Source: Gammaproteobacteria bacterium (GTDB lineage Bacteria; Pseudomonadota; Gammaproteobacteria; Steroidobacterales; GCA-2729495). Taken from it: a stretch of DNA of 43,573 nucleotides. This document shows, piece by piece, positions 1 to 43,573 of the stretch. A program made the translations under genes and the position numbers. The stretch covers positions 1 to 43,573 of the forward strand of contig JADZBS010000054.1 of the NCBI GenBank assembly GCA_020851975.1. The letters run 5' to 3'. Every line of letters starts with the position of its first letter. Position 1 is the stretch's first letter. Below the pieces are notes generated by a model. The model made no database searches, was not told where the DNA came from, and worked only from the letters and a program-made list of their open reading frames with translations.

Positions 1-21
1 AACTTCGAAACTTCGACCCGG

Positions 22-55
22 CACCTTAGGCCGCACCTTATGCCCACCTTAGGCC
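22..55. repeat. Three short direct repeats after the DUF3501 gene
   Basis: Three near-identical 11-bp units (CACCTTAGGCC, CACCTTATGCC, CACCTTAGGCC) lie head to tail at 22-32, 34-44 and 45-55. Read on the minus strand they place TAAGGTG three times in a row, the first TAA being the DUF3501 stop codon. This looks like local duplication of the gene end. No function is visible. Confidence 0.6.
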
Positions 56-633
56 AGATCGGCGACGAGCGATTCGCGCAGAGCCTCGGGGACAGCGTCG
101 ATGCGCACCGTGAGCGCGGCATGTTCGACACCGGCGGCGAGCCCGGCGCCGGCGTGCATGGCGGCGGCCATGTCGGGCGTGAGCTCGAAGCGCAGGAAGT
201 GGACGGAAGAGGTCTTCTCGGCAGTGGCGCGCTCCATGTCCTCGTCGGCAATTGCATACACCGGCGGGAAGTCCCCGACCTGCACCCAGATGACGTGTTC
301 CACGCCGACGAGCCGGGCGAGCTCGCGGCGTCGCTCCTCCGGGTCGGGGTACTCGATCATGAGCGTGGCTTTCCAGTTGCACCCGTCGGGGACCAGCGGG
401 TTGTAGGCGTCGAGTTCGGCGCGGATGCCGTCCGGCTCGAAGATGCGCTCGATGCGCAGCATCTCCTGGATCTGGTACTGGATGGTCAGGCGGTCCTCGA
501 AGTACAGCGTGAGGTGAGCGCCGAGGGCAAGCCGGCGGTGCTGCTTGTGCTCGATCACCCGCGCGCGGAACTCGCTGCGATGGCGGGCGTACTCCTCCAG
601 ACCGTACAGGTCGCCAGGCGTCAGCGCATGCAA
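49..633 (-). CDS. DUF3501 family protein
   Basis: This 194-residue protein matches the DUF3501 family along its length. Recognisable stretches include YFEDRLTIQYQIQEMLR, the AYNPLVPDG block and EKTSSVHFLRFEL. No catalytic role is established for the family. The start chosen is TTG at 633: the alignment begins with LHALTPGDLY, there is no ATG in the right place, and a GAGGG Shine-Dalgarno sits about 7 nt upstream. It begins 10 bp after the upstream Fe-S oxidoreductase, so the two are surely co-transcribed and probably work together. Association with rubrerythrin and an HdrD/GlpC-like oxidoreductase is a recurring context for this family, which suggests a redox or oxidative-stress role. That role is inference. 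Confidence 0.85.
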   Translation of the reverse strand: MHALTPGDLYGLEEYARHRSEFRARVIEHKQHRRLALGAHLTLYFEDRLTIQYQIQEMLRIERIFEPDGIRAELDAYNPLVPDGCNWKATLMIEYPDPEERRRELARLVGVEHVIWVQVGDFPPVYAIADEDMERATAEKTSSVHFLRFELTPDMAAAMHAGAGLAAGVEHAALTVRIDAVPEALRESLVADLA

Positions 634-643
634 GGCACGACCC

Positions 644-1984
644 TCACAGCCCGTAGGCCTGCCGCAGCAGGGTGAGCGGATGGGTGTAATGGTCGCCACC
701 GAGCGCACCGGCGATCTGTTCGCCCGCCATGGGGCAGTCGCTGGTGAAGTGCGCGGCACCTGCGTCGCGCACGCGGCTCACCACCGGGGCGGCGATCCGC
801 AGCGAGGCGGCGCGAAAGCGCTGCTTCACGCCGTAGGTGCCGTCGTGACCCGAGCAGCGCTCGATCGGCTGCACCTGGGTGTCCGGCACCAGCTCCAGCA
901 GTTCCCGGGTCTTCAGGCCGATGTTCTGCACACGCAGGTGGCAGGGCACCTGGTAGGCCACCTTGCCGAGGCCGGCCGCGAAATCGGTGCGCAGCCTGCC
1001 GGCACGGTGCCGGGCCACGAGGTAGGCGAACGGGTCGAAGAACGCGCCAGCGACGCGGTTCACCGCATCGTCCCCGGGAAACATCAGCGGCAGTTCCTGC
1101 TTGAACATGAGCACGCAGGAGGGCACCGGCGCGACGATGTCCCAGCCCTCCGCCACGAGGTGCGCCAGCGCCGGCACGTTGGCGTCGCGCGAGCGCGCCA
1201 CGGCGTCGAGGTCGCCGAGTTCGAGCTTCGGCATGCCGCAGCAGCGCTCGGTGTCCGCCAGCCGCACCTCGATGCCGTTGTGCTCGAACACGGCCACCAG
1301 GTCCTCGCAGATGGCCGGCAGGTTGCGGTTGCCGTAACAGGTCGTGAACAACACGACGCGCCCCGTGGTTCCGCCGGCCGGTCCGGTGAGTGCCTGCGGC
1401 CGTGCCCGGCCGCTGCCGAGGCGCTGGCGTGCCGAACGCGACTCGTAACGCGGCAGGGGCGCGTCGCGGGCCACACCGAGCGTGTGCTCGAGCAGCGCGC
1501 GTCCGGCGCCGGTCGCGTTCACCGCATTGACCACCTCGGCGACCACCGGGATGCCGGCCAACCGGCCCACGGTGTCCGTGTCGGTCAGCAGCCGGTCGCG
1601 CCAGGGCGCACCCTCGGCGCGGAAGCGCTGCGCCTTGGCACGCAGCATCAGGTGCGGAAAATCGATGTTCCAGGGATGCGGCGGGACGTACGGACACTTC
1701 GACATGAAGCACATGTCGCAGAGGTAACAGTGGTCGACGACGTCGCGGAACACCTGTTTCGGCACACCCTCGAGTTCGCCGGTGTCGGTGGCATCGATGG
1801 CGTCGAAGAGCGTCGGAAAGGCATTGCACAGGCTGAAACAGCGCCGGCAGCCATGACAGACCTCGAACACGCGCTCGAGTTCCGCCTGCAGCGCGGTCTC
1901 GTCGTAGAACGAGGAGTTGCGCCAGTCGAGCGGGTGGCGGCGCGGTGCTTCGAGGCTGCCCTCGCGCGCTGTTTCGTCAGCCAT
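644..1984 (-). CDS. HdrD/GlpC-like Fe-S oxidoreductase with CCG domains
   Basis: The 446-residue product has an N-terminal pair of ferredoxin-like cysteine clusters, CHGCRRCFSLC and CYLCDMCFMSKCP, each able to hold a [4Fe-4S] cluster. Two cysteine-rich CCG-type blocks follow: TCYGNRN, ERCCGMPK and PSCVLMFKQE in the first; PCHLRVQNIG, ERCSGHDG and SDCPMAGEQ in the second. This is the layout of heterodisulfide reductase subunit D, GlpC and glycolate oxidase Fe-S subunits, which pass electrons between a flavoprotein and quinone or disulfide. No flavoprotein gene is adjacent. ATG at 1984 is preferred over ATG at 1990 because GGAG lies 6 nt before the former but touches the latter. It is followed 10 bp later by the DUF3501 gene. 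Confidence 0.85.
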   Translation of the reverse strand: MADETAREGSLEAPRRHPLDWRNSSFYDETALQAELERVFEVCHGCRRCFSLCNAFPTLFDAIDATDTGELEGVPKQVFRDVVDHCYLCDMCFMSKCPYVPPHPWNIDFPHLMLRAKAQRFRAEGAPWRDRLLTDTDTVGRLAGIPVVAEVVNAVNATGAGRALLEHTLGVARDAPLPRYESRSARQRLGSGRARPQALTGPAGGTTGRVVLFTTCYGNRNLPAICEDLVAVFEHNGIEVRLADTERCCGMPKLELGDLDAVARSRDANVPALAHLVAEGWDIVAPVPSCVLMFKQELPLMFPGDDAVNRVAGAFFDPFAYLVARHRAGRLRTDFAAGLGKVAYQVPCHLRVQNIGLKTRELLELVPDTQVQPIERCSGHDGTYGVKQRFRAASLRIAAPVVSRVRDAGAAHFTSDCPMAGEQIAGALGGDHYTHPLTLLRQAYGL

Positions 1985-2080
1985 GTGCATCTCCGATGGC
2001 CGGGATCCCGGAGCGGGCCGGCCTTGCCAGACCGTACCGGCACCCCGGGCGCTCGTCGCCCGGGACACCGGCCGACAGAC

Positions 2081-2500
2081 TCAGCGCCCCAGCGTGTCGA
2101 GCGCCTTCTGGAAGCGGTTGGCGTGCGAGCGCTCGGCCTTGGCCAGCGTCTCGAACCAGTCGGCGATTTCGCCGAAGCCCTCGTCGCGGGCCGCCTTGGC
2201 CATGCCCGGATACATGTCGGTGTACTCGTGGGTCTCGCCGGCAATGGCGGCCTTGAGGTTTGCCGACGTTTCGCCGATCGGCAGGCCGGTGGCCGGATCG
2301 CCGACCACCTCGAGGTACTCGAGGTGGCCGTGGGCATGGCCGGTCTCGCCCTCCGCCGTGGAGCGGAACACGGCGGCCACGTCGTTGTAGCCTTCGACGT
2401 CGGCCTTGGCTGCGAAATAGAGGTAGCGACGGTTCGCCTGGGACTCGCCCGCGAATGCGTCCTTGAGGTTCTTCTCGGTCTTGCTGCCCTTGAGATTCAC
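2081..2500 (-). CDS. Rubrerythrin-family di-iron protein, no rubredoxin domain
   Basis: The 139-residue product is a ferritin-like four-helix bundle of the rubrerythrin family, which reduces peroxide at a di-iron site. Helices carry the expected acidic and histidine ligands: GESQANRRYLYFA, EGETGHAHGHLE, GETHEYTDMYPG and AKAERSHANRF. The C-terminal rubredoxin domain of classical rubrerythrin is missing, so electrons must come from a partner; the downstream Fe-S oxidoreductase is a candidate (inference). The start is GTG at 2500, with AGGAG seven bases upstream. Protein similarity begins there rather than at the longer upstream frame. A 6+6 bp inverted repeat, GTCCCC/GGGGAC (2524-2540), lies in the leader. 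Confidence 0.9.
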   Translation of the reverse strand: MNLKGSKTEKNLKDAFAGESQANRRYLYFAAKADVEGYNDVAAVFRSTAEGETGHAHGHLEYLEVVGDPATGLPIGETSANLKAAIAGETHEYTDMYPGMAKAARDEGFGEIADWFETLAKAERSHANRFQKALDTLGR

Positions 2501-2562
2501 TTTATTTCTCCTCGCTGGTACCAGTCCCCGACCCGGGGACCGCATTTTTAGAATTCGTCTGA

Positions 2563-2591
2563 ATAGTGGGAGCCGTTCGCTGCGTTGTCAA
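2563..2591 (-). promoter_or_regulatory. Putative promoter of the rubrerythrin cluster
   Basis: On the minus strand TTGACA (2586-2591) is separated by 17 nt from CACTAT (2563-2568), placing a start of transcription about 55-60 nt before the rubrerythrin GTG. The -35 is a perfect sigma-70 match; the -10 is weaker. The 2501-2686 gap is divergent with xseB and holds nothing else recognisable apart from the leader inverted repeat at 2524-2540. Confidence 0.4.
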
Positions 2592-2686
2592 TTTGCAGGC
2601 CGGACTATACACGGCAGCGCGGCACGATTGACCGGCACGGAACGCTGTGCGAACGTGACGCGCCCTGTCCGCCTGTCGCCGCCACC

Positions 2687-2965
2687 ATGACCGAAGCCCG
2701 CCGTCCGCGCCTGGACCTCGAGAAAGCCCTCGCCGAACTCGAGGGCATCGTCGCTGAACTGGAGTCCGGCGACCTGCCGCTCGAGAAGGCACTGCGCCAG
2801 TTCGAGCGCGGCGTCAAGCTGAGCCGCGAATGCCAGGCGTCGCTGAAGGATGCCGAGCAGCGCGTGCAGGTCCTGGTGGAATCGGGGCTGAAGGATCTCG
2901 ATGCCCCCGCCCCGGAGGCCAGCGAGCCTGCGGAGGACGACGAGCAGGACGACGCCGACGCCTGA
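2687..2965 (+). CDS. xseB: Exodeoxyribonuclease VII small subunit
   Basis: The 92-residue product matches XseB, the small subunit of the XseA/XseB single-strand exonuclease in the cytoplasm. The hallmark helical segment [19 protein letters not shown], followed by [11 protein letters not shown], is clear. The last 20 residues are an acidic low-complexity tail rich in E, D and A. ATG at 2687 begins the conserved part; the longer frame upstream has no family similarity. In many gammaproteobacteria xseB is followed by ispA and dxs. Here it is alone and runs into the 3' end of the kinase gene 14 bp away. Confidence 0.92.
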
Positions 2966-2979
2966 ACGGCGTCCGGCGC

Positions 2980-4242
2980 TCAGGTGCGGGTGCCGTTCGA
3001 CCCCTGCAGGCGGCGGATGAGCGAGCGCAGGAACACCTTGTTGAACCGCAGCTGGCAGTCCGTGGACACCTGCTCGAGCAGCGTGGCGCTGACGCTGAGT
3101 ACCGTGACCGAGCCATCGGCACGAATCGTGGAGTTGCGCTTCACACCACCGACGTAGCTGCTCTCGCCGAAGCAGTCGCCCTCGGTCAGGCTGCCGACGG
3201 CACTGGCGTTCATCTCCACGGTGACGTTACCCTCGACGATCACGTAGAACCGATCGTCCATCTCCCCCTCGCGCACGATCTCGTCACCCGGCCCGTATTC
3301 GCGCCACTCGCTCGCCCGCAGCAGCTCCCAGATCTCCGGCCCGGCGAAGTCGTGGAAGAAGCGCAGGCGGCGCAACTGGTCGAAATGCTCCTGATTGTCG
3401 GCCTTGGCGTACTGGTCGCGCAGCTGCTGGTAGACGCGGGTGAGCCGCGCCGAGAACTCCCCGGCGCTGATGCGCGCCGCCGGGTCCTTGGCGAGCACCG
3501 CCATGACGGCCTGCTCGAGCTCGTCGGGGATGCCGTCGCGCAGCGTGTGCAGCGGCGGCGGCGTGGCATAGACGATCTGGTTCAGCAGCCGCGACAGGGT
3601 GCTGGCGCGGAAGGGGCGAAAGCCGGTCAGCAGCTCGTAGGCCACCGCACCGAGCGAGTAGATGTCGGAAACCGGCGTGATCTCGGCCGATTCCACCTGC
3701 TCCGGCGACATGTAGCTCGGCGAGCCGGCGATGCCCTCGATCCTGGAGACATCGGCATCCCGCAACAGCGCGATGCCGAAGTCGATGATGCGCACGTCGT
3801 TGTCGCGCGTGAGCATGATGTTGCTAGGCTTGATGTCGCGGTGGATGACGCCACGCTTGTGGGCGTACTGCAGGGCACGGGCGCACTTGTAGGTCAGCTT
3901 GACGACGTCGTCGACGCGCAGCAGGTTGTCCGGCCGGCAGTAGGCACCGAGCGTGCGCGCACCCTGCACGTGCTCCATCACCACGTAGTACTGGCCGTTC
4001 TCCTCGCCGGCGTCGTAGATCGGCAGGATGTTCGGGTGCTGCAGCATCCCGACCATGCGCGCCTCGTTGAAGAACATCTTGCGGGCGTTGCGGACGCGCT
4101 CGGGATCCTCGCCGGTGACGATGTTGTAGACCTTGATGGCCACGTCCCGCTTGAAGTACGGGTCGTGGGAAAGATAGACGGTGCCGGTGCTGCCCTTGCC
4201 GACCTCGTTGACGATGACGTACTTGCCGATGCGCTCGGGCAC
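2980..4242 (-). CDS. Ser/Thr protein kinase fused to a cyclic-nucleotide-binding domain
   Basis: Residues about 8-270 form a Hanks-type (PknB-like) kinase: glycine loop GKGSTGTVY near 15, catalytic lysine in VAIK near 37, HRDIKPSN near 134, DFG near 154 and SPE in place of APE. All catalytic residues look intact. Residues about 300-410 form a Crp/cNMP-binding fold (RFYVIVEGNVTVEM, LTEGDCFGESSYVGG). There is no transmembrane segment or PASTA repeat, so it is cytoplasmic. The arrangement suggests a kinase controlled by cAMP, c-di-GMP or another ligand (inference). GTG at 4242 is preferred: GGGGGAGG lies 8 nt upstream and the gene then begins 53 bp after pgpA. A GTG at 4323 would add 27 low-complexity residues and overlap pgpA by 28 bp. 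Confidence 0.88.
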   Translation of the reverse strand: MPERIGKYVIVNEVGKGSTGTVYLSHDPYFKRDVAIKVYNIVTGEDPERVRNARKMFFNEARMVGMLQHPNILPIYDAGEENGQYYVVMEHVQGARTLGAYCRPDNLLRVDDVVKLTYKCARALQYAHKRGVIHRDIKPSNIMLTRDNDVRIIDFGIALLRDADVSRIEGIAGSPSYMSPEQVESAEITPVSDIYSLGAVAYELLTGFRPFRASTLSRLLNQIVYATPPPLHTLRDGIPDELEQAVMAVLAKDPAARISAGEFSARLTRVYQQLRDQYAKADNQEHFDQLRRLRFFHDFAGPEIWELLRASEWREYGPGDEIVREGEMDDRFYVIVEGNVTVEMNASAVGSLTEGDCFGESSYVGGVKRNSTIRADGSVTVLSVSATLLEQVSTDCQLRFNKVFLRSLIRRLQGSNGTRT

Positions 4243-4295
4243 GGCGGATGCCTCCCCCGCAGCGGTCGGGGCTGCGGGCAGGGCGGCGGCTTCGT

Positions 4296-4793
4296 TCAGG
4301 GCAGGGACTCGAAGAGTTTCCACAGGCTCGACATGACGACGGCCGCAAATGCGGCCGCTAACGCGTCATCGAGCATAATTCCGAGCCCGCCGGGGATTCT
4401 GTGATCAGCCTCCCGAATCGGCCAGGGCTTCCAGATGTCCATGATCCGGAAGGCCACGAAGGCCGTTGCCGACCAGGCGAATTCCCGAGGCGTGAGCGCG
4501 AGTACCGCCCACATCGCCACGATCTCGTCGAGCACGATGCCGGGATGATCGTGCACGCCGAGCCGCCGTGCGCTCGCGCCGCAGACCCAGACCCCGAGTA
4601 CGAAGCCTGCGGCCACCAGCCCCACGTGGACCAGGGCCGGGAGTGGCGGCACCAGCCAGAACAGCAGCACGGCGAGTGCCGAGCCGCAGGTGCCCGGCGC
4701 CACCGGCGCGAGCCCGATGCCGCCGCCGAAGGCAAGCCAGTGCACCGGGTCGCGCAGCACCGTCCGGGCGAGACCGACCCGTCGTCCCGGCAT
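4296..4793 (-). CDS. pgpA: Phosphatidylglycerophosphatase A
   Basis: The 165-residue integral membrane protein dephosphorylates phosphatidylglycerophosphate to phosphatidylglycerol. Family signatures are GIGLAPVAPGTCGS near the N-terminus, GIVLDEIVAMW in the middle and FRIMDIWKPWPIREAD toward the C-terminus, with several hydrophobic helices between. ATG at 4793 overlaps the thiL stop codon (TGATG), the usual translational coupling of these two genes. The longer upstream frame lies inside thiL and was rejected. Confidence 0.93.
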   Translation of the reverse strand: MPGRRVGLARTVLRDPVHWLAFGGGIGLAPVAPGTCGSALAVLLFWLVPPLPALVHVGLVAAGFVLGVWVCGASARRLGVHDHPGIVLDEIVAMWAVLALTPREFAWSATAFVAFRIMDIWKPWPIREADHRIPGGLGIMLDDALAAAFAAVVMSSLWKLFESLP

Positions 4794-5773
4794 CAGCGGC
4801 GTCCCGGTGCGAAATGCCGGAAGGTGCTGTCGGCGAAGCGGTAGCGCCGGCCGTCGAGCCGCCAGCGCAGCCCCGGGCGTGCGCTCACGGTGCCGAGCCG
4901 CGCAATGCCGCAAGGCCAGCGCTGCGCCGCGCGGGCCAGCAGCGGTTCACGCCGTGCCGGCACCGTGAACAGCAGTTCGTAGTCGTCGCCACCGGTGAGC
5001 GCCAGCAGCCGGCCGCGCGGCATGCCAGCCACGGCGCGCAACGCCGGCGACAGCGGGATCGCCGCCGCGTCGAGATCGGCGCCGAGGCCGCTCGCGCGCA
5101 GCAGCTTGCCGGCATCGTCGTGCAGGCCGTCGGACACATCCATCATCGCCGAGGCGAGCGGCACGAGCAGCCGGCCCTCGGTGAGCCGCGGCTGCGGATA
5201 GAGGAAGCGCTGTCGCAACTGCGCCGCAGCGCGCCCGCCGCGCGACCGCTCGAGCAGCAGGCGGCCGGCCACCGCATCGCCCGGGTGCCCGGTGACGTAA
5301 AGCCCGTCGCCAGGCCGCGCGGTGCTGCGCGGTACGTAGCGCCCGCGCCGCACCCGGCCATGCACGGTCACCGACATGCCGAGCGGCCCGCGCACGGTAT
5401 CGCCACCGATCAGCGCCACGCGCCAGGCATCGGCGAGCGCAAAGAACCCGCGTGCGAACTCGCGCAGCCAGGCACTGTCCGGTGCCGGCAGCGAGAGCGC
5501 GAGCGTGGCCCACAGCGGCTCGGCGCCCATGGCCGCGAGGTCGCTCAGGTTGACGGCCAGGCAGCGGTGGCCGATTGCGCGCGCCGGCGTGCCGGCCGGG
5601 AAGTGGACGCCCTCGAAGATGGCGTCCGCTGCAGTCACCAGGTCGTGGCCCGCCGCCAGGCGCGTCACGGCGGCGTCGTCGCCGATGCCGAGCAGCACGT
5701 CGCGCCGCCGGGCCGGGCGCACGAAGAAGCGTTCGATGATCGCAGCCTCGGTGAGCGGCGCCGGGCGGCTCAT
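4793..5773 (-). CDS. thiL: Thiamine-monophosphate kinase
   Basis: The 326-residue product is ThiL, which phosphorylates thiamine monophosphate to the cofactor thiamine pyrophosphate. It shows the AIR-synthase-type fold motifs: LLGIGDDAAV near 28, the metal-binding AADAIFEGVHF, NLSDLAAMGAEP, GGDTVRG and MMDVSDGLHDDAGKLL, with ALTGGDDYELLFTV near the C-terminus. Length is normal. It sits between nusB (30 bp upstream) and pgpA (overlap), the usual gammaproteobacterial order. Confidence 0.94.
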   Translation of the reverse strand: MSRPAPLTEAAIIERFFVRPARRRDVLLGIGDDAAVTRLAAGHDLVTAADAIFEGVHFPAGTPARAIGHRCLAVNLSDLAAMGAEPLWATLALSLPAPDSAWLREFARGFFALADAWRVALIGGDTVRGPLGMSVTVHGRVRRGRYVPRSTARPGDGLYVTGHPGDAVAGRLLLERSRGGRAAAQLRQRFLYPQPRLTEGRLLVPLASAMMDVSDGLHDDAGKLLRASGLGADLDAAAIPLSPALRAVAGMPRGRLLALTGGDDYELLFTVPARREPLLARAAQRWPCGIARLGTVSARPGLRWRLDGRRYRFADSTFRHFAPGRR

Positions 5774-5803
5774 GGATGTCGCGCCGGGCCGCGCGCGGCG
5801 GCC

Positions 5804-6229
5804 TCAGCCCTCCCGTGGTGGCGACGGGCGCAACCGGACCGCCATCAGATCGACCACCGCGTTGACGTAGCGAAAGCTGTCCTGCGCGCCAAATTCCCTG
5901 GCGAGTTCGACGGCCTCGTCGATCACCACGCGCGGCGGCACGTCGGGGTGGTCACGAAGCTCCGTGAGGGCGATCCACAGTACCGCGTGCTCCACCGGGT
6001 CGAGCTGGGCCACCGGGCGGTCGGCCGCCTGCGCGATCAGCACATCGAGGCCGGCCTCGGCGCCGACGATCTCGCCGAGCAGGAGACGAAAATAGCCGGC
6101 ATCGATGCCGCGGAACTCGCGGCTGTCGCTGAACTGCGCGTCGAGCTCGGCCGCATCGTGCCCGCCGAGCTGGCGCTGGTAGAGTGCCTGCAGCAGCAAC
6201 CGACGCGCACCGTGGCGCCCCCTGGCCAT
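5804..6229 (-). CDS. nusB: Transcription antitermination factor NusB
   Basis: The 141-residue all-helical RNA-binding protein matches NusB, which joins NusE (S10) at boxA during rRNA transcription antitermination. Visible signatures are RRLLLQALYQRQL at the N-terminus, LDPVEHAVLWIALTEL in the middle and RVVIDEAVELAREFG before the C-terminal FRYVNAVVD. It starts 16 bp after ribH and precedes thiL. Confidence 0.95.
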   Translation of the reverse strand: MARGRHGARRLLLQALYQRQLGGHDAAELDAQFSDSREFRGIDAGYFRLLLGEIVGAEAGLDVLIAQAADRPVAQLDPVEHAVLWIALTELRDHPDVPPRVVIDEAVELAREFGAQDSFRYVNAVVDLMAVRLRPSPPREG

Positions 6230-6245
6230 GAGAGCTGCTCCCCGC

Positions 6246-6713
6246 TCAGGACGCGATCTGCCGCAGCAGGCTCACCATCTCGATGGTGGCCAGCGCAGCG
6301 TCAGCGCCCTTGTTGCCGTGCTTCACACCGGACCGCTCCACGGCCTGGTCGACGGTGTCGCAGGTGAGCACGCCGAAGCCGATCGGCAGCTCGAACTCCT
6401 GGCTCACCCGGCCGAGACCTGCCGCGCACTCCGAGCACACGTAGTCGAAGTGCGGGGTGGCACCGCGGATGACGACGCCGAGGGCGACCAGCCCGTCGTA
6501 CTGGCGCGTGCGGGCCAGCCGGCGCGCCGCCAGCGGCAGCTCGAAGGCGCCCGGCACCCGCACCAGGTCGATCGCCGAGTCGGCGATGCCGTGCCGGCGC
6601 AGCGCGTCGCCAGCGCCGCGGATCAGGTCCTCGACGATACGGTCGTTGAAGCGGCCGGCGACGATGCAGAACTTCGCATCCCGCAGAGTGAGCTGTCCTT
6701 CGATGGTGCGCAT
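6246..6713 (-). CDS. ribH: 6,7-dimethyl-8-ribityllumazine synthase
   Basis: RibH joins 5-amino-6-ribitylaminouracil to 3,4-dihydroxybutanone phosphate to give the lumazine precursor of riboflavin. The 155-residue chain carries VAGRFNDRIVEDL, the substrate-binding VPGAFELPLAA, GVVIRGATPHFDYVC and a C-terminal GVKHGNKGADAA segment. It lies 28 bp downstream of ribBA in the transcription order. Confidence 0.95.
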   Translation of the reverse strand: MRTIEGQLTLRDAKFCIVAGRFNDRIVEDLIRGAGDALRRHGIADSAIDLVRVPGAFELPLAARRLARTRQYDGLVALGVVIRGATPHFDYVCSECAAGLGRVSQEFELPIGFGVLTCDTVDQAVERSGVKHGNKGADAALATIEMVSLLRQIAS

Positions 6714-6741
6714 GGGTTCCCTGTTGGCGGGCGCGATGGCA

Positions 6742-7881
6742 CTAGGCCGGATCGTCGACGTACTCTACAACCTCGAGGCCGAAGCCGGAAATGGCGTGCA
6801 TCTGCTTGGGCGCGCTCAGCACGCGCATGCGCGTGACGCCGAGATCGCGCAGGATCTGGGCGCCGGTGCCGAAGGTGCGCAGCACCGTGGTCCGCTCGCG
6901 CCGCCCCGCTTCCGGCGCACCGTTGGCCGCGAGCGCCCGGATGCTGTCGACCAGCTGGCGCGGTGCCTCCGGATAGCGCAGCAGCACCACCACGCCGCAG
7001 CCCGCCATGGCGATCCGGCGCAGGGCGGCGCGCAGCGGCCAGCCGAGCTGTGGGCTGCGCACGCCGATCACGTCGCCGAGCGTGTCCTGCACGTGCACCC
7101 GCACCAGCGGCACCTCGCCGGCAGCGAGATCACCGTGGACCAGCGCCAGGTGCACGTTGCGGTTGACATGATCCTCGTAGCAAAGCAGGCGGAATTCGCC
7201 GAACTCGGTCGCCACCGGCTGCTCCGAGATGCGCTCGACGGACACCTCGTGCTGCAGCCGGAAGCGGATCAGGTCGGCGATGCTGCCGATCTTCAGGCCA
7301 TGTTCGCGCGCGAACGCCTCGAGCTGCGGCCGGCGCGCCATGGAGCCGTCCTCGTTGAGGATCTCGACGATCACCGCCGCCGGCTCGAGCCCGGCGAGGC
7401 GCGCGAGGTCGCAGCCCGCCTCGGTGTGCCCGGCGCGCGTCAGCACGCCGCCCGGCTGGGCCATCAGCGGGAACACGTGGCCGGGCTGGCGCAGATCCTC
7501 CGGATGCGCCTCAGGCGCCACGGCGACGCGGATGGTGCGGGCACGGTCATGGGCCGAGATGCCGGTGGTCACGCCTTCCGCGGCCTCGATCGACACCGTG
7601 AAGTTGGTGGCATGGCTTTCGTCGGTACCAGTGACCATCAGCGGCAGGCGCAGTTGCAGGCAGCGATTGCGGGTGAGCGTGAGGCAGATCAGCCCGCGCC
7701 AGTAGCGGGCCATGTAGTTGATGTCCTCGGGCCGCACCCGCGCGGCGGCCATGAGCAGGTCGCCTTCGTTCTCGCGATCCTCGTCGTCGACGATGATGAC
7801 CATGCGTCCGTCGCGGATGTCGGCGATGATCTCCTGGACATCGGCGAAGGCTGCGTGGTTGCTGCTGGCGGTTTGTGGCAT
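6742..7881 (-). CDS. ribBA: RibBA-like protein: DHBP synthase with degenerate GTP cyclohydrolase II domain (RibBX type)
   Basis: Residues about 1-205 are an intact 3,4-dihydroxy-2-butanone 4-phosphate synthase (IIVDDEDRENEGDLLMAA, DESHATNFTVSI, GHVFPLMAQPGGVLTRAGHT). The C-terminal half has the GTP cyclohydrolase II fold but lacks its zinc site. Where RibA has HSEC and RCDCG-type cysteines, this protein reads HVQDTLGDVIGVRSPQLGW with no cysteine. It therefore probably makes only the four-carbon precursor, and a separate ribA should exist elsewhere. The same situation is known from RibBX fusions in gammaproteobacteria. ATG at 7881 is chosen by similarity, 5 bp after ribE; the longer frame overlaps ribE. 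Confidence 0.9.
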   Translation of the reverse strand: MPQTASSNHAAFADVQEIIADIRDGRMVIIVDDEDRENEGDLLMAAARVRPEDINYMARYWRGLICLTLTRNRCLQLRLPLMVTGTDESHATNFTVSIEAAEGVTTGISAHDRARTIRVAVAPEAHPEDLRQPGHVFPLMAQPGGVLTRAGHTEAGCDLARLAGLEPAAVIVEILNEDGSMARRPQLEAFAREHGLKIGSIADLIRFRLQHEVSVERISEQPVATEFGEFRLLCYEDHVNRNVHLALVHGDLAAGEVPLVRVHVQDTLGDVIGVRSPQLGWPLRAALRRIAMAGCGVVVLLRYPEAPRQLVDSIRALAANGAPEAGRRERTTVLRTFGTGAQILRDLGVTRMRVLSAPKQMHAISGFGLEVVEYVDDPA

Positions 7882-7886
7882 GACTG

Positions 7887-8507
7887 TCAGTCCGGCGGCT
7901 GCCCGGGAATGCGGCCCTGCTCCCCGAGCAGCCGCTCGAGGTAGCGCGCGATGAGGTCCACCTCGAGGTTGACCGCCGTCCCGATGTTGTAGTCGCCCAT
8001 GATAGTGTGCGCGAGGGTGTGCGGCACGAGATTCACGCCGGCCTGGTCGCCGCTCACCTCGTTGACGGTGAGGCTGACGCCATCGACGCACAGCGACCCC
8101 TTGCGTGCCACGTAGCGGACCAGGGCCGGCGGCAGCCGGAAGGTCACGCGCGTGGATCGGACGTCGGGCTCGATCGCGACGACCTCCCCCACCCCATCGA
8201 CATGCCCCGTCACCAGGTGGCCGCCGAGCGGGTCGGCGAGTGTCAGGGCCGGTTCCAGGTTGAGGCGGGCGCCGGCCACGCAGCGGCCGAGCGTGGTGCG
8301 CGCCAGCGTCTCGCGCGAGACGTCGAAGGCCGCCGCGCTGCCCTGGCGGCCGGTCACGGTCAGGCAGACCCCGTTCACGGCGACGCTGGCGCCGGGCGCC
8401 AGGCGCGCCTCGGGCAGGCCAGTCACGTCGACTTCGAGCCGCACGTCACCGCCCCGATCCTCCACGGCCACCAGCCGGCCGACGGCTTGCACGATTCCGG
8501 TGAACAT
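7887..8507 (-). CDS. ribE: Riboflavin synthase, alpha chain
   Basis: This enzyme dismutates two lumazine molecules to riboflavin. The 206-residue chain shows the internal duplication typical of the family: [10 protein letters not shown] at the N-terminus, VNGVCLTVT and FDVSRETLARTTLG in the first lobe, and GHLVTGHVDGVGEV, VDGVSLTVNEV and VNLVPHTLAHT in the second. The ATG overlaps the ribD stop (TGATG). Some databases use ribC for this gene. Confidence 0.95.
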   Translation of the reverse strand: MFTGIVQAVGRLVAVEDRGGDVRLEVDVTGLPEARLAPGASVAVNGVCLTVTGRQGSAAAFDVSRETLARTTLGRCVAGARLNLEPALTLADPLGGHLVTGHVDGVGEVVAIEPDVRSTRVTFRLPPALVRYVARKGSLCVDGVSLTVNEVSGDQAGVNLVPHTLAHTIMGDYNIGTAVNLEVDLIARYLERLLGEQGRIPGQPPD

Positions 8508-9613
8508 CAGGCGCTCCGTGGACGGAAACTGAGGCGGCAGTCGGCGCCGACCCGGCGCAGGTCGGTGAGCTCGAAGGCATGGCGCTCGGCCATCGTGGCG
8601 AGCCCCCGCCCGGCGAACATGCCGAGCGCGTCGGCGCCGAGTACGTGTGGGGCGAGATAGAGCACGACTTCGTCGACGAAGCCGGCGTCGAGCAGCGCGC
8701 CGGCGAGCCGCGGACCGGCTTCCACCAGCAGCTCGTTGCACTCGAGAGCAGCGAGCCGCGCCATGAGCGCGACGAGGTCGGGCCGCATCTCCGGCCCGGC
8801 CGGCAGCACCTCCACCGTGGCGCCGGCGGCTTCGAGCGCGCGCTGGCGCGTCGCCTCCGGCCGGCTGCAGAAGATCCGGGTCGTCCCCGGAACGGCGAGC
8901 AGGCGCGCGGCGGGTGGCGTGCGCAACTGCGAGTCCATGACCAGGCGCTCCGGCGCACGGACCTCGCCGAGATCAGGGCGACGTACCGTCAGCGACGGGT
9001 CGTCGGCCAGCACCGTGGCGATGCCGGTGAGGATCGCGGAGCTGCGCGCCCGCAACTCGTGCGCGTCCGCCCGCGCCGCCTCGCTGGTGATCCAGCGGCT
9101 CACACCATTGACGAGCGCCGTACGCCCGTCGAGGCTCGCCGCGAGCTTGACACGCACGAAGGGCCGGCCGCATTCCATGCGCGACAGGAAGCCCGGGTTG
9201 AGCGCGCGCGCCTCGGCCTCGAGCACGCCGCTCAGGCAGGCGATACCGGCTTCCGTGAGCTGGCGTGCGCCGCCACCGCCGACACGGGGATTCGGGTCGC
9301 CGGCGGCGAACACCACGCGGCGGATGCCGGCGCGGGCGAGCGCCGCCGTGCACGGCGGCGTGCGGCCCTGGTGGCAACAGGGTTCGAGCGTCACGTAGGC
9401 CGTGGCGCCAGCGGCCCGCGTGCCGGCATGTGCCAGCGCCACCACCTCGGCATGCGGTCCGCCCGTGCGCTGGTGCCAGCCCTCCCCCACCATCACGCCG
9501 CCGGCGACGATCACGCAACCGACGCGCGGGTTGGGATGGGCGCTGTACAGCCCGCGGCGCGCCAGTTGCAGCGCCCGGGCCATCCAGCGGAAGTCGTCGG
9601 CGCCGGCGCTCAC
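8507..9613 (-). CDS. ribD: Bifunctional riboflavin deaminase/reductase RibD
   Basis: RibD deaminates and then reduces the pyrimidine intermediate of riboflavin synthesis. Residues about 1-145 are the cytidine-deaminase-like half, with zinc ligands in [10 protein letters not shown] and [12 protein letters not shown]. Residues about 150-368 are the NADPH-dependent reductase half ([31 protein letters not shown]). The start is GTG at 9613, whose last two bases form part of the nrdR stop codon (GTGA overlap), so translation is coupled. Confidence 0.95.
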
Positions 9614-10113
9614 CGATCGTCCGGCAGCAGCGACATCTGGTCGCGACGCGACTCGGCCTCGCCGAGCTCGCGCAGGCGGCGGATCTCTTCCTGGAACGCG
9701 GTCACGTCCTGGAAGCTGCGGTAGACCGAGGCGAAACGCACGTAGGCCACCTCGTCGAGCTGGCGCAGTTCCTCCATCACCATCTCGCCGACCAGCCGCG
9801 AGGCGATCTCGCGCTCACCCATGGTCTGCAGCCGGTGGATGATGCGCGAGATGGCTGCCTCCACCGCCTCCATGCCCACCGGGCGTTTCTCCAGCGCACG
9901 TACCATGCCGCTGCGCAACTTGTCCTCGTCGAAGGGCTCGCGCGACTCGTCGCGCTTGACCAGCCGCGGCATGACCAGTTCGGCCGTCTCGAAGGTGGTG
10001 AAGCGCTCGCCGCAACGCAGGCACTCGCGGCGCCGGCGGATCTGGCGGCCCTCGCCGGCGAGCCGGGAGTCGATCACCTTGGTCTCGTCATGGTTGCAGA
10101 AGGGGCAGTGCAT
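9610..10113 (-). CDS. nrdR: Transcriptional repressor NrdR
   Basis: NrdR represses ribonucleotide reductase genes in response to ATP/dATP. The 167-residue chain has the N-terminal zinc ribbon (CPFC at 3-6 and CLRCGERF near 31), followed by the ATP-cone domain ([26 protein letters not shown]). Its target NrdR boxes were not found in this window. It overlaps ribD by four bases and begins 51 bp after glyA, the order seen in many proteobacteria. Confidence 0.95.
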
Positions 10114-10164
10114 GTCCGACCCAGCGACCCTGGCCCATGCCGTGCCGGTCGCACGGCGGGGCCG

Positions 10165-11418
10165 TCAGCCGTACACCGGAAACCTGCGGCAGAGCTCCAG
10201 CACCTCGCCACGCACGCGCGCGATGCGACGCTCGTCGCCTATGTCGCCGAGGATCTCGCTGATCCAGGCGACGAGCTGGGCGATCTCCGCCGCGCCGAAA
10301 CCGCGCGTCGTGACCGCCGGCGTGCCCATGCGCACGCCGCTGGTGACGAAGGGCGAGCGCGGGTCGTTCGGCACGGCGTTCTTGGTCACCGTGATGTTGG
10401 CGCGTCCCAGCGCGGCATCCGCATCCTTGCCGGTGATGTTCCGGTCAACGAGATCGAGCAGGAACATGTGGTTGTCGGTGCCGCCCGAGACGATCCGGAA
10501 ATCGCGTGCGGCGAGCCCGGCAGCGAGCGCGCGCGCATTGGCCTTGACCTGCTGCTGGTAGGTCCTGAACTCCGGCTGCAGGGCTTCGAGCAGCGCCACC
10601 GCCTTGGCGGCGATGACGTGCATGAGCGGGCCACCCTGCGTGCCGGGGAAGACCAGCGAGTTCAGCTTCTTCGTGATCTCCTCGTTCTCCCGAGCCAGGA
10701 TGAGCCCGCCGCGCGGGCCGCGCAGCGTCTTGTGCGTGGTGGTGGTAGTAACGTCGGCGAGCGGCACGGGGTTCGGATACTCGCCGGCCGCCACCAGGCC
10801 GGCGACATGCGCCATGTCGACGAAGAAATACGCCCCGACCGCATCGGCCACCTGCCGGAAGCGGGCCCAGTCGACCACGCGCGAGTAGGCAGAGAACCCG
10901 GCGATGATCATCTTCGGCCGGTGCTGGCGGGCGAGTGACTCCACCGCCGCGTAGTCGATCTCGCCGGTCCCGGCGTCCAGCCCGTAGGACACGATGTGGT
11001 AGAGCCGCCCCGAGAAATTCACCGGCGAGCCGTGGGTGAGGTGCCCGCCATGAGCGAGGCTCATGCCGAGGACGGTATCGCCGGGATTGAGCAGCGCCAT
11101 GTAGACGGCGGCGTTGGCCTGCGAACCGGAGTGCGGCTGGACGTTGGCGTAGGCGGCGCCGAAGAGACGTTTCGCCCGGTCGATGGCGAGCGCCTCGGCC
11201 TGGTCGACGAACTCGCAGCCACCGTAATAGCGCTTGCCCGGGTAACCCTCGGCGTACTTGTTGGTGAGTACCGTGCCCTGGGCTTCCAGCACGCGCGGGC
11301 TCGCGTAGTTCTCCGAGGCGATGAGCTCGATGTGCTCCTCCTGGCGGCGCTGCTCGCCGGCGATCGCCGCGGCCAGGTCGGGATCGAAGCCCGCGATCGT
11401 CATCTGCCTCGTGAACAT
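10165..11418 (-). CDS. glyA: Serine hydroxymethyltransferase
   Basis: GlyA is a PLP enzyme that converts serine and THF to glycine and methylene-THF, the main entry to the one-carbon pool. The 417-residue chain shows [25 protein letters not shown], the PLP-lysine motif [14 protein letters not shown] near 225-240 and [17 protein letters not shown] near the C-terminus. ATG at 11418 has GGAG seven bases upstream; the longer frame was rejected. A TACAAT box on the minus strand at 11446-11451 could be its -10. Its product methylene-THF is also the product or substrate of the MetV-MetF protein encoded at 31271-32731, which links the two regions metabolically, not genetically. Confidence 0.96.
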
Positions 11419-11445
11419 GCCTGTCTCCGGGTCGGTGGGGGCGCA

Positions 11446-11474
11446 ATTGTACCCGAGCACCCCGCCCGGCTTCA
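11446..11474 (-). promoter_or_regulatory. Possible glyA promoter
   Basis: TACAAT on the minus strand (11446-11451) lies 28 nt before the glyA ATG, with TGAAGC 17 nt upstream (11469-11474) as a poor -35. The -35 hexamer overlaps the end of the deacetylase gene. Only the -10 is convincing. Confidence 0.3.
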
Positions 11475-12437
11475 GGCGCCAGCCCGCCCGGCGGCGGCCG
11501 CGAGCGCGGCGACGACACCGGTCCAGGCGAGGGCCAGGTTGCGCCGGTCGTAGCCGCCACCGCCGGTGGCGAGCAGGCGCCCGCCGCAGTGGCGCTCGGC
11601 GAGCGCGGCGAGCCGCCCGGCCGCCCAGCCGTGGATCGTGGCCGGCAGGGCGAGGTGGGTCGGCGGATCACCGGCCACGCTGTCGGCCCCACACTGCATG
11701 ATGATGAACTGCGGACGCGCGGCCTCGATGTGCGCCTCCACCCGGGCCCAGGCGGCGCGAAATTCGGCCTCGCCGGCGCCGGGGGGCAGCGGCAGGTTGA
11801 GCTTCGTGCCACGCGCCGCGCCGCGGCCGGTCTCGTCCGCCGCGCCGGTGCCCGGGTAGAGGTAGCGGCCATCCTCGTGGATGTCGGCGAAGGCCAGGTC
11901 CGGATCGGACTCGAAGGCGTAGTACACGCCGTCGCCGTGGTGTGCGTCGATGTCGACGTAGGCGACGCGCTCCAGCCCGTGGCGCCGGCGCAGCAGTTCG
12001 ATCGCCACGCCGCAGTCGTTGTATACGCAGAATCCGGCGGCATGGTCGCGCCCGGCGTGGTGCAGGCCGGCGATCGGCACGAACGCCGCCGGTGCCTCCC
12101 CGCCGACGACAGCCTCCATGGCGACCACCACCGCACCGACCACCGCCGCGGCGGCCGCATCGAGCCCGCGTTCGGCCGGCGTGTCGCCGCCGTCGAGGAA
12201 GCCCTCGCCCTCGGCACAACGACGCGCGACGAACTCGAGGTAGTCCGCGCCGTGGAAGGCCTGCAGTTCCTCGCCGGTCGCCCGGCGGCCCTCCCGAAGG
12301 GTCACCTGCGCGGCCAGTCCGCTGCGTTCGAGTTCGTGATGGAAGGCGTCGTGCCGGTCCGGCCCGAACGGATGCCTGCCCGCGAAACCGTAGGCCGCGG
12401 TGCGCGGGTCGCGAATGACCAGGACCTGGTGGGACAT
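11472..12437 (-). CDS. Histone-deacetylase-family (AcuC/HDAC-like) hydrolase
   Basis: The 321-residue protein belongs to the zinc-dependent arginase/deacetylase superfamily. Visible active-site elements are the tandem histidines in [15 protein letters not shown], the metal-binding [10 protein letters not shown], a GADS aspartate near 245 and GGGGY near the C-terminus. Bacterial relatives act on acetyl-lysine, acetylpolyamines or acetoin-pathway enzymes; the substrate cannot be told from sequence. It lies 53 bp upstream of glyA on the same strand and diverges from ettA. A TATAAT box 18 nt before its ATG implies a very short leader. Confidence 0.88.
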
Positions 12438-12454
12438 GGCGCCAGCTCGCCGGG

Positions 12455-12460
12455 ATTATA
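12455..12460 (-). promoter_or_regulatory. -10 box of the deacetylase gene
   Basis: A perfect TATAAT on the minus strand ends 18 nt before the deacetylase ATG at 12437. The matching -35 position reads GCGCCC, so it may depend on an activator or an extended element. Confidence 0.4.
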
Positions 12461-12490
12461 GGACTGGCGCTGGACCCGGGCGCAGCCCGG

Positions 12491-12518
12491 TGCAACCGCG
12501 CGCCGCTTCCGGGATAAT
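12491..12518 (+). promoter_or_regulatory. Putative ettA promoter
   Basis: TGCAAC (12491-12496), a 16-nt spacer and GATAAT (12513-12518) lie 34 nt before the ettA start. The -10 is good; the -35 is weak. The 12438-12551 gap is divergent, and its two -10 boxes face away from each other. Confidence 0.4.
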
Positions 12519-12551
12519 CGCGCGTCGCTGCGCACAGCCGGACTTCGATTC

Positions 12552-14225
<1,674 letters not shown>

Positions 14226-14252
14226 GCGCCGGCGGGGGCCGGAGCACGCGCC

Positions 14253-14972
14253 ATGACGACATCGGCCTACCTCGACAGCCAGAACCGCCTGCACCGCGAG
14301 ACGGTGAGCGGCGAATGCCCCCACTGCGGCAACAGCGCGCACTTCTCGCTCCTCGCCTGCCCGGGCTTCGCGCGGCTGCGCACCGACCGGCCGGCGCGTG
14401 TCGGCATCGTGGTCCAGTGCGACTCCTGCCGCACGCCGCTGTTCCTGCGCTACCGCGTGCGCGCCTGGCTCGAGGACCGGGTCGAGTTCCACCCGCACCC
14501 GGAGGAAATGGAGCGCGCGCCCGAGCGCTTCGCCTACGACACCCTGCCCGAGCGTGTCGCGGCCACGTTCCGCGAGGCGCTCGCCTGCCACGGCGCCGGC
14601 CTGCTGCAGGCCTTCGCCGTCATGTGCCGCGCCACCACCCAGGCCATGCTGGAGGATCTTGGCGAGCGCAGCCGCCTGCGCATCTTCGACCAGGTCGCCG
14701 AGGTGAAGATGCTCGCCGAGATCGACGATGGCACCTTCGCCGCCGTGCGCCGCGTGCTGTTCGAGGGCGAGCCGCCGCGCGGCACCTCGCCGGCACCGCT
14801 CACGCGGCTGCAGGCTGCCGTGCTGCTCGAGACCATGAAGGACCTGCTCTTCCAGACCTACGTGCGTCGCGCCAGGCTGCAGGCGGCGCTGCGGCTGCGC
14901 CAGTTCCCGCCCGCCGAGAGCGCACCGCGTCCGGCCGGCGACCTCCCCGCTTCGCGCTCCGCCGGCGGCTGA
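14253..14972 (+). CDS. Zinc-ribbon protein with DUF4145-like helical region
   Basis: The 239-residue product is not recognised by name. Residues about 22-65 contain two CxxC pairs (CPHC and CDSC), a likely zinc ribbon. Residues about 95-215 are mostly helical and resemble the DUF4145 domain found in stand-alone and restriction-associated proteins, but the match is loose. The C-terminal 25 residues are low-complexity. It follows ettA by 27 bp and is probably co-transcribed. It converges with purL, leaving only three bases between stop codons, so no room for a terminator is visible. Confidence 0.7.
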   Translation: MTTSAYLDSQNRLHRETVSGECPHCGNSAHFSLLACPGFARLRTDRPARVGIVVQCDSCRTPLFLRYRVRAWLEDRVEFHPHPEEMERAPERFAYDTLPERVAATFREALACHGAGLLQAFAVMCRATTQAMLEDLGERSRLRIFDQVAEVKMLAEIDDGTFAAVRRVLFEGEPPRGTSPAPLTRLQAAVLLETMKDLLFQTYVRRARLQAALRLRQFPPAESAPRPAGDLPASRSAGG

Positions 14973-14975
14973 CCG

Positions 14976-17900
14976 TCAGCCGACCCAGGCCCGCGCGTTG
15001 CGGAACATCCGCATCCAGGGGCCTTCCTCGCCCCAGTCGCGTGGCGCCCAGGAGTGCTGCCACGTGAGGTGCACGCGTTCCGGGTGGGGCATGAAGATGG
15101 TGACGCGGCCGTCGGCAGAGGTGAAACCGGCCACGCCGTCCGGGGAACCGTTGGGATTGGCCGGATAACTGCGCGCCGGCTGCCCGTGGTTGTCGATGTA
15201 GCGGATCGCCACCTGGCCGGCCGAATAACAGGCTGGCAGGTCGGTCGCTGCCGCGAACTCGGCGCGTCCTTCGCCGTGTGAGGTGGCGATCAGCAGCCGG
15301 CTGCCGGTCATGCCACCGAGCAGCACCGAGCGGCTCGGCAGCACCTCGACCAGGCTCAGGCGCGCCTCGAACTGCTCGGAAAAATTCTGCACGAAGCGCG
15401 GCCAGTGCGCGGTGCCCGGAATGATCGGGCGCAATGCCGAGAGCATCTGGCAGCCGTTGCACACGCCGAGCGTGAAGACATCCGGGCGTTCGAAGAATGC
15501 CTGGAACGCCTCGCGGGCGCCGGCGTTGAACAGGATGGACTTCGCCCAGCCACCGCCGGCCCCGAGCACGTCGCCGAAGGAAAAGCCGCCGCAGGCCACC
15601 AGGCCGCGGAACTCCGCCAGCGACCGGCGGCCCTCGAGCAGGTCCGACATGTGCACGTCGACCGGCGTGAAACCGGCACGCAGGAAGGCAGCCGCCATCT
15701 CGAGCTGGCTGTTGACACCCTGCTCGCGCAGGATCGCCACGCGCGGGCGAGCACCGCGCGCCACGAACGGCGCGGCCACGTCCTCGGCAGGATCGAAACC
15801 GAGCCGCGGGGAAAGGCCCGGGTCGCTCTCGTCGCACGCCGCCGCGTAGGCCTCGGCTGCCGCGGTCGGGTGATCGCGCAGCGCCTGCATGCGACTGGTC
15901 AGTTCCGACCAGGCGGCGCGCAGTTCACCGCGCCCGAAGTCGAGGAGCGTCTCGCCACCGTGGCGGAACACCAGGCGGTCGCCCTCGTCCACCCGCCCGA
16001 GCCGGTGCAGGCAGCCAGCGAGCCCGGCCTGCGCGCAGGCCGCTTCCAGGGCTGGTGCATCCGCCGCACGGACCTGCACGACCGCACCGAGTTCCTCCGC
16101 AAAGAGCGCCCCGATGACGCCGCCCGCGCCGGCCGGCAGGTCGATCGTCATGCCGGCGCGGCCGGCGAAGGCCATCTCGGCCAGCGTCACGAACAGCCCG
16201 CCGTCGCTGCGGTCGTGGTAGGCGCGGACGAGCCCCTGTGCCTGCAGGCCGGTCAACACCGCGGCCAGGGCGGCGAGCCGCGCCGGGTCGTCGACGTCGG
16301 GAACCGGTCCGCCGGCGATGCCGTACACCTGCGCGAGGCAGGAGCCGCCGAGCCGGTTGCGGCCGGCGCCGAGGTCGACGAGGTAGAGCCAGGTGTCACC
16401 GCCGCGTTCCAGCTGCGGCGTCGATGCGCGGCCAACGTCGGGCACGGGGGCGAAGGCCGAGACGATCAACGACACCGGCGCCACCACGGCCTTCGGCTGG
16501 CCGCGGTCCTGCCAGGCCGTGCGCATGGACAGCGAGTCCTTCCCCACCGGGATCGCGATGCGCAGCGCACACGCGAGGGCGCTCACGGCGCTCACCGTGT
16601 CGAACAGCGCCTCGTCCTCGCCGCTGACGCCGCTCGCGGCCATCCAGTTGGCCGACAAGCGGACACGATCGAGCGCGGCAATGCCTCCGGCGAGCAGGTT
16701 CGTGAGGGCCTCGCCGAGCGCCATGCGCCCGGATGCGGCCGGATCGAGCACCGCGAGCGGCGTGCGCTCGCCGATTGCCATGGCCTCGCCGGCGACGCCG
16801 TCGAAGCCGAGCGCCGTCACGGCCACGTCGGCCACCGGCACCTGCCAGGGGCCGACGAGCTGGTCGCGGCACACGAGACCGCCGACGGTGCGATCGCCGA
16901 TGTGGATCAGGAAGGACTTGTCGGCCACCGCCGGGAAACGCAGCACGCGCCGGCAGGCGTCGGCGGGATCGAGGTGCGCAAAGCTGCCCGCCATCGCGGC
17001 ACGCGGCGTACGGGTCACCTTCATCAAGGTGCGCGGCGGCTTGCCGAGAAGCATCTCGAGCGGCATGTCCACTGCCGGCTCGCCGAGCAGCCGGTCGGTC
17101 ACGGTGAGCCTGCCGGTCTCGTCGGCACGGCCGAGCACGGCGAAGGGGCAGCGCTCGCGGGCGCAGATCGCCGCGAACTGCGGCAGGTCGTCCGGAGCGA
17201 TGGCGAGCACGTAGCGCTCCTGCGCCTCGTTGCACCAGATCTCCGCCGGCGAGAGCCCCGCTTCGGCGCTCGGCACGTCGCGCAACTCCAGGCGCGCGCC
17301 CCGGTGGCTGTGGTCGACCAGCTCCGGCAGCGCGTTCGACAGGCCGCCGGCACCGACGTCGTGGATGATGACGATGGGATTGCGGCCATCGACCTGCGCA
17401 CCCGCCGCGCAGCAGGCCTCGATGACCTGTTGCGCCCGCCGCTGCATCTCCGGATTGCCGCGCTGGACGGAGGCGAAATCGAGATCCTCCGTGCTTGCCC
17501 CGCTCGTCATCGAGGACGCAGCCCCGCCACCGAGGCCGATCAGCATCGCCGGTCCGCCGAGCACCACCAGCAGCGCGCCCGGCGGAACCTGCGCCTTGTG
17601 CACGTCGGGTTCGCGGATGCTGCCGAGACCGCCGGCGATCATGATCGGCTTGTGGTAACCGAAGGCGCGGCCGGGTTCGCCCGGCACCGGCTGCTCGAAG
17701 GTGCGAAAGTAGCCGGCCACGTTCGGGCGGCCGAACTCGTTGTTGAACGCTGCCGCTCCGATCGGGCCATCGAGCATGATCTGCAGCGGCGAGGCGATGC
17801 GCCGCGGTCGGCCAAGCCCGCCTGTCTCCCAGGGCTCGTCGAACCCCGGCAGGCGCAGGTGCGAGACGGTGAAGCCGCAGAGGCCTGCCTTTGGCCGGGC

Positions 17901-18923
17901 GCCACGCCCGGTGGCACCCTCGTCGCGGATCTCCCCGCCGGCGCCGGTCGCCGCCCCCGGGAAGGGCGAGATGGCGGTCGGGTGGTTGTGCGTTTCCACC
18001 TTCATGAGCGTGTGCACGGGCTCGCGCTGGAACCGGTACTCGCCGCTCACCGGATCGGCGAGGAGCCGGCCCGCCGGTGCGCCCTCCACCACCGCGGCGT
18101 TGTCGCGGTAGGCGCTCAGCACCCCGGCCGGATTGGTGGCGTGGGTGGCGCGGATGAGATCGAACAGGCTCTGCGGCTGGTCCACGCCATCGATGACCCA
18201 GCGCGCGTTGAAGATCTTGTGCCGGCAGTGCTCGGAGTTCGCCTGCGCGAACATCATCAACTCGGCATCCGTGGGGTCACGGCCGAGTTCACCGAAGTGC
18301 GCCGCGAGATAGCCGATTTCGCCGGCCGACAGGGCGAGCCCCAGCTCGCGGTTGGCGGTTTCGAGGGCAGCGCGCGCGTCGCGACCGAGCGCCACGCGAC
18401 GCAACGGGGCCGGCGCCTGTTGCGCGAACAGGTCGAAGGCCTGGACCGGCCGGGTCAGCACCGACTCGGTCATGCGATCGTGCAGCAACGGGGCGATGGC
18501 ACCGATCTCGGCGGTGGACAGCGGCAGCTCGCTCACCAGGCTCCAGACGACGCCGCGTTCGATGCGGCGTACCGCGCCGAGCCCGCAGATGCGGGCGATG
18601 TCGGTGGCCTTGCTCGACCAGGGTGACTGGGTACCGAGGCGCGGCACCACCCAGAGGGCCGGCATCGTGCCGGGTCGGGGCGCCCGCGCCGCGCCGTAGC
18701 GCAACAGATCGGCGAGCGTGTCGCGCTCGCGCGGCGTGAGATCGGCGGCGAGGTCGACGTAGTGCGTGAAGCGGGCTTCCAGTGCGGCGGCGCGCGGCGC
18801 GACCGCCTGCACCTGGGCGAGCAGTCTCGCCAGGCGAAAGTCCGAGAGGGCCGGTGAGCCCGGGATCTCCAGCAGGACAGGGCCTGGGCGCGCTCGTCCG
18901 GGCGGCTCAGTCGCCGCCGTCAT
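14976..18923 (-). CDS. purL: Phosphoribosylformylglycinamidine synthase
   Basis: This is the large single-chain FGAM synthase of purine synthesis (1315 residues; E. coli about 1295). The N-terminal part shows [15 protein letters not shown] and [16 protein letters not shown]. The synthetase core has [21 protein letters not shown], followed by [17 protein letters not shown] and [12 protein letters not shown]. The C-terminal class I glutaminase domain has [16 protein letters not shown], the catalytic cysteine in GVCNGCQML and [13 protein letters not shown] at 18923 overlaps the upstream DUF1820 gene by 17 bp; the frame extending further upstream is antisense-like and was rejected. Confidence 0.97.
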
Positions 18924-19248
18924 GTCGCGAACCGGGCGTGTACACCGGCACCGGGAACTGGGCCACGTTACCGCCCTCGGCCCTGGTGATCTTGCTGACG
19001 CCTTCCTTCTCGACTTCGTCGATGCGCAGCACGGCATGCAGCGGCAGGTAGGTGCGGCGTACGCCCTCGAACTCCGTCTTGATGCGTTCCTCGGCGGGAT
19101 CGAGCACGACCGTGCTGCGCTCGCCGAACACCAGCTTCTCGACCTCGATGAAGCCGAACAGGGCGCCCTGGCTCACCGAACGGGCGTAGATCTCGTAGAT
19201 CTTGCCCTGGCTGACGAAGGAGATTTTGTAAAGTCGGCGGGCAGACAT
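18907..19248 (-). CDS. DUF1820 family protein
   Basis: The 113-residue protein matches DUF1820, a family I know only from Proteobacteria. It begins [18 protein letters not shown] and contains [18 protein letters not shown] and [18 protein letters not shown]. Function is unknown. It overlaps purL by 17 bp and is read first, so the two are co-transcribed. A TATAAT on the minus strand (19312-19317) lies about 64 nt before the ATG. Confidence 0.88.
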
Positions 19249-19311
19249 CTCGGCGAGGCGTTCCGGGGGGGCAGTCCGCCGGGAGCAACGCAGCCCTTCA
19301 GACCGGTGCGC

Positions 19312-19317
19312 ATTATA
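19312..19317 (-). promoter_or_regulatory. -10 box for DUF1820-purL
   Basis: TATAAT on the minus strand, with CCCAAC at the expected -35 position (19335-19340), is the only promoter-like sequence in the 19249-19472 divergent gap. The gap holds nothing else I can identify; no PurR-type operator was recognised. Confidence 0.35.
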
Positions 19318-19472
19318 GCCCATGCATCCCGGCCGTTGGGCTGGCGGGCCCGGGGAGAACTGTGAACCAGACGGCGGCGCCCCTGCAGCCGCAAGGCCAT
19401 CATGGGCGAGCGGAAATTGGGTATCGCGCCGACTGCCCGACGGGGGTGCGCCGGCCATGCCCGGGAACGACC

Positions 19473-20687
19473 ATGGCATTGCGCCTGCGAATCACGAGCC
19501 AGCAGAAGGGTCAGTTGGGCGAGTCCCACGTGCGCGAATTCGTGGCCTGCGGCGGCACCATCGGCCGTGCGGAAGACAACGACTGGATCCTGCCCGACGC
19601 CAAGCGCTTCATCTCCAGCCGTCACGCGCTCGTCGATTTCCAGGGCGGCGCCTACTACCTCGTCGATACCAGCCGCAACGGCGTCTACATCAACGGCTCG
19701 GATACCGCAGTCGGCCGCGGCCACCCGCAGCGGCTGTTCAACGGCGACCGCCTGCGCATGGGCGAGTACGAAATCACCGTGGAGCTGACGGCCGGCGACG
19801 AGCACATCGCCGACGACGGCATGCGCGATTCGGTGGTGCGCGCCCAGCTCGTCCCCGTCGACGAGTCGATGGAGCTGCAGCTGGTCGATGAGAACAAGAT
19901 GCGCGCGTTCGAGTACAACGCGCTCGAACGCCACCTGAAGCCTGCGGAACCGGGTGCGAGCGGCAGGACGCGCCAGCCGGCACCGGCTGCGCCGCCCGGC
20001 CCGCCCGCCGAAGCCGGGCGCATGCCCGAACGCCGTCCGGCACCCGCCAGCGGGCACGCGGCAGCCGTGGAAATCTTCTGCAAGGCAGCCGGCCTCGCCC
20101 CGGCCGACCTGCGCGGCACCAATCCCGAGGAGATCCTCGGCATCGCCGGCGCGCTTACGCGCGAGCTCCTCACCGGGCTCGCTGACTTGCTGCAGAGCCG
20201 CTCGCGCATGAAGGACGCGCTGCGCCTGCCGCAGACCGTGATCCGTCCGGCAGCCAACAACCCGCTCAAGTTCTCCCCGAACGTGGCCGAGGCGCTGCGC
20301 TACCTGCTCGGCGAGCCGGGTCAGAGCTACCTGCCGCCGGACCGCGCCGTGCAGGCCGCATTCCAGGACGTGCGCAGCCACCAGCAGGCCCTCTTCAAGG
20401 CGATGATCCACGCCGTGCGCGACTTCGCCGAGCGGCTGGAGCCCGACGAGCTGCGCAGCCGCTTCGACCGGGGCCTGAAGCGCTCGCCGCTGCTGGCCGG
20501 CGCCAACAAGCTCAAGTACTGGGAGCTCTACGAGGAGAGCTACCTCACGCTCACGCACCAGGAGGAAGGTGCACCGCTGCCGGCCATCGTCATCGACGAA
20601 CTCACCAAGGCCTACGAGCAGGAGCTCGAGATCCTGCAGCACGGCGCCACGCGACCGATCGCCAGCCGTCCCGCCCAGGCGTCCTGA
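19473..20687 (+). CDS. TagH-like FHA-domain protein (type VI secretion-associated family)
   Basis: The 404-residue protein has an N-terminal FHA phosphothreonine-binding domain (CGGTIGRAEDNDWILPD, the ISSRHA motif, DTSRNGVYING) at residues 20-110, a Pro/Ala-rich linker (about 155-195), and a C-terminal helical domain (200-390). The latter carries FKAMIHAVRDFAERLEPD and YWELYEESYLTL, typical of the T6SS-associated FHA family (VI_FHA/TagH). In T6SS loci this protein works with a PpkA-type kinase. No other T6SS gene is in the window, so it is an orphan here; the FHA domain could instead read marks from the kinase encoded at 2980-4242 (speculation). ATG at 19473 begins the conserved domain. Confidence 0.82.
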   Translation: MALRLRITSQQKGQLGESHVREFVACGGTIGRAEDNDWILPDAKRFISSRHALVDFQGGAYYLVDTSRNGVYINGSDTAVGRGHPQRLFNGDRLRMGEYEITVELTAGDEHIADDGMRDSVVRAQLVPVDESMELQLVDENKMRAFEYNALERHLKPAEPGASGRTRQPAPAAPPGPPAEAGRMPERRPAPASGHAAAVEIFCKAAGLAPADLRGTNPEEILGIAGALTRELLTGLADLLQSRSRMKDALRLPQTVIRPAANNPLKFSPNVAEALRYLLGEPGQSYLPPDRAVQAAFQDVRSHQQALFKAMIHAVRDFAERLEPDELRSRFDRGLKRSPLLAGANKLKYWELYEESYLTLTHQEEGAPLPAIVIDELTKAYEQELEILQHGATRPIASRPAQAS

Positions 20688-20754
20688 CGCCGCCGGACAA
20701 CGCAGCCTGCCGCCGCCACCGCGCCCGGCGGTTCTCCTCTACAATGGCGGCGCG

Positions 20755-20982
20755 ATGACACTCGACGAACTCAAGCCCGGCCAGCAGGCCACGATCACGC
20801 GCATCGAGGGCGACGGACCGCTGGTGCAGCGGCTCATGGCGCTCGGTCTCCTGGAAGGCTCCGACGTCGCGATGATCCGCCGCGCCCTCGGTGGCGACCC
20901 GGTGGAAGTCCAGGTGATGGGCTACGCGCTGTCGCTGCGGCGCGAGGAAGCCCGGCGCGTCGAGGTCCGGCTCGGCCCATGA
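20755..20982 (+). CDS. feoA: Ferrous iron transport protein A
   Basis: The 75-residue SH3-like cytoplasmic protein supports FeoB. Signature segments are LDELKPGQQATITRI, LMALGLLEGSDV and the C-terminal VMGYALSLRREEA. A TACAAT box (20740-20745) ends only 9 nt before the ATG and there is no clear Shine-Dalgarno, so the mRNA may be leaderless or nearly so. It overlaps feoB by four bases (ATGA). No Fur box was recognised. Confidence 0.92.
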   Translation: MTLDELKPGQQATITRIEGDGPLVQRLMALGLLEGSDVAMIRRALGGDPVEVQVMGYALSLRREEARRVEVRLGP

Positions 20983-23186
20983 GCACGCCGGCGCCGGCCG
21001 GAGCACCCGCGCGCCCCGCCGCGGCCCCTGCCCCGCACAGCGCCCCGGTGATTGCCGTCATCGGCAATCCCAACACCGGCAAGAGCACGCTCTTCAACGC
21101 CCTCACCGGATTGCGGCAGAAGACCGCCAACTATCCCGGTGTCACCGTCGAGCGGCACACCGGAACCATCGAACTCGCCCGCCGCGAGGTGAGCCTCGTC
21201 GACCTGCCCGGCACCTACTCGCTAGCGGCCCGCTCGCCCGACGAGATGGTCGCCATCGACGTGCTGCTCGGCCATGTCGAGGATCTCGCCCCGCCCCGCG
21301 CCGTGCTCGTGGTGGTGGACGCCACCAACCTGCGACGCAACCTGTTTCTCGCCACCCAGCTCGCCGAACTCGGCCTGCCGCTGGTGATCGCGCTCAACAT
21401 GCTGGACGTCGCCGCCGCCGCCGGCGTGCAGATCGACGTGGCGCGCCTCGCCGCCCGGCTCGAATGCGCCGTCGTGCCGGTGGTGGCCACCAGCGGCGAG
21501 GGCATCGCGGAGCTGCGCGCGGCGCTCGCCACCGCCATCGACCAGCCTCCGCGCGAGCGTCTCGTGGTGCTGCCCGACGTGCACCGCGCAGCCGTGGAAC
21601 TCGGGGCACGGCTCGTCGCCGCCGGGCATAACCTCTCCGCCTACGAGGTCGAGCGCGCACTGATCGACGCCGGCGGCGTTGCCGAGCGGCGCTTCGAGTA
21701 CGCCACCAGCCCGGAGCTCATGACCGAGCTCGCCGAGCTGCGCATGCGGCTCAGCACCGGCAGTTCGCTCGCCGCCATGGAAGCTCGCAGCCGTTACGAC
21801 CTCATCAACGGCATCGTCGGCGAGGTCGAGCAGCGGACCCCGCCGCGCGCGACATTTCGCGAGCAGATCGACCGCGTCACCAACCATCCGGTGGTCGGCT
21901 CGGTGCTCTTCGTGCTGGTGATGGGGCTGGTGTTCCAGGCCGTGTTCTCGTGGGCCACGCCGCTCATGGACCTCATCGACACAGCCACCACGGCGCTCGG
22001 CGAAGCCGTGCGCGCCGCGCTGCCGCCGGGCGCCCTCGCCAGCCTGCTGGTCGACGGTGCCATCGCCGGCGTCGGCAGCGTGGTCATCTTCCTGCCACAG
22101 ATCCTGATCCTCTTCGCCTTCATCATCCTGCTCGAGGACACCGGCTACATGCCGCGCGTGGCCTTCCTCATCGACCGGTTGATGCGCCTGTGCGGCCTGT
22201 CCGGCCAGTCCTTCATCCCGATGCTGTCGAGCTTCGCCTGCGCCGTGCCGGGCATCATGGCCACGCGCGTCATCCCCGAGCGGCGCGACCGGCTCGCCAC
22301 GATCCTCGCCGCCCCGTTCATGACCTGCTCGGCACGCCTGCCCGTGTATGCGCTCCTGATCGGCGCCTTCGTGCCCGAGCGGCACTACCTCGCCGGTCTC
22401 GTCAGTCTCCAGGGCCTGGTGCTGCTCGCGCTCTACCTGCTCGGCATCGTCGCCGGCGTGTTCACGGCACTCCTCCTGAAGCGCACCGCGCTGCGTGGCC
22501 CCACGCCCACCTTCCTGATCGAGCTGCCGCCGTACCGCCTGCCCCACTGGCGCTCCGTCCTGCTGCGCCTGCTCGAGCGCGGCCGGGTCTTTCTGGTGCG
22601 GGCCGGCACCGTCATCTTCAGCGTCGCCGTCGTCATCTGGGCGCTCCTGTACTTCCCGCAGTCGCAGGCCACGGCCGAGCGCTTCGATGCCGAACGCGCC
22701 CGCGCCGAAGCCACGCTCGGCGCAGCGGCGCTCGACCAGGAGCTGCGGCGCATCGACAACGCCGAGAGTGCCGTCCGCCTCGAGGAGAGCTATCTCGGCC
22801 GCATCGGCCGTTTCGTCGCCCCGGTCTTCGCCCCGCTCGGCTGGGACTGGAAGGTGTCGGCTGCCGTCATCGCCGGGTTCCCGGCGCGCGAGGTGGTCGT
22901 CGCCGTCCTCGGTACCATCTACGCCGTCGGCGAGGACGTCACCGAGGAGGATGCCGATCTCGTCGAGCGGCTGCGCACGGCCACCTGGCCGGATGGCCGG
23001 CTCGTCTTCACGCTGCCGATGGCGATCGGGCTGCTCATTTTCTATGCCTTCTGCCTGCAGTGCGCGGCCACCATCGTCATGATCCGCCGTGAGACCAACA
23101 GTTGGGGCTGGGCGGGCTTCGCCTGGGTGTACATGACCGGCATGGGCTACGCCGGCGCGCTGCTCGCCTACCAGCTCGGCTCGTGA
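20979..23186 (+). CDS. feoB: Ferrous iron transporter FeoB
   Basis: FeoB is the inner-membrane Fe(II) transporter with an N-terminal G domain. The 735-residue chain has G1 GNPNTGKST near residue 31, the switch region NYPGVTVERHTG, G3 DLPGTYSLAA and G4 NMLD. The membrane part includes the Gate motifs MLSSFACAVPGIMATR and PFMTCSARLPVYALL, with conserved cysteines, followed by further helices ending in FYAFCLQCAATIVMIRRET. Residues 1-22 are an Ala/Pro-rich extension. Transcription is coupled to feoA, and a small gene follows. Confidence 0.96.
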   Translation: MSTPAPAGAPARPAAAPAPHSAPVIAVIGNPNTGKSTLFNALTGLRQKTANYPGVTVERHTGTIELARREVSLVDLPGTYSLAARSPDEMVAIDVLLGHVEDLAPPRAVLVVVDATNLRRNLFLATQLAELGLPLVIALNMLDVAAAAGVQIDVARLAARLECAVVPVVATSGEGIAELRAALATAIDQPPRERLVVLPDVHRAAVELGARLVAAGHNLSAYEVERALIDAGGVAERRFEYATSPELMTELAELRMRLSTGSSLAAMEARSRYDLINGIVGEVEQRTPPRATFREQIDRVTNHPVVGSVLFVLVMGLVFQAVFSWATPLMDLIDTATTALGEAVRAALPPGALASLLVDGAIAGVGSVVIFLPQILILFAFIILLEDTGYMPRVAFLIDRLMRLCGLSGQSFIPMLSSFACAVPGIMATRVIPERRDRLATILAAPFMTCSARLPVYALLIGAFVPERHYLAGLVSLQGLVLLALYLLGIVAGVFTALLLKRTALRGPTPTFLIELPPYRLPHWRSVLLRLLERGRVFLVRAGTVIFSVAVVIWALLYFPQSQATAERFDAERARAEATLGAAALDQELRRIDNAESAVRLEESYLGRIGRFVAPVFAPLGWDWKVSAAVIAGFPAREVVVAVLGTIYAVGEDVTEEDADLVERLRTATWPDGRLVFTLPMAIGLLIFYAFCLQCAATIVMIRRETNSWGWAGFAWVYMTGMGYAGALLAYQLGS

Positions 23187-23194
23187 ATCACGCC

Positions 23195-23374
23195 ATGAGT
23201 GACACAGACCTCCAGGAACTCCTCGCCCTTGGCGTCGTCGTCCTTGTCGTCGCCCTCACGCTCTGGCGCCGGGCCCGACGCAGGCGCGCCGGCAAGGCCG
23301 GGTGCAGCGGCTGCGACTCGAAGGCAGCGCGCCCCTCGGGCGAATCGCCGTTGCGCTTCCACCGCCGCCGCTGA
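23195..23374 (+). CDS. Small FeoB-associated Cys-containing membrane protein
   Basis: The 59-residue product has one N-terminal membrane helix (residues about 8-25, LLALGVVVLVVALTLWRR), a stretch of arginines expected on the cytoplasmic side, and a CSGCDSK motif. This is the layout of the FeoB-associated Cys-rich membrane family and occupies the position of feoC, but it is not the winged-helix FeoC. It begins 8 bp after feoB. The following 25 bp contain a weak CGGGC/GCCCG hairpin without a T-run, before the convergent P450 gene. Confidence 0.75.
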   Translation: MSDTDLQELLALGVVVLVVALTLWRRARRRRAGKAGCSGCDSKAARPSGESPLRFHRRR

Positions 23375-23399
23375 CCCCGGGCGCGGGTGCCCGCCTCAC

Positions 23400-24587
23400 T
23401 CAGCCGGCCCAGCGATAGCTGACCGGCATGTCGTGATAGCCCTTGAACATCACGCCTTCGCGTGGCGCCGGATCGCGCGCCGGGCGGATGTCCGCCAGCC
23501 GGCTCATCAGCTTCTGGAAGGCGATGCGCCCCTCGAGCCGGGCGAGCGCGTGCCCGGCGCAGAGGTAGCGACCGGCGGCGAAACTCAGGTTGTCACGCGC
23601 GTTGGCGCGCCCGAGATCGAGGACGTCCGGCGACTCGAAATGCAGCGGGTCGCGGTTGGCCGCGGCGATGGAGAGCATCAGGTGCGTGCCCTCGGCGATC
23701 GCCGTATCGTCGATGCGCACGTCGCGGGCTGCCTGCCTGAACAGCACGTACAGCGGCGGGTCGTAGCGCAGGAACTCCTCCACGGCGTTCTCGGTAAGCC
23801 CGGGCTCCTCGCGCAGGCGGCGCATGGCCTCGGGATGGCGCATCAGCGCGAGCAGCCCGTTGCCGAGCAGGTGCGTGGTGGTCTCGTGGCCGGCGATGAG
23901 CAGCGTGATGATGGCCCACACCACCTCGTCGCGGGTGAGCTTGTGCTCGCGCTCGTTGCGGACCAGCAGGCTCAGCAGGTCATCGCCCGGTGACTGCTCC
24001 CTCGCCCTGACCACGGCCGAGAGATAGTCGAACAAGGCCGTGGCTCCGGCCGTCGCGCGGGCAAATTCCTCGGGCGTGGCCACGATCTCGAGCCCTGCCA
24101 GCATTGCCCCGGAGCCTTCCCGCAGCAGGTTCTCCTCCTCGGTGGGGATGCCCAGCATGTGGCAGATCACCGTGACCGGCAGCGGCATGGCGAAATCGGC
24201 GATGAAGTCGCCGCTGTCGCGTTCGCGCATGCGCCCGATCAGCGCCTCGCAGGTCCGGTCCACGAAGTCCGTCAGCGCCTCGACCCGCTTGCGGGAGAAC
24301 GCCGGCATGATGGCGTGGCGGAAGCGCGTGTGGTCGGGGGGATTCATCGAGATCATGTTGTTGCGCCCGAAGTCGCGAAACGGTCCCTCGGGCTTGCGGC
24401 CGACCGACCACTCCGTCGGCCGACGCACGTCGTGGCTGGTCAGCGCCCAGGCGACATCGGCGTGCCGGCAGAGCAGCACGCCGCCATCGGCGAGCGGTGT
24501 CACGGGCTGTTCGCGCAGCAGCCGGCTGAACAGCCCGATGGCGCCGTAGCGAAACTCCGGGGCGGTGGGATCGACGGTGATGGTCAT
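23400..24587 (-). CDS. Cytochrome P450
   Basis: The 395-residue soluble P450 shows the I-helix oxygen-activation motif LLIAGHETTTHLL, the K-helix ExxR in VEEFLRYDPPLY and the heme-ligand loop FAAGRYLCAGHALARLEG. The loop has alanine where FGxG usually stands, but the cysteine is present. No membrane anchor and no ferredoxin or reductase gene is nearby, so electrons must come from elsewhere. It is the last of eight same-strand genes, 47 bp after the amidohydrolase, which suggests action on the same substrate family as the corrinoid methyltransferase. Which substrate cannot be told; oxidative demethylation or hydroxylation are both possible. Confidence 0.92.
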   Translation of the reverse strand: MTITVDPTAPEFRYGAIGLFSRLLREQPVTPLADGGVLLCRHADVAWALTSHDVRRPTEWSVGRKPEGPFRDFGRNNMISMNPPDHTRFRHAIMPAFSRKRVEALTDFVDRTCEALIGRMRERDSGDFIADFAMPLPVTVICHMLGIPTEEENLLREGSGAMLAGLEIVATPEEFARATAGATALFDYLSAVVRAREQSPGDDLLSLLVRNEREHKLTRDEVVWAIITLLIAGHETTTHLLGNGLLALMRHPEAMRRLREEPGLTENAVEEFLRYDPPLYVLFRQAARDVRIDDTAIAEGTHLMLSIAAANRDPLHFESPDVLDLGRANARDNLSFAAGRYLCAGHALARLEGRIAFQKLMSRLADIRPARDPAPREGVMFKGYHDMPVSYRWAG

Positions 24588-24634
24588 GCTTGCGGTCCTC
24601 TCCGGCCCTGATGGCCATGAATCGTGACGCGAAC

Positions 24635-25882
24635 TCAGTGCCCGCCGGTCGCGCACCCGAACGTTGCCAGCGGGTCTCCCGCCACCAGCACCAGGTCGCC
24701 CAGCAGCACCTCGGGCCTGTCGAAGGGCGATTGTGCCAGCAGGCAGAACTCGGCCGGCGCGCCCGCGACGAGCACCGGCCAGTCCTGGCCCCAGTGCTGG
24801 CGCGGTGTGGCGGTCGCCGAGGCGAGCACGCGATCCATGGGCAAACCGGCCGCGCCGAACAAGGATAGCTCCTGGAGGAGTCCGCGTCCGTGCCCGACAC
24901 CCGGGCTGCCGGCGTCGGAACCCGCGATCAGGCGCACGCCGAGCTGATCGGCGAGCGCGATGCGGTCGAGATGATCGCCGACGATGCGCCCGAGATTCGC
25001 CACGGTGGCCGCTGGCCAGCCGGCGTACTGCGGATGCTTCCACTGGAAATGCACCGGCGCCACCGTGGGGACCCAGGCGATGCCCTCCCCGGCCATGGCC
25101 CGCAGCGCCTCGGCGGTCATGAAGTAGCCATGCTCGATCGAGTCGACGCCGGCCGCGATGGCCAGCTCGATCCCCTCCGCTCCGCTGCAGTGCGCGAAAA
25201 CGGGCCGGCCCTGGCCATGGGCGCAGTCGATCATTTGCCTGAGCGTACGCACGTCGAACTGCGGTCCCTGCGGCACGGCGCCGTGTTCGAAATCGACGAT
25301 GCCGGTCAGGAGAATCTTGACGTCGTCGGCCGACTGCGCCACCCGGTCGACAGCGGCGACGGCCTCGTCCGGCGTGGCCACGTCGATCGCCATGAACCGG
25401 CCGTAGCCGCCGGCGCGGCGGATCGCCGGGCCGGGCGAGCGGATTGCCGGCCAGAACTCCGCCACGTCGCCACGCCGCCGGCGCATCTCGTGGTTGATGC
25501 CGTGCCGGTCGCCGGCGTCGCGGATCAGCGTGATGCCGTGCGCACGTGCGTGCCGGATGTTGGCCTCGGCGATGGCCGCCAGGCCCGCGAAGTCCGCGCC
25601 CTGGCCGGCACTGCGGTCCGCCGCCTGCCTCGCCGCCCCGCCCAGGAACAGGTGGCAGTGCGCCTCGACGAGGCCGGGCAGGAGGAAGGCCGCCGTGTCG
25701 GGCACGGCCGTCGCCACCGGCGGTGCCACGGCGGCCGGCGGCGTTTCGTGCGGGGACGTGATCGCGACGATGCGTCCCTGCTGCAGGTGAAACGCGTACG
25801 GGCCGGCGTCGTGATGACGGCGGCCGCAGAAATAGCTGCCGGCGACGATCGTGCGGGATGACGCGGCGGACGGGCCAGGCAT
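24635..25882 (-). CDS. Amidohydrolase-family metal-dependent hydrolase
   Basis: The 415-residue protein has the amidohydrolase TIM-barrel layout: metal ligands in LVEAHCHLFLGG near residue 75, a candidate carbamylated lysine in DVKILL near 190, histidines in FAHCSGAEG and SIEHGYFM, and the aspartate in IAGSDAGSPG. It resembles imidazolonepropionase/prolidase-like members that hydrolyse amide, ester or ring C-N bonds. It starts 8 bp after the methyl-THF methyltransferase gene, so it is part of the operon. A role in releasing or opening the methylated substrate is inference. Confidence 0.85.
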   Translation of the reverse strand: MPGPSAASSRTIVAGSYFCGRRHHDAGPYAFHLQQGRIVAITSPHETPPAAVAPPVATAVPDTAAFLLPGLVEAHCHLFLGGAARQAADRSAGQGADFAGLAAIAEANIRHARAHGITLIRDAGDRHGINHEMRRRRGDVAEFWPAIRSPGPAIRRAGGYGRFMAIDVATPDEAVAAVDRVAQSADDVKILLTGIVDFEHGAVPQGPQFDVRTLRQMIDCAHGQGRPVFAHCSGAEGIELAIAAGVDSIEHGYFMTAEALRAMAGEGIAWVPTVAPVHFQWKHPQYAGWPAATVANLGRIVGDHLDRIALADQLGVRLIAGSDAGSPGVGHGRGLLQELSLFGAAGLPMDRVLASATATPRQHWGQDWPVLVAGAPAEFCLLAQSPFDRPEVLLGDLVLVAGDPLATFGCATGGH

Positions 25883-25890
25883 GACGGGGC

Positions 25891-26793
25891 TCAGGAGCGT
25901 TGCAGCTTCAGCAAGCGGCGCAGGGCATCACGGCCCGTCAGGGCGATGATCTCGCGGAAGGCCACCAGCAGCGGATCGTCGTCCGGCAGCAGCCGGTAGT
26001 CGCGCCAGGGCGTGCCGATGATCATGTCGAGGCCACGCGCCACGGCCAGCGTCAGGAATGCGTTCTCGAGACCCTCCCGGAGCGCCAGCCCGCCACGCGT
26101 GGTCGCCGGCAGTTGCTGGGCGATGTTGCTGAGGCCGCCGCAGAGATGCACACCGGCGAGATCCGGATCGCAGCCGATCCGCTCCACGGCATCGAGCGCC
26201 GCCCGGGTCGCCCCTTCGGTGTCCGCCGCGAGCGCGCCGATCGAGACATCGACGATGACATCATCCGGCACGAGGCCGGACTCGCGGGTCAGGCGCGCGA
26301 GACAGCGCCGGGCCGTGGCGTGGATCTCTTCGGCGGTCCGGTTCTGGCGCGCCTCGCCGTTCTCCATCCGCTCCGAGGCCATGACGATGACCCGCGCCGG
26401 ACAGCCACCGGCACGGACCGGCAGGTGCCAGCGCGCTTCGGTGATCGAGTTGATGATGGGCCTGCGCCCGCGGGCCTGGTCGGCGTCGTAGGCCTCGAGG
26501 CAGACCTGCTGCACGCGGACGTCGGGCGAATCGAAGCACAGCGGCAGGTCGACGACCGCCTGGACGGCACGGATCAGGGTGACGAGGAATTCCGGCGCCG
26601 TGGCAACCTGCGGCCCGGCATTGATGTTGAGATACGCGGCCCCGGCATCGGCCTGGCGCCGCGCCAGCGCCTGGATGCCGGCGATATCGCCGGTCTCGAA
26701 GAGCGCCCGGGTGCTGCGAAAGCCGGGATTGATCCGTTCACCGATGATCGCCAGGCCGTGGATTGCCAAACCGGAACCTTCCTTTCCTGCCAT
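25891..26793 (-). CDS. Methyltetrahydrofolate:corrinoid methyltransferase (pterin-binding family)
   Basis: The 300-residue protein belongs to the dihydropteroate-synthase-like pterin-binding family that includes AcsE/MeTr and the folate domain of MetH. Visible elements are IIGERINPGF at the start, AAYLNINAG, LCFDSPD, PIINSIT, DVSIGAL and the C-terminal GLDMIIGTPWRDYRLL. It would move a methyl group between THF and the cobalamin of the adjacent corrinoid protein. In a catabolic demethylase it would be the second methyltransferase; in a biosynthetic methylation it would load the corrinoid. It lies 9 bp after the corrinoid reactivator gene. Confidence 0.88.
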   Translation of the reverse strand: MAGKEGSGLAIHGLAIIGERINPGFRSTRALFETGDIAGIQALARRQADAGAAYLNINAGPQVATAPEFLVTLIRAVQAVVDLPLCFDSPDVRVQQVCLEAYDADQARGRRPIINSITEARWHLPVRAGGCPARVIVMASERMENGEARQNRTAEEIHATARRCLARLTRESGLVPDDVIVDVSIGALAADTEGATRAALDAVERIGCDPDLAGVHLCGGLSNIAQQLPATTRGGLALREGLENAFLTLAVARGLDMIIGTPWRDYRLLPDDDPLLVAFREIIALTGRDALRRLLKLQRS

Positions 26794-26802
26794 CGCTGCG
26801 AA

Positions 26803-28638
26803 TCAGGGGAAGTTGATCCGGCGGACGAACTGGCGCTGGAACGCGGCGCTGCCCGCCATGCCGACGTGCTGCGCCTCACGGGCGATCTCCGCGGCCCGTG
26901 CCCGATGCGGATGCGACAGCGCCGCCAGCCGCACGCCGAGACCGGCCGCACCGCCGATCTGCCGGAACCGCCCGATCGGCAGGTCGGGCAGCATGCCGAT
27001 CGCGATGGCGCTTTCCATGGAAATGTAACTGCCGAAGGCGCCGGCCACGACGACGTGTTCGATGGCCTGTTCCCCGATCGCCGCCGCCTGCAGCAGCATG
27101 TCGATGCCGCTGCGGATCGCCGCCTTCGCCAGTTGCACGGCCCGCACGTCGCTCTGCGTGAAAACGATTCCCGGCGCCGAGCGCTCCTCTTCGTCGACCA
27201 GCACGAACTCCCGGCTGCAATCGGTGTCGCGGACCCGCGCATGACCCGGCTGCAGGCGGCCGCGATGATTGAGGATGCCCGCCTTCAGCAGCGCGGCGGT
27301 GACATCGAGGACACCGGAGCCGCAGAGTCCCTCCGGCTCGGCCGCGTCGATGGTGCCGAGCTCGAGCGTGCCGTCGCGGATCGCCACCCGTTCGATCGCC
27401 CCCGGCGCCGCCTGCATGCCCCAGGTGATCTCGCCGCCCTCGAGCGCCGGCCCCGAGGGACAGGACACGGTCAGGATGCGGCCCTCGTGCCGCAGGGAGA
27501 TCTCCGTGTTGGTGCCGATGTCGAGCAGCAGCACGGTGCCGCGCAGGTCCTGCGCTTCGAGCGCGAGCAGTGCGGCGACATGATCGCCGCCGACGAAGCC
27601 GGCGACGCCCGGGAACAGGTGCACGCCGGCGGCCGGCGCCGCGAAGAGGCGCAGGTCGCGGGCCCGGAGATCCACCGCCTCGCGCTGCACGGGAGCAAAG
27701 GGAGCACGCGCCAGCCCATCCACGGGCAGGCCGAGCAGGAAGTGCTGCATGGCCGAGTTGCCGGCGATCACCACGTCGCAGATGTCGGTCGCGACGACGT
27801 CCGCCTTCCGGCACAGGGTGGCGGTCAACTGGTTGATGCCGTCGATCGCCAGGCGCTGCAGGTCCTGCAGGCAGCCGGCGTCGCGCACGGCGTGATTCAG
27901 CCGCGTGACGATGTCGGCGCCGAGCGTGACCTGCGGGTTGCTGAGCCCGGCCTGGTACAGCGCCGAGGTGCGCCCCTTGCGCAGGTCGACCAGGAAGGCG
28001 CCGATGCTGGTGGTGCCGAGATCGACGGCGAGCGCCAGGGCACGGTGGCGGGCCGGCAGCACGTTGACCAGCTCGCCGAGGCGCACGGCGGCGAGCAGCC
28101 GCTCCTGACCCGTCCGGGCCAGTGCCCAGGCTGCACGCACGGCCTCCGGATGCGCCGTGCGACAGCGCGCCACGCCGCCATGGTTGATCGCCGCGATCAG
28201 CCGGTCATCGAAACCGCGCGCCGGGTCCTGCGCCTCACCGTCAAGCCGGATGCGCCAGGTGCGCACCGTCGGATCGGGCGCAATCCTGACGTCGCCCTGC
28301 TCCAGGCTGCGCACGGCGTGCACGGCCGACGAGCGCACCGGCACGAAGACGGTGCAGCCCTCGCGCGGCCAGATCTGGCAGGCACGCCGCCAGCCGTCGG
28401 CCAGCAGCTTCTGCGACAGCAGATGGCGATCGGCCATGGTCGGCTCTGGAACCGGCCCGCCGACGACATGCACGAGGCAGGAGCGGCAGGTGCCGTTGCC
28501 CGAGCAGGAACTCGACAGCGGCACGGCACCGCGACGCGCACAGTCGAGCACCGACTCTCCGTCGAGAATGTCGAGCGCCCGGCCGGCAGGCCGGAACGTG
28601 ACCAGCCGCGACGGCTCACCCGCAGGCGAGGACGTCAT
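26803..28638 (-). CDS. Reductive activator of corrinoid proteins (ferredoxin + ASKHA, DUF4445)
   Basis: The 611-residue protein repairs corrinoid cofactors that slip to inactive Co(II), using ATP and low-potential electrons. Residues about 10-95 are a plant-type [2Fe-2S] ferredoxin domain (CSGNGTCRSC and a fourth cysteine in RRACQIW). After a linker come ASKHA-type ATPase motifs: ALAVDLGTTSIGAFLVDL near 222, LLLDIGTNTEISL near 388, GLCGSGVLDV and VVVAGAFGSYI. This matches the RACo layout. The closest named relatives are in acetogens and other corrinoid methyltransferase users. ATG at 28638 overlaps the preceding gene by 23 bp. Confidence 0.9.
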   Translation of the reverse strand: MTSSPAGEPSRLVTFRPAGRALDILDGESVLDCARRGAVPLSSSCSGNGTCRSCLVHVVGGPVPEPTMADRHLLSQKLLADGWRRACQIWPREGCTVFVPVRSSAVHAVRSLEQGDVRIAPDPTVRTWRIRLDGEAQDPARGFDDRLIAAINHGGVARCRTAHPEAVRAAWALARTGQERLLAAVRLGELVNVLPARHRALALAVDLGTTSIGAFLVDLRKGRTSALYQAGLSNPQVTLGADIVTRLNHAVRDAGCLQDLQRLAIDGINQLTATLCRKADVVATDICDVVIAGNSAMQHFLLGLPVDGLARAPFAPVQREAVDLRARDLRLFAAPAAGVHLFPGVAGFVGGDHVAALLALEAQDLRGTVLLLDIGTNTEISLRHEGRILTVSCPSGPALEGGEITWGMQAAPGAIERVAIRDGTLELGTIDAAEPEGLCGSGVLDVTAALLKAGILNHRGRLQPGHARVRDTDCSREFVLVDEEERSAPGIVFTQSDVRAVQLAKAAIRSGIDMLLQAAAIGEQAIEHVVVAGAFGSYISMESAIAIGMLPDLPIGRFRQIGGAAGLGVRLAALSHPHRARAAEIAREAQHVGMAGSAAFQRQFVRRINFP

Positions 28639-29341
28639 GCACGGCTCCGGCCTCGTGATCGGATCGCAGGCGACAGCCGGCCCGGCTGCGACAGTCGCGA
28701 CAGGACCGGTCACGCCGCGGGCGGCGGATGCGCGGCCCGACGAGCGCCAGCGCCGTCGCCGTCTTGAGCGGTGACATGACGCCGCCCGCCGCGAGCCCGA
28801 CGCCGATCCGGTCGGCGCCGGCGAGCTGCAACACCGCCGCCTGCGCGCCCAGTGCCAGCGCCCCGTCCCCCGGCGCCAGCGCCCTGCCGATGCCGAGCCC
28901 GCGCGCGGCGAACTCGTGCCGCAGCTCTGCGAACAGGCGCTCGCCGAGCCGCATCACCAGCAGGCTCGCGATCTCGTCGAGCACCAGGGCCTGCAGCCCG
29001 CGGCGATCGCGAAACCGTTGCGCCACGGCCTGCGCAATGCCGGGCCCGAGCGACCAGGCCGCCGCCAGCACCTGTTGCGCCCTGGCCGCCTGCGCCACCG
29101 GTCGTTGCAGCACCAGCGTGCTGCCGTCGTCGAGATCGAGGCGGCGCGCATCGGCGCTGCGGACCGCGGTGCAACCGTAGCTCGCGCGGGGCTCGACCAG
29201 CCGCTCCCGTTGCAGCTCGCCCAGGAGGGCCGTCACCATCGTCTCCGCCGGTCGCGCCGTGAAGGCGCGGCCGGTCAGCCGCAGCCGCCGCAGGACATCG
29301 GCCGGCGAGATCTCCAGGTCAGGCTGCTCGACGATGGTCAC
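28616..29341 (-). CDS. MetH-activation-domain-like protein with Cys-rich tail
   Basis: The 241-residue product resembles proteins annotated as vitamin B12-dependent methionine synthase activation-domain-like, found beside corrinoid methyltransferases. Residues about 80-200 carry the helical core (AWSLGPGIAQAVAQRF, LDEIASLLVMRLGERL). The C-terminus has SCRDCRSRAGC, a C-x2-C-x5-C motif that could bind iron-sulfur or zinc. It probably docks on the corrinoid protein during reductive activation (inference). The start taken is GTG at 29341, three bases after the methyltransferase stop, with a weak Shine-Dalgarno; an internal Met near residue 35 is a less likely alternative. Its 3' end overlaps the RACo gene by 23 bp. 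Confidence 0.72.
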   Translation of the reverse strand: MTIVEQPDLEISPADVLRRLRLTGRAFTARPAETMVTALLGELQRERLVEPRASYGCTAVRSADARRLDLDDGSTLVLQRPVAQAARAQQVLAAAWSLGPGIAQAVAQRFRDRRGLQALVLDEIASLLVMRLGERLFAELRHEFAARGLGIGRALAPGDGALALGAQAAVLQLAGADRIGVGLAAGGVMSPLKTATALALVGPRIRRPRRDRSCRDCRSRAGCRLRSDHEAGAVHDVLACG

Positions 29342-29344
29342 GGT

Positions 29345-30595
29345 TCAGTAGACCCCGTGCGCCCGGGCCGCGTCGAACATGGCCTTGACGTTGGCCGGGC
29401 GCGCCTCGCGCGGAATGCCTGCCGCGCTGCCGTCCAGGATGAAGGCGCCCTCCTTGCCGACGGTCGCCACCAGCGTCTTCACCTGCTCCTCGACCTCCGT
29501 CGGGGAGCCGGCGATCAGCAGCGATCCCGACATGCCGCCGCGGATGCAGATGGTATTGCCGAACACCGCGCGGGCGCGCACCAGGTCGGTATTCTCGAAC
29601 TGGTAGGTGCAGGTTCCCGGCGGGACATCGGCGATGATCTCCAGCCGGCTGGTGCACTCGCCCTCGAAGAATGGCATCGGCGTGAGGCCGGCATCGATGA
29701 CCATCTGGATCATCCGGCGCAGTTGCGGCCAGTAGAAGGTGCGGAACTGCTTCGGCGACATGAACCCGTCGATGCCCCAGTGCAGCGGGATGAACACCAC
29801 CTTGTTCGGCAGCGTCCGGAACAGGTCGACGGCCCGGCGGCTGAAGGTATTCAGGATCATGTCGATGGCCGCGAGCAGTTCGTCCGGCCGGCGCATCATG
29901 TCGAGCATGCCGCCTTTGGCACCGCGCATGAAGTCGACGATGATGTCGAACGGGCAGAGCATCGCGCCGCCGCGGTGCGCCGGGAAGCCGAGCCCGGCCA
30001 TGCGCTGGATGAACGCGCGCTCCCGCGCGATCGTCTCCAGCGCGCACTTGCCCGCCTCGTGCAGCGTGTCCATCGCACGCTTCATCTCCTCCGTGCCGAA
30101 GGCGGCCACGTTGATCGCGGCCCCCGTGTAGACGAGGCTCGGCGGATACGGAAAGGCCGCGAGGGCTTCCAGGTTCTTCGCGGTGCGCGGCAGCATCCGG
30201 GTCAGCCAGAACCAGGAGGGGTCGGCGATCAGTTCGCGGTATTCGTCCGCGCGCATGATCTCCCGGTCGAGGTACTGGAACGGATCATCGGCGCCGATGC
30301 GGCTGCCGGGCCACTCCATCGGCTGGTAATCGATGAGGTCGAGCTGGCGGCCGATCAGGTTGCGCGTGTGCTGCTGCTCGAAGGCGTCCGGCTCGAAATC
30401 GAGGATCACCTTCTCGACGGCGCGTTCGAGCTTGTCGCCGTCGTAGACGGTTTCCGCCAGCGTGTAGCCGGCATAGCGGGCGTGGAAATCAGCGGTAAAG
30501 AACGGCGCCGGCACGCGGTCTGGCACCCGTCCGGCCATCGCCTCCTGCATGCGCCGCTGGCGTTCGGCATAGAGTTCCTGGGGTGACTTGTCCAT
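29345..30595 (-). CDS. UroD-family corrinoid methyltransferase
   Basis: The 416-residue protein has the uroporphyrinogen-decarboxylase-like TIM barrel used by MtaA, MtbA and CmuA-type methyltransferases. Supporting features are the opening GRVPDRVPAPFFTADF, RGAKGGMLDMMRRPDELL, the central VFIPLHWGIDGFM and the late MPFFEGECTSRLE plus NTICIRGGM. The zinc-binding HxC motif of MtaA/MtbA is not seen; the same place reads EGEC. This is not hemE: the context is corrinoid-dependent, with the corrinoid protein gene 3 bp upstream. It is expected to transfer a methyl group between the unknown substrate and cobalamin. The substrate cannot be read from sequence. Confidence 0.85.
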   Translation of the reverse strand: MDKSPQELYAERQRRMQEAMAGRVPDRVPAPFFTADFHARYAGYTLAETVYDGDKLERAVEKVILDFEPDAFEQQHTRNLIGRQLDLIDYQPMEWPGSRIGADDPFQYLDREIMRADEYRELIADPSWFWLTRMLPRTAKNLEALAAFPYPPSLVYTGAAINVAAFGTEEMKRAMDTLHEAGKCALETIARERAFIQRMAGLGFPAHRGGAMLCPFDIIVDFMRGAKGGMLDMMRRPDELLAAIDMILNTFSRRAVDLFRTLPNKVVFIPLHWGIDGFMSPKQFRTFYWPQLRRMIQMVIDAGLTPMPFFEGECTSRLEIIADVPPGTCTYQFENTDLVRARAVFGNTICIRGGMSGSLLIAGSPTEVEEQVKTLVATVGKEGAFILDGSAAGIPREARPANVKAMFDAARAHGVY

Positions 30596-30598
30596 CGT

Positions 30599-31249
30599 CT
30601 ACGCCGCCGTCCAGGAGTTGCACAGCGAGACCGCGTCCATGGCATTGCGGCCGAAGGCATCGGCCCGGGTGAACTCCCGGACCCGATCGTCGACCTGCCC
30701 GCCGCCGATCATGATCTTGAACCCGTCGCGGGACCGCGCCTCCTGGAAGGCCTCGATGATCTCCTTCATGGAGTCGAAGGCGAGCGTCAGGAAACCGCTC
30801 AGGGCGACGACGGACGGCTTGTGCGCATCGATGGCCGCCAGGAAGCGCTGCGCCGGCACGTCCACGCCGAGGTCAACCACCTCGTAGCCGGCGATCTCCA
30901 GCATGAAGGTGACGATGTTCTTGCCGATGTCGTGCAGGTCGCCCTTCACCGTGCCGATGACGACGCAGGCGCGATGTGCCGCGGCACCGCCGGCGCCGCG
31001 CTCGCCGATCAACGGCCGCGCCATGCCGCTGATCTCGGTGAGCATCTCGCCGGCCAGCATCAGCTCGGTCAGGAAATATTCCTCGGCCTCGTAGCGGGCA
31101 CCGACGATCGTCATCGCCTGGCGGCAGAGGTCGAGCATTCGCATCGGGTCAAAGCCGCTGTCGAGCATCTGGCGGGCCAGGGCCAGCGCCGCCTCCTCCT
31201 CCATGTCGGCCAGAAGTCCGATCAGCCGTTGGTCGTCATCGTTGCTCAT
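30599..31249 (-). CDS. Corrinoid (B12-binding) methyl-carrier protein
   Basis: The 216-residue protein is an MtaC/MtbC-type corrinoid protein. Residues about 1-85 form the N-terminal helical cap (ARQMLDSGFDPMRMLDLC, LTELMLAGEML). The Rossmann B12-binding domain follows, with the base-off motif DLHDIGKN near residue 105, the SGFLT segment and the GGGQVDD loop near the C-terminus. The histidine of DLHDIG would ligate cobalt. ATG at 31249 is chosen because AGGTG lies 5 nt upstream; a GTG at 31255 is possible. It lies 21 bp after the MetV-MetF gene and 3 bp before the methyltransferase gene. Confidence 0.93.
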   Translation of the reverse strand: MSNDDDQRLIGLLADMEEEAALALARQMLDSGFDPMRMLDLCRQAMTIVGARYEAEEYFLTELMLAGEMLTEISGMARPLIGERGAGGAAAHRACVVIGTVKGDLHDIGKNIVTFMLEIAGYEVVDLGVDVPAQRFLAAIDAHKPSVVALSGFLTLAFDSMKEIIEAFQEARSRDGFKIMIGGGQVDDRVREFTRADAFGRNAMDAVSLCNSWTAA

Positions 31250-31270
31250 CACCACACCTGTGAGGATCGT

Positions 31271-32731
31271 TCATGAATCGGAACACTGCGCAGACCGCGC
31301 CACGCCGGTGCCGGCCTTCCGGCGGGCCGGCATCGCCTCGCCCCACGCGCCGGCCTGGCGCCCGGCCAGGAGGCCGCTGCGCTCGACGAGTTCGCTGAGG
31401 CGATGCGCCTGCCGGTGCATCATCAGGTGCACGCCGGCCACGCCGGGGATCGCCCGCACCTGGTCGAGCAGTTCCAGGCAGATGTCCATGCCGGTCTTCG
31501 CCGGATCCGATGAATGTTCCAGCCGGCGGATCAGGCTGTCCGGAATGTTCGCACCCGCGACGTGTCGCTGGATCCAGGCGGCGGCCCGCGCCGAGGACAG
31601 GAACCCCAGGCCCACCAGGATGTGGCAGCGTTCGTGCAGCCCGAGATCACGGACCTCCCGCATGAAGGCCTCGAAGCGCGGCACGTCGAAGCAGTACTGC
31701 GTCTGCACGAAACGCGCGCCGGCCGCCACCTTGCGGGCCAGGTTCAGGGCGCGCGCCTCGAGCGGTTCCGCGAGCGGGCTGATCGTGGCGCCGACGAACA
31801 GCGGCGGCGCCTCGGCGAGCACCCGTCCGGAACGCAGCCGGCCCTGCGCGGAAATCATCGTGGCGGTCTGGAGCAGCGTCGCGCTGTCGAGTTCGAACAC
31901 CGGCCGGGCCCAGGCGTGATCGCCCTGCCCGATGCCGTCGCCCGTCAGGCACAGCAGGTTGCGCACGCCCAGCGCCGCGGCACCGAGGATGTCCGCCTGC
32001 AGCGCGATGACGTTGCGATCCCGGCAGCAGAGCTGCATGACCGGTTGCAGGCCTTCCCCGATCAGGAGGGCGGCGGCCGCGAGGCTCGACAGGTGGCAGT
32101 TCGCGCCGGGCCCGTCCGGCACATTCACCGCGTCCACGCAGCCCCGGTAGTGCGCGAGGCGCTGCCTGAATTCGTCCCGGACGATCACGTCCGGCGGCGT
32201 CATCTCGGCGGTGACGGCAAAGACCCCACGGCGCAGCAGTCCCTCCAGCGGACTGGCCGGATCGCGCAGGACCGCTTCGGCCGGCGATGAGGTGGCGGCA
32301 TCCTCCTCCGGTGGCGTCGTGTGCAGCCAGGCGGAGCGTCCCTGCCAGTCGTGGCGGCGCGCGGGATGGACGACGGCGAATTCACGACTGCGCTCCTGGA
32401 CCTTCAGCCCGTGCCAGGCTTCGGTCCAGACGCAGCGGCGCGACGGGGCGACCTCGCAGCCGCCGTCGGTGCGCACGCCGCCGCAGGGACCGTTGCGCAT
32501 CCCCTTCGGGCAGCGCATCGGACAGACCATCCCCGTCGCGGGCAGTACGCAGTCGCCGCACATGCGGCAGTCGAAGAGCACGGCCTTGGTCCAGCGCTCG
32601 ACGGCGGTGAAGGGTCGTTCGAGATGCGAGCCCCGGATCGCGGGACCGAGCCGTCGCACGATGCGTTCCACCAGGCCGTAGACCGCGGCGAAGAAGCGCG
32701 GAAATTTCGGTGGCAGGAACGCGAGCGACAT
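31271..32731 (-). CDS. Fused MetV-MetF methylenetetrahydrofolate reductase
   Basis: The 486-residue protein is a fusion. Residues about 50-110 are a MetV-like cysteine-rich domain (CRMCGDC, CPMRCPKGMRNGPCGG, then CEVAP and RRCVW) that can bind a metal or cluster. Residues about 170-460 are a MetF TIM barrel (VFAVTAEMTPPD, MQLCCRDRNVIALQADILG, LLCLTGDGIGQGDHAWARP, FVQTQYCFD). It interconverts methylene-THF and methyl-THF. In acetogens MetV and MetF are separate subunits. It is the first gene of the operon and closes the route between the corrinoid protein and the folate pool. ATG at 32731 is chosen by similarity; a longer frame begins at 32773. Confidence 0.87.
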   Translation of the reverse strand: MSLAFLPPKFPRFFAAVYGLVERIVRRLGPAIRGSHLERPFTAVERWTKAVLFDCRMCGDCVLPATGMVCPMRCPKGMRNGPCGGVRTDGGCEVAPSRRCVWTEAWHGLKVQERSREFAVVHPARRHDWQGRSAWLHTTPPEEDAATSSPAEAVLRDPASPLEGLLRRGVFAVTAEMTPPDVIVRDEFRQRLAHYRGCVDAVNVPDGPGANCHLSSLAAAALLIGEGLQPVMQLCCRDRNVIALQADILGAAALGVRNLLCLTGDGIGQGDHAWARPVFELDSATLLQTATMISAQGRLRSGRVLAEAPPLFVGATISPLAEPLEARALNLARKVAAGARFVQTQYCFDVPRFEAFMREVRDLGLHERCHILVGLGFLSSARAAAWIQRHVAGANIPDSLIRRLEHSSDPAKTGMDICLELLDQVRAIPGVAGVHLMMHRQAHRLSELVERSGLLAGRQAGAWGEAMPARRKAGTGVARSAQCSDS

Positions 32732-32802
32732 CACTGGATCACCCGCCGCCAGCCCGGGATACGTTGGCGCCACCTGTCATGGAACAATCCGGATCCAGGC
32801 CT

Positions 32803-32836
32803 GCCCGATGGCTCAGCGGAAACGCTGAACCAGGGC
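32803..32836 (-). promoter_or_regulatory. Long hairpin at the start of the methyl-transfer operon
   Basis: On the minus strand GCCCTGGTTCAGCG (32823-32836) pairs with CGCTGAGCCA and GGGC (32803-32818) around a TTTC loop, giving a stem of about 14 bp with one G-T pair and a 2-nt bulge. It lies 72-105 nt before the MetV-MetF ATG and overlaps the predicted transcription start. It may be an operator or a 5' mRNA structure. It lacks a T-run and does not match the cobalamin riboswitch features I know. Confidence 0.5.
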
Positions 32837-32837
32837 A

Positions 32838-32865
32838 ACGGTAGCAGCCGTGACCACAATGTCAA
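32838..32865 (-). promoter_or_regulatory. Putative promoter of the corrinoid methyl-transfer operon
   Basis: On the minus strand a perfect TTGACA (32860-32865), a 16-nt spacer and TACCGT (32838-32843) lie just before the hairpin. The predicted start is near 32831, leaving a leader of about 100 nt before the first gene. The def gene ends at 32909, so this is a dedicated promoter. Confidence 0.5.
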
Positions 32866-32908
32866 CCCGGTTGCCGAATGCGACGCTGCCTCCGCCGCCG
32901 GTGCCGGC

Positions 32909-33439
32909 TCAGCGGTGGTAGCGCTCGTACTCCGCGTCGAAGGCGAGCAGCGCCGGGTCGGCGATGCGATCGACGTAGAGCCTGCCATCGAGGTGGTCGA
33001 ACTCGTGCTGGAAGACCGTGGCAGCGAAGCCGCGCAGTTCGAGCGTGGCGGGTGTGCCTGCTCCGTCGAGGCAGTCGATACGCACGTGCCGGGGCCGTTC
33101 GACAAAACCGCGCAGCCCGGGGACCGAGAGGCAGCCTTCCCAGCAGCCGGTGGTAGCCGGGTCGAGGACTTCGACCCGCGGATTGACGAACACGGTGAGC
33201 GGCATGGGCGCGAGGTCCCCGTAGCGCGTCGGCCCGCCGGCGATCTCGATGATGGCCAGGCGCAGCGACTCGCCGACCTGCGGTGCCGCGAGCCCGATGC
33301 CGCCGTAATCGTGCAGCGTGTCGACCATGTCGGCGAGGAGCTGGCGCACGCGCTCGCTGCCGATCTCCGCCGCTGACAGCGGACGGGCGACCTGGCGCAG
33401 GACAGGATGGCCGAGGCGCAGCACGCGACGGATGGTCAT
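32909..33439 (-). CDS. def: Peptide deformylase
   Basis: The 176-residue metallohydrolase removes formyl from the N-terminal Met of new proteins. All three motifs are present: GIGLAAPQVG near 48, EGCLSVPG near 103 and the zinc-binding HEFDHLDG near 147. ATG at 33439 starts the family-like sequence; an upstream in-frame ATG would overlap the divergent oxidoreductase gene. It is not in the common def-fmt arrangement, so a second copy may exist elsewhere. It diverges from the next gene with 43 bp between starts. Confidence 0.94.
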   Translation of the reverse strand: MTIRRVLRLGHPVLRQVARPLSAAEIGSERVRQLLADMVDTLHDYGGIGLAAPQVGESLRLAIIEIAGGPTRYGDLAPMPLTVFVNPRVEVLDPATTGCWEGCLSVPGLRGFVERPRHVRIDCLDGAGTPATLELRGFAATVFQHEFDHLDGRLYVDRIADPALLAFDAEYERYHR

Positions 33440-33482
33440 GGTGCAGAGGATAGCCGACCGGGCCGGCTGCCGCGGTGGCAGA

Positions 33483-34502
33483 ATGGCGACGATGGAGATC
33501 GACATCATCCTGAACGAGTTCGCCTCGCCGCAGGAAGCGGCGGAACTCGGCCTGCTGGCCGAGCGTTACGGCATGCGCGGTGTCTGGTCGAGCAACTACG
33601 GCGGCTCGCGCGACGCCTTCTTCACGCTCTCGCTGCTGGCGCAGCAGTCATCGCGCATCCGCCTGGGGCCGATGGCGGTGAGCCCGGCCGAGCTGCACCC
33701 GTTGAAGATGGCGAACCTGCTGCTGTCCCTGAACGAACTCTCCCGCGGCCGCGCCATGATCATGGTGGGAGGTGGCGGCGCGGTGCTGCAGGCGATGGGC
33801 GGCGGGCGCGATCGCCGCGTGCGCCGCGTGCGCGAGTGCCTGCAGATCCTCAAGGGCACGGCGCCCGATCGTGTCCTGAACTTCCGCGGCGAGATCTACC
33901 AGGTGTGGGGCTACCAGCCGCGGTGGGCCACGGACACCCCGCCACTCGTCTACTACGGCGCCAATCACCCGCAGAGCCGTCGCGTGGCAGCGCAACTCGC
34001 CGACGGGCTCATCACCAGCGACTTCGTGGTGCCGCTCGTGCGCGAGTTCGTGGCGGCGACGCACGCCGAGCTGCGCGCCGCGGGGCGTGACCCGGCGACG
34101 TTTCGCATCGGCAATTTCTGGGCCTGGCACATCCGCGAGGACGCGCGCGCCTCCATGGCCGAGGCACGCCGCGAACTCATGCTGCGCGGCTGGCTGGGCG
34201 AACAGTACTTCGCACCCTTCCTCGACCCGGACGAACTCGCCCTGATGCGCGCCCACGAGCGCGACTTCCTGAACGCCTTCCTGCGCCGTAGCGACGTGAT
34301 CGAGAACGTGCCGGCAGGGCTCGTCGACAAGATGATCCGCCACATCGCCTTCGCCGGCGGGCTCGACCGGATCGAGTCCGCCATCGAGACGCTGCGTGCC
34401 TTCGCCGCCGCGGGCCTCACCGAGATCGCGCTGCGCGTGCACGACGAGCCGGCAGCGGCGATCCGCCTGATCGGCGAGCGCGTCCTGCCGGCGTTGCGAT
34501 GA
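33483..34502 (+). CDS. LLM-class (MER-like) flavin/F420 oxidoreductase
   Basis: The 339-residue protein is a luciferase-like TIM barrel of the F420-dependent MER/LLM group: EAAELGLLAERYGMRGVW, RIRLGPMAVSPAELHPLKMA, LSRGRAMIMVGGGG and PPLVYYGANHPQSRRVAAQ. Whether it uses FMN or F420 cannot be decided from sequence. ATG at 33483 was taken; ATG at 33492 in the same frame is equally possible. The gene overlaps the metallophosphatase by four bases (ATGA), so the two are co-translated. Confidence 0.87.
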   Translation: MATMEIDIILNEFASPQEAAELGLLAERYGMRGVWSSNYGGSRDAFFTLSLLAQQSSRIRLGPMAVSPAELHPLKMANLLLSLNELSRGRAMIMVGGGGAVLQAMGGGRDRRVRRVRECLQILKGTAPDRVLNFRGEIYQVWGYQPRWATDTPPLVYYGANHPQSRRVAAQLADGLITSDFVVPLVREFVAATHAELRAAGRDPATFRIGNFWAWHIREDARASMAEARRELMLRGWLGEQYFAPFLDPDELALMRAHERDFLNAFLRRSDVIENVPAGLVDKMIRHIAFAGGLDRIESAIETLRAFAAAGLTEIALRVHDEPAAAIRLIGERVLPALR

Positions 34503-35575
34503 CGCTGCGCGTCGTGCCGGCCAGCCCGCTCTTCCAGCCTCTCTTCGCCGGGCCGCTCGACATCGTCGGCGACGTGCACGGCGAACTTACCGCGCTGCGG
34601 GCCCTGCTCGACGTGCTCGGCTATCGCGCCGACGGCAGTCATCCGCACGGCCGGCGGCTGGTGTTCATCGGCGATCTCGGCGACCGTGGCGAGGACAGCC
34701 CCGGCGTGTTCGCGCTCGTGCAGGACCTGGTCGGTCGCGGGCGTGCACAGTGCCTGCTCGGCAATCACGAACTGAACCTACTGCGCGGCGCCGTCAAGGA
34801 AGGCAACGGCTGGTTTCACGCCACCGACCACGACCACGCCGAGGGCAGGTTCCTCACTGCCCGCCGCGCCTCGGCCGCCGGGCGCGACGCCATCCTCGCC
34901 TTCCTCGCCAGCCTGCCGCTGGTGCTCGAGCGCGCGGACCTGCGCCTGGTGCATGCCGCCTGGGACGACGCGGCGATCAACCTGCTGCGCGAATGCCGCG
35001 GCGACACGCCCGCGATCTACCGCGCCTATGCCGGTCGCGCCACCGAGGTGGCCCGCCAGAGCGGCCTCGCGGCACGCGCCGCCGCCGAGTGGCAGGTGCA
35101 CGGAGCGCAGCTGCGTGATCCGGCCGCCACCCTGCCCCTGCTCGAACACGTCGGCCGTCTCGATGCCCTCTACCAGATGGCCAACCCGGTGCGCATCCTC
35201 ACCTCTGGCCCCGAGGCGCTCGCCGCCGAGCCCTTCTACGCCTCCGGCAAGTGGCGCATGCTGGACCGCGTGCGCTGGTGGACGCACTACCGCCACACCA
35301 CCCCCGTGCTGGTCGGGCACTACTGGCGCTGGGCCAGCGAAGCGGCACGCGCCGCCTTCTCGCGCGGCGAGCACGACCTCTTCGACGGCACCGCCTGGAA
35401 CGCCTGGCACGGCGCGCAACGCAACGTCTACTGCCTGGACTTCGGTGTCGGTGCCCGCTACCGGGAACGCGCCACCGGCCGCCGCGACGGCTTCCACACC
35501 CGCCTCGGCGCCGTCCGCTGGCCCGAGCGCGAAGTCGTCACCGACGAAGCCCACCGCGCCATGGTCAATCAATGA
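34499..35575 (+). CDS. Calcineurin-like metallophosphatase
   Basis: The 358-residue protein has the metallophosphoesterase signature: GDVHGEL near residue 24, GDLGDRGEDS near 60, GNHELNLLRG near 88 and histidines in VHAAWDD and VGHYWRW. It resembles bacterial Ser/Thr-phosphatase and ApaH-like enzymes but is larger than ApaH. The substrate is unknown. It may dephosphorylate proteins, dinucleotides or the product of the coupled oxidoreductase (inference). Confidence 0.83.
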   Translation: MTLRVVPASPLFQPLFAGPLDIVGDVHGELTALRALLDVLGYRADGSHPHGRRLVFIGDLGDRGEDSPGVFALVQDLVGRGRAQCLLGNHELNLLRGAVKEGNGWFHATDHDHAEGRFLTARRASAAGRDAILAFLASLPLVLERADLRLVHAAWDDAAINLLRECRGDTPAIYRAYAGRATEVARQSGLAARAAAEWQVHGAQLRDPAATLPLLEHVGRLDALYQMANPVRILTSGPEALAAEPFYASGKWRMLDRVRWWTHYRHTTPVLVGHYWRWASEAARAAFSRGEHDLFDGTAWNAWHGAQRNVYCLDFGVGARYRERATGRRDGFHTRLGAVRWPEREVVTDEAHRAMVNQ

Positions 35576-35576
35576 A

Positions 35577-35604
35577 GGGTAGGAGCGACGCCAGTCGCGA
35601 CCCG
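35577..35604. repeat. REP-like palindrome
   Basis: GGGTAGGAGCGAC followed by GCCA and GTCGCGACCC forms an imperfect stem. The GTAGGAGCGAC...GTCGCGACC core is the kind of REP element scattered in Xanthomonadales and Pseudomonas genomes. It begins 1 bp after the metallophosphatase stop codon. No REP-associated transposase is in the window. Confidence 0.55.
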
Positions 35605-35610
35605 AAAAAG

Positions 35611-35757
35611 GTTTCTGGCGGAGGCAGAGGGACTCACTCGCCGCCGGCTACAGCGGCTCGCCCTGCGGGCGCCGTCGCTTCGCGACGGCGTGCCGACTCG
35701 CTCCGCGAGTCGGTCGAACCGAGGGGTTCTCACCAGCCTCTCCCTCCGCCAGTAAAC
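35611..35757. repeat. Inverted-repeat element packed with perfect hairpins
   Basis: The ends are inverted copies of each other: GTTTCTGGCGGAGGCAGAGG on the left, and the complement of GTTTACTGGCGGAGGGAGAG on the right. Inside are three hairpins in a row: CGCCC-TGC-GGGCG (35659-35671), CGCCGTCGC-TTC-GCGACGGCG (35670-35690) and CCGACTCGC-TCC-GCGAGTCGG (35693-35713). The terminal sequence is the same as the 3' end of the adjacent tRNA-Ser gene. No coding potential is credible. Confidence 0.6.
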
Positions 35758-35785
35758 AGAAACGGCCCCTCGAGGGGGCCTTTTC
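35754..35785 (-). terminator. Terminator of tRNA-Ser
   Basis: Reading from the tRNA, GGCCCCC-TCGA-GGGGCC is followed by GTTTCTGTTT, a rho-independent terminator. It sits inside a larger palindrome (35737-35807) whose right arm is the tRNA 3' end. Confidence 0.7.
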
Positions 35786-35792
35786 TGTTTAC

Positions 35793-35880
35793 TGGCGGAG
35801 GGAGAGGGATTCGAACCCCCGTGACGTTTCCGTCCCACTGATTTCGAGTCAGGGCCGTTTAGCCGCTCCGGCATCCCTCC
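35793..35880 (-). tRNA. tRNA-Ser (anticodon CGA)
   Basis: The minus strand begins GGAGGGATGCCGGAGCGG and ends with the matching acceptor arm and an encoded CCA, 88 nt in all. The anticodon loop is CTCGAAA with CGA at 35844-35846. The long variable arm (GACG-GAAA-CGTC core) marks a class II tRNA, and the T loop is GGTTCGAATC. It would read UCG codons. The bottom pair of the anticodon stem looks mismatched. Only a spurious open frame crosses it. Confidence 0.95.
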
Positions 35881-35902
35881 GCGGCCGTTCACAGGCCGGC
35901 GA

Positions 35903-35930
35903 ATTATAGGCAGGCGCGGCGAATGTGCCA
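35903..35930 (-). promoter_or_regulatory. tRNA-Ser promoter
   Basis: A perfect TATAAT (35903-35908) lies 22 nt upstream of the tRNA 5' end on the minus strand, with TGGCAC 16 nt further (35925-35930). The following unknown gene ends only 7 bp beyond the -35. Confidence 0.55.
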
Positions 35931-35936
35931 GCGCCT

Positions 35937-36260
35937 TCAGGCCACCGCCTCGACGGCAGCCAGGGCGGCGAGTACGCGGAAGAAGGCCTCGGGCCGCGCC
36001 AGCACGCCGCGGTTGCGCGCGTTGGGGTCCACCGAACAGCCGGGCGCCGCCGAGGTCCCCTGCCCGGCCTCGCTGGCGCTCTCCATCCGGTAGTACCGGA
36101 ACCAGGTCTCGAGCGGCAGCGGATCGGCGCCACGTTCGGGGCGGTGGTAGCGCCGGTAGGCCTGGTAGCGGGTGAACACGACCCGCACCTCGGCCGGGTC
36201 GATGCCCTCGTCCCGGGCCAGGTCCTGCCAGTCCGGCGGGTCCGGCTCAGCCATGCGCAT
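35937..36260 (-). CDS. Uncharacterised small protein
   Basis: The product (107 residues; 105 if the second ATG at 36254 is used) is not recognised. It is rich in charged and aromatic residues, with a conserved-looking segment YQAYRRYHRPERG followed by LETWFRYYRMES, and ends in an Ala/Val-rich helix. No signal peptide or membrane segment is evident. It is read toward tRNA-Ser and diverges from mltF. Confidence 0.5.
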   Translation of the reverse strand: MRMAEPDPPDWQDLARDEGIDPAEVRVVFTRYQAYRRYHRPERGADPLPLETWFRYYRMESASEAGQGTSAAPGCSVDPNARNRGVLARPEAFFRVLAALAAVEAVA

Positions 36261-36462
36261 ACCCGGCGGGCGGTTGCCTATTCATAACGAAACGATTCAA
36301 GAAACTACTGTAACTCATTGTTTTAACGTTCTATAGACATAATCACCCTGTCCATAACGGTGACCCGCACGGATGGTGCCCCGGCGAGCCTGCATGGTAA
36401 CGTTTGCCGCGCTGAGAGCGAACCGGCCGCGACAGATGGCCGGTAGCGGAGGAAAAAGACAC
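36261..36462 (+). promoter_or_regulatory. AT-rich promoter region and leader of mltF
   Basis: This is the most AT-rich stretch of the central part of the window. TATAGA (36332-36337) and CATAAT (36338-36343) are candidate -10 boxes, with TGTAAC 17 nt before the former. Downstream, ACCGGCC and GGCCGGT (36422-36444) can form a 7-bp hairpin just before the GGAGG ribosome binding site (36448-36452). No other feature is seen. Confidence 0.4.
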
Positions 36463-37923
36463 GTGCGGTCCCGAGGCATCAAGGCCGGCATCCTGCTCTG
36501 CGCCAGTGCGGTGCTGGGCACTTGTGCGCGCCCGCCCTCCCTCCTCGAGGAGGTGGTCGGGACGGGCGAACTGCGCGTGGTGACCCGCAACGGGCCGAAT
36601 ACCTACTTCACGACCGGCGAGGGCCCGGCCGGACCCGAATACGACCTCATCCGGGGCTTTGCCGAATACCTGGGTGTACGCCTGCGCCTGATGGTGGTCG
36701 AGCATCCCACGGAGGTCATGCCGGCCCTGACCGGCGGGGCCGCCCACCTCGCCGCAGCCGCGCTGACGGTGAACCCGGAGACCGCCCGCGAGGTCGACTT
36801 CGGGCCCCCGTTCCAGCAGGTCACCGAATACCTGGTCTACCGGGAGGGCCGGCGCCGGCCGCGCGACCTGCGCCAGCTGCACGGCAAGCGGCTCGAGGTA
36901 GCCTCGGGCACGACTTATGTCAAGACGCTCGCCCGGGCCCAGGCCCGCCATCCGGAACTCGTCTGGACCGAGAACCCGACGGCCGACCAGCAGGAACTGC
37001 TCACCCGCGTCGCCCAGGGCACGCTCGACTACACGCTGGTGAAATCCAACGCCTTCGCCGTCTACCGCACCTACATCCCGGAGATCCGCGTCGCCTTCAA
37101 CGTCGCCGAGGGCGAGTCGGTGGCCTGGGCCTTCCCCAAGCGCGCCGACCCGAGCCTGCGCGAGGCGGCCGCGCGCTACTTCGAGCACATCCGGTCCACG
37201 GGCGAACTCGGCCGGATCCTCGATCACTACTACGGCCAGATGCCGCGCATCGACTACGTCGGCACGCGCCAGTACATGAAAGATGTGCGCGCGCGCCTGC
37301 CGTCCTACCGTGCGCTGTTCAGGGCCGCCGCCGCGCAATACGACCTCGACTGGCGCCTGCTCGCCGCCATCGGCTACCAGGAATCGAAGTGGGACCCGGC
37401 GGCAGTCTCGCCGACCGGCGTGCGCGGGCTGATGATGCTGACCGAGGAAACCGCCGCCACCTTCGGCGTCGAGGACCGCACCGATCCCACCCAGAGCATC
37501 CACGGCGGCGCGCGCTATTTCGCCCACATCCTCGCCAAGCTGCCCCGCACCATTGCAGAGCCCGACCGCACCTGGTTCGCGCTCGCCGCCTACAACATCG
37601 GCTACGGCCACCTGCTCGACGCCCGGCGCCTCACCCGCGACCGCGGCGGGGACTGGAACCGCTGGGCCGACGTGCGCCCGCACGTGCGCCTGCTCGCCGA
37701 CCCGGCCGTGGCCGCCGGCACCCGGCACGGCTACGCCCGCGGCGGCGAGACGCTGTACTTCGTGAACAACGTGCGCACCTATTACAACGCGCTCGCCTGG
37801 GCCACGCGCGACGAAGGCGACGCCGCCCCCTGGCAGCAGCAGCGCAGCGCCCCGCCCGCCATCCAGGCCGATCTCGGCCGCACCAAGGTCGCCGCGCGAA
37901 CAGCCGACAAGCGACGCGGCTGA
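36463..37923 (+). CDS. mltF: Membrane-bound lytic murein transglycosylase F
   Basis: MltF cleaves peptidoglycan in the periplasm, making 1,6-anhydromuropeptides. The 486-residue product has an N-terminal hydrophobic segment (IKAGILLCASAVLG) followed by a cysteine, a possible but imperfect lipobox. Residues about 25-265 form a solute-binding-like domain (GELRVVTRNGPNTYF, AAAALTVNPETA) and residues about 285-450 a lytic transglycosylase domain. The latter has the catalytic glutamate in AIGYQESKWDP, SPTGVRGLMML and FALAAYNIGYGHLLDARRL. GTG at 36463 is chosen because GGAGG lies 10 nt upstream; the longer ATG at 36373 lacks support. The convergent tadA gene begins 9 bp beyond. Confidence 0.93.
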   Translation: MRSRGIKAGILLCASAVLGTCARPPSLLEEVVGTGELRVVTRNGPNTYFTTGEGPAGPEYDLIRGFAEYLGVRLRLMVVEHPTEVMPALTGGAAHLAAAALTVNPETAREVDFGPPFQQVTEYLVYREGRRRPRDLRQLHGKRLEVASGTTYVKTLARAQARHPELVWTENPTADQQELLTRVAQGTLDYTLVKSNAFAVYRTYIPEIRVAFNVAEGESVAWAFPKRADPSLREAAARYFEHIRSTGELGRILDHYYGQMPRIDYVGTRQYMKDVRARLPSYRALFRAAAAQYDLDWRLLAAIGYQESKWDPAAVSPTGVRGLMMLTEETAATFGVEDRTDPTQSIHGGARYFAHILAKLPRTIAEPDRTWFALAAYNIGYGHLLDARRLTRDRGGDWNRWADVRPHVRLLADPAVAAGTRHGYARGGETLYFVNNVRTYYNALAWATRDEGDAAPWQQQRSAPPAIQADLGRTKVAARTADKRRG

Positions 37924-37932
37924 GCGGGCGCC

Positions 37933-38382
37933 TCAGCGCCGGCTGCGGAAGAAGCCCTGCAGCAGCTCGCGGCTCTCCGCCTCGAGCACGCCGCCGGTGA
38001 CTTCGATGCGGTGGTTCAACGCCTGGCTGCGAACGAGATCGAACACCGTCCCGGCCGCACCCGCCCGCGGATCCGGCGCCCCGTAGACGAGCCGCGCGAT
38101 GCGCGCGTGCACCATCGCCCCGGCGCACATCGGGCAGGGCTCGAGTGTCACGTAGAGCGTGCAGCCCGTGAGCCGGTAGTTGCCGAGCGCCACGGCCGCC
38201 GCGCGCAGGGCCTCGATCTCCGCGTGCGCCGTGGGGTCCCGCCCGCCGATCGGGTGGTTGAAGCCGGTGGCGACGACGCTGCCGTCGCGCGTGATGACGC
38301 AACCCACGGGCACTTCGCCGGCCGCTTCCGCCTGGCGGGCCAGGTCGAGGGCCTGGCGCATGAAGGGTTCGTCGGGGTTCAT
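37933..38382 (-). CDS. tadA: tRNA(adenine-34) deaminase
   Basis: TadA converts A34 to inosine in tRNA-Arg(ACG). The 149-residue protein has the deaminase zinc site with HAEIEAL near 53 and [15 protein letters not shown] near 81, plus EVPVGCVI and the C-terminal FFRSRR. In E. coli tadA also lies beside mltF. Confidence 0.95.
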
Positions 38383-38435
38383 CGGTGGTTTCCGGGATGG
38401 AGGACGGCCACCTCACCACGGCAGCAGCAGGCAGA

Positions 38436-38684
38436 TCAACCCGGCTCATCTCCTTCCACGGGACGCACCCGCGGCGCGGCACGCACATAGCGCAGCAGAT
38501 CCTCCGGCTTCGCATCGCCAGCACGCTCGCGCAGAAACTCGGCCGTCGTACGCAACACGCCGACTTTCTCGGCCACCGCCGCAGCGATGAACTGATTGAG
38601 GGAAACTCCCTCCTCCCGCGCCAGCTCAGCCGCCGCAGACTTGATCGAGTTCGGCAGTTTCAATGGATAGGTGCTCTTGCTCAT
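38436..38684 (-). CDS. Ribbon-helix-helix antitoxin
   Basis: The 82-residue protein begins TYPLKLPNSIKSAAAEL and continues AREEGVSLNQFIAAAVAEKV, a typical RHH DNA-binding fold of HicB/CopG-like antitoxins. A disordered acidic C-terminal tail (PEDLLRYVRAAPRVRP) would wrap the toxin. Its ATG overlaps the stop codon of the PIN toxin gene (ATGA), so the toxin is read first. The longer upstream frame was rejected because it lies inside the toxin gene. Confidence 0.8.
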   Translation of the reverse strand: MSKSTYPLKLPNSIKSAAAELAREEGVSLNQFIAAAVAEKVGVLRTTAEFLRERAGDAKPEDLLRYVRAAPRVRPVEGDEPG

Positions 38685-39106
38685 GGCTCTGGCAACTCCT
38701 TCAGCAGCTGCGCCGGCGTCAGTATCCGTATCCCGAATCTCGATGATGCCGGCGAAAAGTCCGTCACGTTGTGCGTCACGATCGCTCCTGCATGCCCGTT
38801 CACTGCCGCCTCGAGCATCAACTCGTCGGCCGGGTCGCGCAGTTGCGGACGCCATCGAAGGCTGATCTCCACGGGTTCTGCCGCTGCGGCCAGCGCCCGC
38901 AGGAAGCCTTCGACATCTGCCTCGCTCATGTGGGTAGCCAGGCGGTGCTCGGGTCGCAGGAGAACGGCTTCGTACTCCAGAAATACCGCAGTGGTTACGA
39001 GCGCGGTGAGCCGTCGATCGCTGAGGGCTGCCAGCAGCAGACTGCTTGCCCCCAACCGGCTACGCAATCCGGCCACCAATACCGAAGTATCGACCACGAC
39101 GCGCAT
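38681..39106 (-). CDS. PIN-domain toxin (putative endoribonuclease)
   Basis: The 141-residue protein is a PIN-domain nuclease. Conserved acidic residues appear in VVVDTSVLVAGL near residue 5, FLEYEAVL near 42, the DPADE segment near 90 and VTHNVTDF near 110. It belongs to the putative toxin component, PIN family group that usually has the toxin before the antitoxin. It would cleave RNA until neutralised by the RHH protein. A promoter with an embedded inverted repeat lies directly upstream. Confidence 0.85.
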   Translation of the reverse strand: MRVVVDTSVLVAGLRSRLGASSLLLAALSDRRLTALVTTAVFLEYEAVLLRPEHRLATHMSEADVEGFLRALAAAAEPVEISLRWRPQLRDPADELMLEAAVNGHAGAIVTHNVTDFSPASSRFGIRILTPAQLLKELPEP

Positions 39107-39112
39107 GGCCGA

Positions 39113-39141
39113 ATACTATGTGACATCCTATGAGATGTCTA
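39113..39141 (-). promoter_or_regulatory. Promoter-operator of the PIN/RHH module
   Basis: On the minus strand TAGACA (39136-39141), a 17-nt spacer and TAGTAT (39113-39118) form a promoter. A perfect inverted repeat GACATC-CTATGA-GATGTC (39122-39139) overlaps the -35 and spacer, as expected for an autoregulatory RHH operator. The predicted start falls at or within a base or two of the toxin ATG, which implies a leaderless transcript. Confidence 0.6.
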
Positions 39142-39415
39142 CACAGGCAGACGAAATCGGAACTTCAAGCCGATTTGCATAGCGGGATTATGTTGAGTTC
39201 GGGGGTGGCGTTCTGCGAAGCGGCGTACGAGTGCCGCGATTGAAGCGTCGACATGGAGGCCGACGCTCCATGCCCCCGTCCCGACGCGACGTACACGCCG
39301 CTCCGGTGGCGCACCCAACGGTGCCAGTCCCGTTCCGAACGGCCAACGGCCCCGGCACCGGAATCTCAGCAACATCGCCGGCCGAGCTGACGTGGACCGC
39401 CAGCCTCTGCGTACT
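39142..39415. other. Gap with a doubtful 78-codon frame
   Basis: The stretch between the toxin module and the NHL protein holds a minus-strand frame at 39139-39375 (78 codons). It is rich in Arg, ends in GLKFRFRLPV and runs into the toxin operator. It has no recognisable family and no good ribosome binding site. It may be a degraded gene or a dispersed repeat; I see nothing else here. Confidence 0.3.
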
Positions 39416-42400
39416 TCACCGTCTCCTGAACGTCCGCCAGGCGTTGCCGGAGGACTCCACGCTCACGCAGTAAGCCCCCGTGAACTTTCCTTTCCCCCAC
39501 AGCGGCTCCGAGACCGTCACATAGTAGGTCGAAGTCCGGCGCAGCTTCCCCGCAATCGTGTTCGGCAGGGCCGAGGCGTCCAGTCTGAACAGGCCGATGC
39601 CGAAGACGGAGAGCGCCGCCCTGCCGGGGGTGAAAGTCCCGGCCGGATCCGGCACGAGCGTAACGGTCACCTTCTCGCCCCTGGCGCCGCTGAATTCAAA
39701 GAAGCCCATGTCGAGGAGCGCGTCGTTTTCCAGCGTCGAGCAGAGCACCGTCCGATTGGCTTGCGTGCCCCGCGTGACCGTGGCCACTGCCCACGTCGAG
39801 AAGTGCCCCACCACGTTGCTGAAGCGGACGCTGGCCGGCGTGCCGCTGGTCGGCTGGCCGAGTGCATCGAACGTCTCCGCCCGCACGCAACCATCAGCCG
39901 TGGGGGTCTGCCCGCCCGAGCAGACGGGGAAGGCCTGGAAGACGCTGCCGACGGCGTCACCCTTGGTCACCAGCGTCGCCGTGCCCGACGCCAGGGCATC
40001 GAGGAGCGTCGTCCGCGTGGCCGCGTCGAGCTCGGCGACCGTGATGTCGAACGACAGCGCAGCGTCGCGATCGAGCGTGGGGACTTCGAAGTTGAACTGG
40101 TACGCCGCGATGGGATCGATGGTCGCGGCGGCGCCGCCGGCGTCGAGGCCACCCTCGGGCACCAGGCCGACCGGCTCCACGCGGGTGACCATGAAGCTCA
40201 CCGGCGTCTCGAAGGTCGCGGCCTGCACCTGCAGGTGCATCAACGCCTCGGGGTGATTCACGGTGAGGTCGAGATTTCCACCGGGCGAGGTGCCGCTGAC
40301 TTCGATATAGCCGGTCGCGTCGACCGAAAGATTTCCGCCGACGCTGCCGTCTCCCATGGAGAACGTCCCGGTGCCCGAGGTCTCGACGGTGAGGTTGCCG
40401 CCGACATCGGCCCCCTCCGCCATGTTGACCGTCGCTTCGCCGTTGTCGACGACGATGAGATCGCCTCCTACAGTGGCGATTCCGCTCATGTTGATTGTCT
40501 CAGCGCCCGTGTTGCCGGAAACCTCGAGCGTCCCGTTCACCGCCGTGACGGACGACATGTTGATCGTCGTCGCAGCAGTGTTGTCACTCACCTCGAGGTT
40601 GCCTCCCACCGTCGTGAGGGACGACATGTTGACGGTTGTCAGGGAGGTGTTGCCGCTGACCGCGAGGTCCCCGCCCACCGTTGCCAGCGACGACATGTTG
40701 ATCTCCTCGGCCGACGTGTTCCCGCTGATTTCGACCGACCCGCTGACCGTCGTCAGCGACGACATGTCGATCGTCGTCATGGACGGGTTGTCACTGAGGT
40801 CGATCGACCCGCTGACCGTCGTCAACGACGACATGTCGATCGTCGTCATGGACGGGTTGTCACTGAGATCGATGGAGCCTCCCACCGTCGTTAGCGCCGA
40901 CGCGTCAACGGTGGTCAAGGAGGTGTCCCCGCTCAGGTCGATGGACCCCCCCACCGTGGTGAGCGATGACGCATCGACCACGGTCATGTCGGGGTTGTCA
41001 CTGAGGTCGATCGACCCGCTGACCGTCGTCAGCGACGACATGTCGACCATCGTCGCAGACGTGTTGCCGCTGATGTCGACCGACCCGCTGACCGTCGTGA
41101 GCGCGGTCATGTCGATCATGGTCGCGGACGTGTTCCCGGTGACGTCGACCGACCCGCTGACCGTCGTCAACGACGACATGTCGATCATCGTCGCGGACGT
41201 GTTTCCGCTGATGTCGACCGACCCGCTGACCGTCGTGAGTGAGGACATGTCGATGACCGTGGCGGCCGTCCCGACCACCCTGAGATCGCCGTCGATGCGG
41301 GTCACGCCCGAGATCAGGATCGCGCTCAGCGCCGGGTTGCCGGTGACGGTCAGCGAGCCGCCCACGGTACCGAGGCTGCTCAGGTCCACGCTCTGCAGCG
41401 CGAGGTTGCCGGAGATGGTGATGTTGCCGCCGGCGCTCTGCAGCGCATGAAGGTCGATGACCAGGAGCTGATCGTTGCCGGTGAGGGTGACGTCGAGCCC
41501 GACGCTCGTTGCGTTCGGCACCACGAGATACTCGCGCCCATCGACGTTGATCATGAGGATGCTGCCCGCCACGGCGTTCAGGCTGTCGAGCAGCGCCTGC
41601 GAGGTGGCGAGATCGATGATCAGATCATCGGTCGGTGGCGGCGGTGACGCGACCGCGCGAATTCGCTGATTGCCGCTGTCCGTGATGAAAAGCACGTCTC
41701 CCCTGACGCCCAGCCCCCAGATGTCCGAAAAGGTAGCGTCCAGCGCGGGGCCGCCGTCACCCGAGAACCCGGTGACGCCCGTACCGGCGAAGACCGAGAG
41801 GATGCCGGTGTCGAGGTCGACCTTGAACACCTGGGCGTGATTCGAGACGTAGAGGTTGTCGGTGTCGTCGATGGCGATGCCATGGATATCACCGAGGTCC
41901 ATGGTGCTCGCGTCACCGAAGCCCGGCGGGGTGGCGCCGCCGCCCGCGATCGTGGTGATGATGTGGGTGACGGCATCGATGCGACGCACGGTGTCCATCA
42001 ACAGGTCGACCACGAACAGGTTGCCGGCGGCATCCGTGGCCATGTTGAAGGGCGTTCCGAGACGCGCCGCCAGCGCAGCACCGCCGTCGCCGTCCGAAGC
42101 GCAATCCCCGGCCACGCCGGAGCCGGCCACCCGGGTGATGACGTGCGTGGCGATGTCCACCTTGCGCACGGTGCAGTACACGAACTCGGTGAAATACACG
42201 TTGCCGGCCGGGTCGACCGCTATTCCCTCGGGGATCGCGATCGAGGCGGACGTCGCCGGGCCTCCGTTGCCGTCGTGGCCGATGTAGTCCAGGCCGCGGC
42301 CCGCGAAGGTGGTGATCACGCCGCTGCCGAGATCGATCTGGCGCACGCGGTTCATGCCGGCGTCCGAGAGGTAGAGGATGTCGTCGGCCGGGCTGAGCGC

Positions 42401-42781
42401 GATGGCCTGTATTGCCCCGAGCTGCGCTTCCGTGGCCTGGCCACCATCGCCGCCGTCGCCGTAGGTGCCATTGCCGGCGACGGTGCTGATGACGCCGCCC
42501 GGGCTGATACGGCGTATGCGCAGATTGCCGCTGTCGGCGATGTACACGGTGCCGTCCGCTGCGACTGCCACATCGGTGGGGCCGCTGAGCGCCGCCAATG
42601 TGGCGGGGCCGCCATCACCCGAAAAGGTGGCAAGGCCGTTGCCGGCGACGGTCGTCACGTCGGCGGCGGCCGCCGTTGTTGTGCCGCCGATCGCCACTGC
42701 CGCGACCAGCCCGAGGAGCAGGTGGGTGCCCAAGGTCATGTCAACCAAGGGTTTTTTCAACAAGTGCAGCATTGCGAACAT
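39416..42781 (-). CDS. Secreted NHL-repeat protein with tandem L-domain-like beta-solenoid
   Basis: The 1121-residue product carries an N-terminal signal peptide (core GTHLLLGLVAAVAIG, cleavage after AAAA near 41). Residues about 42-410 are NHL-type propeller repeats with the recurring pattern VAGNG..FSGDGGPA..A. and GPTDVAVAADGTVYIADSGN. Residues about 430-830 are roughly 18 tandem 23-residue repeats of the type LTTVSGSVDISGNTSATMID, resembling receptor L-domain/LRR solenoids. The last 290 residues contain two or three beta-rich domains ending YCVSVESSGNAW. It is probably exported and may bind ligands or surfaces. Start codon choice is uncertain: ATGs at 42781, 42772 and 42739 all lack a clear Shine-Dalgarno. 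Confidence 0.8.
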   Translation of the reverse strand: MFAMLHLLKKPLVDMTLGTHLLLGLVAAVAIGGTTTAAAADVTTVAGNGLATFSGDGGPATLAALSGPTDVAVAADGTVYIADSGNLRIRRISPGGVISTVAGNGTYGDGGDGGQATEAQLGAIQAIALSPADDILYLSDAGMNRVRQIDLGSGVITTFAGRGLDYIGHDGNGGPATSASIAIPEGIAVDPAGNVYFTEFVYCTVRKVDIATHVITRVAGSGVAGDCASDGDGGAALAARLGTPFNMATDAAGNLFVVDLLMDTVRRIDAVTHIITTIAGGGATPPGFGDASTMDLGDIHGIAIDDTDNLYVSNHAQVFKVDLDTGILSVFAGTGVTGFSGDGGPALDATFSDIWGLGVRGDVLFITDSGNQRIRAVASPPPPTDDLIIDLATSQALLDSLNAVAGSILMINVDGREYLVVPNATSVGLDVTLTGNDQLLVIDLHALQSAGGNITISGNLALQSVDLSSLGTVGGSLTVTGNPALSAILISGVTRIDGDLRVVGTAATVIDMSSLTTVSGSVDISGNTSATMIDMSSLTTVSGSVDVTGNTSATMIDMTALTTVSGSVDISGNTSATMVDMSSLTTVSGSIDLSDNPDMTVVDASSLTTVGGSIDLSGDTSLTTVDASALTTVGGSIDLSDNPSMTTIDMSSLTTVSGSIDLSDNPSMTTIDMSSLTTVSGSVEISGNTSAEEINMSSLATVGGDLAVSGNTSLTTVNMSSLTTVGGNLEVSDNTAATTINMSSVTAVNGTLEVSGNTGAETINMSGIATVGGDLIVVDNGEATVNMAEGADVGGNLTVETSGTGTFSMGDGSVGGNLSVDATGYIEVSGTSPGGNLDLTVNHPEALMHLQVQAATFETPVSFMVTRVEPVGLVPEGGLDAGGAAATIDPIAAYQFNFEVPTLDRDAALSFDITVAELDAATRTTLLDALASGTATLVTKGDAVGSVFQAFPVCSGGQTPTADGCVRAETFDALGQPTSGTPASVRFSNVVGHFSTWAVATVTRGTQANRTVLCSTLENDALLDMGFFEFSGARGEKVTVTLVPDPAGTFTPGRAALSVFGIGLFRLDASALPNTIAGKLRRTSTYYVTVSEPLWGKGKFTGAYCVSVESSGNAWRTFRRR
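40480..41450 (-). repeat. 69-bp tandem repeats in the NHL/solenoid gene
   Basis: The DNA repeats every 69 bp, keeping the reading frame. Units near 40735-41240 are almost identical; two adjacent units (about 40734-40870) differ by only a few bases. Toward the 3' end of the gene units shorten to 22, 21 and 19 codons and lose similarity. Such an array can gain or lose units by slippage or recombination. Confidence 0.85.
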
Positions 42782-42800
42782 CCGGCAGCAGGGAAGCGGC

Positions 42801-42866
42801 TATGGCTATGGCTATGGCTATGGCTATGGCTATGGCGATGGCGATGGCGATGGCCATGGCGATGCC
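42801..42866. repeat. Hexanucleotide repeat upstream of the NHL/solenoid gene
   Basis: Eleven hexamers run without a break: six TATGGC, three GATGGC, one CATGGC and one GATGCC. The array begins 20 bp upstream of the first ATG of the NHL/solenoid gene, where its promoter or leader should lie. Confidence 0.9.
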
Positions 42867-43009
42867 GATACTCGGCGGGAGGCTGGTCGATAGCCTGTTG
42901 TTTTGCAGCGTCATAACACCAGATCGGTGCTGAGCGCCACCCCGACTTGACTTATCGGACTAAGGGTTTCTACGTACCCATGCCCTGTTCGACAAAGGGG
43001 CCCCGCGAC
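42867..43009. other. Gap without recognisable gene
   Basis: Between the hexanucleotide repeat and the broken lipoprotein gene I see no credible coding frame, RNA gene or terminator. It should include the promoter of the NHL/solenoid gene, but no clear boxes stand out. Confidence 0.3.
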
Positions 43010-43520
43010 TCACGGCCTGCGTTCACGTCGATAACGGCCATGACCAGGCCGATCCAGAAACGTCAGTAACCACGGTTGCCGCACACCCGGTCGGTGACAG
43101 ACACGGAAGGTGTCACCGTTCGTGATCGAGTCATCCTGCCGGTGCCAGCAGGAGCTGGAGGGCGCCAATGGTTGCAATAACGATCCTGACCGTCTGGCCA
43201 GACCACCGCCGACGACGCTCCCTGTGCCGAGAATCAACGCTGCGACACCACCGCTACTTGTTGAATAAGCAGTGTCGGTTGCGATCTTGTCGTAAATCCA
43301 CGTTTCCCGTCGTTCCTCATCGGTCGTGACGATGTTGGGGGACCCCCGGAACTGCTGCGACCTCAGCACCGCTCATTCCAACGCGGATTTCCTTTTGCAC
43401 GGTGCCAACTGTCAGCGCAGTTCCAGGTGTGTCGGTAACGGCTTCACGATGCTGCCGGGCGGACATGCAGCCCTGAACTGCCAGCGCCGCGACCATGGCA
43501 AGAACCGTTGAAAATCTCAT
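43010..43520 (-). pseudogene. Frameshifted SmpA/OmlA (BamE-like) lipoprotein gene
   Basis: The gene starts well: ATG at 43520 has GGAGG six bases upstream, and the product begins with a lipoprotein signal (STVLAMVAALAVQGC) followed by LTVGTVQKEIRVGMSGAEVA. The frame then breaks. The expected continuation, GSPNIVTTDEERRETWIYDK and SSGGVAALILGTGSVVGGG, is in a neighbouring frame. The shift falls at a run reading GGGGG-A-CCCCC on the plus strand (about 43337-43347). Downstream of the glycine-rich part the sequence no longer resembles the family, so a second lesion is possible. A one-base sequencing error at the G/C runs cannot be excluded. Confidence 0.6.
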
Positions 43521-43573
43521 CGTCGCCTCCCGCGTTGATGGACTGGAGGAGGCTAACTCAGTTGCGTTAGGAA

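What the first reader, a model, noticed from the sequence alone, without database searches (positions are those of the whole stretch)
23400..32731. Eight-gene cobalamin-dependent methyl-transfer operon ending in an amidohydrolase and a P450
All parts of a corrinoid methyl-transfer route are encoded in one tight minus-strand run: MetV-MetF, corrinoid protein, UroD-family methyltransferase, MetH-activation-like protein, RACo-type reactivator and methyl-THF methyltransferase. Gaps are 21, 3, 3, -23, 9 and 8 bp, then 47 bp before the P450. Such systems are best known from acetogens, methanogens and chloromethane users. Here it sits in what looks like an aerobic or facultative gammaproteobacterium and is joined to an oxygen-dependent P450 and an amidohydrolase. 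That suggests a composite pathway for an unknown methylated (or to-be-methylated) compound. The gene content recalls, from memory, the cobalamin-dependent estrogen methylation genes (emtABCD) of Denitratisoma and steroid degraders; demethylation of methoxy, methylthio or methylamine compounds is equally open. Direction of methyl flow cannot be decided from sequence.
Basis: partly seen in the sequence, partly recalled or inferred. Interest (0 to 1): 0.85.

Follow-up and report, generated by a model that had tools for sequence, protein, structure and literature searches.

The report
B12 methyl-removal cassette plus neighbouring P450
This is a seven-gene, vitamin-B12-based cassette that probably strips methyl groups off some methylated compound and burns them; similar cassettes sit in other bacteria, in some of them beside an oxygen-using enzyme for the same job, while the P450 next to it here looks like an older neighbour and not a part.

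Summary
The eight genes and spacings are as reported. Seven (MetV-MetF, corrinoid protein, UroD-type methyltransferase, MetH-activation-like protein, RACo, methyl-THF methyltransferase, amidohydrolase) form a conserved cassette. Of 79 relative loci, 15 show the full order of the six genes scored and 33 show RACo-MeTr-amidohydrolase. The amidohydrolase is a core part of this type and travels with MetV-MetF. The P450 is probably not part: in two congeners, one without the cassette, it lies between the same FeoB and deformylase flanks, with cysJI where the window has the cassette. The UroD protein fails HemE and MtaA/CmuA cut-offs and is not of EmtA's reported family; its nearest solved relative is CdmB, whose published kin are O-demethylases. 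In six relative loci the cassette starts 5-22 bp after a vanA- or vanB-like gene, so the wider family is probably an O-demethylation system of proteobacteria. The window's clade lies outside that branch, has changed many conserved residues, and its genus has no LigB match, so its substrate is open. Best reading: demethylation into tetrahydrofolate, then oxidation; a new variant of a known kind. The amidohydrolase's reaction is unknown; hydrolysis of a folate-bound C1 unit is a testable guess.

The parts
31271..32731 (-). MetV-MetF fusion (DUF5981 + methylenetetrahydrofolate reductase), 486 aa
   Evidence: Pfam MTHFR 1.5e-28, DUF5981 1.2e-25; second MTHFR beside a canonical MetF at G000:C8; congeners G029, G143, G153 have no MetV match at 1e-10
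30599..31249 (-). corrinoid protein (methyl carrier), DxHxxG = DLHDIG
   Evidence: B12-binding 3.8e-23 and B12-binding_2 1.3e-10; motif at residue 104
29345..30595 (-). UroD-superfamily methyltransferase I (substrate:corrinoid protein), 416 aa
   Evidence: URO-D 2.6e-19; profile best solved relative CdmB 9rui 9.8e-48 against 9.8e-9 for UroD 3cyv; trees
28616..29341 (-). MetH-activation-domain-like protein with C-terminal Cys cluster (C214, C217, C223), 241 aa
   Evidence: profile A3 against 1j6r E 5e-8; alignment
26803..28638 (-). RACo-type corrinoid activator with N-terminal 2Fe-2S domain
   Evidence: RACo_C_ter 1.2e-74, Raco_middle 3.3e-45, Fer2 9.5e-10
25891..26793 (-). methylcorrinoid:tetrahydrofolate methyltransferase (MT II), 300 aa
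   Evidence: Pterin_bind 8.7e-15; NF005719 methyl-THF:corrinoid/Fe-S protein methyltransferase 1.3e-34, 119.6 bits, below its cut-off of 259
24635..25882 (-). amidohydrolase, core member of the cassette, metal-site residues complete
   Evidence: Amidohydro_1 3.7e-14; invariant H75, H77, K189, H231, H251, D323 in 33 sequences; RACo-MeTr-AmdH in 33 of 79 loci
23400..24587 (-). cytochrome P450, neighbour and probably not part of the cassette
   Evidence: p450 1.4e-30; same FeoB/PDF-flanked locus in G029 and G082, the latter without the cassette
32909..33439 (-). peptide deformylase, right flank of the cassette
   Evidence: homologues in L098 and L099 at 70-72%; conserved flank; the name is from the sequence, not from a family search
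20979..23186 (+). FeoB, left flank shared with congeners
   Evidence: 78-80% to L098, L099, L101; blastn W 19078-23293 = L098 17998-13771; the name is from the sequence, not from a family search

Best explanation
A seven-gene corrinoid demethylase cassette. RACo and the MetH-activation-like protein keep the corrinoid protein in the cob(I) state. The UroD-type methyltransferase moves a methyl group from a methylated substrate to it. The pterin-binding methyltransferase passes the methyl to tetrahydrofolate. MetV-MetF oxidises methyl-THF to methylene-THF, feeding the folate C1 pool, with PurU available in this genome for release of formate. The amidohydrolase is a fixed part of this branch; the guess is hydrolysis of a folate-bound C1 unit or of a product of the demethylation. 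The substrate class in the wider family is most likely methoxylated aromatics; the substrate of the window's own clade is open. The P450 is a resident neighbour beside which the cassette came to lie. Shown here: gene content, conserved order, synteny, residues, tree. Inferred: every catalytic step, the direction, the substrate.
For: Domain content. Conserved order across proteobacteria, one Desulfuromonadales and one Terriglobia assembly. CdmB as nearest solved relative, placed with O-demethylases by PMC13222342. A VanA-like gene in 12 of 79 loci and a VanB-like reductase in 6; VanB-like 10-22 bp upstream of the MetVF open frame in L037, L045, L052, L082 and VanA-like 5 bp upstream in L035, L041 (one representative of each cluster was scanned with Pfam, the others joined by blastp). 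Canonical MetF elsewhere in the genome, so the cassette copy is extra. AmdH and MetVF travel together: both 24, neither 9, MetVF only 3, AmdH only 5 of 41 cassettes. PurU present. P450 synteny.
Against: No activity data. The window UroD clade lies outside the clade that holds all 12 VanA-linked loci (AU p 0.022, groups named after seeing the first tree) and has changed 22 columns that are at least 85% conserved in the other 47 sequences. The genus has no LigB match (0 of 10), and none of the flanking genes scanned near its cassettes looks like aromatic catabolism (not every flanking gene was scanned). MetV is absent from three of the four cassette-bearing genomes of the genus, and the G153 cassette has no MetVF in the 8 kb upstream (a divergent MTHFR lies at its C29). 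The P450 orthologue occurs in 4 of 4 cassette-bearing and 1 of 6 other genus genomes, a weak hint of a functional tie.
Confidence: 0.66

Rival explanations
1. The cassette runs as a methylase: methyl-THF made by MetF is passed through the corrinoid protein to an acceptor, by analogy with cobalamin-dependent estrogen methylation.
For: Methyl transfers of this kind can run both ways (general knowledge; PMC7448270 reports the reverse reaction for estrogens); MetF canonically makes methyl-THF; that paper reports corrinoid-mediated methylation of estrogens in denitrifiers (passages).
Against: EmtA is described as MtmB-like and the donor as SAM, while this protein is URO-D family. A canonical MetF already serves biosynthesis. 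Some relatives sit directly after vanA- or vanB-like genes, a demethylase. MetV-MetF and AmdH travel together.
Confidence: 0.12
2. The window cassette demethylates something other than an aryl methyl ether (for example an N- or S-methyl compound or a halomethane), having diverged from an O-demethylase ancestor.
For: Stem branch of the genus clade about 1.25 changes per column, outside the VanA-linked clade; W37F, H98S/G, G99R, W310F, W332Q and other changes against the rest of the family; no LigB in the genus. CdmB shows that this superfamily can work on haloalkanes (PMC13222342, sections 8 and 9 read).
Against: A long branch alone does not show a new substrate; invariant H272, W273, D276, E311, R317, E334 are kept; two loci of the neighbouring UroD branch lie near LigB (L028, L029), so aromatics are possible there too; no substrate-specific neighbour gene was found.
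Confidence: 0.4
3. The amidohydrolase acts on the substrate side, for instance opening an amide, ester or lactone of the methylated compound, and has nothing to do with folate C1 units.
For: Nearest solved relatives are prolidase-like, carboxypeptidase-like and ochratoxinase-like amidohydrolases (names). It was not scored in 12 of 41 cassettes: eight of another UroD branch (L019, L025, L028, L029, L031, L033, L040, L048) and four of the large branch (L034, L046, L061 with a fragment, L087). It also co-occurs with PurU (38 of 45 against 2 of 16 genomes), which would make it redundant as a formate-releasing enzyme.
Against: It is conserved across two distant UroD branches with presumably different substrates, and it travels with MetVF. 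The raw association with lack of formate-THF ligase (ligase in 10 of 45 genomes with and 12 of 16 without the amidohydrolase, Fisher 5e-4) points to C1 metabolism, but only 3 independent pairs exist, so it is not significant on the tree.
Confidence: 0.45
4. The P450 is a true eighth member and makes the substrate or removes the product.
For: Co-directional, 47 bp from the amidohydrolase; orthologue in all four cassette-bearing genomes of the genus and in one of six others.
Against: Found with the FeoB and PDF flanks and no cassette between in G029 and in cassette-less G082; in G153 it lies on another contig with other flanks; no P450 adjoins the cassette in the DNA held for 79 loci; the best solved matches are TamI, an unnamed P450 hydroxylase and CYP267B1, with CYP107-type enzymes further down.
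Confidence: 0.12

Closest known systems
CdmBCA chloromethane dehalogenase of Acetobacterium dehalogenans (PMC13222342; abstract, sections 8 and 9 and passages seen)
   Same: UroD-superfamily MT I, separate corrinoid protein, MT II to tetrahydrofolate, activating enzyme; CdmB 9rui is the best solved match (E 9.8e-48)
   Different: in the parts seen, no MetV-MetF, activation-domain protein or amidohydrolase is named in the cdm cluster; anaerobic acetogen host; long branch between the CdmB stretches and this family
Mto (Methermicoccus) and Mtv/Odm/Vdm O-demethylases of methoxylated aromatics (PMC8630106 and PMC13222342, passages seen)
   Same: four-part MT I / CP / MT II / activator logic; some relatives of this cassette adjoin vanAB-like genes
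Estrogen methyltransferase EmtABCD (PMC7448270, abstract and passages seen)
   Same: corrinoid-dependent, proteobacterial, RACE-like activator nearby
   Different: EmtA is MtmB-like, donor SAM, opposite direction; EmtC is reported without similarity to known proteins
Type 1 mlp gene clusters (PMC10418091, passages seen)
   Same: UroD-superfamily methyltransferases, corrinoid protein, Ram/RACE activator
   Different: three MtaA-like proteins and no H4folate methyltransferase in the clusters described; the O-demethylases OdmB and VdmB are the outgroup there

Membership tests
UroD-superfamily corrinoid methyltransferase I (CdmB / O-demethylase branch) | profile similarity to CdmB well above that to HemE | tested here: met
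   9.8e-48 against 9.8e-9
UroD-superfamily corrinoid methyltransferase I (CdmB / O-demethylase branch) | MT I encoded with CP, MT II and activator | tested here: met
UroD-superfamily corrinoid methyltransferase I (CdmB / O-demethylase branch) | groups with OdmB, VdmB, MtvB, MtoB in a tree | not tested
   those sequences could not be fetched here
UroD-superfamily corrinoid methyltransferase I (CdmB / O-demethylase branch) | demethylates methoxylated aromatics or haloalkanes | not testable with these tools
   no activity data; neighbours suggest methoxyaromatics for part of the wider family only
VanA-linked proteobacterial clade (defined in this work) | UroD protein groups with that clade | tested here: not met
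   58-row clade excludes the window clade; joining them is rejected, AU p 0.022
HemE uroporphyrinogen decarboxylase | passes TIGR01464 cut-off | tested here: not met
   26.7 bits against 302.95
MtaA/CmuA family | passes TIGR01463 cut-off | tested here: not met
   25.7 bits against 235.4
EmtABCD estrogen methyltransferase | MtmB-like catalytic subunit | tested here: not met
   URO-D family; EmtA's family taken from PMC7448270, sequence not aligned
EmtABCD estrogen methyltransferase | SAM as donor | not testable with these tools
   a methyl-THF-type methyltransferase is present
Amidohydrolase superfamily | HxH, Lys, His, His, Asp metal ligands (recalled) | tested here: met
   invariant H75, H77, K189, H231, H251, D323
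RACo corrinoid activators | 2Fe-2S, middle and C-terminal ASKHA domains | tested here: met

The most novel reading that the evidence does not exclude
A proteobacterial module, in part of its range joined with vanAB into one operon, gives facultative bacteria both an oxygen-using and a B12-using way to remove the same O-methyl group. Its amidohydrolase is a so far undescribed hydrolase of folate-bound C1 units that replaces energy-conserving formate-THF ligase. The window's genus has turned the module to a new methylated substrate.
Probability: 0.27. Interest if true: 0.82.

Novelty: new variant of a known kind. Interest (0 to 1): 0.6.

Why it matters
In the papers seen here, corrinoid O-demethylation is described for acetogens, methanogens and other anaerobes. 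This cassette and its relatives put it into many proteobacterial genomes, in some of them directly after genes like those of the aerobic vanillate demethylase, which would change how lignin-derived methoxy groups are thought to be consumed at oxic-anoxic boundaries. It also hands over a concrete unknown, a conserved amidohydrolase in a one-carbon route, that a single enzyme assay can resolve.

Tried and rejected
P450 as an O-demethylase counterpart of VanAB: the 60 best solved matches shown (of 611) begin with TamI and other P450 hydroxylases and name no O-demethylase, and synteny explains its place. AmdH as the only formate-release enzyme: this genome and its three cassette-bearing congeners also have PurU. 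AmdH against FTHFS: strong raw association, not significant on the tree. Mobile-element edges: no inverted repeats in 24300-25000 or 32500-33100; one 17-nt imperfect direct repeat in the latter, probably chance. Foreign base composition: cassette GC 0.709 against 0.707 left and 0.678 right, so no sign of recent entry. Promoter or terminator in 32600-33000: none found by consensus. Structure comparison: one UroD job was accepted but not finished and never collected; the amidohydrolase job was never accepted; no fold evidence is used. Literature: no paper on such a proteobacterial vanAB-corrinoid operon was seen in the listings (20 of 34 papers listed); only one search had the word amidohydrolase among its terms, and it found no paper. 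Subscription papers are largely not held there.

A zinc motif for O-demethylase MT I and the MtaA zinc ligands came to mind from memory only and are not used as tests.
Full report
Observation. The corrinoid-protein and RACo gaps rest on ATG starts at 31249 and 28638; the longest ORFs begin a little further upstream. Pfam assigns MTHFR with DUF5981 (MetV), two B12-binding domains, URO-D, the three RACo regions, Pterin_bind, Amidohydro_1 and p450. The fourth gene has no Pfam hit alone, but a 14-member profile of it finds the solved MetH activation domain 1j6r at 5e-8 and whole methionine synthases more weakly.

Where it lies. The window is contig C54 of a 2.85 Mb assembly in 150 contigs, 92.2% complete. 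In a search of 196 genomes of the order, 5 have the UroD protein at 1e-20: this one, three of the same genus (G029, G153, and G143 split over two contigs) and one of another family, G079 at 39%. The amidohydrolase follows the methyl-THF methyltransferase in all four relatives. No P450 follows it in G029 and G079, nor in the 383 bp left on the G143 contig; the G153 contig ends inside the amidohydrolase.

A conserved cassette. A scan of 84,980 species genomes with two short peptide patterns found 116 relatives, of which the best 80 gave 79 loci. Most are labelled or placed as alpha-, beta- or gammaproteobacteria, with a few from Desulfuromonadales and Myxococcota and one Terriglobia. In 15 of 79 the full order MetVF-CP-UroD-RACo-MeTr-AmdH is visible (the activation-domain protein was not scored in this count); in 28 the order from CP onward; in 33 RACo-MeTr-AmdH. 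Many loci are cut by contig ends, so these are lower bounds; several genomes give more than one locus. Among 41 cassettes with RACo, MeTr and at least 1.3 kb downstream, AmdH and MetVF are both present in 24, both missing in 9, MetVF alone in 3 and AmdH alone in 5; L058, L083 and L090 of the last five begin within 250 bp of the contig end upstream. One of the nine, L061, has an amidohydrolase fragment below the score used. The amidohydrolase is thus a regular component and goes with the oxidative folate gene.

The P450 is a neighbour. Its orthologue, 71-79% identical where whole, occurs in the four cassette-bearing genomes of the genus and in G082, which has no cassette: five of ten genus genomes. 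In G143 it is in pieces on three contigs; one of these contigs, C40, is 98-100% identical to G029 in its proteins and may be foreign to that assembly. In G029 and G082 it lies between FHA-FeoB on one side and deformylase, luciferase-like protein and phosphatase on the other, the same flanks as in the window; in G143 the FeoB side is seen; in G153 the flanks differ. Window 19078-23293, 23407-24588 and 32892-35028 align in order with L098 (G029) at 76-79%. Between P450 and deformylase G029 holds sulfite reductase cysJI, where the window holds the cassette. In G029 the cassette lies about 0.77 Mb away, between a YidC-like gene and an EAL protein, and in G153 beside and divergent from enolase. In the DNA held for 79 loci from elsewhere no P450 adjoins the cassette; L075 and L086 have a weak match on the other strand. 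The co-occurrence of 4 of 4 against 1 of 6 genus genomes leaves a small chance of a functional tie. Cassette GC equals its surroundings and it is about as diverged from G029 (76.5%) as the flanks are (76-79%), so it is not a recent arrival in the genus, although its place differs.

What the UroD protein is. It fails the cut-offs for HemE and for MtaA/CmuA by a wide margin. With a four-sequence profile the best solved match is CdmB of Acetobacterium dehalogenans, 9.8e-48, against 9.8e-9 for the best UroD. The CdmB paper places CdmB with the O-demethylases MtvB, OdmB, VdmB and MtoB and reports no zinc in CdmB (PMC13222342, abstract, sections 8 and 9 and passages seen). EmtA, in contrast, is described as MtmB-like with SAM as donor (PMC7448270, abstract and passages), so the estrogen analogy is one of layout and not of family.

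What the family probably does. Gene clusters near the 79 loci include VanA-like proteins in 12 loci and VanB-like reductases in 6, LigB dioxygenase and UbiD in 4 each, with LysR, MarR and GntR regulators and AMP-binding ligases (one representative of each cluster was scanned). All 12 VanA-linked loci fall in the 58-sequence clade named below. In L037, L045, L052 and L082 the MetVF open frame starts 10-22 bp after the VanB-like gene, and in L035 and L041 5 bp after the VanA-like gene (distances are to the longest open frame). That is the layout of one operon holding an oxygen-using and a corrinoid-using demethylase. No paper describing it was seen in the listings.

The window's own clade. The window protein, G029 and G153 form a clade on a long stem (1.25 changes per column) outside the 58-sequence clade that holds the VanA-linked loci; forcing them together is rejected at p-AU 0.022, though the groups were named after seeing the first tree and long branches are in play. 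The clade keeps H272, W273, D276, E311, R317 and E334 but has changed 22 columns that are at least 85% conserved in the other 47 sequences, among them W37F, H98S/G, G99R, W310F and W332Q. The genus has no LigB match (0 of 10) but 2 to 12 VanA_C-type Rieske matches per genome, most at 42-68 bits and one at 124. Two loci of the neighbouring branch, L028 and L029, lie near LigB. A substrate other than vanillate is therefore quite possible, but not shown.

Direction. A canonical MetF is present elsewhere (G000:C8, 317 bits), so the cassette copy (102 bits) is extra; the cassette-bearing congeners also have two, and so does cassette-less G077 with a weak match. MetV-MetF, PurU and vanAB-like linkage in some relatives fit oxidation of a removed methyl group. 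MetV itself is missing from the three congeners, so it is not essential.

The amidohydrolase. Its presumed metal ligands are all invariant in 33 sequences, and its nearest solved relatives bear names such as imidazolonepropionase, Xaa-Pro dipeptidase, arginine carboxypeptidase and ochratoxinase, at 5e-22 or weaker. At 1e-60 its family is in 44 of 67 genomes examined, in 4 of 4 cassette-bearing and 0 of 6 other genus genomes. Formate-THF ligase was found in 2 of 11 and 20 of 50 genomes. Over these 61 genomes it is in 10 of 45 with and 12 of 16 without the amidohydrolase, and PurU in 38 of 45 and 2 of 16 (G230 and G210 adjusted by hand). On the MeTr tree only three independent pairs exist, so this proves nothing by itself. 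Five genomes have the amidohydrolase and neither enzyme; four have none of the three. A folate-C1 hydrolase is a guess worth one assay; the co-occurrence with PurU speaks against its being needed for formate release.

Verdict.

Noticed in passing
L081:9052-21217: Two cassettes in tandem, each with CP-UroD-Act-RACo-MeTr (the first MeTr matches in two pieces), the second followed by AmdH.
   Followed up: no
L055:2759-5296: Two UroD-type genes side by side inside one cassette, 39-40% to the window protein.
   Followed up: no
L007:13465-14421 and L010:1195-2178: In G029 and G143 the cassette's MetF has no MetV part, whereas the window copy is a MetV-MetF fusion.
   Followed up: partly
L098:2229-5679: cysJI sulfite reductase genes occupy the place between P450 and deformylase where the window has the cassette; whether this genome keeps cysJI elsewhere was not checked.
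   Followed up: partly
genus genomes G000, G029, G070, G077, G082, G135, G143, G153, G156, G191: 2 to 12 VanA_C-type Rieske oxygenase matches per genome of 2.4-3.6 Mb, many for such small genomes.
   Followed up: no
genomes G202, G210, G220 (loci L015/L018/L029, L027/L047/L059, L039/L051/L056): Three UroD-type loci in each of these assemblies, suggesting a set of substrates.
   Followed up: no
window 33485-34502: Luciferase-like monooxygenase (PF00296) divergent from the deformylase, conserved in G029 and G082 as part of the resident locus.
   Followed up: no
L102 (G143:C40): Contig nearly identical (98-100% in protein) to G029 although G143 is otherwise more distant; possible foreign contig in that assembly.
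   Followed up: no
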